This document shows positions 1 to 64,000 of a stretch of DNA of 64,000 nt, piece by piece (positions within the stretch are counted from its first letter, which is position 1; every line of letters starts with the position of its first letter). A program made the translations under genes and the position numbers. Origin of the DNA: Hondaea fermentalgiana (lineage: Eukaryota; Sar; Bigyra; Thraustochytrida; Thraustochytriidae); the NCBI GenBank assembly GCA_014084085.1, contig NPFB01000053.1, positions 281,876 through 345,875 on the forward strand, in the 5' to 3' direction. Below the pieces are notes generated by a model that was not told where the DNA came from, made no database searches, and saw only the letters and a program-made list of their open reading frames with translations.

Positions 1-2765
1 TGACGACATTCGTCGCGACGCTCTCGCTCCGTGGGGTGCCGATCTTGAGCGGTACGCACATCATCATCTCGTGGATGCCGGCGCCTCCAAGACTCTGGCT
101 CGAGTGAGACGCTGCCTCCGCCCCGCACCATGTAGCTCACCTCGTGTCGAAAATATACCCCAATGGCAACTACGCCCATGCAAAAGAGGAGCAACCCGAG
201 ACCCACTGCGAGTCGCTGCGCCAAAGCTGCTTGAGATAATGTCATTCTTGGCTCTACATGGGAATGCGACGCACCAGAAATGACGTGGGGCGAACGCTCG
301 GCGCCGGCCTGCCCACCGAGCTCGTCCAATGGCAAGTAGGTCCCCAGAGGCACGCGCGCGATGCGAAAGGGTTCACTTTTCAGGGTCATATAACCAGCAG
401 CAGACGTATCATGCGGCTTGATCAAGACATGCGCTGCATGATCCTCGGCAAGATCCCGAGGAAGATTTACAAAAATCTCGCCGCTGTTGGGCACCTCTTG
501 AGCCAAGACCATCTCTTGGCCGCCCGCTAGCAATTGCACAACAATGTCCACGGGCTTTGCAGCGGGCCAAAGGCATGCATTTTCGTTTATGTCCACGACC
601 CAGGCAATCCGAGCACGCATACCCGGACGCCACGTATCTCTATGCAATGGTGCCGTCACCCCGGCTTCCAAACTGACAACATTGAAATGCAAAAGGGGAG
701 GCGAGTAGGCGTCTCGCCCAGCTGCTTTTGGCGAATTGGTCGTGGCGCTCGAGAGTCTTTGCACCACCGTGTATTTGCCGCGTGGCATCTGGCACGGGAC
801 AGTCCACGTAGATCGCCAAGTATCGCCATTGCGCTGTGCTCGTGGGATCTTGGCATTCATTCGCTGCTCGTTTCCACGCACCCACAAGGCCACCTCCGCG
901 TTCGCGCGTTCAGACGAGGGCAAGCGCCATGCAAAGAAAATCTTTTCTCCGGGACGGACCCCAAGATCGCCCGATCCCGGCATAAATATTTGTGCATAGA
1001 GACCGTCCAGCCAAAAGGGCCCAGTTGCACCAAGAACGCGATCCGGCCGTTGCGCATCCACCGCCTTGATAAAAACCATAGTTCCACTCGCAAGGTCGGG
1101 GGGAACCAAGAAGACCTCCCCAATGCCTGCATCCAGCGACCGTGTTGCTTTCACGATGTGTTCCGCATTGGGTACGACAAGACGGAGCTCGCGCGCGGCA
1201 CCTCGCGTGCGCGGATCCATTCTCACAGCTTGCGGCACCTTTGTTGTGGTGCCAAGCGTCCAATGCTGTCCTACGCCTTCGTGCGAGGAGAACAGTAGAG
1301 CATCGTGTCGAAACTCTCTGGCACGCTCCGCAAAGGGAGACGTGTTATCGGAAGCGTCGGCCAGCACAAATGGACCCGAGACGGCGCGCGACGCTGTCAG
1401 TGCTCCTGAGACGGCGAAGCCGCCACCTGCGTTAGAAGTCACGGGAACGTGTGGGAAGACGTCCAGGCGAACAGCGGTCTCGAGAAGCCGTGCTTTTCGG
1501 AGATCAGCGACGGGAAGCGTCCAGTCCAGTGACACCATTTGATGCCGACGTCTTGAAAGGCTGAGGTCGTGCGCGATCGGAAAGACCAACGATGGATTCT
1601 GTACGGCACGGAGGACTACATCTACGCTACCAACGCGTTTGCCAGGATTGTTGAAATGCCACCGGATTGGAAGTACATCTGAATAGGTTGGAAGAGCCTC
1701 TAAGGCACCTGTAGGCTCTTGGATGTCCGCGAGCACAGGAGAAAGCAAAAAAGTCTCGAACCCAGCAACGTAAAATTCTCCCGAGATTCCCAAGATAGCT
1801 CGGGACTTGAGCCCGCGGGCTTGCAAGCGATAGTAACCACTTTGCAAGTTCGGGGCAACCGACGCAAGCGCCACAGAGGCACGTTCACGGTCCGCATCCA
1901 CAGAGAGCAGCGAGATTTCACGTTTCATCCCTTTGCTGATGAGCACGAGGTCCACGACCCGGTGCACTTTTTTCAGCGATGCGTGCGCGATCCATCTCAC
2001 ATGTACCGTGTCTTCATTGGTGAAAGGTCCGTCTGAGCTGACAGGCTCCGAAAAATGAAGATGTTGGCCTGCAAGGGTAAAATGTGCGCTTTCCACCGTC
2101 CGTCCATCGCGTGCGACAAGCAACACACGATATCCTGGCCCTGGGGGCGTACCAGGTGGTATCTTGACGGCGTGTTGCGATGTCGTGCAGCTAGCTTTAG
2201 ACACGAGAACTACTTTTTTGATGCCTGGATATGGGCTCTGCAAAAATACATCGACAATGCAGTCATGATCGCTTGGCTCAGCTCGCCACGACAAGCGTAG
2301 AGGATCATCAAGCGAGTATCTTCTCTCTAGCCCTTCCTGGACCATCCATGGATCTGGCGCCGCGGGTTCAAGCAGCAAGAGAGTCTTTGGACGAATCGTA
2401 AATGAAGAATCGGGTACTTCAAAAGCACCACGTTGCGAGCTAAAGCGGAGCCGGAAGCGCTGCTCAAAGGCCCCTGCCACACCCACGGGTACGCGAAAAC
2501 GTAACGTCCCTGTACTTTCAAGGTGCTCTCCCACTTTGATTGCCGGCGTGCTCCGGTCTGCTGTGGCTCGCACAAGGTCGATTGTCCACGTAAGGTTCGC
2601 ACCCAAGGGGGCGCCCCAACCTGCAAAAGACCACTCGACGAGACCGTGTCTTCCTTCGTACCACACGGTTTCTGGCAAGGGATGCCGTAATTGAATTACT
2701 TTCCTTGCGTTTGCAAGCTTTGTCGAGCCAAACAGCAAAGCTAAGATGACCGTGACCCAGAGCAT
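1..2765 (-). CDS. Type I membrane protein with repeated Ig-like (Kre9/Ser-Thr-rich-like) ectodomains, partial at 3' end
   Basis: Reading the minus strand shows one frame without stops from an ATG at 2765 to the window edge, about 921 codons, with the C-terminus outside. The N-terminus MLWVTVILALLFGSTKLANA looks like a cleavable signal peptide. The ectodomain carries a motif about every 100 residues (near residues 45, 160, 260, 368, 613 and 721), a beta strand ending in x-W after a G/D-D turn, such as VHVRWIAHA, LPIRWHFNN, IFFAWRLPS and ARIAWVVDI. It resembles the beta-sandwich repeats of Kre9/KNH Ser-Thr-rich surface proteins. A transmembrane helix follows (about 857-877, VGLGLLLFCMGVVAIGVYF), then a charged Arg/Asp/Glu tail. 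It may be a cell-surface or wall protein; function is not established. An in-frame ATG at 2999 would add a basic 78-residue extension; I prefer 2765 because of the signal peptide, although its Kozak context is weak. Confidence 0.72.
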   Translation of the reverse strand, partial: MLWVTVILALLFGSTKLANARKVIQLRHPLPETVWYEGRHGLVEWSFAGWGAPLGANLTWTIDLVRATADRSTPAIKVGEHLESTGTLRFRVPVGVAGAFEQRFRLRFSSQRGAFEVPDSSFTIRPKTLLLLEPAAPDPWMVQEGLERRYSLDDPLRLSWRAEPSDHDCIVDVFLQSPYPGIKKVVLVSKASCTTSQHAVKIPPGTPPGPGYRVLLVARDGRTVESAHFTLAGQHLHFSEPVSSDGPFTNEDTVHVRWIAHASLKKVHRVVDLVLISKGMKREISLLSVDADRERASVALASVAPNLQSGYYRLQARGLKSRAILGISGEFYVAGFETFLLSPVLADIQEPTGALEALPTYSDVLPIRWHFNNPGKRVGSVDVVLRAVQNPSLVFPIAHDLSLSRRRHQMVSLDWTLPVADLRKARLLETAVRLDVFPHVPVTSNAGGGFAVSGALTASRAVSGPFVLADASDNTSPFAERAREFRHDALLFSSHEGVGQHWTLGTTTKVPQAVRMDPRTRGAARELRLVVPNAEHIVKATRSLDAGIGEVFLVPPDLASGTMVFIKAVDAQRPDRVLGATGPFWLDGLYAQIFMPGSGDLGVRPGEKIFFAWRLPSSERANAEVALWVRGNEQRMNAKIPRAQRNGDTWRSTWTVPCQMPRGKYTVVQRLSSATTNSPKAAGRDAYSPPLLHFNVVSLEAGVTAPLHRDTWRPGMRARIAWVVDINENACLWPAAKPVDIVVQLLAGGQEMVLAQEVPNSGEIFVNLPRDLAEDHAAHVLIKPHDTSAAGYMTLKSEPFRIARVPLGTYLPLDELGGQAGAERSPHVISGASHSHVEPRMTLSQAALAQRLAVGLGLLLFCMGVVAIGVYFRHEVSYMVRGGGSVSLEPESWRRRHPRDDDVRTAQDRHPTERERRDECR

Positions 2766-3810
2766 GCAGGCAGTAGTGGGAGTAGTAGAGGCGGACGGCG
2801 CTCGGCGTGGAGGTCGTCTCTTTCGATGAACGCCATTTTGACGGGCCCGAAACTTCCTCCCATGAGGCTCGGTGCCCTTTTCCCACAAAGACAATTCTGT
2901 TCTTCGCCAGCAGCTCCTTGCGCTCCTTGAAGGTGTCGTCCAAGCAAAGCTCACGGCAGACGGTTTGGCTTCGAGCCAGGCCCACGTCAACGTTGCCATC
3001 GGATCGGCGGCCCGCCCCTCTTGCTCGAGCTGTGCGCAGACGCGCGAGGTCTGCGCAAGAAGCGCAGCGGAGCGGCCCCGCGGCCCTCTGCCCGCGGGCC
3101 CCTGGTGGTCGACGGATCGTCTGCGGCCCCTCGCTCCTTCGCCGTTTCCGCTCCTCGTGAGCGACGCCTCATCAGAGATCGGGATCCCTCGATCTCGGTC
3201 TCGATCCCTTCTTTTGGGGAAGTGCTCCATAGGTTCCACAAGTTCTCTGCCTGCGAATGAAGTGGTTCAACTCACAGAGGCACTTTGATTCGCTCGTAAC
3301 GGATAGTTTACAGAAGTGTTGAGTACGGATAGTACGAGGACAGAGTCGTCAGGTTTTGGCAGATTGGCTCCTAAAAGAGTGGTGGTACGTTCCTAAAGCC
3401 TACAATGGTGCCAAGACCTATCGCACTTTCCCCCCTCTTGCCAACGAGCAAAAGCCTGAGTGCCATTTTTGTAAAGGCATTTTGATGTGGTTGCGGTAAT
3501 TGAAACGTAATTAGGATAAAAGAGACCAACCAGGTGCCTGCTCACCTACGCGGTATCCGCAGCAGACGATTATCATCGGCCCGACTGCCGGAGCCTGGCT
3601 GCTCTGGAAGCAGCGAGGCGAGCGATCGGACGAAACCCGCGTCGGCTGTGAGGGTGAGGCGGGCACCAACTCGCCAACGATTCGCTTACATAGTGCTTGC
3701 TCGCCAAACGCGGTACATCGGAGGCGCGAGCAGACTATTATTTCCGAGCGCTTGTCCGGCTCATCAGTATCACCTGCGAGCGAGGTGGCTCGGTTACTCA
3801 ACCGTGTAAA
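2766..3810. other. Divergent 5' flank between the membrane-protein genes
   Basis: About 1 kb lies between two divergently transcribed genes. The part next to the minus gene is GC-rich with frame-independent Arg/Ala/Ser-rich ORFs; the part next to the plus gene is AT-richer. It contains the sequence CGTAACGGA at about 3296-3304, which recurs in two other intergenic regions. No RNA gene or other coding region was seen. Confidence 0.5.
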
Positions 3811-6525
3811 ATGCCAAGGTTTCGCAGCACATCAAACACTGCATCGGGCGAGCTCGATGTCCGCCAAACACATCTTCACATGCGCCAGGAATTCGCAGAA
3901 ATTGCCCGAGAAACAACGCAAAAGCGACGATCCTTTCTCGAAAAGAAGGGCAATGGCAAAGCAAGAGAGGCACCGAGGCTGTCACAGATCGGCAAAAATC
4001 GCCGTCGCGTGACTCCGAGCATTGACGCACACAACGAGAAGACTTATGACTCGGCGAGAGAACAGCGCAAGTGGCAACAATTCCGTATCTCCAAGATCGA
4101 CATCAATCGGGAGCAGTCCAATCGAGAAGATTCTGTGCAGCGCAAGGGAAGCATTCAAATGTTTAGGAGAAGCACCTCCTCCAGGCTTCGGTCCGCATCG
4201 CTCTTCAAGGTTGTTCTTCTCCTCTTTTTGGCGTTCGACGCGTTCACAGTATTACTTTATTTTAGCGGCTTCAAGCTCAATCAATTGCTTGGCCCTGCGT
4301 GGAAAAGATTTCAGAGCATCGGGATGTCCGAAGCGGAAATCTCAGAGAACATCGTGCTTGATGCTGTGGACACAAATACTCTAAAGTCCAGCTTTTTCGA
4401 CATGGGTCCCGAGCAGGCTCGCGCAGCGGTAAGCGACCTCACCAAAATCAACTGTGTCATATTCAGTATTGTTGTCCAGGTGACGACCATTCTCATTCAG
4501 GTTGGGGCTCGAGAGGTTTCCTCGAATGCAATCCAGCTCTTTGTCTCGGACAAATTTATTGTTGGCGGAATGACGCTATACACTTTAACATTGAGCTTCA
4601 TGGTCGTGCTCACCAATTCGACCAGTGAGGTTTATGTCCCGCGAGGAGAGATCATGATTGCTTCGTTGTTCACCCTGGCGTCTGTGCTTCTTCTCATCCC
4701 GTACTTTATGTATCTATCCCGCTTGCTCAATCCTTTGCGACTCGTGCGCAAGGTTGCAGAGGCAGGCCTCAAGGCATGCACATATGTAGAGAACGCAGAG
4801 GCAGTGCAGCGCAAGACGGACGGCGAAATCGAGCGCGATCGCAAGATGGCCATCTGGGCGGTTGAAAACATATCGCAGTTCGCACTGAACGCCATTCAGC
4901 ACAAACGGATCCAGTTGGTGTACGCCTGCATCGAGGTGCTCTGCCATTTCCTCATTGGTTACAGCAACCGCAAGGATTTGTGGGACAGACGTTGGTTTAA
5001 AATTACCGACATTATGCGAGAAAAACCGGACTTTTTCTCACTTAGTGACCGAGGAGCGCAGGACCTTGAGCACCGCCGTTGCTGGCTCGAGTGGAAGGTT
5101 TTGCGGCAGTTCCAGAACATGTTTACAGAATCATTTGACTCCATGAAGGATGTCTCGTATGTTATTGCGGTCAACACCCGCCAAATCGCGGAGGCCGCAG
5201 CGCAGCGGCACGACTATCACGCCATGGAGTACTGTATTCGCTACTTTAACACCTTTGTGAGGGTGTCAATAAACAAGCGCGACGGACAGACGGCGCGAAA
5301 TGTTTTGCACCAGTACACGTTGCTTTGTAACTCAGTCTTGTCGAACGACAGTGAGCTGCTGAATCTCGTGCAGCAGCGTAAGCGCAAAGCCCTCACCGAA
5401 GGCCTTGAATTTCACCAGGTCGACGACCTTATCCAAATTCGGGGGAATTATGTCGTGGAAGAATCGCGAGACATTATCATTGCCATGGAGAAAAAAATGA
5501 TTGCTGTCGCCGGGCACTTTGCATTCTACAGCAACATCGCCGTGCAGGCCGGCGTCATGAGCGTGTCCGAAAACATTGCCCACGAGCTGGCCAGTGTCTG
5601 TGAGACTGCCTTCCTACAGAGACGTGAAAGTCACGAAGAGATTCTGCTCGTGCTTCTCACCATGCACGAAGCACCACGCGAAAAGAACCTGCAAGCTGTC
5701 ACATGGGGTATTCGTGCGGCCCAAATCAAGCTTGCCACCTTTTATGCGAACAACAATGGCATGGAATTCTTCACATGCATACAAAATACTTTTCGCCATG
5801 CGAGTCGAGCTGATCTCGTCAGGGTATGGCGTCGCCTGGAAAAGGTGCAAGCCCGCGAATTCTGGGAGGTCCTGAACCTGGAAAAGAACCACGAATACAT
5901 TACGCCCGAGTGCAAGGAATACCTACCTTTGTTCTTCGAGCCATTCGGACTGACAAATCGCGACATCGAGACGAATCTTACCGTTGTCCAGCAGGAATCT
6001 ACCGAAACAAATTTCATGGAGTCGACTTTTGGTATCTTTGAGCGCGGAATCAGTGAAGCTTCCTTCCGACAAAACGGTCGACCGATGATGTTGGACCCAG
6101 GTCGCGCAATGTCCTTCTCTCCAACGATGTCGCTTACTGCGACTGACTCAAAGCAGGACTTCGTGTTGCCGCTCACCGAGGAAAAAGCGGAACACGCGAC
6201 TGACGAGGAAGAATTTGGGGCAGCCACCACGGCACATCCAGCCTATATGCCGAGCAACGACGCAACAGAGCCTACGAGTACAGCATCCTCTCGCATTCAT
6301 TCTACTGCGGAAGAGGTTCTTCACATCCGTCGACGTGCATCCGATGTTTCCAGCGGCAGCCTCGTCGATATGTGTCTTGGTAGCTTGCATTCCATGCGCA
6401 TTGTCGAGGACGAAAATGAGGACGAAAACGAGGACTCAAAGGACGAAGCGGAGGAGAGTTTTCCTCGTCCCAGTGACGCGTCGGCCGTCAAGATCAACGA
6501 AGCACGCCTCTCGCGAGGAGCATAA
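3811..6525 (+). CDS. DUF2254-like multi-pass membrane protein with long cytosolic C-terminal region
   Basis: A 904-residue protein. The open frame extends upstream to a TTG, but the first ATG with A at -3 is at 3811. Residues 1-128 are basic and polar. Four hydrophobic segments follow near 129-155, 213-232, 249-270 and 281-305. The sequence around the second and third (TTILIQVGAREVSSNAIQLF, then VSDKFIVGGMTLYTLTLSF) fits the core pattern of the DUF2254 membrane family, in which a conserved S-x-R-x-L/I-x-x-F-x-x-D stretch lies between two helices. The segment ENISQFALNAI after the fourth helix corresponds to the family's soluble C-terminal part. From about 330 to 780 the protein is alpha-helical, and the last 130 residues are acidic and Ser-rich. 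DUF2254 has no established biochemical role. Assignment by pattern only; a channel-like or other unnamed membrane family is possible. Confidence 0.75.
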   Translation: MPRFRSTSNTASGELDVRQTHLHMRQEFAEIARETTQKRRSFLEKKGNGKAREAPRLSQIGKNRRRVTPSIDAHNEKTYDSAREQRKWQQFRISKIDINREQSNREDSVQRKGSIQMFRRSTSSRLRSASLFKVVLLLFLAFDAFTVLLYFSGFKLNQLLGPAWKRFQSIGMSEAEISENIVLDAVDTNTLKSSFFDMGPEQARAAVSDLTKINCVIFSIVVQVTTILIQVGAREVSSNAIQLFVSDKFIVGGMTLYTLTLSFMVVLTNSTSEVYVPRGEIMIASLFTLASVLLLIPYFMYLSRLLNPLRLVRKVAEAGLKACTYVENAEAVQRKTDGEIERDRKMAIWAVENISQFALNAIQHKRIQLVYACIEVLCHFLIGYSNRKDLWDRRWFKITDIMREKPDFFSLSDRGAQDLEHRRCWLEWKVLRQFQNMFTESFDSMKDVSYVIAVNTRQIAEAAAQRHDYHAMEYCIRYFNTFVRVSINKRDGQTARNVLHQYTLLCNSVLSNDSELLNLVQQRKRKALTEGLEFHQVDDLIQIRGNYVVEESRDIIIAMEKKMIAVAGHFAFYSNIAVQAGVMSVSENIAHELASVCETAFLQRRESHEEILLVLLTMHEAPREKNLQAVTWGIRAAQIKLATFYANNNGMEFFTCIQNTFRHASRADLVRVWRRLEKVQAREFWEVLNLEKNHEYITPECKEYLPLFFEPFGLTNRDIETNLTVVQQESTETNFMESTFGIFERGISEASFRQNGRPMMLDPGRAMSFSPTMSLTATDSKQDFVLPLTEEKAEHATDEEEFGAATTAHPAYMPSNDATEPTSTASSRIHSTAEEVLHIRRRASDVSSGSLVDMCLGSLHSMRIVEDENEDENEDSKDEAEESFPRPSDASAVKINEARLSRGA

Positions 6526-6926
6526 AATAAGAAAGTCAAGTCTCAATGTTGGCCAAGTTGGGTCTTCAGGCCAGACGAATTCTGGCTTCTTATCCGGGGT
6601 CTCTTGTCTACAGGCCTCCAGAACCCTCTTATTCACAGTAAGGCCTCAGGGCAAAGCTACCGACTGCTGGATGTGTCGTGGCGACGGTTGAAAAAAAATA
6701 ATGATGACGATGAAATATTGATGATGATGACTTACTGTTAACTCTTGGCAACTCTTGCGTGATTCATGAACAATGTGCATTCTGGATTCTTTAGCTTGAA
6801 GTTTCGGTTCGGCAGCTTGACGTTCCTCTTCGGAGAAAGATCTCGTAAGAGGCTCACGTTAGACCGTACGACCTGTCCCGAAAATTTAAAAAATGAAAGG
6901 ACCTTCACGAACAAAGGAGGCCGTAG
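6526..6926. other. Convergent 3' flank between DUF2254-like and copine genes
   Basis: Both neighbours end here. It is AT-rich with an A-run and short GAT repeats near 6690-6730. No ORF, hairpin terminator or RNA gene can be supported. Confidence 0.5.
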
Positions 6927-8732
6927 CTAGAGATGATATGCTTGCGTGAGAACCTGTCTGCCTCTTGCAGCTAGATCAGCTTGAGTCTGTGGTTGTGATT
7001 GCTGGTATGAAGGGGGCGGAGGTGGAGCACTTGGTTGCATGCTTTGAGAGGGAGCAGAAGCTGCCTGCCTCGGAGGGTTTGGCCGAATCCCACGGCGAGA
7101 AAAGAACTCAACAATTTGACCAGGAATCTCCGCGAGGGTACGCTTCGCCAAAAGCTCCCCCGAGTTTCTGCACGCAGAAAATGGTACAAATTGAACGAGA
7201 TCTCGTGAAGCCTTGCGGCCCTTTCGATCGACCAAGGCCTTATCGTCAGCGTCGAGCCGCTCCATGCTAGAAAAATCCGCTGCGCCAACACCGACGATAA
7301 CTACTGACAACGGAAGATCAGCACCCTTGACGAGAGCATCAACCGTCTCTTGCATATCCATGATTGCGCCGTCTGTTAGAATGAGCAAGATGGTGTAGTT
7401 TTGCGACTGCTGCGAAAGTTCTGGATCGTAGATGCGCTCGTTCATAAAATTCAGCAAGGGCGCAAAGAAGGTAGGGCCACTCAGCTGTACGGTGCTCAGC
7501 GCATGTACATATGCCTTCTCCACGCCACTCCCACCATAGACTTCTGGATTCTCGTAGTTACCAGTCAGTGGAAAACAGTGACTCACGGTACCCTGCAGGT
7601 TGCCACCAAACCCAAGCGCAGGTATCATATGGTCAGAATCATAGGCGACCAAGATCTCAGTCATTGCTCGGATGGCCGCCTGGTATTGGTTAACGCCGCC
7701 GCCGCAAAAGTGCAAAGACGAAGGGCTATGCGGGTTACCATTGGACGCAGTGAAATCCACAGCCACACAGAGCCCAATTTCAAGCCCACCTGCGAGATAG
7801 TTGAGCATTTCGGTGACCGGGCTTGGTCGAAGTGCGGCAGTACGGACGCCAAGAAGCCCTGAATTCTTATAAGAGCTCTTTTGATACTTGCGTTTCGTGG
7901 GCGGATGTTTCACATCGATCATCGTCCCGTTCGAGGCCGCTTGTAGCAAAAGATTGACACTCACCGCAGCATGGCCAATCAGGTCGTGCTTTGTCCCGTC
8001 GTCATAGTCATAGACGGAAATGAGAAGCTCCTCGTCAAGATTTCCACGACAGATCTTACCAAGGTCGAGGCGCTGGGGCTTCCATGTCGGATTCGACTCG
8101 TTCTTGATGTACTCTGACTTAAAGACAGGGGTCCATTCACCGCCAGCACTTTTGCGCTGGATTATGTAGTAGGGATCGGATTTGCCGAAGCCACCCCAGT
8201 CTTTGGCATCAAGCTTCTTGGCGTGAAGATGCAATTCCAGAAAGCCAGTGTCGCCTAACTTTTTCTCCGCGCGAACCGTCACCATGCCTCGGTGTCCACT
8301 GCTGCTATCGCCTGCCTTCGCTAGACGTATCTGTGTCTGCTGTCCCGGCGCGCTCATGATTGAGCCAAGCAGCGCGCGGCCTTCGCCCAAAAAGTCATGG
8401 TTTGTGTGCTTGTCGTGATCGTACACGCGAACGAGGAGCTCTTGTCGCTCCTCAAACTTGAAGAAAACGTCTATTTGCGCGGCCCAGCTGCCCTTGTGCA
8501 CATTGAAGAGCGGCTCCGTTTTCCCAAGAGACATCCATTTCTTCGTCAGCGCGTCCAGGAGCAGGACCTCCGCAAAGGGATCGCTTTTGCTCAGCAAGTC
8601 AGACCCTCGCACGTCTGCGAAATCGAGTTGCAGGCACAGCTCGCATCCGAGCGCGGCATCGACGCCAGCAGCCGCGCCGTACCCGGCTTGCGGTCCTTGC
8701 GGCACAGCCACGACGCTCGCGACCGTGTTCAT
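6927..8732 (-). CDS. Copine (two C2 domains plus vWA-like copine domain)
   Basis: A 601-residue protein starting at an ATG with A at -3. Copines are Ca2+-dependent, phospholipid-binding cytosolic proteins that move to membranes on a calcium rise. Order: C2A (about 28-150, with SDPFAEV and DHDKHTNHDFLGE), C2B (about 165-290, GFGKSDPYYI and DYDDGTKHDLIG), then the copine/vWA domain (about 310-545). The vWA MIDAS site is visible as DFTASN, with the later TDG in LTDGAIMD. The family signature around the preserved GFGG and the loop HCFPLTG is also present. C2 Asp residues for Ca2+ binding are retained in both C2 domains. The C-terminus is Pro/Gln-rich. Length is typical for the family. It faces the CHY gene across a 365-bp bidirectional upstream region. 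Confidence 0.95.
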   Translation of the reverse strand: MNTVASVVAVPQGPQAGYGAAAGVDAALGCELCLQLDFADVRGSDLLSKSDPFAEVLLLDALTKKWMSLGKTEPLFNVHKGSWAAQIDVFFKFEERQELLVRVYDHDKHTNHDFLGEGRALLGSIMSAPGQQTQIRLAKAGDSSSGHRGMVTVRAEKKLGDTGFLELHLHAKKLDAKDWGGFGKSDPYYIIQRKSAGGEWTPVFKSEYIKNESNPTWKPQRLDLGKICRGNLDEELLISVYDYDDGTKHDLIGHAAVSVNLLLQAASNGTMIDVKHPPTKRKYQKSSYKNSGLLGVRTAALRPSPVTEMLNYLAGGLEIGLCVAVDFTASNGNPHSPSSLHFCGGGVNQYQAAIRAMTEILVAYDSDHMIPALGFGGNLQGTVSHCFPLTGNYENPEVYGGSGVEKAYVHALSTVQLSGPTFFAPLLNFMNERIYDPELSQQSQNYTILLILTDGAIMDMQETVDALVKGADLPLSVVIVGVGAADFSSMERLDADDKALVDRKGRKASRDLVQFVPFSACRNSGELLAKRTLAEIPGQIVEFFSRRGIRPNPPRQAASAPSQSMQPSAPPPPPSYQQSQPQTQADLAARGRQVLTQAYHL

Positions 8733-8799
8733 GATTCACACTGAGTGAAGGCGGACGTTTGTTGTTTGGATCTTCAAAAGATCGACCTTTGTTGTAGGC

Positions 8800-8818
8800 C
8801 TAGTACTAGCAGTACTAG
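8800..8818. repeat. Perfect inverted repeat, 8-bp arms with 3-nt loop
   Basis: CTAGTACT, spacer AGC, then AGTACTAG. It lies 68 bp upstream of the copine ATG. It overlaps the first TAGGCCTA palindrome. It could be a dyad binding site or a hairpin in the 5' UTR. Confidence 0.6.
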
Positions 8819-8972
8819 TAGTTGTCTGTAGTGTAGTGCCTAGCAACAAGCTAAGCATAGAATAGGCCTAGCTTAAGACTCTGAACTTTATTCCGAGTCA
8901 ATGATTGCATACATACCAACGTCACTCCGATTCTCAGCAAGAGATTGACAAGGGTCCTCATCTGCTTTTCTT

Positions 8973-9004
8973 CGTCTTCGTGAATAAGCGTCTTCGTGAA
9001 TAAG
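8973..9004. repeat. Perfect 16-bp tandem duplication
   Basis: The unit GTCTTCGTGAATAAGC occurs twice head to tail (8973-8988 and 8989-9004) in the region between the copine and CHY starts. Confidence 0.8.
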
Positions 9005-9097
9005 CCTGGGACAAAGAAGCAGCAGTGTATCCCCCGCCGCGGCAATGCTTTTCAACGGATCTTGGCGCTCCTTATGCCACAGGTCGGTCGCTGATCG

Positions 9098-9469
9098 ATG
9101 GCTTTCAGAGCGCAGATTGGGCAAGCAAGCCGCATGGAGGCCGCGGAGCTACTATTGGGGCGAAAAGAAGAATCGTCGCGTGAAAAGCAGGGATGCAAAC
9201 ACGTGCGGAATGCAGTTCTTAAATTTCGAGCGCCGTGCTGCAAGCGCTGGTTCCATTGCGCGAATTGCCATGATGAGGCAATGCAGCATCCATGCGAAAT
9301 CCGCGATCAAATGGCCTTTCTTTGCGACATTTGTGGCAAAGGTTTTCGCAAAGTATTCTCCATGTTCCAGGCGCAAGATGAGGTTTGCCCCTTCTGCAAG
9401 ACTCTTTTTATGAAAACTGCTGTGATGGGGGATACGAATGCCCCCGATTCGGAGTCAAGTACCAAATGA
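9098..9469 (+). CDS. HOT13: Small CHY-type zinc-finger protein, HOT13-like
   Basis: A 123-residue protein. After a 30-residue N-terminus comes a CHY zinc-finger pattern: CKH, then APCCKRWFHCANCHDEAMQH, then CDIC and CPFC. This arrangement (C-x-H, CC, C-x2-C-H-D-E, H, two C-x2-C pairs) is characteristic of CHY fingers that bind three zinc ions. The protein is about the length of yeast Hot13, an intermembrane-space protein that keeps the Mia40 oxidative-folding relay metal-free; larger CHY proteins also carry RING domains, which are absent here. The usual Tyr after C-x-H is Val. Assignment to Hot13 rests on size and finger pattern. Its stop is only 25 bp from the stop of the convergent coiled-coil gene. 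Confidence 0.85.
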   Translation: MAFRAQIGQASRMEAAELLLGRKEESSREKQGCKHVRNAVLKFRAPCCKRWFHCANCHDEAMQHPCEIRDQMAFLCDICGKGFRKVFSMFQAQDEVCPFCKTLFMKTAVMGDTNAPDSESSTK

Positions 9470-9494
9470 ATATGAAAAGCGAAAGCCATGAACC

Positions 9495-12400
9495 CTATTT
9501 TACTCGAGCAGTTTGTCTCTGTCTGTCTATCGTTTGCTGACTGCTTCTTTTTTCTACACTTGCGAGCTCCGCAAGCAAAAGCTTTTGCTGCTCAACGAGA
9601 ATGGCAACGAGTCCCGCTTCCATCTCCCGAAGATCCTCCTCCTTGAGCTCCGCATCTTTTTGCACGGCAGCAATACGCTCATTCACCGCATCAATCTGTT
9701 TGCGCTGGTGTGCCACACGATCGAGCAGGTGCTCAAACTCTTGATCCAGGCGACGCTTGCGCTTTGCGTGCGTCACGTTGATCTGACCATCTTGTACGGC
9801 CGATACCTTGGAAAGCTGCTCGAGCTGCTGCTCAACGCCCCGAATTTGTCCCTCCAAGTACCCAACGTCGCGTTGCAGCTGCTCGCGCTGCTTTTCAAGT
9901 GCCTCGCGCGAGTGCTGTAGCTTCTTGAGGTCGTCCTGGATCACCCCGGTCTCTACCTTATGCTGCAAGAGATCTTCGCGCTTGTGGTTGACGAGAATGT
10001 CATGCATGCGCCGGCGCGACTTTTCCAGCGTGCGTGTGGCATCTTCGGCACGCTGCGTTTGTGCCTCGTGACGCTCCACTTGATTGTTGACGCGTTTCTC
10101 TGCCTCGGCGATATGCTTTGCCGTGCTGGCCTCAAGACGCTGCTTGAGTCTGCAAAAGCCAGCCACAGTACGCCCATGTTCGAGCTTCTGCTTGAGAGCA
10201 AAATATCGCCCGGCTTGCTCGAGTCGCTCCACCCGTCCTTGCAGGTCGAAAGCGAGATCCTCTGCCTCTTCAAGTGCGGCGTTTGCCTTTTCAAGACTCG
10301 CGCGCAACCGATCACGTTCCGCATGAGCTGCTTGCATCCCATGATCTGCATCATCCATGAGCTGCGTGCGTTCTCGGCGCATCTGTTCGAGTTCTTTTCC
10401 AAATTGGTCCTCGCATTGCTTCCGGCATTTTAGAACAGCCTCCTGAAGTTGCAGCTGCGCCTCTTCGAGCTTTCGATCTGTAACACGATCGCACTCCTCA
10501 AGGATGGCCGCCTCGGACTCCTTGCGCTCGCGTTCCATGCTTTCTCGCAAAGATTCAAGTTTTTCGGAAGCCTGTTCCCGCTCTCGATTGAGGGCACTGG
10601 CCATTTGGGAGGCAGCCTCGCGCGCGCACGTTGCCAAGGCGCTTTCCTTGGCTGTCTCGGCTTCTTGCTTGACACGCTCGAGCTGCTCCGTGGCCTTGTT
10701 GCGCTGAACCCGAAGCGCCCGCTCCTTTTCGGCCTGAGCCCGCAGCAAAGCGGCCTCTTCGCGCTTTCCCGCGGCCTCCGTGGCGGCTTGCAGTTGCTTC
10801 GCATGCTCCGCCATCAACTTCCCCCGCAGCTCATCCAGCTGTGCTTGGGACTTTTGCAAGAGCTTCTCTTCAAAAGCTGCTCTTGATTTCGTCGAGGCCG
10901 TGTCACGGGCCGCAATATCTGCTCTCGCCTCGAGCTTGACTTTCTCCACGGCGGCAGCCTTCGCTTTGGCAGCCTCGGCGACAAGTCGTTCCTGCTCGCG
11001 AAGGCCGTCTTCGGTGCACTCCTGGACAATGCGCTGCCACTTCTCTGTCGACTGGGTGAGAGCCTGGGTCCGCTCGGCACGCTCTTCCTCACGGGTGCGA
11101 CGAACGGCCTCCTCGAGCTTGGACATGCTTGTGTCCATTTGCGCCGCCAACTCAGCTTCATGCTTCTCCTTTAAGGTACGAATTTGCGCACGGTGCTCTG
11201 CGGTCAGCTGCTCTACGCGATCCTCGTGTTCGCGAGACAGTCGGGCATGCTCCTCGTGAGCCATGCTCTCTAGTTCCTTGCGAAGCTCTGCTAGATCTTT
11301 AGCCGCCTTTTCGGCGCCTTCCTGCAAGGCAAACGCTAACTTGGCATCTGCTTCTCGGGCGGACTCTTCTTGGGAGTTCTTCAGTGCCACAGCATGCCCA
11401 GCTTCAAGCTCTTGTCGGATTGCGTCAATACGCGATTGCATTTCGCGCTCAAGCGCTTCGAGCGCGCACTTGCAGTCCGTCTCAGCTGAGTTCATCATAG
11501 ATGCCACGGCGTGGTCCTTGTCTCGTGTCAGCTCCTCCCGCATCGCTGCAAGTGCCTGGTCGTGCCTCTCGGTTGCCTCTGCAAGCTGAGCATTGTGCTG
11601 CTTCCGGGCCTCTTCGAGAGACTCTCGAAGTTGCTTTTGTAGTGCCTCGCGAGCCGTACGCACCTCCTCTTCCCGCTCTTGCGCAGCGCGAGTCACCATG
11701 CTCTGGAAGGCTGCCTTGTGAGTGGCTTCGAGCGTAGCAACCGCGCGCCGGGCCTCTTCTCGCTGTCTCTTCTCTTCCGCCTCACGAATCGCCTGCTGTT
11801 CTGCAAGTTGCACCGCGAGGGCCTCGTGATGAGACTTTGTGGCTTCATCAAGCTCACGCTGCCACTTTTCGTCACAAGACTTCTCTATCGCGCGCACCGC
11901 GGACTCGTGTTCGCGCTGGGCATTTTCGAGTTCTTGCCGCAGGTTCTTTTGGGCGTCGTGGGTCATCTGCGACCGAAGAGATGCCAGCTCAGCGTGCAAG
12001 GTCTCTTCGTGTCTGTTGCGAAGCGAGTCTGCGAATTCCGCGGCGGCCTGGCGTTCCGATGCTGCGACAGTAGCTGTACGCATGCGGTAAAAAGCAGAGC
12101 AAGCCTGGAGCCGCGCTCGGCCCTGCAAAGCCGCCACAATGAGACGTACAGCGCCCTGTCGCGAGAGGACCTCCATTTCCTGCGTCGAGGACTCGCGAAG
12201 CTCCAGCATCGCGGCGTGGGAGGCGCTGACTTGGCGGTGCGCGCTTGTAAGCTTGCTCTTAAGATCAGCAACCACCTCTTGACGCTTTTCACGAACAGCT
12301 TCAAGCTCTTCGCGAAAATTGTGGGCTTCTTCCCTTTGTTGCCTTTCGGCTCGCTCGGCGCGCTCTTGCGCTGCAGCCAATCGGCTCTGCGCTTCATCGA

Positions 12401-15400
12401 GGTCCTCTTTAAGCTGTGAGACGGCCGAGGCGCTCGCCTCGAGAGCACGTTGATCGGTCTGCAGCTGCTCTTTGGCGCGAGAAAAGCCCTCTCGCGCCTC
12501 TAGGAGCTGGCTTTGCAGACGCTTGATTTCGCTCGTTGCATCGAGTTTGGCCTCGCGCAGAGCAACGGCCTCGCTTTCGGCTTGTTCCAAGATGTGGCGA
12601 TGCTGCGCCTGAATTGCCGCCACATCGGCTTTCCAGTCCTCAATCGTCTTGCGCAGCTGCGCGCGCGTTGTCTCAACAGCCTTCGAGAGCTCTCTCTTGG
12701 CACGTTCCTCCACGTCCACCTGTTTGCGCAGATACTCGACCTCGTTCTGCACACGAACTAGCTGCGCAGATTGGTCAGACGTGGCGGTGTGCGTGCCACC
12801 TTCCTCGGTGTCGGCGTTGAAGCCAGACTCGGAGTCGATGTCACCACCAGAACCGTCCTCATACGTTTTGTCATCCTGGTGTGCGGACTGGGTTGCAAGC
12901 GTTGCCTGCAGCTCCGCAAGGTTGCGCTCCAGTGCAAGCTTTTGCTCTTCGCTTCGTAGCGCCTCGTCTCGAGCTCGACGCAGGTCCATTTCGCTGACTT
13001 GAAGTTTACGATTCGTCGCAGCCATCTCGTTCCCCATCTTTTGCAAACTCGTCTGTAGCGTGGAGACCTTGTCTTCCAAGAGGCTTATCTGCGACCGCGG
13101 AATTTGAAGCTCGCGCGCAAACTGTTTTTCGCGTTCCGCCAGCTCTGCCTTGAGTCGTGTGGCGAGCTCGGAAGACTCCTGCTTGAGTTTCGTCACGACC
13201 TCGGCTTGTTGACGCTTCAGTTCGGCCAACTGGCCTCGCAGATCCTCTGCAAAGCCAGACTCGGTCTCGGCTTGCTTGCGCACAAAGTCGAGCTCGTTCT
13301 TCACTTGCTGCACTTTTGCTTCCGCCGTTGCGCGCACAGCAGCCATTGCAGCATCTTCCGAGTTCCCAATACTCGTTATCGATTTTAGGCTCTGTTTGGC
13401 CTTGTCGAGGTGACCCTGCAAGCGCTGTTTCTCGCCTCCGAGATGATTGACCTGTCGACGTAACTCTGCTTCTTTTTCGCGCTGCGTCTCGAGGAGATGG
13501 CGAAGCTCACTTGACTCTGCAGCCTGTTCGTCATTTGCTGAACTGAGTCTTTCCACTTCGGCCGCGAGCTTTGCTACCTCGTCTTGGGCGCGTTCTTGCA
13601 CCTCGCGAAGTACCTCCTTCCTCGTCTTTGCGCTGGCAGTTGTCAAGGCTTCGTTTTCCGCTTCAAGATCTTTGACTTGCTGCGAAAGCTCGTCGACCTT
13701 TTGTGAAAGACGACGCTCTGCTTGCGCCGCATCGAGCAGCTGAGCCGACAACGATTCTGAGGTTTCGCCCTGCGACTGTGCAGCCAAAGCGGCATGACGC
13801 ACGCGCTCCATTTCCAGTGCAAGACGCTTGATTTCTTCGTCCTTCTCCTGCATGACGCGTGTAAAGCCGCGTTGCGAGGTGGTCAAGGTTTCTTGCGTCG
13901 CTCGAAGCGATTCACCGAGTTCCTCGGCTGCTGCCGTCTGCGAAGCAGCTTCATGGCTGGCTTTTGTTAGCGCTTCTCGCAGAGCCTTAATTTGGGCTAC
14001 GTTGCTCTGCTGATCGCGACGCAAGCGATCAATTTCCTGCATTGACTCTTGCCGCTCTTGCTGAAGTACCTTGGCTTGTTGCTCGGATCGAAGCTGGTCG
14101 GCGTGGCGCATAAGAAAGGCAGTTTCTGCAAGACTCGGCTTGCTGTGCTTGCTCTGCGATTCAGTGCCGTCTGCATGTTGCTCAGACTTTGCCTTCCTTG
14201 GCACAGTCAGCGCCTTGGACCTGTGGCTGGACTGGTCTGCCACAAAGCCGTCCTCCTTGCGCGAACGGCGAGACAGAGTAGATGACTTCTGCTTGGGCCC
14301 TTTCTCTCTTCTGGTGCTGTGCTCACCGACGCTTTCGCTCCGTCCAGGTGCACTTGTCACTTCATGACGTTTCGAGGAACTCAAAGGTGAGGGCGACGAG
14401 GAGGCTTCTTTGACGGTGGAGTCAGAGCGGACGGCGCTTTCTCTCTCCGATTGTGGCCGCTGGACAGGATCACGGTGATAATTGCGAGCCCGAATCGTCT
14501 CCAGTCTCTTGTAAACTTGCTCACAAGATTCACACACTTGAGCATCCTTATAAAACTGGTCCGGATGCTTAACTCCAAGGTCATATTGGAGCTTCTCGTC
14601 GAGCTGTCGCCAAGCACGACCGAAATCTCCTTCATCCCGCAGGGCAGCATCAGTGATGCGGACGGCTCCAGTGATAAAATGCATTGCGTGACGCGCAAGA
14701 AGAATGTCACGTTGGCCAATTCTGTGCATCGATGAAGAACTGGGCAAACGTGAGTCTTCGGGTCTTCGATGCTTTCGGGAGGCGCTCACTGCTCGCACAC
14801 GGTCCAGTTCGGCGCTCCAGAGAGATGCATCATGGGGAAGTTTCTCCTTGGATTTCCACGTATCAATCTCAATAACATCCAGACCGTCCGATTGGTTCAC
14901 ACGCAGGCCACAAAAGTCCCCGCTGCAGCGCAGAGCAAGGCTGGATGTTGTTTGTCCTGAAGCAGATTTCGCGTTTGAAGATGAGGAAGACCGAGCGTCG
15001 CGCCGGCAAGAGAGAGACGGCAAACTCGGTGACGAGCTGGTGTGTAGTTTTGCTGTATCTGAGCGTCCGCTGGGCCCGCGTCGGCGTGCGGGCTTTGTCA
15101 GAGCTCGTTTGGTTGGGCGATGCGTATCCTCCTCACGAGGGTCATCGCGTTTCTCGAGGGCCCGTATCACCTCTGACACCTGCACAACACGAAGCACGCC
15201 ATCGCGATCAGCCGCAAAATCGAGACTTAAAGCCTCGATGGGCGTACTCGCGCCGACTTCGAGTGCGGCGACAAATTCTGAGCACATTCCGGCAAGCGCC
15301 GTCTCAAAGTCGAGTGTATCCTCTGGAACCCCTCCGAGAACCTTGGTGCGACAACCGTGCTGTCTTGAGTAAGACGCGCGGCAGCAAAGCTGCTCGCGTC

Positions 15401-16037
15401 CCTTTGAAAGAGATACGCAGGCTTGCATGGTACGCACGGCACTTAAGCCGCCATCGCGCTTTGCGCCAGCCAAGAGAGCCTGAAAAGTTGCCTGATCGAG
15501 CGTGTGTGAGCTCCCATTGATCATGGTCACCCTGCAAATAGAATTTTCGTCTTCGTTAAGCGCGAGAAAGGCATCTCGAATCCGGTGCCATGATATAGCC
15601 TTACCAGTTCGATAGCTCAATTTACCTTTGTCGTTGGTGTAAACCCATCGAGTGGGGAATCGGAGCGATTTTCGGCTTTGGTTCCTCTTCTTTTTCGCCT
15701 TTCGCTTTCCCGCTCCGTTGCTCGCGTCATGTGAGCCATGATCACTGGCCTCCTCGAAGATGATTACGTCTGCGATAGGCACGAAGCACGGGTTTGCATT
15801 CTTAGAGAGGTCTTTCGGAAAGAGACATGTCCATACCCAGCTCGGATCAGACTTGCCGTGCTGCTGGGGATGATGTTGCTGGTGATGATCGTCGCGATTG
15901 TGACGATGTTCAAGGTGATCCCGTGGAGAGACTGCAGGCGACTGCGCGGCCGGTGATGTGGCCACTGGTGACGAAGTTTGCGTCGCAAGAGCGTCGAGTC
16001 CAGCGTCCTGCAAGATCAATTCGCTCGCGGAAGCCAT
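9495..16037 (-). CDS. Giant coiled-coil protein of about 2,180 residues
   Basis: I do not recognise an orthologue. The start at 16037 (MASASELILQ) has A at -3 and G at +4. The frame stays open to an ATG at 16235 in weak context that would add a low-complexity Arg/Gly-rich stretch, probably 5' UTR. The N-terminal part is globular (FPTRWVYTNDKGKLSY, then a Cys-containing segment and a loop ending LSLDFAADRDGVLRVVQVSE). A second short folded segment contains CESCEQVYKRLETIRARNYH. From about residue 650 to the end the protein is Glu/Lys/Gln/Ala-rich heptad coiled coil. Two breaks, near residues 1300 and 1950, contain related motifs (LQACSAFYRMR and TVAGFCRLKQR). Such proteins usually scaffold the cytoskeleton, basal body or Golgi; which applies here cannot be read from sequence. 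Confidence 0.88.
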   Translation of the reverse strand: MASASELILQDAGLDALATQTSSPVATSPAAQSPAVSPRDHLEHRHNRDDHHQQHHPQQHGKSDPSWVWTCLFPKDLSKNANPCFVPIADVIIFEEASDHGSHDASNGAGKRKAKKKRNQSRKSLRFPTRWVYTNDKGKLSYRTGKAISWHRIRDAFLALNEDENSICRVTMINGSSHTLDQATFQALLAGAKRDGGLSAVRTMQACVSLSKGREQLCCRASYSRQHGCRTKVLGGVPEDTLDFETALAGMCSEFVAALEVGASTPIEALSLDFAADRDGVLRVVQVSEVIRALEKRDDPREEDTHRPTKRALTKPARRRGPSGRSDTAKLHTSSSPSLPSLSCRRDARSSSSSNAKSASGQTTSSLALRCSGDFCGLRVNQSDGLDVIEIDTWKSKEKLPHDASLWSAELDRVRAVSASRKHRRPEDSRLPSSSSMHRIGQRDILLARHAMHFITGAVRITDAALRDEGDFGRAWRQLDEKLQYDLGVKHPDQFYKDAQVCESCEQVYKRLETIRARNYHRDPVQRPQSERESAVRSDSTVKEASSSPSPLSSSKRHEVTSAPGRSESVGEHSTRREKGPKQKSSTLSRRSRKEDGFVADQSSHRSKALTVPRKAKSEQHADGTESQSKHSKPSLAETAFLMRHADQLRSEQQAKVLQQERQESMQEIDRLRRDQQSNVAQIKALREALTKASHEAASQTAAAEELGESLRATQETLTTSQRGFTRVMQEKDEEIKRLALEMERVRHAALAAQSQGETSESLSAQLLDAAQAERRLSQKVDELSQQVKDLEAENEALTTASAKTRKEVLREVQERAQDEVAKLAAEVERLSSANDEQAAESSELRHLLETQREKEAELRRQVNHLGGEKQRLQGHLDKAKQSLKSITSIGNSEDAAMAAVRATAEAKVQQVKNELDFVRKQAETESGFAEDLRGQLAELKRQQAEVVTKLKQESSELATRLKAELAEREKQFARELQIPRSQISLLEDKVSTLQTSLQKMGNEMAATNRKLQVSEMDLRRARDEALRSEEQKLALERNLAELQATLATQSAHQDDKTYEDGSGGDIDSESGFNADTEEGGTHTATSDQSAQLVRVQNEVEYLRKQVDVEERAKRELSKAVETTRAQLRKTIEDWKADVAAIQAQHRHILEQAESEAVALREAKLDATSEIKRLQSQLLEAREGFSRAKEQLQTDQRALEASASAVSQLKEDLDEAQSRLAAAQERAERAERQQREEAHNFREELEAVREKRQEVVADLKSKLTSAHRQVSASHAAMLELRESSTQEMEVLSRQGAVRLIVAALQGRARLQACSAFYRMRTATVAASERQAAAEFADSLRNRHEETLHAELASLRSQMTHDAQKNLRQELENAQREHESAVRAIEKSCDEKWQRELDEATKSHHEALAVQLAEQQAIREAEEKRQREEARRAVATLEATHKAAFQSMVTRAAQEREEEVRTAREALQKQLRESLEEARKQHNAQLAEATERHDQALAAMREELTRDKDHAVASMMNSAETDCKCALEALEREMQSRIDAIRQELEAGHAVALKNSQEESAREADAKLAFALQEGAEKAAKDLAELRKELESMAHEEHARLSREHEDRVEQLTAEHRAQIRTLKEKHEAELAAQMDTSMSKLEEAVRRTREEERAERTQALTQSTEKWQRIVQECTEDGLREQERLVAEAAKAKAAAVEKVKLEARADIAARDTASTKSRAAFEEKLLQKSQAQLDELRGKLMAEHAKQLQAATEAAGKREEAALLRAQAEKERALRVQRNKATEQLERVKQEAETAKESALATCAREAASQMASALNREREQASEKLESLRESMERERKESEAAILEECDRVTDRKLEEAQLQLQEAVLKCRKQCEDQFGKELEQMRRERTQLMDDADHGMQAAHAERDRLRASLEKANAALEEAEDLAFDLQGRVERLEQAGRYFALKQKLEHGRTVAGFCRLKQRLEASTAKHIAEAEKRVNNQVERHEAQTQRAEDATRTLEKSRRRMHDILVNHKREDLLQHKVETGVIQDDLKKLQHSREALEKQREQLQRDVGYLEGQIRGVEQQLEQLSKVSAVQDGQINVTHAKRKRRLDQEFEHLLDRVAHQRKQIDAVNERIAAVQKDAELKEEDLREMEAGLVAILVEQQKLLLAELASVEKRSSQQTIDRQRQTARVK

Positions 16038-16543
16038 GGTCCTCACCCCAGGTTCGCGGGCGAGCGGGTCTGCCACGTCTCCTCCCCCCCCTCCCCCGCG
16101 CGCGCGTGCGCAGACGTGAGCTTGAGGGCGGCGCCCCCGCGCCAAGCGTGACTGTGTCCTTGCTTGCCCTCCGCTTTGGATGCCGGCCTCGCTGCGCCAG
16201 TCGAAAACATTGAGAGACGAAAACTGTCTTGTCATTGAACATTCACACGATGGACGGAAAGCGAGGTATCCGTTGACCTAAACGGGGCCCAATCTGGGAC
16301 TCTTGACCGGAGTCCCCCACTCCCTCCGAGTCGAAGCCGAGTCAAGTGAGCATCGGTCCCGGCGGTCGGTCTACGTAAGCTGGATGGACCGTGCAGGCAG
16401 CACAGGTTGAGCGTCGACGTTATAATCAAAAGAGCTTTTTTACCCAGGCGGAACCGAGTCCAAAGAAAAGGAAGACGGTCGTCAGAATGAAAGATTTTAC
16501 TCACCGAAAATTAGGGGGGAAAAAAAAGGAAATTTGCGCATGC
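16038..16543. other. 5' flank of the coiled-coil gene and 3' flank of paladin
   Basis: Both neighbours are on the minus strand. It holds a GC-rich tract beside the coiled-coil start and a perfect 7-bp inverted repeat, GGGACTC and GAGTCCC, at 16296-16316 with a 7-nt loop. No further gene was seen. Confidence 0.45.
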
Positions 16544-19500
16544 TCACTGGAGAGTAATGCGTTTGACGATCGATCGGAGCTCCGATCGAGACTGCAGCCA
16601 ACTGGCAAAGGTCTCCACGCTAGTGCGATCTTCGGGGCTCACTGAGATAAGGTAGTTGACGAACTCGATGAGCTGGTAGTACCTGCGCAAGTAGTGCACG
16701 CCGCGATTGTACGCAGCAGCGCGCTGCACAGGCGACTTGTCTCCGCTTTCGGACTGCACCTTGAGCGTGTAAATGGCCTCTCGGAGATTTTGCATGGCGT
16801 CGCACACGTCAATGACCGCATCGCACTCACGCTTGGCCACGATACCGTGCTCGAGCACGCGCTGAAGCGTGCCCACGGCCTCGTAATTGCCTTCCAAGTA
16901 GCGGCGTTCTTCGACATCAAGGGTGTCCGTCTCGCAGCATACCCGCGCCTTGATACTGACACGTCCTGCGCGAAACTCATTCCGAAGCTCTTCGGAAAAC
17001 CCAATGAGCTCGCGACGCGTCCAAAGCCTAAGTGCAGTCGCAACACAGAGCCCAGTCGTAGTTCTACCACGACCCATTTGACAGTTAAAGACCAGCTTTG
17101 TGTCAATGGATGTGTTGCGGACGATGGTAGAGATCGCATCGTAGTCTGTCACTTTCGGTGCCTGCTCATCCGTGATGGGGACACGAAAGTACGCCACCTT
17201 GAACTCTCGGGCCATCATGTTATACAGCTCTCGCGGCGTTTGGATGGCGGTGGAACCCTCACTAATGTCGACTTCGGTCCACACTGGTTGCAGACCCGTC
17301 TCGTCCTCGTCGTGCACAAGAAAGGATCCATCATTTGCATAAACCTCACTAATGATGTCCTCCTTGAGGCGCTCCTCCATGTCCTCAACCCGCTGCCGCG
17401 AGATGCCCGTGAATTCGAGATTACCAAAGGGATGCTCTAGTTTGCGAAGCACAAAGGGACGCCCATTGATGTAGATAATGGGCTCCTCTCGAAGACTGAT
17501 CCAGCAAATGTGTGCATCCGAGGAATCTGTAACGTGCTTGAGGATACCGCGAAGGCCTTCGACCGTGGGGATGCCCGTACCGTAAACGGCAATGTTTTCT
17601 GCGACCCGACGAAAGTTAGGGGCGCCCGAAATCTGCACTTTCGACTGCTTCAGACGCGAGCAACCCGGAAAGTGGTCGCTTTTTGCAATGGCTCCTCGTG
17701 TCAACACCTTACCATTGCGTTGCGCCACCACGCGCAAGACGTCACGAGAAGGGTCTCGCGCACTCTCGCCCGTCGGTGTGGTCGAACCATTGGCCCCGTT
17801 CGCCCCACTGGCGGTGGCAGCGGCGGCAAGGGGCACGGCGCCGGTGTCGTCCGTTGGCGGCGCGGAGAGCACGCTGTCCGAAGCGAACTGCAAGGCTTCC
17901 TCGCCCTTGATCTCGTGAAAAATGGTCTTGAGCTCGGGCCGACCAAAGTACCACGAGGAGAACAAGACGCTGCGGTCACCGCATTCTGAGACGCTAATCT
18001 CGTAAGCAGCAATGAGTACGAGCGTAAAGTAGCGACGCAAATTAATGAGACCCCGCTCGACAAATTCGGCCGCACGCTTGTTCGTGCGGGACTTGGACGC
18101 GCGAATGGCGCTCTCGCTAATCTTGAGGCGAATGTTCTCCACCGCGCCACAGCGGTCAATGACGAGATCGGCCCACTTTTTCGCCGTTTTGCCCTTGCTA
18201 AGTACGCGAATGAGGCTGAGCATGACGCCAAACTCCTGCTCTGCACCAAGAGATATGTCTTCTTCACTCTCTGCTTCAGATTCCGTTGTGTCCGCATTTG
18301 TTGGCGGAAAACCACTGAGAGGTGGAGTCTTGGAGCCACCTTCGCGACGGAGACTGAGACTCATCGACGGGTTCGACGTGTTTTCGTCTTCTTCATCGTC
18401 GGTATCGTTTCCGGTCAGGAAGCGGGGCATGGACGAGTCTCCACGCACGTGAGAGCGCGTCTTCATAAGCGGCGTCGTAGAACCCTTTTGTTGGTGGTCG
18501 TCGAGGCCAGAGTGCACGTCATTACTGCGTCCATAGTTGAGGAGATAACGATAGAGGTCATCGCTCGTGGGTGCAAGCTTTTGTTCGGCCTCAAGATGGC
18601 GGCGCTCAAGCTCCATGAGCGCAATAGCCATGGCCATGGTTGAGCGTCCGCGACCCATTTGGCAATGAAAGACAAAGTGCGTTCCCACATCGAGATTGCT
18701 GCGGAGCCGCATTAGCAAGGCGTCAATGTCCGCCGCGGAGGCCGTCTCCTCTGGCGTCATGGGTACGCGCGCATAGTCCACGGGAAGTCCGGCCTCCATG
18801 AGACTCGCGTACATTTCACGCGGCGTCAGTACGTCGTCGTCGTCAGAAATCGACTCCCACAAAACCTTGAGAGAGCGATCGTCCCGCTCGGAGTGCACGA
18901 GAATGCGCCCACCATACTGCGCCGCTTCGGCGAGAATGTCCTGCTTGAGACGCAGCTCCGCTGCCTCCAGACGCTCGGCGTCGATCGCGACGAAGGTGTG
19001 CACATTTCGGAAAGGCGCGCGCGTGGACCGAAGTACAAAGGGCTGCTTGTTGATGTACACGAGAGGCTCCTCGCGCAGGTTCGTCCAGCAAACGCGCTTT
19101 GCGTTCGAGGCGTTCTGAATGTACATCGTGATCTCGCTCGCGGCGTCCACCGTCGGCGTACAGACACCGTACACGGGCGTGCCGTCGACATTGCGAAAGT
19201 TCGGTGCGCCGCGAATCGATACGTCGAGCTGGCCAGCTTCCTGCGTTCGGTCTACGAGGCCGCTTGAAAAGTGATCGTTCTTGAGAAGCGTGTCCGTGTT
19301 GAGCATCGAGCCCCGCCGCGCGGCGAGTGCAGCACGCACATCGTCAGCAAGGCCTCCGCTCAACTTGAGGTCAGCGCTCGTATCGACAGCCTCGAGCGCC
19401 TTTTCCGGGTCGTCCTCGATCGCCCGGAGGACACGACCAATCTCAGGCCTGGCGACGATCCAACGCGCGAATGTGGACGGGAAGGAACCGCGCGAGGCCC

Positions 19501-21214
19501 GTTTGCTCACCGCAGGTTCTTCGGCGTACAAGCGGCCCTCTCCGACACTGGTAATGCCCTCAATCCCATTTCCGTCAAAGCGAAAATGCGAACTGCCCGA
19601 CGAAGGCTCTGAGATCAAAGCGCCGGAAAGGCTTGTCGAGCGCGGACTTGGCGGGTTGCCGGACATCATCATGCTGACCTGTTCAGCCATGTAGGCGTCA
19701 AAGGCAATGAGAAGTACATAGCGGTGAAGCGACGTGGCGGCACGCTGCATCTTGAAAAGTTCGGAAGGCTGATGCCGCTCGCGACCGGCGTTGCTGCGCT
19801 GAACAAAGATGGTGCCGCGAAGATCGACGAGGTGGGAGGCGTCCTCGCAGAAGAAATCAACATGGCGCTTCGCCTCGCGACCGGTGTGGATGAGCCGAAT
19901 GAGATGGAGCACGGGCTGGTACCAGCCTGCCTCGAGCTGACGCGTGAGGTCATCGTCGCGCGCGGGCTCGTCCAGCTCGCTCGCAGCGGACTCATCGGGC
20001 ATTTGAAGATCGGTCTCCATGGAAGACAAGGCGACGCCGCTCAAAACGCGCACGACGGCCTCGTCGTTCCCTTTGCCAATCTTGGGGCTGTTTGCGGGTG
20101 GCGAGGCAACTTCTTCGGACTCGCGATGATCCTCGCTAGGGGGGCTAGAAGCGGTGGTCTGATCGTCTTTGGTGGCAGGCGCAGCCGAGGTTTCGACGCT
20201 CATGCCGTTTCGCCCGCGCAAATCGGACGACATGCTCGGTGCAGAGAGTTTCGGTGTCCGCTTTGCCGGGACTCGGATGACACCGCGCCACATGTGAATG
20301 AGGCCTGCTGCAACCATGGCGATGGTCGAACGTCCACCGCCCGAAGCACAATTGAAGACAACCAGGGTGTTCTCCGGCGAGGAGCGCATGAGGGTATCGA
20401 GAAGGTCATCAAAGAATTTGGGCGAAGGCGCCTTTTCCGGGGTCGTGGGAATACGCCGGTACTGCACGCGGTAGCCTTGCATGCGAAACGTGAAAAATAC
20501 CTCGTCTGGCGTCTTAATGTCGTCGAGGTCTAGGGCCTCCCAGTTGGCCTCCAGCTCGCGGCGCCTGTCTTCTTCGTGGAGCAGAACATTTCCACCGTAA
20601 CGCAGGGTTTCTGCAACAACGTCTTCCTTGAGCCTGCGCTCAAGGTCCTCAAGGCGTTTCGTATCGATCCCTTGAAACTGATCCATGTTGGAAAAAGGCC
20701 GCCGCGTATCGCGAAGAACTGTGCTCCGTCCGTTGATATAGACGGCAGGCTCCTCGCGAAGAGAGATCCACAAGACAGAGCGAAGCTTGGGGTTGCCGAG
20801 CTGCAGGTTGCCCTGGCTCGAGTTGAAGCGGCCTGCTCCCAGCACATTGAGCACACCACGAATGCCTGGCACCGTGGGCTGGGCACACCCGAAGATTTGC
20901 GTCGTCTGGCTTTGGCGAAGATTCCAGGTGCCACTGATGCGGACGGGGTACATTTCGTCCGAGGATTTGGACTCTGCGCTCCGCTGGGGGATGTAGTCCG
21001 TCTTGAGGATCGACCGACTGTCCAGGACCGACCCGTGTCGCGTCTGCAGAGTCTCCTGCACGCTGGGCATGCGGGCCTCGCTGAGGGCGTCTGCAAGTTC
21101 TGCCTCGGAGCTGTTCGACATCATCATTCTGCGCCGCGACGGGTTCGCGGCCGACCTTGCGCGCTGCAGCTCGCTGGCCGTGATGGTGCCTGCATCCTCC
21201 TTGCCGGGCGCCAT
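16544..21214 (-). CDS. PALD1: Paladin-type protein with three tandem PTP-like phosphatase repeats
   Basis: A 1,556-residue protein from an ATG at 21214 in ideal context (A at -3, G at +4). The frame continues upstream into the scaffold gap but has no other supported ATG. Three homologous units each contain the LREEPxxYIN strand, a conserved RLKxD helix, a middle helix beginning with TP and a Cys-based phosphatase loop C-x5-R. The loops are CASGGGRS (about 289), CQMGRGRS (about 850) and CQMGRGRT (about 1376). This matches paladin, related to PTP-like phytases, where catalytic activity is debated. Animal paladin is near 850 residues, so this copy is nearly twice as long. Acidic, Ser-rich linkers separate the units. 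All three catalytic Cys and Arg are kept, so enzymatic activity, perhaps on phosphoinositides or inositol phosphates, is possible. Membership is clear; substrate is unknown. Confidence 0.9.
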   Translation of the reverse strand: MAPGKEDAGTITASELQRARSAANPSRRRMMMSNSSEAELADALSEARMPSVQETLQTRHGSVLDSRSILKTDYIPQRSAESKSSDEMYPVRISGTWNLRQSQTTQIFGCAQPTVPGIRGVLNVLGAGRFNSSQGNLQLGNPKLRSVLWISLREEPAVYINGRSTVLRDTRRPFSNMDQFQGIDTKRLEDLERRLKEDVVAETLRYGGNVLLHEEDRRRELEANWEALDLDDIKTPDEVFFTFRMQGYRVQYRRIPTTPEKAPSPKFFDDLLDTLMRSSPENTLVVFNCASGGGRSTIAMVAAGLIHMWRGVIRVPAKRTPKLSAPSMSSDLRGRNGMSVETSAAPATKDDQTTASSPPSEDHRESEEVASPPANSPKIGKGNDEAVVRVLSGVALSSMETDLQMPDESAASELDEPARDDDLTRQLEAGWYQPVLHLIRLIHTGREAKRHVDFFCEDASHLVDLRGTIFVQRSNAGRERHQPSELFKMQRAATSLHRYVLLIAFDAYMAEQVSMMMSGNPPSPRSTSLSGALISEPSSGSSHFRFDGNGIEGITSVGEGRLYAEEPAVSKRASRGSFPSTFARWIVARPEIGRVLRAIEDDPEKALEAVDTSADLKLSGGLADDVRAALAARRGSMLNTDTLLKNDHFSSGLVDRTQEAGQLDVSIRGAPNFRNVDGTPVYGVCTPTVDAASEITMYIQNASNAKRVCWTNLREEPLVYINKQPFVLRSTRAPFRNVHTFVAIDAERLEAAELRLKQDILAEAAQYGGRILVHSERDDRSLKVLWESISDDDDVLTPREMYASLMEAGLPVDYARVPMTPEETASAADIDALLMRLRSNLDVGTHFVFHCQMGRGRSTMAMAIALMELERRHLEAEQKLAPTSDDLYRYLLNYGRSNDVHSGLDDHQQKGSTTPLMKTRSHVRGDSSMPRFLTGNDTDDEEDENTSNPSMSLSLRREGGSKTPPLSGFPPTNADTTESEAESEEDISLGAEQEFGVMLSLIRVLSKGKTAKKWADLVIDRCGAVENIRLKISESAIRASKSRTNKRAAEFVERGLINLRRYFTLVLIAAYEISVSECGDRSVLFSSWYFGRPELKTIFHEIKGEEALQFASDSVLSAPPTDDTGAVPLAAAATASGANGANGSTTPTGESARDPSRDVLRVVAQRNGKVLTRGAIAKSDHFPGCSRLKQSKVQISGAPNFRRVAENIAVYGTGIPTVEGLRGILKHVTDSSDAHICWISLREEPIIYINGRPFVLRKLEHPFGNLEFTGISRQRVEDMEERLKEDIISEVYANDGSFLVHDEDETGLQPVWTEVDISEGSTAIQTPRELYNMMAREFKVAYFRVPITDEQAPKVTDYDAISTIVRNTSIDTKLVFNCQMGRGRTTTGLCVATALRLWTRRELIGFSEELRNEFRAGRVSIKARVCCETDTLDVEERRYLEGNYEAVGTLQRVLEHGIVAKRECDAVIDVCDAMQNLREAIYTLKVQSESGDKSPVQRAAAYNRGVHYLRRYYQLIEFVNYLISVSPEDRTSVETFASWLQSRSELRSIVKRITLQ

Positions 21215-21412
21215 CCTGCTCGCCTCCTTCTCCTTCTCCTTCTCCTTCGCCTCGACCTCCTCGCCTTCGCCAGGCTCTGGCTCTGCGCGAGCTTTTCGCT
21301 GGGCCTCGATCTGGCTGGGCCTTCTTCGCCCGCTCCGTGTGCACCACCTCCAAACCGCCGCGCGGGCTGCTGCAGGGCGCGGTCGCGCGCGGTCGCGCCG
21401 GGCGCGGCGGGG

Positions 21413-21512
21413 NNNNNNNNNNNNNNNNNNNNNNNNNNNNNNNNNNNNNNNNNNNNNNNNNNNNNNNNNNNNNNNNNNNNNNNNNNNNNNNNNNNNNNNN
21501 NNNNNNNNNNNN
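21413..21512. other. Assembly gap (100 N)
   Basis: Exactly 100 N bases, the usual placeholder for a scaffold gap of unknown size. It sits in very GC-rich sequence (GCGCGG runs on both sides), a common cause of sequencing drop-out. Reading frames cannot be carried across it. Confidence 0.97.
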
Positions 21513-21677
21513 GTGCGCGCGGCGGGGCGGGCTGCGGACGCCTGCCGCCGACGCGAGCTCGAGCTCGAGTCGGGTCGGGCCGGGTCGACTCGCGTCGTCT
21601 CGTGCAAGATCGACGGCGAAGACTGTTTGCCCGCCGCCTCTCTCCTTCTTTTCGCCTCCTCCTTCTTCTTCGCTTTT

Positions 21678-21791
21678 CCAAATTCAAATTCAAATGCAAA
21701 TGCAAATGCAAATTCAAATTCAAATTCACACTGTCAACACCAACCAATGGCAACTTCAAATTCGAATTCGAATTCAAATTCAAACTCCAAT
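21678..21791. repeat. AAATTC / AAATGC hexanucleotide microsatellite
   Basis: Two blocks of imperfect hexamers (about 21678-21730 and 21752-21785) made of CAAATT, CAAATG and CGAATT units separated by unique sequence. Non-coding here, 5' of the EF-hand-like gene. Confidence 0.8.
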
Positions 21792-22367
21792 CAGCCAGCA
21801 CAGATTCAACACCAACTTCAACACCTTGCCAAGTTTCTTCGAAGTGTTCATACTTTCAAAGGTCGCTGATGGGGCGGAAGATTCCTTGCTGCCTTAGGTC
21901 TCTTTAGGGACGCCGGAGCCGCCCGTTGAGCCGGTTTTATTGATCCGGTGCGAGGCCGCCAAACTCGAACTGCCCTGACAGTGAGTGCCAAGGTCGACGG
22001 GCCATCGATCGACCACATGTCGTCTATCTGTGTCTCTGTTTGACCGAGCTTCTCGTCGCATCTTGAATGGCGTGGTGGTGTTTGGGGTGGGGTTGGAAAT
22101 GTGAAAAAAGGAGGATAGCACTGCAAATGGGGAGGGGGGACTTCTTCGGGGGAAACGAGGCAGTCAGGTGACGGAAAGGGAAGGGAATGAAAGACAAGTG
22201 AGCCTTTGCTTCTTTTGCCCGCTTGCTTGTTTTTAGTTGCAGTGCTTGCAGGTCTTGCCTGCGCGCTTATGATTGGACGGAAAAAGCCAGGAGATCTGGC
22301 GAGCTCTTCACAATCGACAGAGCCAAACAATAGGTATCGCGAGTCTGCGAGACAGACGAGCAAAACC

Positions 22368-23921
22368 ATGGGAGAACCGTGCGACGCCTCGATGCGCAGC
22401 AACAGACGCCGCGAGCGGCTACAGCAGAGAGAACAAGAAGAAGCGCTGGAGAGCGTGCGGTCCTTGAACGAATGGCGCGCAAATTCTGAACCATCTCTAA
22501 GAACGACACCTCCGCCCACGGACCGTCTCTACCTTGATTTAGACACGCGAAATATTGGACATGGCAAGACGGAGGAGCAAAAGCAGGCCTTGCGAAAACA
22601 GAAGGAGGAACGTGCAATGCGCGAAGCCAAACGACATCAAGTCATTGTTTCCAATATTAAGCGTCTCGAAGAACTTGAAGGTGATGAACGCGACAAACTC
22701 AACACTCAGCTCAAGGTTCTTGATCGCCTCTCACCTCGATGCAAAGGAGCGAATGATGCGGCAAACAAGATGCTTTCCCTTTTTCGCAAATGCCTTCCCG
22801 ATGAATTCGGGTTCGTACGGAAGCGCAACTTTCTGCACGAGATGCGCCGCAGTTACGGTCTCGATCACCCCGAAGCCGAACGATTGTTTCGCATCGCGAG
22901 TGACAACGGTGACGAGATCACCTACAAGCAGTTCCGCAACGCATTTTCTCGCATCGACAAGAGCACCACCTTCATCCCGGAGTCATACCGACCCATCTTG
23001 AAGCGAGATCCGGACGAGCAGGCGCATAGGGAAGCGCCACCAAGTCCGCAGCCTGTGGCACCGAAAAGCTTTCAAAGTATGACGCACGCAGAGCGTGAAG
23101 CGCATCGTCAGCGTACACGAATCCTCAACGCGCTTGAAAGCTCTCATGTGAAGATGCAAGCCCGGTTCCGTCGAGCCGAGGAAGAACCTGGAGGCGCAAA
23201 CATTCGTGTCAGAACAAAACTTACCTATCCCGAGGTCGCCCAAATTCTAAACGAATTCGGCGTCGAGGTATCGGCTGATGCTCTCGCGAACTTGTACGGC
23301 GCAAAGGACTCAAGTGAGTCTCAAGAGCTCACCTTTTCGCAGCTCCATCGACGCACCGCAGATTACTTTGCGCAACTCGAAGCTGGAGACGCCGCGGTCG
23401 GGGACGATCATCGTAATATGGAGCTCAAGGGACAGTATCTGGGTTGTCGCCGAATGCTTAAGCCTCTGGAGGATGCGGAGAAAGCACGGAAGAAGTCTGG
23501 AGCAGTATCTGAAGCAGCTGCATCAAATCAGCATGCAGACCACACAAGTGATGCCGCTATTCCGAAGAACGATGGCCAAGAAAATGACAAGGAGGGCGCC
23601 CGGCGACGGCGGCGGCGTCGCAGACGACGCCGACATTCTGCTCTGCCTACAGTGTCCGAAACCATGGCCCAAATTCGCAATCCCACGCGCGAGGAGGACA
23701 ACATTTGGAAAGCCCACTGGACCGACAAGACTATCCCGAAAACAGACCGAACGCCTGGAATCCGCATTACCGATACAGGTCGGCGAATGCAGCAGGGTAA
23801 TGGCGACATTCTTCGCTGGGAAACCGATTCTCTCGAGCCGCACCCTCTCGAGACGTACCGCGAGCTGGACACGGGTCGATCGACACTTTCCTCGGCTTCA
23901 TTCTATTCAGATTTCTACTGA
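22368..23921 (+). CDS. EF-hand-like protein of unknown function
   Basis: The frame is open from a TTG at 22206. An ATG at 22269 has C at -3, while the ATG at 22368 (MGEPCDASM) has A at -3 and G at +4, so I use 22368, giving 517 residues. The first part is highly charged helix. Near residues 130-200, the segment with LFRKCLPDEFGFVRKRNFLH and then ASDNGDEITYKQFRNAFSRI reads as paired EF-hand-like helix-loop-helix motifs with weak calcium loops. A second such pair lies near 285-345 (KLTYPEVAQILNEFG, ELTFSQLHRR). A run of about eleven Arg (ARRRRRRRRRR type) follows near 420, possibly a nuclear or RNA-binding signal. The C-terminus is conserved-looking (WKAHWTDKTIPKTDRTPGIR). EF-hand proteins of this layout occur in flagella; that link is speculative. 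Confidence 0.8.
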   Translation: MGEPCDASMRSNRRRERLQQREQEEALESVRSLNEWRANSEPSLRTTPPPTDRLYLDLDTRNIGHGKTEEQKQALRKQKEERAMREAKRHQVIVSNIKRLEELEGDERDKLNTQLKVLDRLSPRCKGANDAANKMLSLFRKCLPDEFGFVRKRNFLHEMRRSYGLDHPEAERLFRIASDNGDEITYKQFRNAFSRIDKSTTFIPESYRPILKRDPDEQAHREAPPSPQPVAPKSFQSMTHAEREAHRQRTRILNALESSHVKMQARFRRAEEEPGGANIRVRTKLTYPEVAQILNEFGVEVSADALANLYGAKDSSESQELTFSQLHRRTADYFAQLEAGDAAVGDDHRNMELKGQYLGCRRMLKPLEDAEKARKKSGAVSEAAASNQHADHTSDAAIPKNDGQENDKEGARRRRRRRRRRRHSALPTVSETMAQIRNPTREEDNIWKAHWTDKTIPKTDRTPGIRITDTGRRMQQGNGDILRWETDSLEPHPLETYRELDTGRSTLSSASFYSDFY

Positions 23922-24108
23922 TCGAAACATTGTAGAATTCTTCTCTCCTTCAAATTGTTTTCCACGGGACCCCTTCAAGACTTCAAAAAGGCAAAAGATC
24001 TTTATCTTTCCTTGTCTTTTCTTGACTTGTGTGCATGTGCTTGGACGCATCCAACGCGTTTGTCTTTTCTTTTCTTTTGTCGTTTTCAGCTAATTTCTCT
24101 CCCCTTCA

Positions 24109-25125
24109 TCAGAAGTCGTCTTCATCATCGCTGTCCTCAAAGACTTTGCGCCGCTTCGGCACGTTAATCTCTGTCTCCTTTTCTTGTCTTGTCTCACGAA
24201 CACTGACGTTGTCCTCTTTCTCATCATCATCATCATCGCCAACAGACGCTTCTTCGCCCATTTCTACATCCACGTTTGCATCCTCATTCGAATTCGCATT
24301 TGCATTTGCGTTTGCACTCGCGTCGCGACTGGCGAGATTTGCGACATCTTCGTCGCTCTTGGAGTGCTCAGCCAACGCTTCATCGTCTTTCGCGTCAGCG
24401 ACGTCTTTGCTGCCGTCTGGAAGTTCGGCGGAAGATCGTTGTGCTTCTGCCTGAAATGCACGACGTCTTGCGAGAGCCGCTTCTCGATTCTTACGAATAC
24501 GTTCCGCCACATCGTCGTTGCTACCCTTCGATTTTGATGCATTTGCATTGTCATCGTCATCGTGTGCAGGACGAGCGACGCGATTGGTCTCGTCATCACC
24601 GTCTTTTTCGTCCTCACTCTCGTCCTCGTCCTCATACGAGGTTTTCTTATGCGGAAACAACGAGCCAAAGACGCGTTCAGCCTCGGCATCACGTAGCGTT
24701 TGCAAATGTCCATTAATGTCGGATCGTTTCAAGTCTTTGCCACCACCGCCGCGATTCGTTCTGTGGACAAACTCCGCCAGAGATAACTTCATGCCTGGCA
24801 CAAGATCTGCCGCCCATATCTCGCATTTGCGAAGCAAGCGGTCAATGTCTGCGGCCTCTCGGCCCTCTCCACGTGCTTCAAAGCCTTCGAACATGCCCAC
24901 AAGCTTGCGAAGACCAGTTCTTTCGTCCACAATGTACTCGCTCTTCAGCCTTGGTCCTTGTTGCCGTTTCTTCTTCGCGACTACGACCTCGCCTGCGACG
25001 AGGTCGCCGTCCTCGTCCTCGCCGTCGGCCCCGGCACCGCTGTTCGCAGGGTCGAGTTGCGGCACGACGAGGTCCACGTCGCCGCGCTCGCCATCGTCGC
25101 TCTCCTCGTCCGCAAAGTCCACCAT
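24109..25125 (-). CDS. TIPIN: TIPIN/Csm3/Swi3 replication-fork protection protein
   Basis: A 338-residue protein starting at an ATG. Residues about 57-145 form the Swi3 domain: YIVDERTGLRKLVGMFEGF, then ADIDRLLRKCEIWAADLVPG and KLSLAEFVHRT. This matches the TIPIN/Csm3/Swi3 pattern in which the RGLxxL helix is followed by L-x-x-W-x-x-x-L-x-P. TIPIN pairs with Timeless (Tof1/Swi1), stabilises stalled forks, links to RPA and supports the checkpoint. The C-terminal half is disordered and acidic, with Asn-Ala repeats (about 270) coded by a hexamer microsatellite and a basic patch PKRRK near the end that may be a nuclear localisation signal. Usual length for the family is 250-350. Confidence 0.88.
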   Translation of the reverse strand: MVDFADEESDDGERGDVDLVVPQLDPANSGAGADGEDEDGDLVAGEVVVAKKKRQQGPRLKSEYIVDERTGLRKLVGMFEGFEARGEGREAADIDRLLRKCEIWAADLVPGMKLSLAEFVHRTNRGGGGKDLKRSDINGHLQTLRDAEAERVFGSLFPHKKTSYEDEDESEDEKDGDDETNRVARPAHDDDDNANASKSKGSNDDVAERIRKNREAALARRRAFQAEAQRSSAELPDGSKDVADAKDDEALAEHSKSDEDVANLASRDASANANANANSNEDANVDVEMGEEASVGDDDDDEKEDNVSVRETRQEKETEINVPKRRKVFEDSDDEDDF

Positions 25126-25512
25126 CGCGCGTCCTCAGCTCGCGCTGCCGCCTCTGCTGCCTGCGTGCCTGTCCGTCTCGCGCGCTCGTGCGTCTCGCGC
25201 GCTCGTGCGTCTGCGCTCTGCCGCCGGCGCGCTGCTCGAGGGACTCGCACTTGGTCGTTAGGTCGCGCGGGACTTTGTTTTTACAAAAGGATAGGCTACA
25301 AGTAGGCCTCGGCTAGTGTTCACGTAAGCTTGGACCGGCCGGCCATCAATGCCTGCCTGCCTTGGCTCGAATCACACCTTCAAGTTGTCGTTGGAAAGAT
25401 CATTCTCGGCCAATGATTCTGGCGAGGTCGCCAGCCAGTGCCTGACATGTGAGATAGGCCTACCTTTTCTCGATTATTTTATATACGTGTAGATAAGTGA
25501 GGTATGCAAAGC
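25126..25512. other. Upstream region of TIPIN and 3' flank of TBC1D23
   Basis: 387 bp between two minus-strand genes. It includes GC-rich sequence next to TIPIN, one TAGGCCTA palindrome (25455-25462), a near copy TAGGCCTC (near 25297) and an AT-rich stretch. No RNA gene was supported. Confidence 0.45.
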
Positions 25513-28165
25513 CTACTTGGTCCGTGGCTTTGGTTGCGAGAGATCAGAAAATCGCCTCTTGACAATGTCGATACACTCACCAGCCTTCTCGATAATAAAG
25601 GAGCGCTGTTTGACACCATTCGGCCCAACCTTAAAGTGGAAAACGATCTCGCGACGTTTCTTTTTGCTGGTGATCTTGATGAGACGAGAAATCTCATGGA
25701 CTTCTTGAACGCAGGCGAAACTACTACGATCCGGGTGCGCGCGAAGTTCCACCAGGCGCGACTTGGTGACGGCCAGCGTGCATTCTGTCGATCGTTTGCA
25801 TCCGTCGAGGTCCAACGTCAGTCGCGCCGCAGCAAAGATTCGCGCGTCCACGCCACTACCCTCGGTCTGGGACGTCCATTCTTCGATATCAAGCCATTGG
25901 CTTTCGCTGTCATGGGCCAACAGTGCAAGCTCAAGAAGATCTTTTGGACCTGCTTTGGAGTTGGCTTTGGCAGCACCTTCCGATGTCTTGGTAAAGTAGC
26001 GATTGGCCACACGGGAAACAAAAGCGCTGGCGGCACTTGCAATTTTTGGAGCTGTGCCATCCGCCGCTGCTCCAGCGCTGTTCGCGCCGTCTTGGTCCCG
26101 TTGCATCTGCTTTCTAGTGCTTGGGTCAGACACCTTGGGGGTATTTGTAAGTCGCGCCGAAGCTGGGGACGTCGTGTCATCTCCTTTGGAGGAGGCCACA
26201 TCTGTATCTTCCGTGTCGCCTGGAACTTGGCTCGACGCAGACGAGGTGGATGAGATGGAAGAGGTCGAGAAAAGAGCTCCCAAAGGCGCCGCGTCTCCAA
26301 TTCTGCTACTGAGCTGTTGATACCAGCTTGGGGAGGACCCCGAGGCAGCTTTGCGCGATGCATTCTGACCGGCAGACGCCGAGCCGGCAGAAGGTTCAGT
26401 AACGGACCCGAAAGAGTCCATTGACAATGCCCCGCGTAGAGTTTCCATGCCAGACTCGCGCCAGGTATGAATGGGTGCGCGCGTTTTTTGGCGCAAGACG
26501 TCCGGATCGACAAGCTCGTCGATGGAGGCCCCAGACTCGAGCACAGCGCCGACTTCAGGGTCTCGAGCAACTGCGTCCCATCCACCTTCTAAAATGGAGA
26601 CTTTCGAAAACGTGCGCTGAATGGCATGCAGGACAAAGAGCACAGCGCTCTGGTCCTCTTCGGCAGGAGCGACGGTCAAATCAGGAGCCATTCCGCTGTT
26701 TGCACGCGAGCGTTCTAGACCGCCGCCCTCCGCAAACGATGTTGGCGTCACGCTCGGGGAAGGTGTCGGCGAGCAAGCAGAGGACGGGCCGACGACGACG
26801 AGATGCAGGCTCAAGTCGGTCAGTTGCAATCGGTCCGCAAGCGACTCCATTGCTTCAGAGAGAAGATCTGGCAGGTTGAGGAGCTCCGGGTCTAGATGCA
26901 GCGATCCGATTACGTGCTCTTGTTCAAAGTCCTCACGCGAACGACAGTCTACAACGCGAACGATGAACTCATTCTCGTCTCTCATGCGGTCGCGGTTAGT
27001 CACCAAGCCCAAAAGCTGCGAAGCCGACATGTGCAGGCAAGACTGGTTTTCAAGGCGCTCTAAAAATGCCAATGTAGGAAGCTTTGGAGAAAGGAGAGCG
27101 CGCGAAAAGGTCTCTGTAAAGTGTGTTGGAGTGTGCGCGCGGAGCTTGCGCGCACGCACGATGAGCTGAGCCATCCAGGAGCTGTCGTACAGATAGGGTG
27201 TCGATTGCGCGAGATCTTCCGCGGCGGTGTTCGGGGACGTTGCATTCGGTCCGAGGACACTCGTCAGGTAGATTGGTAAGTCGCTTGGGTGCGTTTCGAG
27301 AATCCCCGTGCGGTTCTCGAGGGTGAGAGCTAACGCAACAAACATGTGAAGGTGGGGTCCGCGGTCCTCTTCCTCTAGAAGATAGGTGTCCCAAAGCTGG
27401 TACAATACTTTTAGGGGCACATTCCGCGCAAAGAGTGTGAGAAACCATGGCGTCGCGTACAGTTCGGGAGAGAGACTGTGCGTGTCGAGAAAGTTACAGA
27501 GCTCGGGATCATGGTACAAGAGTAAGAGCCGAAAGAGTCGAAAGCTACACTGCAGCGCATGAAAGTCTTCGTGCACAAACGAGTGCGGAAGAAAACGCTC
27601 AATGAAGGCATAGAACATGTTGAAGACTGTTCCATCAGGGAGCGGTGGATCGCGTCGGAGCATGATGAATGGTGCAAGCACTTCATTAAGGCCCTGTTTG
27701 TATTTGATTCCCTTACGCTTGCAGTAAAAGGTGAGCAAGCGGCTCACGAGCAGCTGCATCTCTTCTGTGCGGAATATCTCTACGTCTGCGCGTGTGCGCT
27801 GGGCATCGACGCGAATGACGCGCTGATTTTCGAGATCTTGCTTTGTGTCACGAATTGAGTCATCGAGAAGAAAGCGGTCTTTGCTCTCTGTGCCGAGGAG
27901 AAGCTGCCATACGTCCGATCGGCATTGGGCTGGGATCCGACAGCCGAGGCCGTCTCGACAGATTTTACGTATTCTGTAGACCGAAGGCCTTCTTTTTTGA
28001 AGTTCCTGTCGCAGAGAGACGCGCGGCGGCTGTTCGACGTCACCTGATTCACTTTTGGATGGGACGGGGCCATCAGCAGCAGCTACCGTCGACGGCATTG
28101 CGGAATACGGCTGAGGATGTAGTTCTGAGGACGAAGACGATGGTGATGATGATCCTGGTGCTGGC

Positions 28166-28219
<54 letters not shown>

Positions 28220-28617
28220 ATTGATGATGATGTTGGAAGTCGAGAGGTCTCAGCAGCGTCCACGGCTGCCAAAGGACTCGTTTCGGGGGACTCTACTGCT
28301 CGTGCAGATTCCTCGCCCGAGACATTGCCACCATCACTATGCCCGTCACCATTTCCAATCCCATTCTCATTCTCATTCTCATCCTCATTCTCATTTTCTC
28401 CAGCGTGATCCTCTGCTTGCAAAGATCCAGCTTCCTGCGCCGCTCTCGGCGGCAGTACGGGCGTAGGATCGGCAGCGACGAGACCTTCAGCGGACGAGCC
28501 GGCGTCAATCTGGCCCATGTTGCTACCGCCCTCGTGCTCCCCCGCGTCCACCTGCTCTTCTTCGGCGTCGCGCCCCGCCTCGACAGGCGACTCCGTCTCG
28601 TTGCCCACCGTGCTCAT
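25513..28617 (-). CDS. TBC1D23: TBC1D23 homologue (TBC, rhodanese-like, C-terminal PH-like)
   Basis: The longest frame begins at a TTG; the first ATG is at 28617 (G at -3), giving 1,034 residues. The N-terminus is disordered, with Glu-Asn repeats and a serine run coded by a TCA microsatellite. The TBC domain follows (about 230-480: GCRIPAQCRSDVWQLLLG, YKQGLNEVLAPF, then LYATPWFLTLFARNVP). Next is a rhodanese-like segment (VRVVDCRSREDFEQEHVIGS) with a long insert. The last 120 residues (RLTLDLDGCKRSTECTLAVT, FHFKVGPNGVKQRSFIIEK) match the C-terminal PH-like domain that in human TBC1D23 binds the WASH subunit FAM21. The human protein tethers endosome-derived vesicles to golgins at the trans-Golgi. 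The motifs IRVDAQR and YKQ fit the catalytic IxxDxxR and YxQ fingers of active Rab GAPs. Confidence 0.93.
28165..28236. repeat. GAT trinucleotide microsatellite coding for poly-serine
   Basis: About 18 perfect GAT units on the plus strand followed by a few imperfect ones; read on the minus strand in TBC1D23 they give TCA serine codons, hence a run of about 18 Ser. The tract is likely length-variable. Confidence 0.9.
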
Positions 28618-28862
28618 GGCGCTTTCCGAGCCGCGCCCCGTCGCCGTGAGCCGCAGCGCCGCCGCCGTGATGCCCCGCGCCTGGAGGGAGGGAGCCTGGG
28701 CCGACCTGCGAAGCCTGCACAGGTCCCGCGACCCGAGCCGAGCCAAGCCACGCCAAGCTCAGCCGAGCCCAGCCTCGCGTACGCTCGCTCGCTCGCTCGC
28801 TCGCGCTTGCTGCCGACGCCAACCTCGGCCGCGAACGGAGTTGCGTTCGAGGTTTGCGTTTT

Positions 28863-28895
<33 letters not shown>

Positions 28896-29366
28896 CTGCT
28901 TGCTTCGCGTTTCTTGCGTTTGATTTGGTGACAGTGCAAGGAGCCGGGTTGGATCGGATCGGGTCGCATCGCATCGCATGACATTGGGTCGCATGGCACG
29001 GCATCCCAGTGACCATGGCGAATGAACATGTGGGCAGGGACGGCAGGGGCTTTGGCAATCATAATGGCAAGGAAAGGGGACCCTGGCATCATTCTTGGCA
29101 TTGTCCGTGGTCAATCTGATTGTGTGTTCAGGTGCTGCTCTTGCATTAGCATTGGCAATGGCATTGCGGGCCAATGCCACTCAATTTGACCAAGTTCATG
29201 GCATCGACATTGGCACACTACGATTTGACCCTTGACTTTGGGCATCGACACTGACTTTGGGCATCGGCATGAAAATTGATTTTGGCACATAAGCACTCGC
29301 CATGTCACGTAATACTTACGAGGGGCGCACCGTGTCGCGACCATGATTCGTGCATTCCAAGCGACG
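28618..29366. other. Upstream region of TBC1D23 with tandem repeats
   Basis: 749 bp between two minus-strand genes. Nearest TBC1D23 it is GC-rich with GCTC repeats (28783-28804) and TTGC repeats (28863-28904). Further away come degenerate GGCATTGG- and GCATCG-type repeats, including a 15-bp direct repeat TGACTTTGGGCATCG at 29233-29247 and 29252-29266. ORFs here have repeat-derived composition and no family match. Confidence 0.5.
28863..28904. repeat. TTGC tetranucleotide microsatellite
   Basis: About ten TTGC units with one CTGC variant. A shorter GCTC tetramer array lies 60 bp to its left at 28783-28804. Confidence 0.9.
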
Positions 29367-32162
29367 TTAGCAACAATGGCACATGGAGGCCGGCGGCGAG
29401 TCTGGTGAAATGGGTTCATCGAGAACAAGTCGCGCAGGCGTAACCCGAGCCGTATTTTGTGAGCCCTTGCGCTGCGATCCTTGGGAGCCTTGCGCCCGGG
29501 ACGGACGACGTTCTTTCCCGCTGGCACCTTCCACCTGGCTTGCTTGTCGCTCCATGCTGCCTTTACGCGAGGAAAGCCGCTCAGTGCTCTTTTTACCACT
29601 GCCTTTGGAAGCTGCCGATGAAGGTCTTTCGGCTGCACCTGACGAGGAAGCATCTCGTTTAACAATTGCCTCTCGGCTTCGAGTTGACCCGGTGCCTGAA
29701 GGTACCTTATTGAGACGGCGTTTCGAGCTGTAATTCAGGTTGAGTTGGCTCACACAGTACTTTGACATTGCTTGAATGTGTTTTTCGGTGTGCCCTTGTT
29801 CTCGGAACTCGGATGTCGCATCAGCCCCTGCATGCCAATGAATGCTTGCGGCTCCACCAGGGTGCTCATCTGCAAATGCTGTCAAATCATACACCTTGCC
29901 TTCCACAATAACGTAGCAGTCGCTCGTCTTGTCATGCTCTTGCACCATTTCCGGCGTGAACAGTTTTCTTCGCTGCATGGAAGCTAGAGACAGCGTCGAG
30001 CCATCCAGAATAAAGGTTGTAGATTGAGTCGCAAAGCTTCCTTGGTGCGACACAGTGGTTGCATCGGCAATAGAGGATGCAGAGGGACGCAGCACGAGAG
30101 ATGCCTTTGCTTCAAGATCCCCAGGATCCAGGACAGGAATCGGCAGAAGCCGATTCTTGAAGCTGCCGCTTGGCGATTGTGGAATTTGCGAAGCATCCAT
30201 CGATGACGAAAGAGATCGAATTCGAACAGAGGATCTCTCGCTTGGCATGCCAAGAGTCGTTGCACTTGCACTCTGCGCGAGCGCTTTCTCCTTGCGGGCA
30301 CTTCCTAGCTCAACGAGGCTTCGACTGGTTGCAAGTGTTGACATCTTCATGACGCCTGCATCCTCAGAATCAGCGTCGAGACCGTGCTCTTCCGAGATGT
30401 TCTCCGAGATCGTAGGTTGAGACGTGAGCCCCGTGTTGCGTCGACTTTCGTAAGCTTGTTCCGCTCCCGTAACAGATGACGAATCTTCTTGATGCTCTCG
30501 AAACGATGTGACAATCGGCAAGTGCCGACGTGAGGAAAAGCTCATATTCAAGTGGCCAATGCAATACTCTTGAAGTCTTTCGATATGCTTGTTGCCGTGG
30601 CCCTGCTCGCGAAATACGCCTGTAGCGTCACATCCCGCTTGCCACTGGATAATGGATTCCCCGCCGGGATGAATTGCCGCAAAATGAGTGAGATCGTACA
30701 CGCGCCCCTGAATTGCCACCCATGCGTCTTTAGGGCGATCATGTGCCGCAACGTCTGTCATTGACAAAAGACGCTTTTTGCCTGATGGGGAGCGAGTCAT
30801 GTTGACCTGCACACTCTTTAATGACCCTGATTGGCGAAGGTGGACCTTGTCTTCACCTATTGCTCCTGTTGATGCTCGCCTTGGCGTCTGCCCCACAATC
30901 CCTGCAGTATTCAATTCATCAGACTTTCGTCGTGTTTGGCGCTGAGGCGAAGCTTCAGTCTGGCAGACGCGTCCCACGCAGTACTTCTCAAGGACTTGGA
31001 GCTGATGCTGTCCATGGCCTTGCTCCCGGAACGCAGCAGTGCCGTCCATTCCAGCCTGCCAAGCAATGTTTGCAGCACCTCCAGGGTGGATACTGGCAAA
31101 CTCTGTCACATCATACACGCGTCCCTCTACAATTACCCAAGCATCGTCTGGGCGGTCATGCTCGCTGACTTCTTGAGGCGTCCAAGAGTTCATGATTGGC
31201 GAAAGACACTCGCGGTCCTCAGGGGTAACGTCTTGGTTGGGTTGCTGAGCTTGCCCAAGGAGAGAGCCTGAAGTTTGTGGAGATGGGGTAAGATTTTCTC
31301 CGTGGTCCTCGTCAGGGCTCTGCGGTCCATTATCACTGCTTCCACCACTTGAAGCGGCGCGCACTGATTCTAGGAACTTCTTTGTCTCTTCCATCTTGGA
31401 ATCTGATTCGCTGGACAGCAAGCTCGATCGCCGGCGCGTCGTGTTGAGATTAAGATATCCAATGAAATACCTTTCCAGCGCCTGGATGTGGTCGTAACCA
31501 TGACCCTGCTCGCGAAAGACCTGCGTTGCGTCGGTTCCAGCATTCCAGGTGATGATCCCACTGCCGCCAGGGTGTTTGTCTGCGAATTCAGTCACGTCAT
31601 AGACCTTGCCTTCAAGAGCAATCCACGCGTCACGTGGTTTGTCGTGCGCTTCAATATCGCTTTGCGTCCACAATTTTTTGCTCGTCGAGGTGCCGCTTGT
31701 TGCAAATGATTCAACAGATCTTCGGCCGACAGATTCGCCTCCGCCACGAATGCTGAGGGAGTCCACGGAGCCGCGACGTCTCATTTCTCCGTGCTCCCGA
31801 GGAAGACTGCTTATAGATGGGCGTCTCGAAGTCGGAAGCGTTGGCACGGAGGTTACGACTCCAACGCAAAACTTTTGAAGAATGTGCAATTGCTTCTCGC
31901 CATGGCCTTGCTCCTCGAACGCTTTGGTTGCATCGCTTCCCGCGTGCCATGTGATATTTGCAGTACCGCCAGGATGAATTTCTGCAAACTCGGTCAGATT
32001 GTACACACGACCGTGCACAATGACGAGACATGCCTCTGGCGAGTCGTGCTCGGCAACTTCAGCTTCCGTCCACTTGCGCTCGACTTCCATGGTGTTTGCT
32101 AGCGTCTTTGTCCCCTCGACGCTGCTATCGCCCTCCTCCGTCTTGGTCTGAGCCGTCTCCAT
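29367..32162 (-). CDS. Protein with five cytochrome b5 domains and a Cys-rich C-terminus
   Basis: A 931-residue protein from an ATG in ideal context. Five cytochrome b5 domains are present, with HPGG motifs near residues 63, 196, 358, 498 and 766. In each, a second His lies exactly 24 residues after the HPGG His (in F-x-E-Q-G-H), the heme-ligand spacing of animal cytochrome b5, so all five should bind heme. A Trp in the loop (ITWHAG, IITWNAG, IAWQAG, IIQWQAG, IHWHAG) is shared by all five, which marks recent internal duplication. Linkers are long, Ser-rich and disordered. There is no reductase, desaturase, sulfite oxidase or nitrate reductase domain and no transmembrane helix. The protein ends MCHCC, which could be a lipidation site. 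Role unknown; an electron-buffer or membrane-adjacent electron carrier is conceivable. Confidence 0.93.
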   Translation of the reverse strand: METAQTKTEEGDSSVEGTKTLANTMEVERKWTEAEVAEHDSPEACLVIVHGRVYNLTEFAEIHPGGTANITWHAGSDATKAFEEQGHGEKQLHILQKFCVGVVTSVPTLPTSRRPSISSLPREHGEMRRRGSVDSLSIRGGGESVGRRSVESFATSGTSTSKKLWTQSDIEAHDKPRDAWIALEGKVYDVTEFADKHPGGSGIITWNAGTDATQVFREQGHGYDHIQALERYFIGYLNLNTTRRRSSLLSSESDSKMEETKKFLESVRAASSGGSSDNGPQSPDEDHGENLTPSPQTSGSLLGQAQQPNQDVTPEDRECLSPIMNSWTPQEVSEHDRPDDAWVIVEGRVYDVTEFASIHPGGAANIAWQAGMDGTAAFREQGHGQHQLQVLEKYCVGRVCQTEASPQRQTRRKSDELNTAGIVGQTPRRASTGAIGEDKVHLRQSGSLKSVQVNMTRSPSGKKRLLSMTDVAAHDRPKDAWVAIQGRVYDLTHFAAIHPGGESIIQWQAGCDATGVFREQGHGNKHIERLQEYCIGHLNMSFSSRRHLPIVTSFREHQEDSSSVTGAEQAYESRRNTGLTSQPTISENISEEHGLDADSEDAGVMKMSTLATSRSLVELGSARKEKALAQSASATTLGMPSERSSVRIRSLSSSMDASQIPQSPSGSFKNRLLPIPVLDPGDLEAKASLVLRPSASSIADATTVSHQGSFATQSTTFILDGSTLSLASMQRRKLFTPEMVQEHDKTSDCYVIVEGKVYDLTAFADEHPGGAASIHWHAGADATSEFREQGHTEKHIQAMSKYCVSQLNLNYSSKRRLNKVPSGTGSTRSREAIVKRDASSSGAAERPSSAASKGSGKKSTERLSSRKGSMERQASQVEGASGKERRPSRAQGSQGSQRKGSQNTARVTPARLVLDEPISPDSPPASMCHCC

Positions 32163-33097
32163 CGTGGCTTGCGTGTTTAGCTAAAGACGAATCAAATGTG
32201 AACTGCGACACGGGGATGCGTTGAACTTTGGATCAATACTACCTGGCTGAACCCAGGAATGTGCTGTTAAGCCTATACCGCAACGAGACTGGTGCCCGCG
32301 CGCCTCGAACAGTTTGAGTCAGCCAGCTATATACTTGTGACTCAAAAAATCGCGTCTGACTCTGAAATGTGAGTGGATGGACGATCTTGTCTTCTTGCAG
32401 CGGCGTCGGCCAGCTCGACCCGAAGGGAGAATGGAAAGGTTGGGAAAGGAGAGACGAGGGAAGGAGGTAGGGGGGGTGGGAGGGAGAGGAGGGGAGAAAT
32501 GGAAGAACGAAAAGTTGAGGAAGACGAAGAAGGAGATCGAGGAGAACAAGAGAAAAGGAGATCAAAGCTGATAATTATGACGATGAGGAAAACCTCAAAG
32601 CAGGAGGAAGCTCGCAAAACACGTTTACGATGGCCAACCTTACCGCGCACATTGCGGGCGCATTCACATCTCCCAAGCGACTTTCAGTAGTTGCTTCAAC
32701 CATTTCCCTTCTTTTTAACCGTCCGAAGAACCACTCATGTGTGCACACTTGTGGTGCACACCTCAATACGCTATGAGGTCTTGCGATATCAAGTTATCGC
32801 GGCACCCCGGTGAACGGCACTGGGCATTAGGGCCTCGGCCTGGCTGGCAAGCCTAGACCTACCAGCCCCGAGGTTGGTCTGCGTATCGGAGTCTGACTCG
32901 GACGGGGACGAGGAGTGTCAGTGCACTGTGCCACTGCACTGCCAGGGCACTGCCAGTAGCCGCCAATGGCACTGCCAGTGCTGGTAATTCGTAACGGACA
33001 AAGGGCACCAGAACCTTTAAAAAAAAAAATGGGCCAAGTGTCCCAGTACGGCCGGGCACAAGTTGTGTGCCCGTACAAACCGTGACCTCCTGACAGC
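32163..33097. promoter_or_regulatory. Divergent upstream region of the five-b5 gene and the giant STAND gene
   Basis: 935 bp between divergent starts. It holds a purine-only-like tract (about 32400-32575) with a potential G-quadruplex, an array of CACTGCCAG-like repeats (about 32920-32975), CGTAACGGA at 32987-32995 and an A-run about 80 bp before the giant gene's ATG. No coding region was seen; ORFs across the purine tract are compositional artefacts. Confidence 0.5.
32400..32575 (+). repeat. Purine-rich (G/A) tract with potential G-quadruplex
   Basis: Over about 170 bp the plus strand is nearly all purine. At 32470-32494 four G-runs separated by 1-6 bases (G7, T, G3, A, G3, AGAGGA, G4) fit the quadruplex pattern. 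It could also form triplex H-DNA. Confidence 0.7.
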
Positions 33098-36000
33098 ATG
33101 GGCGGCTCGGCGCCCGAAGAGGGGCCCCGCGCTGGCCCCGTGGAGCCACGAGACTGCGGCCACGGAAGGCAACGCCGTCTTGGAACGTGCACGGCCTGTC
33201 GAGCCGCAGCAGCGGGTGTGGTCGCCGAGCGACAAGGCCAAAAACTTGGTCTCGCGACTCAACAAGCCTTGTCTGCGAGGTTGAGAGTGACGAGAGCAAC
33301 ACACGCTGCTCTCGATGACGAAGATGCACGCTATCGACGTGAAGAGATCGAGAGCAAGGGTTTCCGTCGTGATCTCGTTAAAGCCACCTCCGTCGCGGAG
33401 GCGGCGGTCCTTCTCGAGGGCCACAGACAATCCCAACACAATAGAAGAAGAGTCGGCACCGAGACTGAAGCGGACACTTCTCCGAGCACACAAAGCATCA
33501 ACGAAGCAGCATACAAGGAGACAGAGATTCTTGACGATACAAGCTTCCAAGATCTTTCAGAGTTTCGCACATGGCTCCATGAGTCTGGCATTGACACGCT
33601 ACATTGGGGTCTCGCCCGAACAAAATCTTCCGCAAGTTTATTTCGAGAAATCCAAAACAAAACGAGCGTGCTTGTCATTGAGGCCGCAGATGGCGATTCG
33701 TTCAGGATCTTTCGTCTACTGCGCGTCGTGCGAGTGAGGGTAAAGCAGGAGATCGAGCGCGGTCGTATTCGGTACCTTGTCGAGGCTTCTCAGGAACTCG
33801 GTGAAACAGGACAGCTTCGGTACAGAAACATGCTATTGTCTTCGATGATGCGCTACGGTGAAAATGCATTCAATGCAGCAAGACGTAGCGTCGAGAAGGA
33901 AATGCAAAACATTAATACCGTTCGCGGAAGATGCATTCCTCGCCGCGCCATCACCGCCAAGCGGGACAGCCCAAGAGTCTGCGTCGAGGATCTCGAGTCT
34001 CCATCCTACCCAGGACTGCTAACACGATACATCCTTGTAACCGTAGACGTAGCTCTGGATCGCAGACTTCCCGATGCCGACTTTTGCACCGTGGAGTATC
34101 TCCCAACGATGCACATTGCGACGAAACATTATTGGAAGTGGAGAACGCGGGCCGAGGTCGCTCAGATTGTCAACGGGAAAACGTCCCGGTCAGCACCGTC
34201 AACAGCTCATCGCCGGAATCTTTTGCTTGGCGATGCGACCGAGTCCACCTCGGCTCTGCTACCTGGAACCGAGAAGCCTTTCTTCTGGAGCCTGTACGAC
34301 GACGACTTTGAAAAAGCGTCTGACTCTGACGACCTCTTTATTCCATTCAGTCGGCTCCGGCGCCACATGCGTCAGTGGGGTCTCACAGAAGATGAAATTG
34401 CCGATCTTTTGCAGCAGATCAAGGATGTACTCCGCGACGAAAGTCTTCTCTCCAAATCGGACTTCAAGAAGAAGCTGGCAGACCCAATCACGGAGCTCAT
34501 TGTTGCTGATCAAGACAGTCTCTCGTCGCGAGGCCTTGGCAACGAACATTATCAGGTGCTCAAAAATCTCTTTCCCAATGCAAGTCGAATTTTTTCGAGA
34601 ATTCTGCATGGTGGATTCTCAGGATCCTTCGTCCTTCAGGCCCAGGCACGATACTGCGATGGGTTGCAGGGAGACCCCACGGTCGTGAAATTAGACCGAA
34701 GAGACCTCATGCGCGATGAAATCCAGCGCTTTCGAACCTTGGCGCCGTACATGGGAGACTGCGCCCCCGCGATTCTGCAAACCGACGTCGAGGGCTCCGA
34801 CTCTCTCCTTGGCGGGATCAAATTTGAGCTGGTTGGTGCTGTGTGGATGCTTCCAGATTTTCGATCAAACCTGCTCAATAGTGGTGCGGCGCAGCCTCTC
34901 AGCACATTCAAAAAGCTGTTCATGCATGAAAGCGCCGAGGAGGAGCGTGCGCGCGTCGAACATGCGCTTGGCAAGGCCCGGGTTTCGAGCTCGCACGTCC
35001 TCGCAAGCCATACTTCGGATAAGTTTCCCACGATGCAAACAGAGACCCAGGTTGCGCGCCCGCCCTCCTCGCCAGCTTCCATCTCATCGCCAATGACTGG
35101 CCCGATGTCTCCCACATCGGAGGACGAGGAACCGCGGTCAGCCCTGGACCCCGGATCTCCGAAGGAGGTGAGCAAAGGAACGAATCTTGTCTATGGCGAG
35201 GTCTATCAGGTCCTCAAAGAGGTTTTTGGCGAGATCATGCGCACCACCACGCTTTCTTCCAAAGAAACAGTCTCGTGTAGTCTCTTAGACGTCTACAGAA
35301 TAGACAAGTACATTGGCCGCTTGCTCGAACCACCTGCAGCCCCGGGCTTGACAGGTGCTGGCGCCGCGGGCCTCCCTGACTGGGCCCAGCTTGACCCGAC
35401 GGGGTCCGGTAGAGCGCTTCTGCAACGTCTACTTGACAAAATCGATCGACAGACTTACCCTTATGAGATGGGTCTCGTCCACGGAGATCTCAATGGAATG
35501 AACATTCTTATTGACTCTCACAACATTGTCTGGGTCATCGATTTTGCCTTTTCCGGACGTGGTCACGTCCTGACGGACATCGCAAAGCTGGAATCCTGCG
35601 TTCTCTTTGAGTACACCCAACCGCGCTCGAACGCTGAGTATGAAGCACTGCAAGAGGTTGCAGACATTCTCATTCAAGTCGGGGACCTCCGTGAGGTCGT
35701 CTTTAACAGTCGCTTTGACATGCAAACGGATGCCGCGCCAACTGAACAGCTCGCTAGAGTGGCCTTTGCCTGGAAGGCCATCAAGCGTCTGCGCATGTAC
35801 GCTGCAAATTATTGCGACACAGATCCAGGGCCAGCGCAAATGCTTGTGGCAATGTTACACAATGCCGCTCGGGCGCTCCGCTTCACAGACATCGAGGACA
35901 AGCGTCTTCCCTACTTTGTCGCGACGCGCTGCGCACAGCGGCTCTTGGATTTCATGGAGACGAACAGGGGCTCTATCAAAATTCCTGCTCGAGCGCACAG

Positions 36001-39000
36001 CGAAGCGGCCTCGAGGCATAAGCCCATGAACGCAAGTCTTTCCGCAGATCAGATAAAGTACGAGAAACATCGCTACTTTCACGACGTCCGGGTCCGGGAA
36101 TCTTACATTCTTGACCTTTTCACGCGAGAGCCAGTTAATATACTGGAACAAACAGTCGAGCTGCAAATGATCGAAGGGAGCTCTCGCGAAAAGGTCATGC
36201 GTGAAGTGGCTAACATGGACGAGATTCAGGCCCAGAGACGTCTTCGAAAACGTCTCGACGCATTACGCGGGGATATTCTGGGTTGCACTGCCGACGAAGG
36301 ACTGGGAGGTTCGTGGCCGGCTTCCGCTGTGAATGATGAAGACAATGGTCACGCGCGCTTCACAAGCGCGCTGCAAGTGCTTGGAAACCCTCGCGATGAA
36401 GGCCATCGAGTTCTCTTGGGCGGCGCTGCATCGGGCAAGTCCTGCCTTATGCGCAAGATCCTTGTTTCAATGGGTCATGATCTTGCCTCAGATGGCCACG
36501 ACGTCATTCCCATTCTTATTCTAATCATCGAACTTGGACGTCTCATGACAGAACGTAAGCTCACCTCCGAGGATGATCTTCTTGATGCCTACTTTGCAAG
36601 CACCTTTGGAGAGGGCAGCGCGCGTCTTGCATTCTTCCGGCAGATGCGCAAAGAAGACGCACTGTGCTATCTCTTTGACGGACTCGACGAAGCCGGCGAC
36701 CATAAGCCCGCCATTGAGCGCTACCTAGCTGGCCTCGTGGACCATGAGAAACGCATCATCATTTCCTCCCGCGAGACAGGCTTCAACGAGACGGCCTTTC
36801 GAAACTTCCAATTTCTTCAGGTCATGCCACTTACGGACCAAATGCAAAGTCAGATTGTTGAAATGCGCCTCGGGAGTGACCACCCACGTCTCCTCACTAT
36901 TCGCAACGAGCTGCGGAAACCTCAATACGCTGAAATTGCCCGCAACCCGCTCATGCTGTCTCTGCTCGTTTCTCTTCTGGCGAACAAGGCCAATTCTGCT
37001 TCGCAGTCTGCGAACGGCGAGCGCCCGCGAAGCAATCAAGGCATACTCACGCGCTCGTACCTGTACGAGCGCGCTGTGGCGCAACTTTTGCACCACGGAT
37101 CAATGGCAAAGTTTGGAATGCGCAGAGGCGCAGACGACAAGCACGTGCAGCGTTCGATCGAAGCGCTTGCATCCAAGATAAGCTATGGGTTTCTGAAATC
37201 TCTCGCGTTCACCGCGCAGTCCTTGCGCACGCGGGACTTTGGGCCAGACGTGCTTAATCGTGTCGCTGAAACCTATGTGGCGGACCCGATCTACTTTTCA
37301 CCTGAAGTCATGGCCAAGCCTCTCGCCTTGCAAGAGGAAGTTTTTCGCGTCATCGAAGTCTTGCAGGGCGCCGTGTACTCGGGTCTCTGCGGTCTGTTTG
37401 CGACGAGCAGAGTCTCAGTTCAACCGAACGCAGCCGCAGAGGGTTATGGATCGACGACCTCACAAACTAGCCCTCAGCAGGTATTGCGCTTCGTCCATCT
37501 TAGCTTCCAAGAGTATTTGGCAGGCTTGTTCATTGTTGACCATTTACAACGAGCTCTCCGGAGCACAAAGGATGGAGGCGAAAATCCTTTTGGCGAAACA
37601 ATCAAATCACTGCTCTGCATTTGCCCCGAGCAGGAGGAGTGGGGCCATTTGCACGACCCTTGGTGGCAGGTAACTCTTGCAAGCATGGCTGGTTCCATGC
37701 CGCCTCGTACGTTTCTTGCGTTTGCGGAATGCATTCTATCGTGGGACGATTCCTCGGGGAGCAACGTTCTGCTCTGTGCAGAGCTTCATGCTGAAGCAGC
37801 AGCGTCAGAATCTCTCGAAGGCGCTCGCGACGTGGGAGCGGAGGCACCGCGGTCGCAGGTGGAGGCTTTGATCAAGAGCAGATTCTCCGACTATATCAAC
37901 GAGGAAGAGCTGGTCGACGCACTTACGCATCCTTCCCGCAACCTTCAGCTCATGGCACTCGCGGAGGTTCACAAACTGTACGACTCTCGAAAGGCAGCGT
38001 ACTCGATCATGTTTGGCCCTGGCATCGATGAGACGACTGACCGCGCCCCGTTGCTCCTTTTGCCTTGGTACCGCCGCGCGTCTGCTGCCTATGCCTTGAG
38101 TCATCTAGCGTCCGCGAAGAACGACGAAGTTATCATCGACGTTCTTCTCGGGCTTTGGTCCGATGAAAGCGGCCAAGTTCGACGCGCGGCGGTTGAGGCC
38201 ATCGCAGCGCTCCAGGCCGAGTCGCATAAGCTCGTCATCGATGAACTCCACCGTCAACTGCACGATGAGGTCGAGTCTGAGAATGGTCATGAACTCGTTG
38301 CCGCTCTCCGGGTTCAACATCCGCGCATCATCGAGGATCTTCTCACGATTGCATCTCTCGACGAGAGCGGTGCGAGCTCGAGCATCAGCAATAATAGCCA
38401 CGAGGCACTTCTGTCACTTCCACTTACAGTGGAGCTTTTGTACACCTTGTGCCGTGCCGTTTCTCACGCTAAAGTCCTCTCTGTGCGGAGCTGCGCGGCG
38501 CGGATTCTCATCTCACGCTGTGCACCTGAAGCGGGCGACGAGGCTGCACCCTTGAATGAGACGCTCGAGACTGCCTTTATTTCCTGGCTTGAACATCCAG
38601 AGGTCACTTTTTGCATGAGCGCCGCCCAGATACTTGCGCAAAGTACCTTTAAGTCATTCCGCATCGCCCAAGCACTTTCGACGCTCCAAAAACGGGTTGC
38701 CAGTCTACCGGGAGATCACTCAGACTTATGGGATGCTGCTCTCGTCGCCCTTGTCGCGGTGGCGCAGCCTGCAGATGACCTCGTGCATGATGCCCTGCTC
38801 TTTGGACTGCACGCGAAGGCTTCCACGACACGTGGAGAATGCATACAGCTTTTGCAGCAGCTCCTTCCCCAAATATTGACCCAAAGCCAAGATTTCAACG
38901 AAAGTCAAGCAAAGAGAATTCTCGCGACTTCGGAACCAATCGAGGAGTTGTCCTCTGCACAAGCTTCACAGGAAGACAGGCAAGCCGAAACTTCTCGAGC

Positions 39001-42000
39001 ATCACGAAAGATAGCATCTGGAGGCCCTTCTCGAGTGAAGCAAATGGTTCGCTTGGCGAGATACGCGGAAACATTGCGCAATATGGCCCAAGAGGATCCG
39101 GACGCAAACGTCGCTCGACAGGCATACGAAGTCGGCCAAATCATTCCGCAATTTGGATCCGAAATTGCGCACTCTCTCTTTGCTGACGATAGAGCGCCTC
39201 CTAAAGTCCGTTCGGCAGCGCTCAAGTCGATCCTCCAGAGAGCCCCGAACCAAGCTGCGATCGCTCAAATGCTGCCGATATTATCGGAGTGGATTGCGAA
39301 TGGACCGCGTGGTCTTGTAGACGCTGCAATGCGAGCGATGGTGAGCCTGAAAGAGGGTGGGACACTCCACGCTGCTCTTGCAAAAGGTACTATGCTCTCG
39401 TGGCAGCAGGCATGCAAACTTGTGGAGACGCTTGAACAAAATGCGCATAGTGTCAAGCGACTACTTGACCAGCATCAGATGGACCTTGTTCTCGAGTCTT
39501 TGTCCAAGGCCTATACAGCGCAAAAACGGGAGCAGACCGCGGCGCAAGACATGGGCGATATTGCAGAATTTGCCTTTTGCGACGCCCTTAGCGGACTTGG
39601 AGACAGTGGCTTTGCTTTCTCTGCTTCTGAGTCTTGGCTCGACCGTTTTGCCGACAGTGACGTGAACCTGCAAGTCGCACTGGCAACAATGTTGAGTGAT
39701 GCGTGTGTCTGCTCCCTCGAGGAAACTATTATGGGCTATATAAGGAGTGCTGAGACCGACAAACGCGTTCGAGCTTCGCTCGCGCTTGCTTTGCATCGCC
39801 TGAATCGATGGAAGTCTGAATCTGTGCAATTGGCAATGGAAGCATGGCTCTTAGAAGAAGACGAGAGCATGCAGCTCGCCGCCGTTGATGTTTTATGCGA
39901 GATTGGCGACATTGGCTCTCGCCTCGTTCGCTTGTTGCCATCGCTCTTGCATGGGACGAGCTTCAGAATTGGACCTGCTGTGCAAAAAGCGAGATCCCAA
40001 CGTGCAGGTCTCCTCACGCGAAAAGACACGAAAGCACGCATGCGCATGGCCGTCCTTTCGCACCTGCGAATGCATAGTGACACGAATTCTCTTGTGGATA
40101 CAGTGCAAGGCAAGGTCGCTCTGCGTGAAAGCATAGCGCACGGTGTTCAGACGCTTATGTTGCACCCCAAATTTGAGCTTGCGGAAACTGATGTCTTGCG
40201 CTGGCTGGATGATGCTGAAAATGTCAAACTCGTGACCTGTGAGATGCTCGCCAGATCGACCTGCACGGAAGCTGCGCGCACAAAATCTGTGGCTGAAAAG
40301 CTCTTCGAAATTTTGTCAGCAATACCCGACGGTCTGAATAATGAGTCCAAAACGAGTGATACTGCGCAAGCTGATGTTTCTCGAGTCCTTTGTAATGCTG
40401 CAAAAGTCGCACTTGTCACGAGGTTTCGCAGATTCCTGCCTTGGACTGCAGCCTCGGAACGACGACTTGCGACTGGATCAGCACAAGTGCGTGAAGCATT
40501 GCTGAAAACGTTGGTTCTTCGGGACTGGGTGCAGGATCCTGCGCTCTTCAACGCAGTGTTTCCAACCTTGCGCTCGTCTTGTCTCAATGATGATGAACGT
40601 GAAGTTCGGATAAGTGCTATCGCGCTATGTACAGACTGGCTTCGCGCTGTCAAAGACACTCGCATGGAGCCTGCTTTGGCCGAAGCGCAAGCAGATAATG
40701 TTGCCCGAATGGAAGGTTGCATCGAAGATGTTCTCTTATCATTTGATCGTGAGCCTTCGGAGCTTTCGGCAGTTGTCGACCTCATGCGAGGGTCCACCAT
40801 GTCCAAAGCCATCTTCATGGCCATGATCACGCTGGTGCGTGAGTGCCCGGACCAGAATGTAAGCGCGCGCTGCAGACTTGCACTCTCGCAATTGAAAAGC
40901 CCGCCCCCTTTCCAGGCAAGTGACCTTCTTAAGTTGGACACCTCCGGCCACGAGTCAAAGCTACTGTGGCTCACGCTCTTGAGGAAACTTCGACGGAATC
41001 CGGCATTTACGGAGACAATTTCCGACGCAGAAGTGGTCATCTACGTTCGCAGTTTTGTCGCCCCAGAGACTGCGCGTGAATATTCGCCATCAACCGCGCT
41101 TCTAATTATAGAACTCTTGCGCTGCTTCACGGATCTTCGCATCACGCTTGAGTCGGTCGACATTCTCAACTATCTTGACGTGGCGGCAACGGCCTTCGCG
41201 GAGGCCAGCGATGAGCGGATCCTTCGTATTTTGTTGCAGTACTTGCTTGTCAGCGAGAATGTCCGACTGAATGCCGCGGTTGTTGGGCATATAATCGATC
41301 TTGCAGGCTCAGAGAGCACAGATGTCACGCTCGAAACAGATCGGTCGCGCAATATTATTCACTTCTTTGCGCAGTATCAGATCAAAGATACGGCGGAGAC
41401 CAGCTCTCTGCTGGCGGTCATGGAGGAGCACGAAGTTGCCGCATCTTTTCTCTTTGAGCCTGTTTTGAGTTTCTTGCGGCGCGAGCGAACTCACCGGCCA
41501 TCGGACGAAGTACACAAGTCCCAAGCTGCCCTTCGTGCGCAGATTGATCAGCTTGCAAGAACAAAGCGAACGCTTGAAGCGACGTATCTAAGCAAGGAGA
41601 TCAGATTCGGTTTTGAAATGCACGATACGCTCGGCGTCACATCGAAGCAACTCGCCCTTAAAGGCCGGGAAAAGATCAAGGAGCAGCGCGTGCAGAGGCA
41701 GGCGCTCAAAGACATGCGGGAAGCTGAGTGGGAGCAAGCACGCGCAGAATGGTTTCCGCCCACTCTGGTGGACCAACATCTTGAATTCATCAACGTGCCT
41801 GCTTCGCTCGAGTACCAGCAAAGTAGGCTTTCCACAGCATCAACGGGAGTTTTTCTCAATGCTATACCCGATGAGATGGCGACTGAGCGACAGATTTTTG
41901 CACAAAATGTGCTTCCGGAGATAAGGCGTCGTCTCCGGGCCATGGGCGTGCCCGTAGCGCTGCACCTGAGCAATCCAGAAGTGCTTGGGGTGTTCGTGGA

Positions 42001-44746
42001 GCCGATTTCTTCTTTGACCTCATCTTCAACGTCTAACTTTTCGTCAGCTTCAGGAGCGAATTCTGCTGCGGCCAATCTGGCCCGAATAGCACAACGAACG
42101 AATCTTGCTCGTGAGTGCGCACCTTTTATGGTCTGCTTTCTAGGGGCGCGTTATGGGCAGCCGCAGCATAAGGCGCAAATTGATGACAGCATTGAAATGC
42201 TGGAGAGGAGCGCCTGCTTCCTTGGGCGACCCAACATGCCAACGAGCGCACTTTGCTATTTTCGCGACGCAACCTTTTATCAAGATCTTGCAGCGCATCT
42301 AGAGATGGAATCCATTTTCCAGCAAGCCACGCCACGGAGAAGCACAAAGGGGGACGCCGGGGAGAAAGGAAATGCGAGCAGCAAGTACAATGGCATAGAA
42401 GTTTTCTTTAGCGACAGCGAGAAGCCGGCGCTCGCGAACCTCGAAAAAGTGTACGCTGGTGAAGACAGTACTGACATCCGTCTCAAGTCGCGCCAAGAAC
42501 GTGAGAAGCAGGCGATTCTCTCACATCCGTATGCAAAGTCGACCAACGTACGTCTTAGTGCGCCCGTCAAGTTGCAGAACAGTGGTCACGTCTCTCCAAA
42601 TTGTCTCCTGGACTTCTTCGCGCAAGTGACAGAAGATCTTCTGGCCCGCATCTTGGGTGAATTTCCCGTGAGGACATCTCATCGCGCCAAACACAGCGCG
42701 GGTGCAGTGTGCGGGTCAGAGGAGCTTGCCGAAGAACTCCCCTTCCGTCTCTCTGAAGAGCAACGCGCCCATGAGCATTTCCTATGGGAGCACTCGCAAC
42801 TTTTACGAAGCGATACGGAATTTGGTGGCTTCTTGCCGCGCACGCGTCAGCATATTTACCAGGATCTCCAGCACTTGCTTACAGAGGACGGGAGCTCTGA
42901 CAACAAGTTGCGAGCGGAGCGCCGGACTGTCAAGAATCCCAAGTTCTGGACTAAGGATGAGCATCTGGGTAACAGCGCAATCCTCCTTACGGCTGAACGC
43001 TATCAAGGGAAGACGACGGTGCTTGCAACATTTACCGACTGGTACAGAAGTACATGTGCGCCGTCGCTGCCTCCGATCATTTTCCACTCTTGCAGGGCTT
43101 CTGCAATGTCAGGTGACCTCACTTTAATCTTGTTGCGCTTGGGTGTTGAGCTGCTCAATGTGTTTCATCCTCGCCTGGACCTAGAGGATTGGTCCCCCCC
43201 TTGCGGCTGCGCACTGAACCTTGAATCTGTGCGGACCTGGTGGCATGGGCTTCTCTGTGAGGTCTCGAGCCTTGCGTTGTCAGATCATCGACGGCCTGTT
43301 CTCATCATTGACGGTCTCTTCGAGGTGATGGATTCTGCTTCTGTCAAGAGCAAGGAGATCTGGATGGGGCTGCTTCCGCAAAGGTATGGCGGCCGCTGTC
43401 CACCAGGGATCTCCATGATTCTGAGCGCATCGGCTTGCAGCAATGCGAAAGCTCTCGCGCGGACAAACAAGCGGCAGAACTTCCCCTATCGTGAACTACA
43501 GGTGGGATCGCTCAGCAAAGATGAACAGACTGTTCTTCTCACCGAGGCGCTTGCACGCTATCGCATGCGTCCCACAGAGAGCCTGTTGTTAAGAACCTCG
43601 CGAGCTGGCGCGAATTTTGCGCCTGCCAACCTCGACATTTTCGTGCGGCATGTGGCTGGCCTCCACGAAGGTTGCACGCAAGTCGAGACAAGCATTGAAC
43701 ATTTGCTTGGCCTCTTGGGGAATGACGAGCTCGAGAATGGTCGAGAGGGAGGCGGTGGAAACGCGCCGGACGGGGACGCGATTGTTGCAGATCGAGATCG
43801 AGCTCATACGATCCTCGACTCGATTTTGATTGGACTCGAAGTCGAATTTGGAGTATCGCTGTGCCGGTCAATACTGACATGTCTCGCTCTCACCGGACAC
43901 ATGGACGAGTCAGATCTCTTCGAATTCTCTTCGCAGTTCGCAGAGACCATCTCCCCGAAAGAATGGCGTCGCCTGTGCTTGCAGCTGGACGAAGTGGTCA
44001 TTTGTGTTTCGGTTTGTGCACAGAACGAAATTGCGCCCTGGCAGCGTCGCGGATCGTCTTTGCGGAGCGTGAACTCGCAGAGTTCTCGCTCTTCGCGCGG
44101 ACCTGAGGCGCGACGCATTAGCGACCTGGCTTCCCAGGACTTCTCGGCACGCAGAAAGTCCGCGGATGGAGGCGCGGGCAGGCGCTATGTGCGGCACGTC
44201 TCGGCACCAGAAGAACTCATGCGGACGCTGCACGCCGAAGCACACTCGGTACGTGTACTCAGTCTCCGATCTGAATGGTTCAAGCGAGGCGTCCTGCGTA
44301 GGTACTATAATACCTCAGAGACGGCAACGTGTCCTCAGCTTGCGGAGTTCTATGAAAGACTCTGTCGATTTTGGACAAGTAAACTTGACGTGTGGTATGC
44401 AACGTCAGCCCAGATCCCACTTCTCACGCATCGCGCTGCCGTGATGCGCAAGGTTGTTCATTATGCGCTTTGCGCGTCGGACCCGCTCTCTTGTATTCGG
44501 CGCACGCTGCTATCGCCCAAGACGCTCGCTGCAATGGCAGCCCAAATCACGTGGTATGACGCCATGTCCGCCATGGCGGAGGACTTTGCGCGTGCTCTTG
44601 ACTTTTTACAGCAGGGCCTCGATAGTAGATTTACGGAAGAGGATGCAAAGGAGTGCGCGGCCAAGCTTGCATTTGCGCGCGAACGTATCAGCGCGAACGT
44701 TGACGAAATCTCCGCAAACCCGGACTGCGTTACTGAATTACTATAA
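33098..44746 (+). CDS. Giant STAND/NACHT protein with Nudix-like, kinase-like, HEAT-like, DUF4062-like and second NTPase domains
   Basis: A 3,882-residue intronless protein; the ATG has A at -3 and G at +4. Residues about 150-350 resemble a Nudix-like region (YRNMLLSSMMRYGENAFNAA, later HYWKWR). About 500-830 is an aminoglycoside-phosphotransferase-like kinase: glycine loop HGGFSGSFV, catalytic HGDLNGMN (about 794) and metal-binding IDFA (about 812). A NACHT NTPase follows: Walker A GGAASGKS (about 1108), Walker B YLFDGLDEAGD (about 1191), sensor IISSRE, then the wing motif FVHLSFQEYLAGLF (about 1465). About 1590-2790 is HEAT-like helical repeat. About 2915-3100 resembles DUF4062 (ERQIFAQNVLPEIRRRL, FLGARYGQ, LCYFRD). 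A second STAND-type NTPase (about 3290-3700) has a degenerate P-loop AERYQGKT and Walker B VLIIDGL, as in TEP1/NPHP3/NWD proteins. The layout suggests a ligand-triggered oligomerising receptor. Function is inferred only. Confidence 0.9.
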   Translation: MGGSAPEEGPRAGPVEPRDCGHGRQRRLGTCTACRAAAAGVVAERQGQKLGLATQQALSARLRVTRATHAALDDEDARYRREEIESKGFRRDLVKATSVAEAAVLLEGHRQSQHNRRRVGTETEADTSPSTQSINEAAYKETEILDDTSFQDLSEFRTWLHESGIDTLHWGLARTKSSASLFREIQNKTSVLVIEAADGDSFRIFRLLRVVRVRVKQEIERGRIRYLVEASQELGETGQLRYRNMLLSSMMRYGENAFNAARRSVEKEMQNINTVRGRCIPRRAITAKRDSPRVCVEDLESPSYPGLLTRYILVTVDVALDRRLPDADFCTVEYLPTMHIATKHYWKWRTRAEVAQIVNGKTSRSAPSTAHRRNLLLGDATESTSALLPGTEKPFFWSLYDDDFEKASDSDDLFIPFSRLRRHMRQWGLTEDEIADLLQQIKDVLRDESLLSKSDFKKKLADPITELIVADQDSLSSRGLGNEHYQVLKNLFPNASRIFSRILHGGFSGSFVLQAQARYCDGLQGDPTVVKLDRRDLMRDEIQRFRTLAPYMGDCAPAILQTDVEGSDSLLGGIKFELVGAVWMLPDFRSNLLNSGAAQPLSTFKKLFMHESAEEERARVEHALGKARVSSSHVLASHTSDKFPTMQTETQVARPPSSPASISSPMTGPMSPTSEDEEPRSALDPGSPKEVSKGTNLVYGEVYQVLKEVFGEIMRTTTLSSKETVSCSLLDVYRIDKYIGRLLEPPAAPGLTGAGAAGLPDWAQLDPTGSGRALLQRLLDKIDRQTYPYEMGLVHGDLNGMNILIDSHNIVWVIDFAFSGRGHVLTDIAKLESCVLFEYTQPRSNAEYEALQEVADILIQVGDLREVVFNSRFDMQTDAAPTEQLARVAFAWKAIKRLRMYAANYCDTDPGPAQMLVAMLHNAARALRFTDIEDKRLPYFVATRCAQRLLDFMETNRGSIKIPARAHSEAASRHKPMNASLSADQIKYEKHRYFHDVRVRESYILDLFTREPVNILEQTVELQMIEGSSREKVMREVANMDEIQAQRRLRKRLDALRGDILGCTADEGLGGSWPASAVNDEDNGHARFTSALQVLGNPRDEGHRVLLGGAASGKSCLMRKILVSMGHDLASDGHDVIPILILIIELGRLMTERKLTSEDDLLDAYFASTFGEGSARLAFFRQMRKEDALCYLFDGLDEAGDHKPAIERYLAGLVDHEKRIIISSRETGFNETAFRNFQFLQVMPLTDQMQSQIVEMRLGSDHPRLLTIRNELRKPQYAEIARNPLMLSLLVSLLANKANSASQSANGERPRSNQGILTRSYLYERAVAQLLHHGSMAKFGMRRGADDKHVQRSIEALASKISYGFLKSLAFTAQSLRTRDFGPDVLNRVAETYVADPIYFSPEVMAKPLALQEEVFRVIEVLQGAVYSGLCGLFATSRVSVQPNAAAEGYGSTTSQTSPQQVLRFVHLSFQEYLAGLFIVDHLQRALRSTKDGGENPFGETIKSLLCICPEQEEWGHLHDPWWQVTLASMAGSMPPRTFLAFAECILSWDDSSGSNVLLCAELHAEAAASESLEGARDVGAEAPRSQVEALIKSRFSDYINEEELVDALTHPSRNLQLMALAEVHKLYDSRKAAYSIMFGPGIDETTDRAPLLLLPWYRRASAAYALSHLASAKNDEVIIDVLLGLWSDESGQVRRAAVEAIAALQAESHKLVIDELHRQLHDEVESENGHELVAALRVQHPRIIEDLLTIASLDESGASSSISNNSHEALLSLPLTVELLYTLCRAVSHAKVLSVRSCAARILISRCAPEAGDEAAPLNETLETAFISWLEHPEVTFCMSAAQILAQSTFKSFRIAQALSTLQKRVASLPGDHSDLWDAALVALVAVAQPADDLVHDALLFGLHAKASTTRGECIQLLQQLLPQILTQSQDFNESQAKRILATSEPIEELSSAQASQEDRQAETSRASRKIASGGPSRVKQMVRLARYAETLRNMAQEDPDANVARQAYEVGQIIPQFGSEIAHSLFADDRAPPKVRSAALKSILQRAPNQAAIAQMLPILSEWIANGPRGLVDAAMRAMVSLKEGGTLHAALAKGTMLSWQQACKLVETLEQNAHSVKRLLDQHQMDLVLESLSKAYTAQKREQTAAQDMGDIAEFAFCDALSGLGDSGFAFSASESWLDRFADSDVNLQVALATMLSDACVCSLEETIMGYIRSAETDKRVRASLALALHRLNRWKSESVQLAMEAWLLEEDESMQLAAVDVLCEIGDIGSRLVRLLPSLLHGTSFRIGPAVQKARSQRAGLLTRKDTKARMRMAVLSHLRMHSDTNSLVDTVQGKVALRESIAHGVQTLMLHPKFELAETDVLRWLDDAENVKLVTCEMLARSTCTEAARTKSVAEKLFEILSAIPDGLNNESKTSDTAQADVSRVLCNAAKVALVTRFRRFLPWTAASERRLATGSAQVREALLKTLVLRDWVQDPALFNAVFPTLRSSCLNDDEREVRISAIALCTDWLRAVKDTRMEPALAEAQADNVARMEGCIEDVLLSFDREPSELSAVVDLMRGSTMSKAIFMAMITLVRECPDQNVSARCRLALSQLKSPPPFQASDLLKLDTSGHESKLLWLTLLRKLRRNPAFTETISDAEVVIYVRSFVAPETAREYSPSTALLIIELLRCFTDLRITLESVDILNYLDVAATAFAEASDERILRILLQYLLVSENVRLNAAVVGHIIDLAGSESTDVTLETDRSRNIIHFFAQYQIKDTAETSSLLAVMEEHEVAASFLFEPVLSFLRRERTHRPSDEVHKSQAALRAQIDQLARTKRTLEATYLSKEIRFGFEMHDTLGVTSKQLALKGREKIKEQRVQRQALKDMREAEWEQARAEWFPPTLVDQHLEFINVPASLEYQQSRLSTASTGVFLNAIPDEMATERQIFAQNVLPEIRRRLRAMGVPVALHLSNPEVLGVFVEPISSLTSSSTSNFSSASGANSAAANLARIAQRTNLARECAPFMVCFLGARYGQPQHKAQIDDSIEMLERSACFLGRPNMPTSALCYFRDATFYQDLAAHLEMESIFQQATPRRSTKGDAGEKGNASSKYNGIEVFFSDSEKPALANLEKVYAGEDSTDIRLKSRQEREKQAILSHPYAKSTNVRLSAPVKLQNSGHVSPNCLLDFFAQVTEDLLARILGEFPVRTSHRAKHSAGAVCGSEELAEELPFRLSEEQRAHEHFLWEHSQLLRSDTEFGGFLPRTRQHIYQDLQHLLTEDGSSDNKLRAERRTVKNPKFWTKDEHLGNSAILLTAERYQGKTTVLATFTDWYRSTCAPSLPPIIFHSCRASAMSGDLTLILLRLGVELLNVFHPRLDLEDWSPPCGCALNLESVRTWWHGLLCEVSSLALSDHRRPVLIIDGLFEVMDSASVKSKEIWMGLLPQRYGGRCPPGISMILSASACSNAKALARTNKRQNFPYRELQVGSLSKDEQTVLLTEALARYRMRPTESLLLRTSRAGANFAPANLDIFVRHVAGLHEGCTQVETSIEHLLGLLGNDELENGREGGGGNAPDGDAIVADRDRAHTILDSILIGLEVEFGVSLCRSILTCLALTGHMDESDLFEFSSQFAETISPKEWRRLCLQLDEVVICVSVCAQNEIAPWQRRGSSLRSVNSQSSRSSRGPEARRISDLASQDFSARRKSADGGAGRRYVRHVSAPEELMRTLHAEAHSVRVLSLRSEWFKRGVLRRYYNTSETATCPQLAEFYERLCRFWTSKLDVWYATSAQIPLLTHRAAVMRKVVHYALCASDPLSCIRRTLLSPKTLAAMAAQITWYDAMSAMAEDFARALDFLQQGLDSRFTEEDAKECAAKLAFARERISANVDEISANPDCVTELL

Positions 44747-46330
44747 TAAATTGTCACTGCCCTGGTGCTGCGGCGCTCCCGGCGACGTTGGGCTCCGGTA
44801 TTGTAATATATTTTGCTTGGCAATAATTACAGAGCCCAGCGTGCGGACAGAGTTCACCTTGTACGCAGAGATGGCCGTGGCAATCTCCTTTTCGGATACT
44901 TCAATGGGGCCCTCAACCTCCGGAAGAAGAAATTCGACACGGCCATAATCTGTACTCCAGGGATGCGCCGAGATCTGCGCAAAGGATGCCCGCTTGGAGA
45001 GATCTTTTTCTAGAATGGACTTTAAGAGGCCAACGACATCGTGGTCACTTTCCCTGGTCGTAACACCGGCGGATCCGGGGCGTGGTGGGTAGTTTACATC
45101 TCCTTCCTGGATCAGGTCGATGAGCGCTTGCGCAGTATCAGCAACGAAGGGGGGGGTGCCGAAGATCATCATGAACAGGGTCGCGCCAACTGCCCAAATG
45201 TCAGTAAGCTTGCCATTGAAGGCCTCCCCAGAGCACATTTCGGGCGCAAGAAAGGCCATTGTGCCATCTGTCCGATTAATCATGGGATCTTCGTCATCGC
45301 GAAAAGCCTGCGCAGCGCCAAAGTCGGACAGCAAGAGGCGATCCGTTTTGTCGACAAGTAAATTGCTTGGCTTGATATCCTTGTGAATGATGTTGTGCTT
45401 GTGTAAATAGTCCACAGCAGAAACGAGCTGGACCATTAGTCGTCGGGCTCTGCACTCTTGAAGAGGAGATGCCTTGCTGTGATCCGGCATGAGCGCTCCG
45501 CCATCCACAAAGGACGTGACCATGTACGTCTTGGGGTGACTTGGGTCATCGATTACCTCTATGAGAGGCAAAATGTTGGGGTGACGCAAACGCTTCTGGA
45601 TGGCAATTTCTCGCTTCAAATCCGTCCTTGAAGCATTACTTGTGCGCGGACCGAACTGAGCACGTTTTAGCCTTTTCCGATCGATAATTTTGATGGCACA
45701 AAACATTCCCGTCTCATGCCGTGCTCGAACAACGACCCCAAAGCTACCTGTGCCAATCACTGCGCCAAGCTTGTAGCCATTGACTTTGATCACGTTTCCG
45801 TCCTCATCGGCGGTGACTTCATTCGAAGTTGTGATTTGCGTCTGCAGCGACGGTCCCATCTGAGGTGAGAAAGCGCCACGCTTGATCATGGATGACCGCC
45901 GACGTTCTGCGAGCGGATCAGCATCACTCGCAGCTCGATTCTCAAGAAAAGATTGCGTGGACGTTTCGGGAATCTCATTACTGCCGCTGCCATTGCTGCT
46001 GCTCGAGTGCGGTGCCGACGGAGTCGGCAAGTCTCCGCTGTCAGCGATTAAATCAAGTAATTCATGCGAAAGCTTTCGGTATTGTGCGATGAGTTTGCGC
46101 GCTTCGATTAGATTGTCAAATTCATCTGCCCCAGCTGACTTTTGTGTTTCTTCTCGCATGAACTCAAGAGCTCGGCGCACAAGGTCACTTTCTGCAGCCG
46201 TCGCCACCTTCACACGAAGCACAGAGCTCGTAGATGGTCTCGGAACCACGACAGATGAACGCGCGCTTGCATTAGTCTGTTCGCCAAAGCTGATCTCGTT
46301 GCCGAGCGGCAAGCTCGCAGATCCCCCCAT
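44741..46330 (-). CDS. CaMKK-like serine/threonine protein kinase
   Basis: A 529-residue protein. The kinase domain spans about 180-465: glycine loop IGTGSFGVVV, lysine in AIKIIDRK, catalytic IIHKDIKPSNLLV (His-Lys-Asp in place of His-Arg-Asp), LSDFGAAQAF, activation loop ending GTMAFLAPE. The segment IEVIDDP after the alpha-C helix and the insert after RKRLKRAQFGPR are typical of Ca2+/calmodulin-dependent kinase kinases and their relatives (SAK1, Tos3), which phosphorylate the T-loop of AMPK/SNF1-type kinases. The N-terminus MGGSAS fits an N-myristoylation signal (Gly2, Ser6). No clear calmodulin-binding helix can be read from sequence alone. Its last 6 bp overlap the end of the giant STAND gene. 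Confidence 0.9.
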   Translation of the reverse strand: MGGSASLPLGNEISFGEQTNASARSSVVVPRPSTSSVLRVKVATAAESDLVRRALEFMREETQKSAGADEFDNLIEARKLIAQYRKLSHELLDLIADSGDLPTPSAPHSSSSNGSGSNEIPETSTQSFLENRAASDADPLAERRRSSMIKRGAFSPQMGPSLQTQITTSNEVTADEDGNVIKVNGYKLGAVIGTGSFGVVVRARHETGMFCAIKIIDRKRLKRAQFGPRTSNASRTDLKREIAIQKRLRHPNILPLIEVIDDPSHPKTYMVTSFVDGGALMPDHSKASPLQECRARRLMVQLVSAVDYLHKHNIIHKDIKPSNLLVDKTDRLLLSDFGAAQAFRDDEDPMINRTDGTMAFLAPEMCSGEAFNGKLTDIWAVGATLFMMIFGTPPFVADTAQALIDLIQEGDVNYPPRPGSAGVTTRESDHDVVGLLKSILEKDLSKRASFAQISAHPWSTDYGRVEFLLPEVEGPIEVSEKEIATAISAYKVNSVRTLGSVIIAKQNILQYRSPTSPGAPQHQGSDNLL

Positions 46331-46907
46331 GGATCGGTCCTCCAGGCTTTTATTGCTTCACTGCAAGAGTCACGAGATCGATCGACAATTCTCTCGAGTT
46401 GCGTCTGTCAGCCACTGGCCCGGGTTGACAAACAAGGTAAATTAGGTTTTAGATTGACTGATCGTGAATTTGCAAACGAGGAAAGAGAAAACAATCGGCC
46501 CGACCCGCCGGAGCCGATGCCTTTTTCGGGACCTGCGCTAGCGTACGAATCTAGGACGAGCGCGAGTTGAACTCATTGTCGGCCTAGATTTAAGCTGGGC
46601 GAGACGTATCTCCCGTAACAAGACTGGGTTTATGCTCAGTGCAGAGCCACTGTCAGTGCCACAAGGCGGCCCTAAAACCGATGTCCGTAACGGATCAATT
46701 CAACAATCTCGTGCGCCACTCCTAGGCCTATAAGTGAATGTGGGCCCTTTTTTTTTTTGTGCTAACAGTGTGACTGAATAAGAAAGAATGGAGAAATGCA
46801 GAAATGCAGAAAGAAAGAACGAAAGAAAGAAAGGTCGATTTGTGATTGTACTCCTACTTGGAGAATTTTGAGGGGCCAAAGAGAGGGCGATTGCTCCATC
46901 CTGTTTC
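46331..46907. other. Upstream region of the CaMKK-like gene and 3' flank of the FMO gene
   Basis: 577 bp between two minus-strand genes. It contains CGTAACGGA (46685-46693), a TAGGCCTA palindrome (46723-46730), a T-run near 46748 and GAAA repeats near 46800-46835. No RNA gene or coding exon was recognised. Confidence 0.45.
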
Positions 46908-48655
46908 CTAAATGAGCGACCTCCGATACGTATCATCTTGAGCAGGAAAAGGCGGCCGGATATTGCCGACGTGATTATAAATGCGGCGAGCCTCTTCAAA
47001 GCGATCCACGAGCACAGCGTAGTCATCGAGATGCGCCTCGCGTGCCAGGTCCAGCATGTACTCCCATTGATCTCGGAGAACGTGCGCAGAAGCTTCGGGT
47101 AGCTCGCCAGCAGCCACGCGCGCATCCATAGAAAGCATACCTTTCTTGCGATCATCAAGATTTGGGACATGGTCCCGATGAGTGATCATGTATGCGACCC
47201 AACGGGCCTGCATCTCGAAAAACGGGAAAGGAACGATTGGCTGGTTCAGCCCAACAAAGAAGAGCATCGGGTAATCGACGTGCATAAGATCCTTGTACAC
47301 GGAGCGCACGCGTTTCGCCGAGGCAGTAAGCTCCGGCACACCAGGAGGGAGAAAGGGATAGTCGAACTGGTATCCTGTGCAAAATATGACAGTGTCGGCC
47401 TCGAGCGGGGCGCCGCGAGAAAAATGTACAACTCGAGACCCGTGCTCGAGAGACTCGAGGCGTGGGCGCCAGCGAACGCACTGGGTGTTTGGAATCCGAT
47501 AGCAGTATGGCCCCTCCATCTCGAGCTCTACAAGGTTACCCTCACGATCTGTTGCACGCGGCTCCTTGGGGCAATCATCGTCGCACACGTGCACTTGCGA
47601 TGCGATTCCGTCGAGCTCACGCGCAATATCTGTCCCCGAGCTCTGAGCTCCCACCACAACCACCACTTGATCGCGGTAATCTTGAGGTCGTCTGTAGTCT
47701 TTTGAGTGAACCCAATGCCCCCCCCACTTTTGGGCGTCTGTGGCAAGTCGGCCCGGGATGAGTCTCTTATTGAAGTGCCCGTTGCAGACGACAACTGCGT
47801 CAAAGGTTTCCGTCTCAACCTCTTCACCCTTGTGCGTGACTTGGAATTTGCCAGATTCCATGATTGCAATGTGTTGGACTTGTCTGTTAAAGCGAATATA
47901 TTGTACTAGCCCTTTGGCCGCGGCGAAGGCATGCAAGTAGTTCTCCATGTCACGACTGCCCACGAAGGAGGACAAACCCTTGGGAAAGGGAAAGTCAGAA
48001 AAGGCCATGAGTCGCGTGGGAAGATTGGTGCGAAGGCCATCGTAGAGCTGTGAGTCTGGCTGGCTCAGCGACCATGTACCGCCTACCTCGGAGTGCGCTT
48101 CGAGCACTTTGACGCTGGCGCCAGCTTTGGAGAGGGCCTCAGCGCATGCCTGTCACCATTTCACGAAATTAGACGACGTTGCAAAGCAACACGATTGGAA
48201 AGAAGCACGTCGTGAGTGCCATGATACGTACTCGAGAGGTTAGTTTCTTGCAAGTTGTTTCCTTTCCTGAACACTTTTAATTGCGCCAGCACGTCGTGAG
48301 CGCCGTGCGGACCAATTCGGCCTCAATTTTTTCTTTGCTCAGCCAATTTCCTCTCCGCTTTGCCCCCTTCATCTTGGTCTCGCGGTCACAGAGCCAGCGG
48401 AGCGCACGCGACGGGCCATCCGCGAGGCCCGCGAGCCCCCACGCGTCCCAAGTTGCGCGCGACTCCCTGCGCCTCGCGTGCCGCCGGGTCACCTCACCTG
48501 GCTGGCCCCAGGAAAGAGCATCGCCACACATCGCAGCGTCCTGGGCCTCCCTCCTTCGTGGGCAAGCTCCTGCCTTGTGCCTTGCGCCTTCGCTCGCGAC
48601 TCGCGAAACGTACCAGGCCCGAAGCGCCCGCGCCCACGACGCACGTGCGCATCAT
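46908..48655 (-). CDS. Flavin-containing monooxygenase, two exons
   Basis: Exon 1 is 48655-48614 (14 codons, MMRTCVVGAGASGL) and exon 2 is 48149-46908; joined in phase 0 they give 427 residues. Exon 2 alone has no usable ATG and lacks the FAD-binding glycine motif, which exon 1 supplies (GAGASG). The joined sequence then continues ACAEALSKAG and VLEAHSEVGGTW, the usual FMO N-terminus. Further signatures: WGGHWVHSKDY (the FMO motif FxGxxxHSxxY with Trp for Phe), the NADPH-site GAQSSGTDIA (Gln where Gly is usual) and FCTGY. FMOs use NADPH and O2 to oxygenate soft N or S nucleophiles; plant and fungal members act on thioethers and amines. The substrate here is unknown. It lies head to head with URB1, 253 bp between start codons. 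Confidence 0.9.
48150..48613 (-). other. Intron in the FMO gene
   Basis: A 464-bp GT-AG intron read on the minus strand: donor GTACGT directly after the Leu codon, acceptor GTGACAG, and a branch-point-like CTAAT about 20 bases before the acceptor. It is the only intron I could support in the window. Confidence 0.85.
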
Positions 48656-48908
48656 CCTTGTCTCGACGGCCACGCCGGGGCGTGCGGATGGGTCTCGCTG
48701 TTTGATCTTGGTCGCATGTCGCCGCTCGTCGCGCCCGACCCGCCATGGTTGAAGCTGAAGTTTGTGATGGTGGGCAAGGCCAGGACACACCTGATCTCGG
48801 GGACCCGGTGTGCACCGGGATCGCGCGGCCCGGGGACCCCTGGGTCCGGGCGGGTGGCCCGGGGTGGGTGGTGGGCGCAAAGCGCGATTCTGGACGCGGC
48901 GAAAGAGG

Positions 48909-51900
48909 ATGGCGGGCGAGCGCGCGGCAGCGGGCACAGACGCTGGCGTGAGGACGTCGGCGGACACGAAGATGCAGGCGTCCGCGTCGTCCAAGGCGAA
49001 CAAGAGCGTTCCCGAGGTGGACGGCCCGCTCGAGGCGCAGGACTTCGTGGCCGCGCTCAACGCTGACGAGACGCACGTCGTCTGCGATGGTCTGGTCCGC
49101 TTTGTACAGGCAACACGAGGCGTACAACCGGAGCAGGAGGATAGTGCAGTCAATGAGTATTTGAAGTTGTCTCCAGAGTGCACCGAGATTTTCTCGTGGT
49201 GGGATGCCGTGCGAACAGGGCAAATGACGGTGGAAAAGGGCTCCGAAGGCAGCGTCATGGCTGCCATCTTCGACGCGTTTGCTGTCATCTTGTTCCTCGC
49301 GCATCCTGTCAAAACTACGACCTCGCAGATCCAGGTCACCCGCAAGCTTCTTTCGCGGACTCGTTTCTTCAACAAATTCCTCGAGTCCACACGCGATCAA
49401 AAGCTGCTGCGCAACCTTCTCAAGCTTCTCGTTGCAATGGTCACGAAAGGAGCTGGGGTCGCTCGTGAGCTCTTTGGCAAACTCCCATTTTCCAGCCCAA
49501 GCATGCTGCGTCTCGCTGACAAGGGCGATGTTGGGACGGGCAAGAACCGCACCAGGGGAGGCACCACTCGCTTTGGATCAACGCGTCACCGCTTCCTACA
49601 ACTCACGCTCGCACTGCTGGAACACGGTGACGTCACAACCAAGAAGCGAGTCATCGAACCCAAGGGCGTGGCCCTGGCAGCCCTCCGTCGCATCGACGAG
49701 GACCCTACGGACATGGTGACTTTTTTTCTGACTGGACTTAAGACCTTTGTTTTGCAGGACACCGCGATCGGGAGGAAGGCAAAGATCACATTTTTCGGAC
49801 AGCCGCTCGTCCTTGAGACCATGCTGCTCCCCTTGTATGACTCACCTCACAAGATGGTGCGAGATTGTGTGCACGATTTTCTCTTTGCCGCTGTAGTGCG
49901 TCCGGAGTCGAGCGTCTTTCCCGCTATTTCGGACATTGCCAACGCAGACTCCCTCAAAGCGGAAAACGCTGCTTTCAACAAGCGAATCGAATCACAGCTT
50001 GCGCGACGAAACAGAATCATCGCTTCGATGGCTCGTTCGCTCAATCCCGTCAATGACCCGAAACAGCGTGAGCTTCTCTTGGCCATTCTCGAGCTCGATG
50101 ACTCCCTTATGGAGGCCTTCTTTGCCACGAGCTGGAACAAAATCAATCTCGATCCCCGGCCGTCCATTGTATGGGTGCGAAACGTGGTCTTTGTGCGCAA
50201 GTTGCTCAATTTTCCTCCGCCCAAGACGCAAAACCTAGAGGCCTTTCGAAATGTAACCGCCCAGACGAGTGGTGACGACGTCTCAGGCGAGACAAACACG
50301 CCCACATTTAACAGCCCGGCGGCATCCAAGCTCGATGCTCTCGCCAATACGGTGCTAGCATGTGCGCTTCCGAGCGCAACTGCTGTTTCACGCGCGATGC
50401 TGAGCAAGGGAATTCAACACAGCAGCAGTCTTGTTGTCGTTCACACACTCGATCTTCTTTCGCATTTGCTACAGCGTATCGTACTCGTCATGGAGGAGTC
50501 GCTTCGGGCAGATCAAGGAGGCGCGCCGCCGGACAGCGTTTCCCTAAGGGATACTGTTGGCCGCAAGCTCGTCCATCGCATCCCAGATGTGAGCGTTTTG
50601 ATCACGCTCGTAATGACCGCAAGTCAGAAGCATAAATCATGGCAAGCCGAGGAAGCGGAGTGGGTCCTCTTCAAGGCGGCACGCGTTATGCACTGGTATG
50701 GGTCTCTCCTACCCGAAACTCTCCATGGCAAGCTTTCCGTCGAAAAATTCTTGCCCCTGTACGACGCGCCGCCTTCGAGTGTATCTCTGGCGGCGCACAT
50801 CTCGTTTGCGCGCATGTTTGACGCCGTGGGTGCAGCGAACCTTGCATGGCAGAGGGCCGAGGCCCTCTTGCGTGTTTGTCAACTTCGTTGCTTCTGCGCG
50901 CAAGACGTCAATACGATTGACGCGATCATTGAAAACATTTTCGTCTCGCTCGTGGCGACGTCCTCGTACGTGGCAGGGCGAAGGTCGAGCGAAAGGATTC
51001 ACGCTAGGGCATGGGCCAAAGCAGCACATTCACTTGAAGACGCTACCTTTGTGGCTCGGACAATCACCGAAGCGGTGACGTCCAAGCCTTTTCCAAGCTG
51101 CGACGAAATTTTACTTCTCGGTCTCGAAGAAGCTCGGCGCAGCGAATCAGCAACAGGTAGCAAGGTGTCTCGTGACGTCATGCACCGGGTCGTGGTTGAG
51201 CTCGTTCATACACTTTCAGATCTATCAAAGCTTGTTCCCGTTCTCGTCGAGGCAAACCTTACCGACATGATTCCTGCAGGGGACTCCATTCTCAAGTATA
51301 TTCAGCATGTGCTGGGCGTCCCTGTTCCTGGGGCTGAAAAGCTGAGCTCAAGTTCTGCGGCAAGGACCTTTGTACGTGAAGTCCTGGCTGTTGACGTCAC
51401 TCCAAAGCGCTCTGCACGAGCCTTTCGTACGAGCTTTGGCATTGCTTTGCAGAGCGCGTTCGAGAGCGCGGACTATCAGCGGTCTGCCCTAATCCCATCC
51501 GAGGGTGTTCCCAACGCTCGTACGAGGTTGCTCGACGCAGTCGATGAGGTGCCATCTGAGGATGTTAATGAGATCGCACTTTTCGTTTCACGCGCGATTG
51601 GGGCCTTTCTTGATGCCGCTCAGGAGCCTCGGTCCTTGGATGCAGGACCCGCGCTAGAGTTGTGCATGGAAATTCTTATCGCGTGCGTGGACAAAGATCC
51701 CGAGTGTATTGTCGAAAGTTTGAGTGGACATTCGGCTTTGCGCGAACTCGAGGTAGTCCCCCAAGCGGTGCAGGTTCGTTTGGGTCAGCTATTTGATGCA
51801 GCTCGCAATTCGACGAAACTCTACGCGGCGTCCATCAGCGTTCTCACATCCTGGGTTGCTCTTTTCGAGAACAGCCCCAATGAAGACGTCGCCTGCTGCC

Positions 51901-54900
51901 TGCTCCTCAGTCGCCACTGCCTGGTCCAGTCGCGGCTTCAAGACGCTGCAATTAGCCTCCTCGACCGCATCTCCGTGGCGCATCTGGAATCCGAAAAGGA
52001 AAAACCACTATCGCGTGCTCTCGTTCTCTACGCACTCTCACATGGCCCTGCGGACGCCCAAACCCTCCTCCGTCTCCTTCAAATGGCCGACCGTCAGCCA
52101 GGTCCAGACGTTGACGATGCGCTTGTGGGTTGCTGCGAAAAGCTTGTGCGCGAGCATTCGTTGACGACGCGCGCGAGCTTTGTAGGCGCGGCATTGCAGG
52201 ATCCCACAAGCGCAGTGTGTGCTGCGGCCTCGGTGCTTTGGACTCAGCCCTCTCTGAAGCGGGTCCATGCGCTCTCGCTTTTGTCTGGCTGGACCTCGCT
52301 CGCTGAGACGGCCCTCGCATACTTGTCTCGCGAAGGCGGCGACATTGCGCTCTTTTGGGAGTTCTTGGCTCACTGTCCTCGTCGCGTCTGTGTTCAGCAC
52401 TGCTCCTCGGATCTCTCGAAGCGAATTCGCACGCAAACGATTCGTGATGCTCCTTTGCCGCGACAAGCGTTTATCGCCGAAGCGAAACTGAATTTCGCAC
52501 GAAAGGGAAAACGGAGCGATATCGAGAACCTTGTGGAGGCTGCCCTCGACAGCACTGCAAGCGACTACGAGAAGGGGCTCGCTTTGGAATTGCTCGTCGG
52601 AGAAGGGAAAAAGGAAGCTGAAGAGATTGCTGCTCAGCATGCTGGCCAAGCCCCAGAAGCAGACGATGGCGGAGACAGTGCATCGGCCTTTCGCGAGGCG
52701 CTCTACGATAAATACGCGGGGCGTCTCGCAAGCGATTTGCTGCAGGGCGCGCTGGACGCAGCGTCGGATGCTGCTCGCTTCAAGGACCTTCAAATGCTCG
52801 AGCGTCTTGTTGACGTTGCAAACGGCCAAGCGCAGGGGCGCGTTCCTGCGAGCGTTGTATCGCGCGCAATTCAGTGTGCGGCATCCGATGACAGAATGAT
52901 GAAGACCGTACTTGGACTTCTCGAGTCTGGTCTTGCTTTTGCCGCCGAAGCGCACGTGGATGCTGTCTTGGCTTTCAAGGGGCTTCACGGTAATGAAGCG
53001 CTCGAGCGCATCTGGCTCAGCCTGGCGCAGCGACTCCCTGCTTCGGCATGCCCACATGAGCGCTTTGAGGGTCTGCTGGCGTCTTATAAGGGTACAATGG
53101 GTGCAGGAGACTGCGTGCGGCGATGCCTCATTCAGATCTTTGAGGAGCAACGATCGGGTTCGCTTGACGCCTTTGCGTACTGCATTGGCGAGAGGGCATC
53201 GCTGGACGCAGAGACAATTGATGTTCCCTGCGAGAGCTCCACCGAGGCAACAGATCCAGTCGTTCTACGAACGCTTTTGACATCCCACTTTGACTGGATC
53301 TTCACGGACCTCGATTTCCAGGGCAGTCTTTCAACTTCCTTCCCCATCTTCCGCAGCATGAGCCCACAGAGCCCACAGCCCTATTGTCTTTCTGCGTGGC
53401 GAATTTCGGACCTTGTGGACATGCATAATGAGGTCAATAAGCGCGTGCACGTGCCACAATCCACCAAGAAGAGGGCAAGGCCACAATCGCAGCATGGAAA
53501 ATCAACCTCCAGTAAGCGTGCCAAGCAACTCGATGCATCATACGAGGAGCTCGGCTCCGACGGACCGGGGAGTGACAGCGACAGTGGCCATGGTAGCGAC
53601 AGCGACAGCGAGTCTGGAGAGGAAGAGGAAGAGGAAGAGGTCGTTGCCGAAGACATGGCGAGCGGCGATGAGATGGATTCGCATGCGGAGGCTGTCTCTA
53701 CTCTCGGAGGCGGAATCGCCAAAGATCTTCATCAGGAGATTGAGGCTTTGGCTAAAAATGAGACGCATTCGGAAGCTGTCGACCCCAGCTTTGCGCTGCG
53801 AGTGCTTGACCGCTTCTTTACACTTCACGCTGTGCTTGCGGATTTGCCTGCCACATCCGCTGATGAAGATGATAGCGACGAAGACACGATGGATGTCGAT
53901 GAGAACACTGGTGAACCTCAAAGGCGTCGCGAGAGTTTGGCGGTTGCCTTCCCTTCACGACGACTTATCGACAGCGGAGTCGCTGCGTTCTGTATCTGGG
54001 CCCTGAGTTCGTTTTGTGAAGACGTGCGCAGGATAGCAGCCCGGTGCTTGCAGCGCTTTGGTCAGCTTCTGATGCGGGATCCCTTGTTCAAGGACAAAAA
54101 GCAGTTTCTTCTCGTGCTGCGATACTTGCGAAATGCGCTCGAGACCGGTGTCTCGACGCGTGTGTCTGGAATTCATTGCAGCTTTATCTCTCACGCTCTT
54201 GACATCGTTGGCAAGCCTTCTCACAGCATGTACGAACTCGTATATCGCTTCCTTCTTCGCGCCCCTGCGATGGATCTTTCCTCGGTGCCATTATTTTACC
54301 ACACGTTCTCGAGCGGGACACCAAACTACCGCGTTGAGCGGAGCTGGATGGTCCGTGTCATGGAGCAAGGCATCCGATCTCGCTTTGACGTGGGCGTGCT
54401 GGTGAATCGCCACGTACCGAGCATCTTCATGTCCTTTGTGAGCTCGCCCATAGGCGACGTATATATGCACAAGCATGTGTTGGAGGTGCTCGTTAAGACT
54501 GCACGATCAGGACCACATGGTGCCCGCGAACTTGTGCGTGCTGGTGTGATCGGTTGGGCGACCCAAGTGTTGGCGCAGAGCCTTGAGCGAGACGATCTCG
54601 CGGCATCTGCTCTCGTCGACCTCATCGAACTGTTGTGGCACGCCGCAAAGGTCGCGGCTCTGCCCTCGAATGCTGATCATCCAGGCAAGGGCTCCGACCA
54701 GGGATCAGATGGGGTGGTCGCGGAGAGCGTCTGCAAGGCAATAGATATTGAGGCGGTATGTGCGGCATCTTGGCTGGTTGAGGAATTTCCGCGACTGCTG
54801 GTTTCCTTGGGGGACTACCAACCTCGTGCACTTCGTTTCGCAGTCGACGCGCTCGTCCTGTGGAGCGGCATCGCGGGTGGATTGCATGCAATCGCGAGCG

Positions 54901-55373
54901 ACCACAGAGTTCTTTCGGTCTGCTGCAAGCAAGAAGGCTCGCTTGAGATTGCCTGGACCGACATGGCAAACTTTCTTATATCTTGCGAAAATCTGATTGG
55001 CCAGGAGCCGGATCTGGTTCTAGGACTGTTTGCCAATGTGCTCCGCAACCGCAGCACGATTGTCTCAAAAGAAGAACGTGCTGCTCGACTCGATGTGGTT
55101 ATGCGATGGTTGCTTGATCGCCTGCTGCATTGTGACCCGCAGGCGACGCCACACGAGCGTCTTCTCTCATCATGCTGTGCTGAGGCGTTCTGCGCCTGGG
55201 TCCGAGCGCACGATCTTGCGGCGGGAAGCGGCGATGCTCTTGAAGCTCGTCTGCACTCTCTAATAATGGCGGACTTCTTTGATGAGTCATCGGAAAGTAC
55301 TGCGATCGTGCGGCAGCTTTCACGAGCCTACATGCTGGATGCTCGCAAATCTCTGCTCGGCGCACTTTTGTAG
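48909..55373 (+). CDS. URB1: URB1/Npa1 nucleolar ribosome-biogenesis protein
   Basis: The frame starts at a GTG, but the first ATG, at 48909, has A at -3 and G at +4, giving 2,154 residues (human URB1 about 2,270, yeast Npa1 1,764). The N-terminal Npa1 domain lies near 60-400: LLRNLLKLLVAMVTKGAG, then HRFLQLTLALLEHGD, LKTFVLQD and KMVRDCVHDFLF. A long helical-repeat middle follows. An acidic insert of Glu/Asp/Ser (about 1540-1600) is typical of nucleolar proteins. The C-terminal conserved segment is near 1750-1880 (PSIFMSFVSSPIGDVYMHKH, then HGARELVRAGVI). URB1 acts in pre-60S particles in the nucleolus, affecting snoRNP release and 25S/28S rRNA folding and ITS2 processing. Long ORFs on the opposite strand are shadows. 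Confidence 0.9.
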   Translation: MAGERAAAGTDAGVRTSADTKMQASASSKANKSVPEVDGPLEAQDFVAALNADETHVVCDGLVRFVQATRGVQPEQEDSAVNEYLKLSPECTEIFSWWDAVRTGQMTVEKGSEGSVMAAIFDAFAVILFLAHPVKTTTSQIQVTRKLLSRTRFFNKFLESTRDQKLLRNLLKLLVAMVTKGAGVARELFGKLPFSSPSMLRLADKGDVGTGKNRTRGGTTRFGSTRHRFLQLTLALLEHGDVTTKKRVIEPKGVALAALRRIDEDPTDMVTFFLTGLKTFVLQDTAIGRKAKITFFGQPLVLETMLLPLYDSPHKMVRDCVHDFLFAAVVRPESSVFPAISDIANADSLKAENAAFNKRIESQLARRNRIIASMARSLNPVNDPKQRELLLAILELDDSLMEAFFATSWNKINLDPRPSIVWVRNVVFVRKLLNFPPPKTQNLEAFRNVTAQTSGDDVSGETNTPTFNSPAASKLDALANTVLACALPSATAVSRAMLSKGIQHSSSLVVVHTLDLLSHLLQRIVLVMEESLRADQGGAPPDSVSLRDTVGRKLVHRIPDVSVLITLVMTASQKHKSWQAEEAEWVLFKAARVMHWYGSLLPETLHGKLSVEKFLPLYDAPPSSVSLAAHISFARMFDAVGAANLAWQRAEALLRVCQLRCFCAQDVNTIDAIIENIFVSLVATSSYVAGRRSSERIHARAWAKAAHSLEDATFVARTITEAVTSKPFPSCDEILLLGLEEARRSESATGSKVSRDVMHRVVVELVHTLSDLSKLVPVLVEANLTDMIPAGDSILKYIQHVLGVPVPGAEKLSSSSAARTFVREVLAVDVTPKRSARAFRTSFGIALQSAFESADYQRSALIPSEGVPNARTRLLDAVDEVPSEDVNEIALFVSRAIGAFLDAAQEPRSLDAGPALELCMEILIACVDKDPECIVESLSGHSALRELEVVPQAVQVRLGQLFDAARNSTKLYAASISVLTSWVALFENSPNEDVACCLLLSRHCLVQSRLQDAAISLLDRISVAHLESEKEKPLSRALVLYALSHGPADAQTLLRLLQMADRQPGPDVDDALVGCCEKLVREHSLTTRASFVGAALQDPTSAVCAAASVLWTQPSLKRVHALSLLSGWTSLAETALAYLSREGGDIALFWEFLAHCPRRVCVQHCSSDLSKRIRTQTIRDAPLPRQAFIAEAKLNFARKGKRSDIENLVEAALDSTASDYEKGLALELLVGEGKKEAEEIAAQHAGQAPEADDGGDSASAFREALYDKYAGRLASDLLQGALDAASDAARFKDLQMLERLVDVANGQAQGRVPASVVSRAIQCAASDDRMMKTVLGLLESGLAFAAEAHVDAVLAFKGLHGNEALERIWLSLAQRLPASACPHERFEGLLASYKGTMGAGDCVRRCLIQIFEEQRSGSLDAFAYCIGERASLDAETIDVPCESSTEATDPVVLRTLLTSHFDWIFTDLDFQGSLSTSFPIFRSMSPQSPQPYCLSAWRISDLVDMHNEVNKRVHVPQSTKKRARPQSQHGKSTSSKRAKQLDASYEELGSDGPGSDSDSGHGSDSDSESGEEEEEEEVVAEDMASGDEMDSHAEAVSTLGGGIAKDLHQEIEALAKNETHSEAVDPSFALRVLDRFFTLHAVLADLPATSADEDDSDEDTMDVDENTGEPQRRRESLAVAFPSRRLIDSGVAAFCIWALSSFCEDVRRIAARCLQRFGQLLMRDPLFKDKKQFLLVLRYLRNALETGVSTRVSGIHCSFISHALDIVGKPSHSMYELVYRFLLRAPAMDLSSVPLFYHTFSSGTPNYRVERSWMVRVMEQGIRSRFDVGVLVNRHVPSIFMSFVSSPIGDVYMHKHVLEVLVKTARSGPHGARELVRAGVIGWATQVLAQSLERDDLAASALVDLIELLWHAAKVAALPSNADHPGKGSDQGSDGVVAESVCKAIDIEAVCAASWLVEEFPRLLVSLGDYQPRALRFAVDALVLWSGIAGGLHAIASDHRVLSVCCKQEGSLEIAWTDMANFLISCENLIGQEPDLVLGLFANVLRNRSTIVSKEERAARLDVVMRWLLDRLLHCDPQATPHERLLSSCCAEAFCAWVRAHDLAAGSGDALEARLHSLIMADFFDESSESTAIVRQLSRAYMLDARKSLLGALL

Positions 55374-56081
55374 TTACAGAATTACTTAGCTTAAAAGTTA
55401 AGTTGCCTTACTGTTAGTCCTTTCTTCTTTCTTTATACCATTTTGCCCACCGAGGCGGTCTGCTTCCTGGAGAAGCCGAAGACGAAAACGACGAACTCGG
55501 AGACCCAGAGCCCCTCTTTTCGCGCTCACTGGTGCTAGGACAACCCATCTTACAACGGGGGCGCACCCGTTTACGGGACCCAGGCACACGACCAGGCCAC
55601 CTTCACGACGGGAGTCGAAGTGAGGCGCAGCAACGAAAGCATCATGGGATCCTAGGTCTTGGCGCCGGAGGCGAATTAACATGATCGTTTCGGGGTCACA
55701 TGGACAATCTTCGCCAAACCCTTCGTGCGGAACACGCGCCCAGGGCTCGGGTCGCAAAATATTATCTCGAGACCTGTCAACTTCGCACATGCCACTCTTC
55801 CCGGTCGCCAAGACACGGTCTTCTCGCAAAACAACGGAGGCGCAGGCCCTGGCATCGTTGAGTACAGACGCGCGGCCCCGCTCGTCCACCTCGCCGCAGA
55901 CGAAAAGGGGATCGACGCAGGCGTCCTCGAGTCGCGCCTGACCCAGTATAACCCTTCTCTTATCTCAACGTGCAATCGTAGCGCAGGTCATCAAGAAGGC
56001 GCAATCGTAGAAAGAAGCAAAAGCAAAAGCAAAAGGAATACAATAAATCATAGGTTATACCTATTTTCCAGTCCACATGAT
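55374..56081. other. Convergent region between URB1 and IRE1
   Basis: The 3' ends of URB1 (+) and IRE1 (-) meet here. Besides the minus-strand orphan ORF listed separately, it has a run of AAAAGC hexamers (56017-56035) and AT-rich sequence next to the IRE1 stop, including an AATAAA-type string at 56042. Confidence 0.5.
55398..55937 (-). CDS. Orphan ORF without an ATG; possible terminal exon or gene remnant
   Basis: This minus-strand frame is open for about 180 codons from the stop near 55938 to a TAA at 55398. Its codon choice favours G or C at the third position like the neighbouring genes, and the protein looks natural (LFVCGEVDERGRASVLND, then DNILRPEPWARVPHEGFGED and FVAAPHFDSRREGGLVVC). 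There is no ATG in the first 45 codons; the only Met there is in GKSGMCEVD. A pyrimidine-rich stretch and an AG lie upstream, so it could be the last exon of a small spliced gene, or a remnant. I recognise no family. Confidence 0.4.
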   Translation of the reverse strand, partial: ARLEDACVDPLFVCGEVDERGRASVLNDARACASVVLREDRVLATGKSGMCEVDRSRDNILRPEPWARVPHEGFGEDCPCDPETIMLIRLRRQDLGSHDAFVAAPHFDSRREGGLVVCLGPVNGCAPVVRWVVLAPVSAKRGALGLRVRRFRLRLLQEADRLGGQNGIKKEERTNSKAT

Positions 56082-59000
56082 TCAGCTGAATGAGCGCGTG
56101 AACGAGGTCGACTCATCAGGCTTTGGACGAAGCTCACTTTCGCCGTGCGCGAAAAAGCATTGATCCCCCTTAAAACAGTCGGTACCATTCGAGGATTCCC
56201 AATTTCGGCACAATTTCGTCTTGTAGTGCGGATCTGCCTTGGGATCCCCCGTGTATCTTGGCTTCCTTGGGTGATGCGACTGGGTTGCCGCGTGGGGACC
56301 GCGCCAGTTATCGCGCGGGGCACGCGCTGACGAGGCGAAGCCCGAGCCCCGAGGCGGGGACGACGAGAGTGGCGACGGTGACGGGGACCGCGATCGTCCT
56401 CGTGCTGCCGATCCAGGTCCGCTTTGCGAATTTCGTCGAGGTCGAGTCCCTGGCGCCGAGCTCAGACTCCCACCACCCCCTCCGTTGCTCATGCCACCAT
56501 TGCTGTTGAAAAGGTGTGGAGGCGCGATGATGGGGTCATTGATGCCAGGGAATCGCGGTGGCGGCGACCATGGCTGTTGCTTGCGTGACTGCGGCGACCC
56601 TGTCACAGAAGATGATGATGCCATCGATGGAGAATCCCTCGATGAAGTCTCAAAGCCAGGTGGCGGCCCACGAGATCCAGAACGATGACGACTCGATACT
56701 GTCGCCGGATCAGAGGATGTCGAAGGAAAGTCTTCAAAACCCGGCGGCGGCTCGACAATTACCGGGGGAAGAATGTCCTCTTGCGTCACGGTGCTTGGCA
56801 GGTGACCATTTGAATCGTCCGGGTCCAACGAACCGTCATCTTTGATCGAAGAATACCTCGCAGGTCTCGAACTAGATGCAATAGACGCTGTCTGTTGTGC
56901 AGCTGCAGACTGCTTCTGTTTGTTTTTTCCATGTTTCGGTGGTTTTCCTGACGAAGAAGAACCGCCGGTTGCGCTCTGGCTGTTTCCTTGCTGCTCGCCT
57001 AACGAATCCATGACACACTGCGGTCGAAGACGGAAAGGACGTTCGCTCTCGGTTCCTTCAGCCACGCTTGTCAATGTGTCCATGCCATCCGACGGCGATA
57101 AGGTGCCAAATTTCTCAGAACCCGCGGGCGCCTCCTTGGCACGCTTGGCGCATGCAGCAGCATCAGGGCCGTACTTGGCAACGGTGAACGGGCCAAGAAT
57201 CTCGGCAAATTCGGGCTCGTGAGCGCAAAACTCGAGAATGAAACGGTGGCACGACATGAGGAGTTTGGGAAAGCGATTCGAGCCAATGAATTCGTCCAGA
57301 AATCGATCCGGAAGAGGGGACAACAAGTCTCGAACCTCTGGCGTCGACTCACGGATATGAGAATACTTGTTGCGCATGTAGCGCAACAAATCCCGCAGTG
57401 AATGGGTCGTGTAGTAGCGCCGTTTGCTGTCGACAACGTCGTTGCGCAGACTCGGATGCAGGCGCTGAAGCCAGCCCTGCGAGCCAAAAACTTCTCGTGC
57501 ATATTCCTCAAAGCGCTCATGGAGGGTGGACTCAGGTACGGAGAAGGGTCGTGGATCGCTACCGCTCGCCCGATCCTCTACGACGCGGTCAAGCTCGAGA
57601 CGATCGCTCACGTGTTTCAAAAACTCGAGCTTGCGCGACGCTGGCCACAGAAGCGGGTGCTCCATGCACTCCTCAATACTCGGGCGCAATTGCGCATCGT
57701 GGCGAATCATCTGACCGATCAAGTCCTGTGCCTCGGGATAGTTCTTGATTCGCCCCAGATTTACCGGTGCGTCATCCATGATGTTCTTTTCTCGTTCAAT
57801 GGCATCACCAAAAGGGTGGAATCCATTGCTCACCACGTAAAAGAAGACGCACCCCATGGAGAAAACGTCGACCTTGCGTCCGCAACGAATCGCCACGTCG
57901 CGCTCAAGCTCGGCGTCGCCTTTGCTCCGAAGAGACGAAAGAAGTTCGGGTGCACGCCAGCCCACTGTACCTGAGCCATGCATACTCGTGCCACCATAAA
58001 TGGAGCTCGTTGTACCTGAAAATTTGCGACCGAGACCCATGTCTGAGAGCTTGGGCTCAAAGAACTCTCCAAGACCAGCAAGGTACGAGCTTCCACCGAC
58101 ACTGCGCGACCCTTGTGACTCTGCCTCGACCAAGGTACCCGAGCTCGCAGAGACTGATGATACCGAGACGGTCATGGCGCCGGTGACGAGGCTCGTGGGG
58201 CTCGATGCCGGCCCAGAAGGCCCAGGGGCGCCGCTGCTGATCGCCGAAGGGTCCCAAGACCCCTCGGCCACTTCTGCCTTGGCTGCGTCCACCTTCTTGG
58301 TTTCAATGACGAGAATATTTTGCGGCTTAATGTCGCAATGAACGATGCATAGCGAATGAAGGTGTTTTGTTGCATCGGCAAGACTGTGCAAAAAGGCAAT
58401 CGTGGTGTCTGGCAAGCGGACATTTTTCTTTGCGCTCTTGGGCACAAGTTCCCGACGACTTCGATTCAGATCGCGGATACTCTCCACGGCCTTTTCCAGC
58501 GTAAAGTCGCATAATTCGAGTGCAAGGTAAATAAATTCCCGCGTCTCCTCTTGCGTAAAGTAGCGCACGACGTTCGAGTGGCCGTCTGAGCGAATGAGAA
58601 GGTCGATCTCCTTCTTTGCCAGCTGAAATTGGCTCGCCACCACCTTTTTCACTGCAACAGGACGATCACGAAGTCGCCCTTTGAGAACCGTGGTGCCATG
58701 GCAGCCGCGACCAAGAACTGAGTCGAGCTGCACGGTGAGCTGACCCACACGCTCTGTCTCGGTAGCGGGGTCATACTGGACCTCGAGCTCTTGGGCCGAC
58801 CCGCGTTTGTGACGCCGGATCAGATTCAGCCTGCTCGCCAAAAGAACAAGAACCAAAATTAAAAGAGCGCCAATGACGGTCTGCAGCGTCCGCTCTCGTC
58901 CCGCGTCCATAGGTGCAGGTGGATAACCTGGGGGATCAAAGTGCGTATGCCTTGGGGTCTCCGAAGGGGTTGCTCCGTGGTTCGTTGTGCCAGATCCAGG

Positions 59001-60458
59001 ACTCGGCAGACCGCGCGAAGTAGGAGGAGCGCCAAGGCCTGGCCAACGAGGCGGCGAGGACGATTTAGTGACGCGGCCAGAGTCCACTGGGGAGTCAGTA
59101 ATGTCGTCTGCGTCGCCATAAATCAGGTGCTGGTCAGTCACATGATATGGGCCCTGCAACGGAAAGTCCTCGTCGACGACCGTGCACTGTTCTTGGTCCA
59201 TGGCAACGCCGGCCACGCCGGCGTCACTTGAACGATAGCCAATGTCCTCAGGGAAAACAGCATTGCTGCAGCGGATATCTCTTCCCGGGCGACTTGTTGT
59301 GGCGTACACCTGCACGTGGCCGCTCTTGTATTTGATACGTTGCAGATAAATGGGTTTGGCCTTGGGCAGATTCCCAATGACCGCCTGGCCTTCGTTTCCA
59401 ATCGAGACCTCGGACAAAAACCGCCAGCTCTTCTTGGACGACTGCGCCCGACTCACGCCAAAGACGGCCGTTACAGGAACGCCTTCCCAGGTCGCGCGTT
59501 GCGACATGGCCGTGTCGATCTCAAGATTTCGCGAACTCAGACGAGGAACGTCACGGTCGCGCGAGAGAAACTGGCCATATGTGAAATTCCAAACTTCCAG
59601 TCCCGACACCGCATTATACGCACGCACGTGATAGTCGACGCGGCCGATCGTCAGTGGCGAGGCATCTGGAAAGTGCACATCTTTGTTGCTGAGCTCGGGC
59701 GGCTGGGAGTCACCAACGATTTCCCATCGCCCGTTCAAAAGTGATCCAGTATCTGAGGTAAAGACACGGAGGCGCCGACCTGTATTGGGATCAATCTCAT
59801 AGTACGACGTTTTCCGCTGGCCGACGACGCGAATTTCACCTTCTTCACCTCCGAGTGTATCAGTGAGCGGGCAGCTATTGACGAGATCTGGGATAGAAAG
59901 AGGATGCAGCGAAAGGTCATCCTCCTCTTCAGAAAAAATATAGAGTTGGCCGTCATCTCCAGGGACGACGCCACCCTTGAAAGAGGGTGCCTGGAAAGAT
60001 TTGATGGTGGGTCCCCCAACTTCATCCGTCGTCCAGAGTTTCTCTCCATCCTCCACACGGACACCGTGCACTTCTCCATCCACAGTCCCGACAATCATAA
60101 CTTCTGGCGTCTCTGCAACGCCGTAGTGAATTACCGGTGTATTGTCGGTGTTCTCCCCGGACGCACTTTCGCCCGCGGCCCGACTTGTGGCAGATGCAGT
60201 CCCTACAGCGCCAGGCTTGATTTGTACATCGACCATAAGATCGTCGGCACCATTGTCAACGTCAATGCCATCGTCTAAAGAGATATCGTCATCTAAAACG
60301 AGGTCACCATTTTCGTCACTCGAGGCTTTGGCTGCGGTCGATGCCGATGCGCTGACAGCGCCTCTCCCTCGTCGAGGTCTTGCACCTGCTGAAGTCTGCT
60401 CCGATCCCACCAACAAAACCAGCACAAGCCAGAAGCTAAGCAGTCTGCTGGTGAGCAT
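56082..60458 (-). CDS. IRE1: IRE1 kinase/endoribonuclease with C-terminal CCCH zinc finger
   Basis: From the ATG at 60458 (the longest frame starts at a TTG) the protein has 1,458 residues. A signal peptide (LLSFWLVLVLLVG) is followed by an acidic stretch and a luminal beta-propeller-like sensor (VGTVDGEVHGVRVEDG). A transmembrane helix is at about 523-543. The kinase has LGRGCHGT, AVKK, VHCDIKPQNILV (Cys for the usual Arg of HRD), an 80-residue Ser/Pro/Ala insert, and LSDMGLGRKF (DMG as in plant IRE1). The KEN ribonuclease keeps the key residues in RDLLRYMRNKYSHIRE (about 1031). A Ser/Pro/Gly-rich linker with two PPPGFE motifs leads to a TTP-type CCCH finger near 1418-1445 (YKTKLC, then C, C and FAHGESELR). 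IRE1 senses misfolded ER proteins, oligomerises and cuts mRNAs. The zinc finger is not part of known IRE1 proteins and suggests built-in RNA recognition. Confidence 0.93.
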   Translation of the reverse strand: MLTSRLLSFWLVLVLLVGSEQTSAGARPRRGRGAVSASASTAAKASSDENGDLVLDDDISLDDGIDVDNGADDLMVDVQIKPGAVGTASATSRAAGESASGENTDNTPVIHYGVAETPEVMIVGTVDGEVHGVRVEDGEKLWTTDEVGGPTIKSFQAPSFKGGVVPGDDGQLYIFSEEEDDLSLHPLSIPDLVNSCPLTDTLGGEEGEIRVVGQRKTSYYEIDPNTGRRLRVFTSDTGSLLNGRWEIVGDSQPPELSNKDVHFPDASPLTIGRVDYHVRAYNAVSGLEVWNFTYGQFLSRDRDVPRLSSRNLEIDTAMSQRATWEGVPVTAVFGVSRAQSSKKSWRFLSEVSIGNEGQAVIGNLPKAKPIYLQRIKYKSGHVQVYATTSRPGRDIRCSNAVFPEDIGYRSSDAGVAGVAMDQEQCTVVDEDFPLQGPYHVTDQHLIYGDADDITDSPVDSGRVTKSSSPPRWPGLGAPPTSRGLPSPGSGTTNHGATPSETPRHTHFDPPGYPPAPMDAGRERTLQTVIGALLILVLVLLASRLNLIRRHKRGSAQELEVQYDPATETERVGQLTVQLDSVLGRGCHGTTVLKGRLRDRPVAVKKVVASQFQLAKKEIDLLIRSDGHSNVVRYFTQEETREFIYLALELCDFTLEKAVESIRDLNRSRRELVPKSAKKNVRLPDTTIAFLHSLADATKHLHSLCIVHCDIKPQNILVIETKKVDAAKAEVAEGSWDPSAISSGAPGPSGPASSPTSLVTGAMTVSVSSVSASSGTLVEAESQGSRSVGGSSYLAGLGEFFEPKLSDMGLGRKFSGTTSSIYGGTSMHGSGTVGWRAPELLSSLRSKGDAELERDVAIRCGRKVDVFSMGCVFFYVVSNGFHPFGDAIEREKNIMDDAPVNLGRIKNYPEAQDLIGQMIRHDAQLRPSIEECMEHPLLWPASRKLEFLKHVSDRLELDRVVEDRASGSDPRPFSVPESTLHERFEEYAREVFGSQGWLQRLHPSLRNDVVDSKRRYYTTHSLRDLLRYMRNKYSHIRESTPEVRDLLSPLPDRFLDEFIGSNRFPKLLMSCHRFILEFCAHEPEFAEILGPFTVAKYGPDAAACAKRAKEAPAGSEKFGTLSPSDGMDTLTSVAEGTESERPFRLRPQCVMDSLGEQQGNSQSATGGSSSSGKPPKHGKNKQKQSAAAQQTASIASSSRPARYSSIKDDGSLDPDDSNGHLPSTVTQEDILPPVIVEPPPGFEDFPSTSSDPATVSSRHRSGSRGPPPGFETSSRDSPSMASSSSVTGSPQSRKQQPWSPPPRFPGINDPIIAPPHLFNSNGGMSNGGGGGSLSSAPGTRPRRNSQSGPGSAARGRSRSPSPSPLSSSPPRGSGFASSARAPRDNWRGPHAATQSHHPRKPRYTGDPKADPHYKTKLCRNWESSNGTDCFKGDQCFFAHGESELRPKPDESTSFTRSFS

Positions 60459-61507
60459 GGGACCCGCAGAATTTCTGCAAAGGGTACCACCAGGCCCGCA
60501 ATACAACGCTCAGCCTACTTCACGCGTTGATCTCAGACCGCGCTCGGTTGAGTCGGCGTGCCGCAACGCCCTTGAGCGTTCGAAAGGGTCTGTCGCCCCT
60601 TCCGTGCGCCGATACGCGCCGCACCGTTCTCCGCGCTGTACTTTCGCTGGTTCCGTCGCTAGACGTTGGCGCGACTCCTGTCGCTATCGCAGAAGCCCAC
60701 GACTTCCGTCCTCGCTCCTCCTCGCGGTCGCGGTCGCGGTCGCGGTCGGTGCCGGAGTCGGAGTCGGAGTCGTCGTCGTCGTCGACCACGTAGTCCAGAT
60801 GGATTGATCGAGCGTGCCTCCCGAAGAACCGCTCCCTTCAGCTACACGCGGCGGCGCGAGGGCGTTCCCGCGCGGACGTCGACGACTCGGGGCGCGGCGC
60901 GGCGCGGCGCGGCGTAGCGCAGCTCGCGCGGGGCCCGCCGCAGCCTTGGGGCTCGGACGGGGTCGCGTCGCGATTTTGCATGCAGATCGCCGCCGCCCCC
61001 TTTGCGCCCTCTGCGGTCCTAAAATTACCCCGCGGCGCCTATCGCTCCTATCGCGCTTAGCGCAGCGGCGTTCCCCCGAGTTTCCCCGCGGCCCTGGATT
61101 CAGGGCCGCGGAGCCCCGGTTCCGGGGCCGGGCGCGGCGCGCACGGCGCACGGGGGCGGCGGCAGAGGGCCGTTGGGCCACTTGATGGGCCGGTTTTTGC
61201 GCGCCCGTGGTGAGGGGGAAAGAATGAATGAATGATGACGGCGGAGATGGCGGCGGTCGCTCGGGGCGAAAGTGGGACGCGGTCGCGCGGCAGCAGAGCT
61301 GGCTTGACTGCCTGGCTCGCGGCGAGCGTGCGCTGGGCGGCCGGAAGCGACTCCCTCCTTTGGAAGAGGAGCGACGTGCGTTGCCAGTCTCGGTCTCGGT
61401 CTCTTGGTCGAGGTCCAGGTCGAGGTCTCTGCGCTTGGCGAAGCAAAGAGAAAATGCAACCCGGGCCGGGCGTGCGCGCTGCGCGCAGAGAATACTGGGC
61501 TAGCGTC
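60459..61507. promoter_or_regulatory. GC-rich divergent upstream region of IRE1 and tectonic
   Basis: About 1 kb between divergent starts. It has strong GC-rich blocks (GGCGC repeats near 60893-60910), hexamers of CGGTCG/CGGAGT type (about 60718-60782) and a second GGTCTC/GGTCGA repeat block (about 61385-61430). An ATG at 61232 in the tectonic frame would add a 92-residue low-complexity extension; I treat this as 5' UTR. No separate gene was supported. Confidence 0.5.
60718..60785. repeat. GC-rich hexamer/trimer repeat
   Basis: Units of CGGTCG, then CGGAGT and CGTCGT in tandem, about 70 bp. It gives Arg/Ser- or Asp/Ser-rich ORFs in several frames, which are artefacts. Confidence 0.8.
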
Positions 61508-63748
61508 ATGAGGGCAGCAGCCGTGGTGGTGGTGCTCGCGAGCGCTGCACCGGGAGGAGAGGCGATGACCTTTGCGTACGGGAACGCATACGAGATGCTG
61601 ACGCCCGGAACCGGCAACCAAGGTGTCGACGTGACGTGGGCTTCTGTGCCGCTCTTGACAGAAGCGTCAACCGGGTACGTCCCGCTTCCATCGGGTTGCG
61701 AATGCCTTGACCTAGCGCAGACTGCCGAAACATGCACAGCGTTCACGTGTCACGAAACGTGCAATCTCAATATTGGAGAGTGTGACGAATTTTGTTGCAG
61801 CGACCCGGACTGCACCGCCGATGATCTCGAACGCTTCAACGCGCTGGGCGAATGTTTGCCCGATGGTAGCTCTACAGACAGCAAATTATGCGTTGACACC
61901 ACTTCGTTGGACCAGGTAAATGAAAAATACAACATGCATGTGGAACAGGACGACAACGCATTAGAAGGCCTCGTGTGTGTAAGTGTTGAGAACAACGCCA
62001 TCGAGGGGGAGTTTTATTCGTCGCAAGCGGATCTTGTGAATAATTATGCCGTGTTGGACTCGGAAACGTATCAGCCATCCTATTCTTTCGCAATTAGCGC
62101 CGACTCTGACGCAGAGACGGGCAGCCAAGAATACCTTTTCGGCGACAATCTCGTGGCTGCGATCCAGACAGACTCGTTTCGAGCTGCTTGGGGCGGCGTG
62201 CTAAGCTTGCCTACTGCGGGCGTCGACGGCACGTGCTCGCCGCAAAACTTTGTGGAATTCGGCACGGATGTTCAAGTGAACGAGTGCCTTCTGCCCGTCG
62301 AAAACCTGGAAGCAACATGTACTCAGACACATGGTCCATTGTCTACAGCACTCTACGGGGAAGACCTTTACATTGGCACGAGACCTTCTTCCGCCATCAA
62401 CACCCCTTCGACCGATTGGGAAAGGGTCACGGTGCGAAGCTTGCTGTACAAGTCGCTGGAAACGGGTAGCGTATCAAGCTGGGAGAGCGGCAGTACCTCA
62501 AGCCCAACTGCTCAACCCACGTCAGAGCCCACGGCGCTCTCGACTGCGTCTCCTACGGAATCTTCATCAGACGCAAACTCTACGGTGAGCGTCAGTCCCA
62601 CCGTGGCTCCTTCTGCTTCACCGACGGATGCGCCGAGCGCGAGACGTGCCTTACAAGTGAGCAGCGTGCCGTCCACGACTTGGGATGCAAGCAGCGGCAC
62701 ATGCGAAAACGCGGTGGTTGGCGTCAAATATGTGATTGAGCACAACGCCTTGGGCGTAATCACCAACGTTCAGGTAGACTTGACATTGTCAAACGTGGAC
62801 TTGTCCAATGCAGCACAGACAGCCCAGCAGGGTCTGACGCAGAGTTTTCATGTCTCCTTTGTCAATACAGAGTCTGTAGCGGACAGTACTGCTCCAGAGC
62901 GCGTTGTGTCTGGCAATCCTGGATACATTGTAGGGCTTCCGGTGCAAGCAGGAAACCTTGTGCGCCAAAATGCTGGAACAGACGATGAAAAGACGGCTGT
63001 CTCGTATCTGCCAGAGGGTCTGGCCTTGATGGCAGCAAGCGGTCCGCGGGGAGCCTGCTTCCCTTCCTCATCCTCGCCGTGGTACAACCTCGTTTCCAGC
63101 ACAGAGATGACGGCGAGTACGCCTGTATTATTTGGCGTCGATGCCTCGTCAGCTTGCTCTGTGACACTGACCTATGAAGAGTTCACCGACTTGTCTTCAT
63201 GGTGCATTGACCGGCGCAATGCTCCGCTCCTTGATTTGGGAGCCACCCGAGTGGGCATTTACGGTAACGCCAACCCATGGAAGGCTTGGGAGTGGGTTTC
63301 GTTGCATCGCGAAACCTCGCACTTGTCATCAACAGCGCAGTCGCCAGTGCCAGGTCAACTCGTTTGCCAGAACATGGTGGACCGCGTGGATATTGAGGTG
63401 TTGTGGACCAAGTCGGGCGAGATCGACAATCCGCAGCCCATGATCTTAAGTGTTCGTGCCATGGTTGGTCAGTCAGACTGGAAATGGCGCAAGACTGGCG
63501 CGGGTGCAAATGCAACGCAGACATTTACATTCTCGCAGACCGTTACCTTTATCGAGCACAAGCTTACTGAGGCAGACTGGTTTGCGTACAAGCCTGAGAT
63601 CCCGCCCATTATTCCAGCAATTCCCGCGGATGTATTTTATCCTTTTGACATTGCCTCAGCTGCCCAGGCGACAATTCGCGGCCAGAAATCGGGTGGACAC
63701 TTCGTCACTGCATTTGTCGTGTGTCTCGCGGGTCTTTTGCGGGCGTAG
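61508..63748 (+). CDS. TCTN: Tectonic-family ciliary transition-zone protein
   Basis: The ATG at 61508 gives a 746-residue protein with a signal peptide (MRAAAVVVVLASAAPGGEA). Near residues 60-110 is the Cys-rich tectonic signature (CECLDLAQTAETC, then CNLNIGECDEFCCSDPDC) and the following ECLPDG and SKLCVDT. The tectonic domain continues with LEGLVCVSVENNA and PSYSFAISADSD. A Thr/Ser/Pro-rich linker (about 325-375, many PTxxP units) looks O-glycosylated. A second beta-rich part follows (VPVQAGNLV-like loop VGLPVQAGNLVRQN). The C-terminus is hydrophobic (FVTAFVVCLAGLLRA) without a following tail, so a GPI anchor or tail anchor is possible. Animal tectonics work in the MKS/B9 complex at the ciliary transition zone as a membrane diffusion barrier. 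Its presence indicates a flagellated stage. Confidence 0.88.
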   Translation: MRAAAVVVVLASAAPGGEAMTFAYGNAYEMLTPGTGNQGVDVTWASVPLLTEASTGYVPLPSGCECLDLAQTAETCTAFTCHETCNLNIGECDEFCCSDPDCTADDLERFNALGECLPDGSSTDSKLCVDTTSLDQVNEKYNMHVEQDDNALEGLVCVSVENNAIEGEFYSSQADLVNNYAVLDSETYQPSYSFAISADSDAETGSQEYLFGDNLVAAIQTDSFRAAWGGVLSLPTAGVDGTCSPQNFVEFGTDVQVNECLLPVENLEATCTQTHGPLSTALYGEDLYIGTRPSSAINTPSTDWERVTVRSLLYKSLETGSVSSWESGSTSSPTAQPTSEPTALSTASPTESSSDANSTVSVSPTVAPSASPTDAPSARRALQVSSVPSTTWDASSGTCENAVVGVKYVIEHNALGVITNVQVDLTLSNVDLSNAAQTAQQGLTQSFHVSFVNTESVADSTAPERVVSGNPGYIVGLPVQAGNLVRQNAGTDDEKTAVSYLPEGLALMAASGPRGACFPSSSSPWYNLVSSTEMTASTPVLFGVDASSACSVTLTYEEFTDLSSWCIDRRNAPLLDLGATRVGIYGNANPWKAWEWVSLHRETSHLSSTAQSPVPGQLVCQNMVDRVDIEVLWTKSGEIDNPQPMILSVRAMVGQSDWKWRKTGAGANATQTFTFSQTVTFIEHKLTEADWFAYKPEIPPIIPAIPADVFYPFDIASAAQATIRGQKSGGHFVTAFVVCLAGLLRA

Positions 63749-64000
63749 AAGTCAAGGAGAAGTGATCAAATTTACTGTGACCTTTCTTTTCTTTTTCTTT
63801 AGCGTGCGTTGGGAAGCAAGCAAGATGATGACGACCATGATAGCAATGTAATCGTTAAAACCTTCCCCGCTTCTTCCTCCTTCTCAACCAAGGCCTAGTA
63901 CAACCACAATTTGCCTTTACGTTTGGAGTGTGCAAGTCTTTGATAAGTTGTGAGGAACCTCTCCGTTTTGTAAAATCCGGCAGAAAAGTATTCTCTTCCT
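63749..64000. other. 3' flank of tectonic to the window end
   Basis: 252 bp of AT-rich sequence with a T-rich stretch (about 63781-63800). No open frame running off the right edge can be supported. Confidence 0.5.

Follow-up and report, generated by a model that had tools for sequence, protein, structure and literature searches.

An apparently intronless gene of Hondaea fermentalgiana encodes, in one chain (P0001), an N-domain, a TCAD9 kinase, a NACHT NTPase, a HEAT-like repeat region, a DUF4062 domain, and a second STAND NTPase, in this order. On balance, we regard P0001 as a single-chain STAND (NLR-like) receptor, in which the kinase and a possible NADase are coupled to a HEAT sensor. The features are given below by their positions in the window, which is the whole 64,000-nucleotide stretch of DNA analyzed.

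33098..44746, + strand: receptor gene, 3,882 codons, apparently with no introns needed; FCC1311_054052
33524..34207, + strand: N-domain, residues 143-370; conserved, common to P0010 and P0005
34538..35977, + strand: TCAD9, APH-type kinase domain, residues 481-960; Pfam, invariant columns, and fold matches
36380..37597, + strand: NACHT NTPase and the helical/winged-helix part that follows, residues 1095-1500; Pfam and motifs
37958..41467, + strand: HEAT-like repeat region, residues 1621-2790; Pfam HEAT_2
41828..42337, + strand: DUF4062 (TIR-like) domain, residues 2911-3080; hhalign and a weak Pfam match in P0003
42203..42205, + strand: codon of E3036, aligned with the TEP1 catalytic Glu E1008; missing from the public model
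42953..43687, + strand: second STAND-type NTPase, residues 3286-3530; Walker motifs partly degenerate
43688..44743, + strand: C-terminal region of module 2; modeled, at low confidence, as mostly helical

Reading frame and full-length relatives

The open reading frame at 33098..44746 (+) runs from ATG to TAA (3,882 codons, 3,882 aa), and the frame is free of stops over 3,886 codons from stop to stop. The public record of the gene (FCC1311_054052), labeled hypothetical or ternary-complex-associated protein by NCBI and UniProt, has a model of 3,351 aa. This model leaves out residues ~31-117, 2224-2512, 2966-3107, and 3718-3747 (the borders are approximate), and no stop codon occurs in any of these four stretches. 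The second stretch aligns at 121/288 positions (42%) with P0003 and 78/254 (31%) with P0004, the third at 45/120 (38%) and 34/97 (35%), and the fourth at 13/29 (45%) and 6/21 (29%), respectively. For the first stretch, the corresponding values are 22/72 and 22/83, and its end (residues 91-117) aligns at 10/21 and 11/23 positions. From these alignments, we read the four stretches as probable exon, with the first as the least sure.

P0003 (3,992 aa) is 44% identical to P0001 with a coverage of 98%, and P0004 (3,765 aa) is 42% identical in the best alignment, with a coverage of 47%. TCAD9, NACHT, HEAT, and NPHP3_N were all detected by Pfam in both proteins. The P0004 record is filed under Durusdinium trenchii; it is possible that the sequence comes from a labyrinthulomycete contaminant in the culture. 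The departure of the public model from the frame at four places is the evidence for P0001 being two genes or a misassembled join, an explanation we hold to be extremely improbable. The frame is open from stop to stop, the codon-position composition is even along it, stretches 2, 3, and 4 align to both relatives, and these relatives lie with the same domain order on contigs of 28.7 and 20.8 kb. Because the whole chain recurs in two proteins of comparable length from different sources, P0001 is neither a chance product nor a misassembly. The first-pass annotation had described one intronless gene of 3,882 residues and had named a misassembled join as what would refute it; the open frame and the relatives support the description.

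The first-pass annotation had also proposed a search for the full architecture and its copy number. Two other full-length proteins were found by protein searches that scored the best 1,916, 7,997, and 8,000 candidates, a scope that does not prove the absence of the architecture elsewhere. A protein search of the Hondaea genome detected no second copy of the C-terminal module, and one copy of the full architecture was found there.

The identities of P0001 to P0003 and P0004 are 75 and 55% in the N-domain, 56 and 48% in the kinase, 66 and 55% in NACHT, 40 and 29% in the HEAT region, 44 and 37% in DUF4062, 48 and 32% in the second NTPase, and 47 and 30% in the C-terminal part. Among the three proteins, the divergence of the HEAT region outpaces that of the kinase and NACHT, as that of a sensor might. 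DUF4062, the second NTPase, and the C terminus diverge at about the HEAT rate (ranges 37-48% and 30-44%), and fast divergence is thus not peculiar to the HEAT sensor.

Several other reading frames of the window lie on the opposite strand. A protein kinase ORF of 529 aa (44741-46330 (-)) is arranged tail to tail with the receptor gene, and the two stop codons are side by side at 44741-44746. The protein encoded at 29367-32162 (-) (931 aa) has five cytochrome-b5 stretches, along with weak matches that resemble zinc fingers. The ORF at 56082-60506 (-) (1,474 aa) has a kinase and a Ribonuclease 2-5A domain, which we take to be the layout of IRE1. Three PTP-like phytase stretches are found in an ORF of ~1,690 aa (16544-21607 (-)). 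The ORF at 9495-16235 (-) (2,246 aa) had no Pfam match at E <= 0.001, and a strong AT skew at 10001-14000 lies in it.

The kinase-NACHT-HEAT part and its family

The architecture given by the first-pass annotation (APH-like kinase, NACHT, HEAT repeats, DUF4062, and second NTPase) stood, with the Nudix-like label of its N-terminal region unconfirmed. N-domain fragments of P0001, P0010, and P0005 gave zero Pfam matches at E <= 10. The N-domain profile matched P0010 (E 4e-23) and P0005 (E 6e-5), and weakly P0006 (E 0.004; the best reversed control was 0.16), in the same place ahead of TCAD9; it did not match 7/10 other long TCAD9 proteins (P0008, P0009, P0011, P0012, C158, C91, and C229). The AlphaFold model of the N-domain is mostly of low confidence (pLDDT < 60), and the domain was barely probed by VIA-align, in which all rows for the model containing it were taken by the kinase.

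In the whole P0001 sequence, Pfam matched TCAD9 (PF19974) with E 1e-29 and 104.5 bits against the curated cut-off of 40 bits, and APH with E 1e-6. The catalytic sites comprise the G-loop at 505, K531, E541, HGDLNGMN (795-802), and D815. The Lys, the Glu, HxD, the Asn, and the metal-binding Asp are invariant in 38/38 aligned sequences, which represent 31/60 bacterial loci and 7/13 long proteins. The predicted structure has an APH-type kinase fold with good confidence, supported by fold matches, and the earlier assignment of an APH-like kinase is thereby strengthened. The NACHT domain, which had been called complete, exceeds the Pfam cut-off in the whole protein (E 6e-8; 33.2 bits against 26.7). 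Its motifs, Walker A (GGAASGKS, 1108), Walker B (FDGLDE), SSRETG, NPLMLSLL, and FVHLSFQEY, are kept in 3/3 full-length proteins. HEAT_2 was below the Pfam cut-off in the whole P0001 (E 0.004), reached E 7e-7 and 30.0 bits against 27.7 in the isolated fragment of the region, and was above the cut-off in P0003 and P0004, in agreement with the HEAT-like repeats first proposed.

A scan with two short motifs, which other TCAD9 types may escape, found 60 bacterial loci, mostly encoding ~770 aa, and 60/60 matched TCAD9. At E <= 0.001, Pfam isochorismatase matched 42/60, dual-specificity phosphatase models matched 39-41/60, and NACHT matched 0/60. In active enzymes of the isochorismatase type, a Cys and an Asp stand at the positions of the motifs GVWTEAKV and TQCLQxDF of the bacterial consensus. 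Both are replaced in the consensus, and the isochorismatase domain therefore seems to be inactive. The consensus retains the phosphatase motif HCxGGLGRxG. In most of the loci, TCAD9 is flanked by the seemingly inactive isochorismatase domain on one side and the phosphatase on the other. In these bacterial proteins (L015-L074), the kinase and phosphatase motifs are intact in the consensus, mostly in one chain with the isochorismatase domain.

The neighbors of 10/60 bacterial loci comprise 81 ORFs with 128 families, SpoIIE and HATPase_c_2 occurring in three ORFs each, and none of vWA, MoxR, or NACHT is among the 25 families listed of the 128. The name "ternary complex associated" is therefore no evidence for a conflict role here. 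Bacterial TCAD9 looks like part of a putative kinase-phosphatase switch, and a conflict role is unsupported in this 10-locus sample. The accessible text of PMC7159879 describes a few APH kinases of ternary systems as active and proposes small molecules as their substrates; the term "TCAD9" is absent from its main text as far as accessible. In the accessible part of PMC10910872, TCAD9 appears in a bacterial context.

Two protein searches and the Hondaea genome yielded 13 distinct long TCAD9 proteins, excluding two database copies of Hondaea genes. Six of the 13 have named eukaryote sources (four Hondaea, one Durusdinium record, and one Cymbomonas), and seven were taken as eukaryotic from their length and layout. 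NACHT matched 12/13 at E <= 0.01 and was above the Pfam cut-off in six (P0001, P0003, P0004, P0008, P0009, and P0012); the thirteenth, C229, matches AAA families. The C-terminal ends are HEAT in three, ankyrin in seven, and LRR in three proteins, and among the four Hondaea TCAD9 genes, one has HEAT and three have ankyrin. P0011 (2,378 aa) carries an RNA 2'-phosphotransferase (Tpt1/KptA) domain ahead of TCAD9-NACHT-LRR.

A kinase tree (70 rows of 245 columns, each kinase represented by two pieces; rooted for display only) placed all 13 long proteins on one side of a branch with a support of 96/93, found in 95% of 200 bootstrap trees, and grouped P0001, P0003, and P0004 (100/97). Five long proteins are on long branches, and P0011 and P0012 are possibly joined falsely. 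The tree topology fits a single acquisition of the kinase, which may have been followed by repeat exchange. A transfer from bacteria to eukaryotes would be the direction suggested by the wide spread of TCAD9 in bacteria. In the open-licence literature searched here, represented mostly by titles and abstracts, we recognized no publication on NACHT receptors of thraustochytrids, stramenopiles, or Cymbomonas, and none on eukaryotic TCAD9. This agrees with the initial statement that no protein with the domain order of P0001 had been described. The TCAD9-NACHT family with swappable HEAT, ankyrin, or LRR ends was not found described and is new in this analysis.

The C-terminal DUF4062-NTPase module

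In P0001 alone, the evidence for the two C-terminal domains proposed by the first-pass annotation is weak; profiles of the relatives and hhalign uphold both. Pfam listed no DUF4062 in P0001, as the whole protein or as a fragment, or in P0004, and the only match was in P0003 (E 0.013, 16.1 bits against a cut-off of 24.7). The second NTPase gave a weak NACHT match in the P0001 fragment (E 0.002), and genome profile searches detected neither domain at the P0001 locus. NPHP3_N matched P0003 (E 3e-5) and P0004 (E 2e-7). In hhalign, the C-terminal module of P0001 aligned with two DUF4062-NTPase proteins over 565 columns (probability 99.3, E 3e-20), and the unrelated control gave 0.1. The profile match of the module to P0013 extends to about residue 3620. 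P0013 aligns to the TEP1 domain structure (PDB 11gz) with E 1e-46; neither P0001 nor the C-terminal profile had direct sequence matches to PDB chains.

The accessible part of a 2026 preprint (PMC13174449) reports TIR-like NADase activity for DUF4062, both in bacterial defence against phages and in human TEP1, where E1008 is catalytic and R908 and R976 help. Of the four human DUF4062 proteins tested there, TEP1 was active, and NWD1, NWD2, and NPHP3 were inactive. We mapped E1008 to E3036 of P0001 through P0013, in a gap-free stretch. The 11gz numbering was counted by hand, with R908 as chain residue 15 and R954, R976, and E1008 as 61, 83, and 115, all of the expected types. A Glu occupies the E3036 position in 3/3 full-length proteins. 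R976 aligns with R3018, which is kept in P0003, and the alignments of P0004 disagree at this position; the equivalent of R908 in P0001 is an Asp. E3036 is absent from the public model because residues 2966-3107 are missing there. The conserved Glu alone is no proof of NADase activity, since three human DUF4062 proteins are inactive in the accessible part of the preprint.

Walker A of the second NTPase is AERYQGKT in P0001, SDRHQGKT in P0003, and GPTGSGRT in P0004. The Lys is kept in P0001 and P0003 and is Arg in P0004 (GxxxxGRT), and the first residue is Ala in P0001 and Ser in P0003, not Gly. Walker B is DGLFE or DHLLD. From these motifs, the second NTPase may be degenerate. Its best fold match was plant NRC1 NB-ARC by Foldseek and Avs3 by VIA-align; because the mean pLDDT of the C-terminal model is 48, these low-confidence matches serve as support only.

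In the Hondaea genome, 8 NACHT, 15 NPHP3_N, and 5 DUF4062 matches, partly overlapping, were found at E <= 0.001, a STAND repertoire that is sizeable for a single-celled organism. The NACHT matches include the paralogue C158 and the P0001 gene (24.5 bits there, below the cut-off). Five other DUF4062 loci were considered as the source of module 2. In a small search, the C-terminal profile matched L078 (E 3e-4), L076 (0.014), L079 (0.34), and L077 (1.0), and L075 was not listed; in the same search, the best reversed control was 0.82, C158 was 0.16, C91 was 0.3, and P0013 was 2.8e-18. These scores do not establish the five loci as the source of module 2.

Proposed mechanism and biological role

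Judged by its domains, P0001 is organized like a STAND receptor, in the manner of the danger sensors of immunity in animals, plants, and bacteria, and membership in an immune system would follow only by analogy. Here, we propose that two STAND modules are joined by a HEAT-repeat solenoid. By sequence, module 1 consists of the N-domain, the APH-type TCAD9 kinase with its catalytic residues intact, and the complete NACHT, and module 2 of the TIR-like DUF4062 with the catalytic Glu, followed by a STAND NTPase with partly degenerate motifs, the same arrangement as in TEP1, NPHP3, and NWD1. Until a ligand binds, the HEAT region may keep NACHT in the ADP-bound, inactive form. The exchange of nucleotide would then lead to oligomerization, by which the kinase domains and the TIR-like domains would be brought together. 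The kinase may have a protein or a small-molecule substrate, and NAD+ may be cleaved by the TIR-like domain; a signal or cell death would result. P0001 is probably a ligand-gated STAND switch. A function in defence or regulated cell death has about an even chance, an active NADase falls clearly short of that, and analogy makes a role in immunity or self/non-self recognition plausible. Rather improbable as a whole is a single-chain "double receptor" whose one sensor serves an APH-type kinase and a TIR-like NADase on two STAND rings, as a branch of a kinase-NACHT-repeat family of NLR-like proteins not described before, in which the kinase was acquired once, probably from bacteria; the kinase may then act on NAD+/ADP-ribose products from the other end.

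Animal and fungal NLRs share with P0001 an N-terminal enzymatic effector, NACHT, and C-terminal repeats; for fungal STAND proteins, the accessible part of PMC4986451 lists PKinase, HEAT, and ankyrin. Unlike in NLRs, the effector of P0001 is an APH-type TCAD9 kinase, not PF00069, and a DUF4062-STAND module lies C-terminal to the repeats. TEP1, NPHP3, and NWD1 likewise have DUF4062 before a STAND NTPase, with the catalytic Glu aligned, whereas the module of P0001 is C-terminal, behind kinase-NACHT-HEAT; compared with TEP1, the R908 equivalent is lost and the Walker motifs are partly degenerate. Bacterial Swarozyc, a DUF4062 TIR-like NADase in the accessible preprint text (PMC13174449), is comparable to module 2. 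The bacterial TCAD9 proteins have a homologous kinase with the catalytic residues of P0001, but they are mostly short and lack a NACHT match. The other long TCAD9 proteins, such as Cymbomonas tetramitiformis CYMTET_40594 and three Hondaea paralogues, have TCAD9, NACHT (AAA in one), and repeats; unlike P0001, these ten end in ankyrin or LRR, and Pfam DUF4062 is listed in 0/10.

Module 2 could instead be a pseudo-enzyme, in which DUF4062 and the second NTPase only bind and the kinase-NACHT half signals. The loss of the R908 equivalent, the deviating Walker A and B, and the inactivity of 3/4 human DUF4062 proteins in the accessible part of PMC13174449 argue for this, whereas the conservation of the catalytic Glu in 3/3 and of the Walker A Lys in P0001 and P0003 argues against it. 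We give it a serious chance, a little below even; it is compatible with the favored receptor reading save for the NADase activity, and the probabilities of the two overlap. The single copy of module 2 and the architecture conserved in two other proteins would also fit a non-immune role. P0001 would then be a STAND housekeeping protein, conserved as a scaffold or regulator (ciliary, vault-like, in assembly, or in nutrient sensing) with no defence function, comparable to NPHP3 or to bacterial STAND regulators. Fast-turnover immune families differ from P0001 in this respect, the N-domain, kinase, and NACHT are 48-75% identical, and NPHP3 has the DUF4062-NTPase layout without NADase activity in the accessible text of PMC13174449. 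However, the motifs of the kinase and of NACHT are conserved, as is the DUF4062 Glu, and the repeat type changes across the family, even among the Hondaea genes; we consider the housekeeping role unlikely.

The TIR-like module connects the single-chain receptor that we favor, in a way that can be tested, to the DUF4062 NADases reported recently, and the public annotation of the gene omits the residue that would carry the NADase activity. Little is known about the intracellular receptors of unicellular eukaryotes. A kinase-NACHT-repeat family in a thraustochytrid, a green alga, and others would carry NLR-like logic into new lineages and would make an APH-type kinase a STAND effector.
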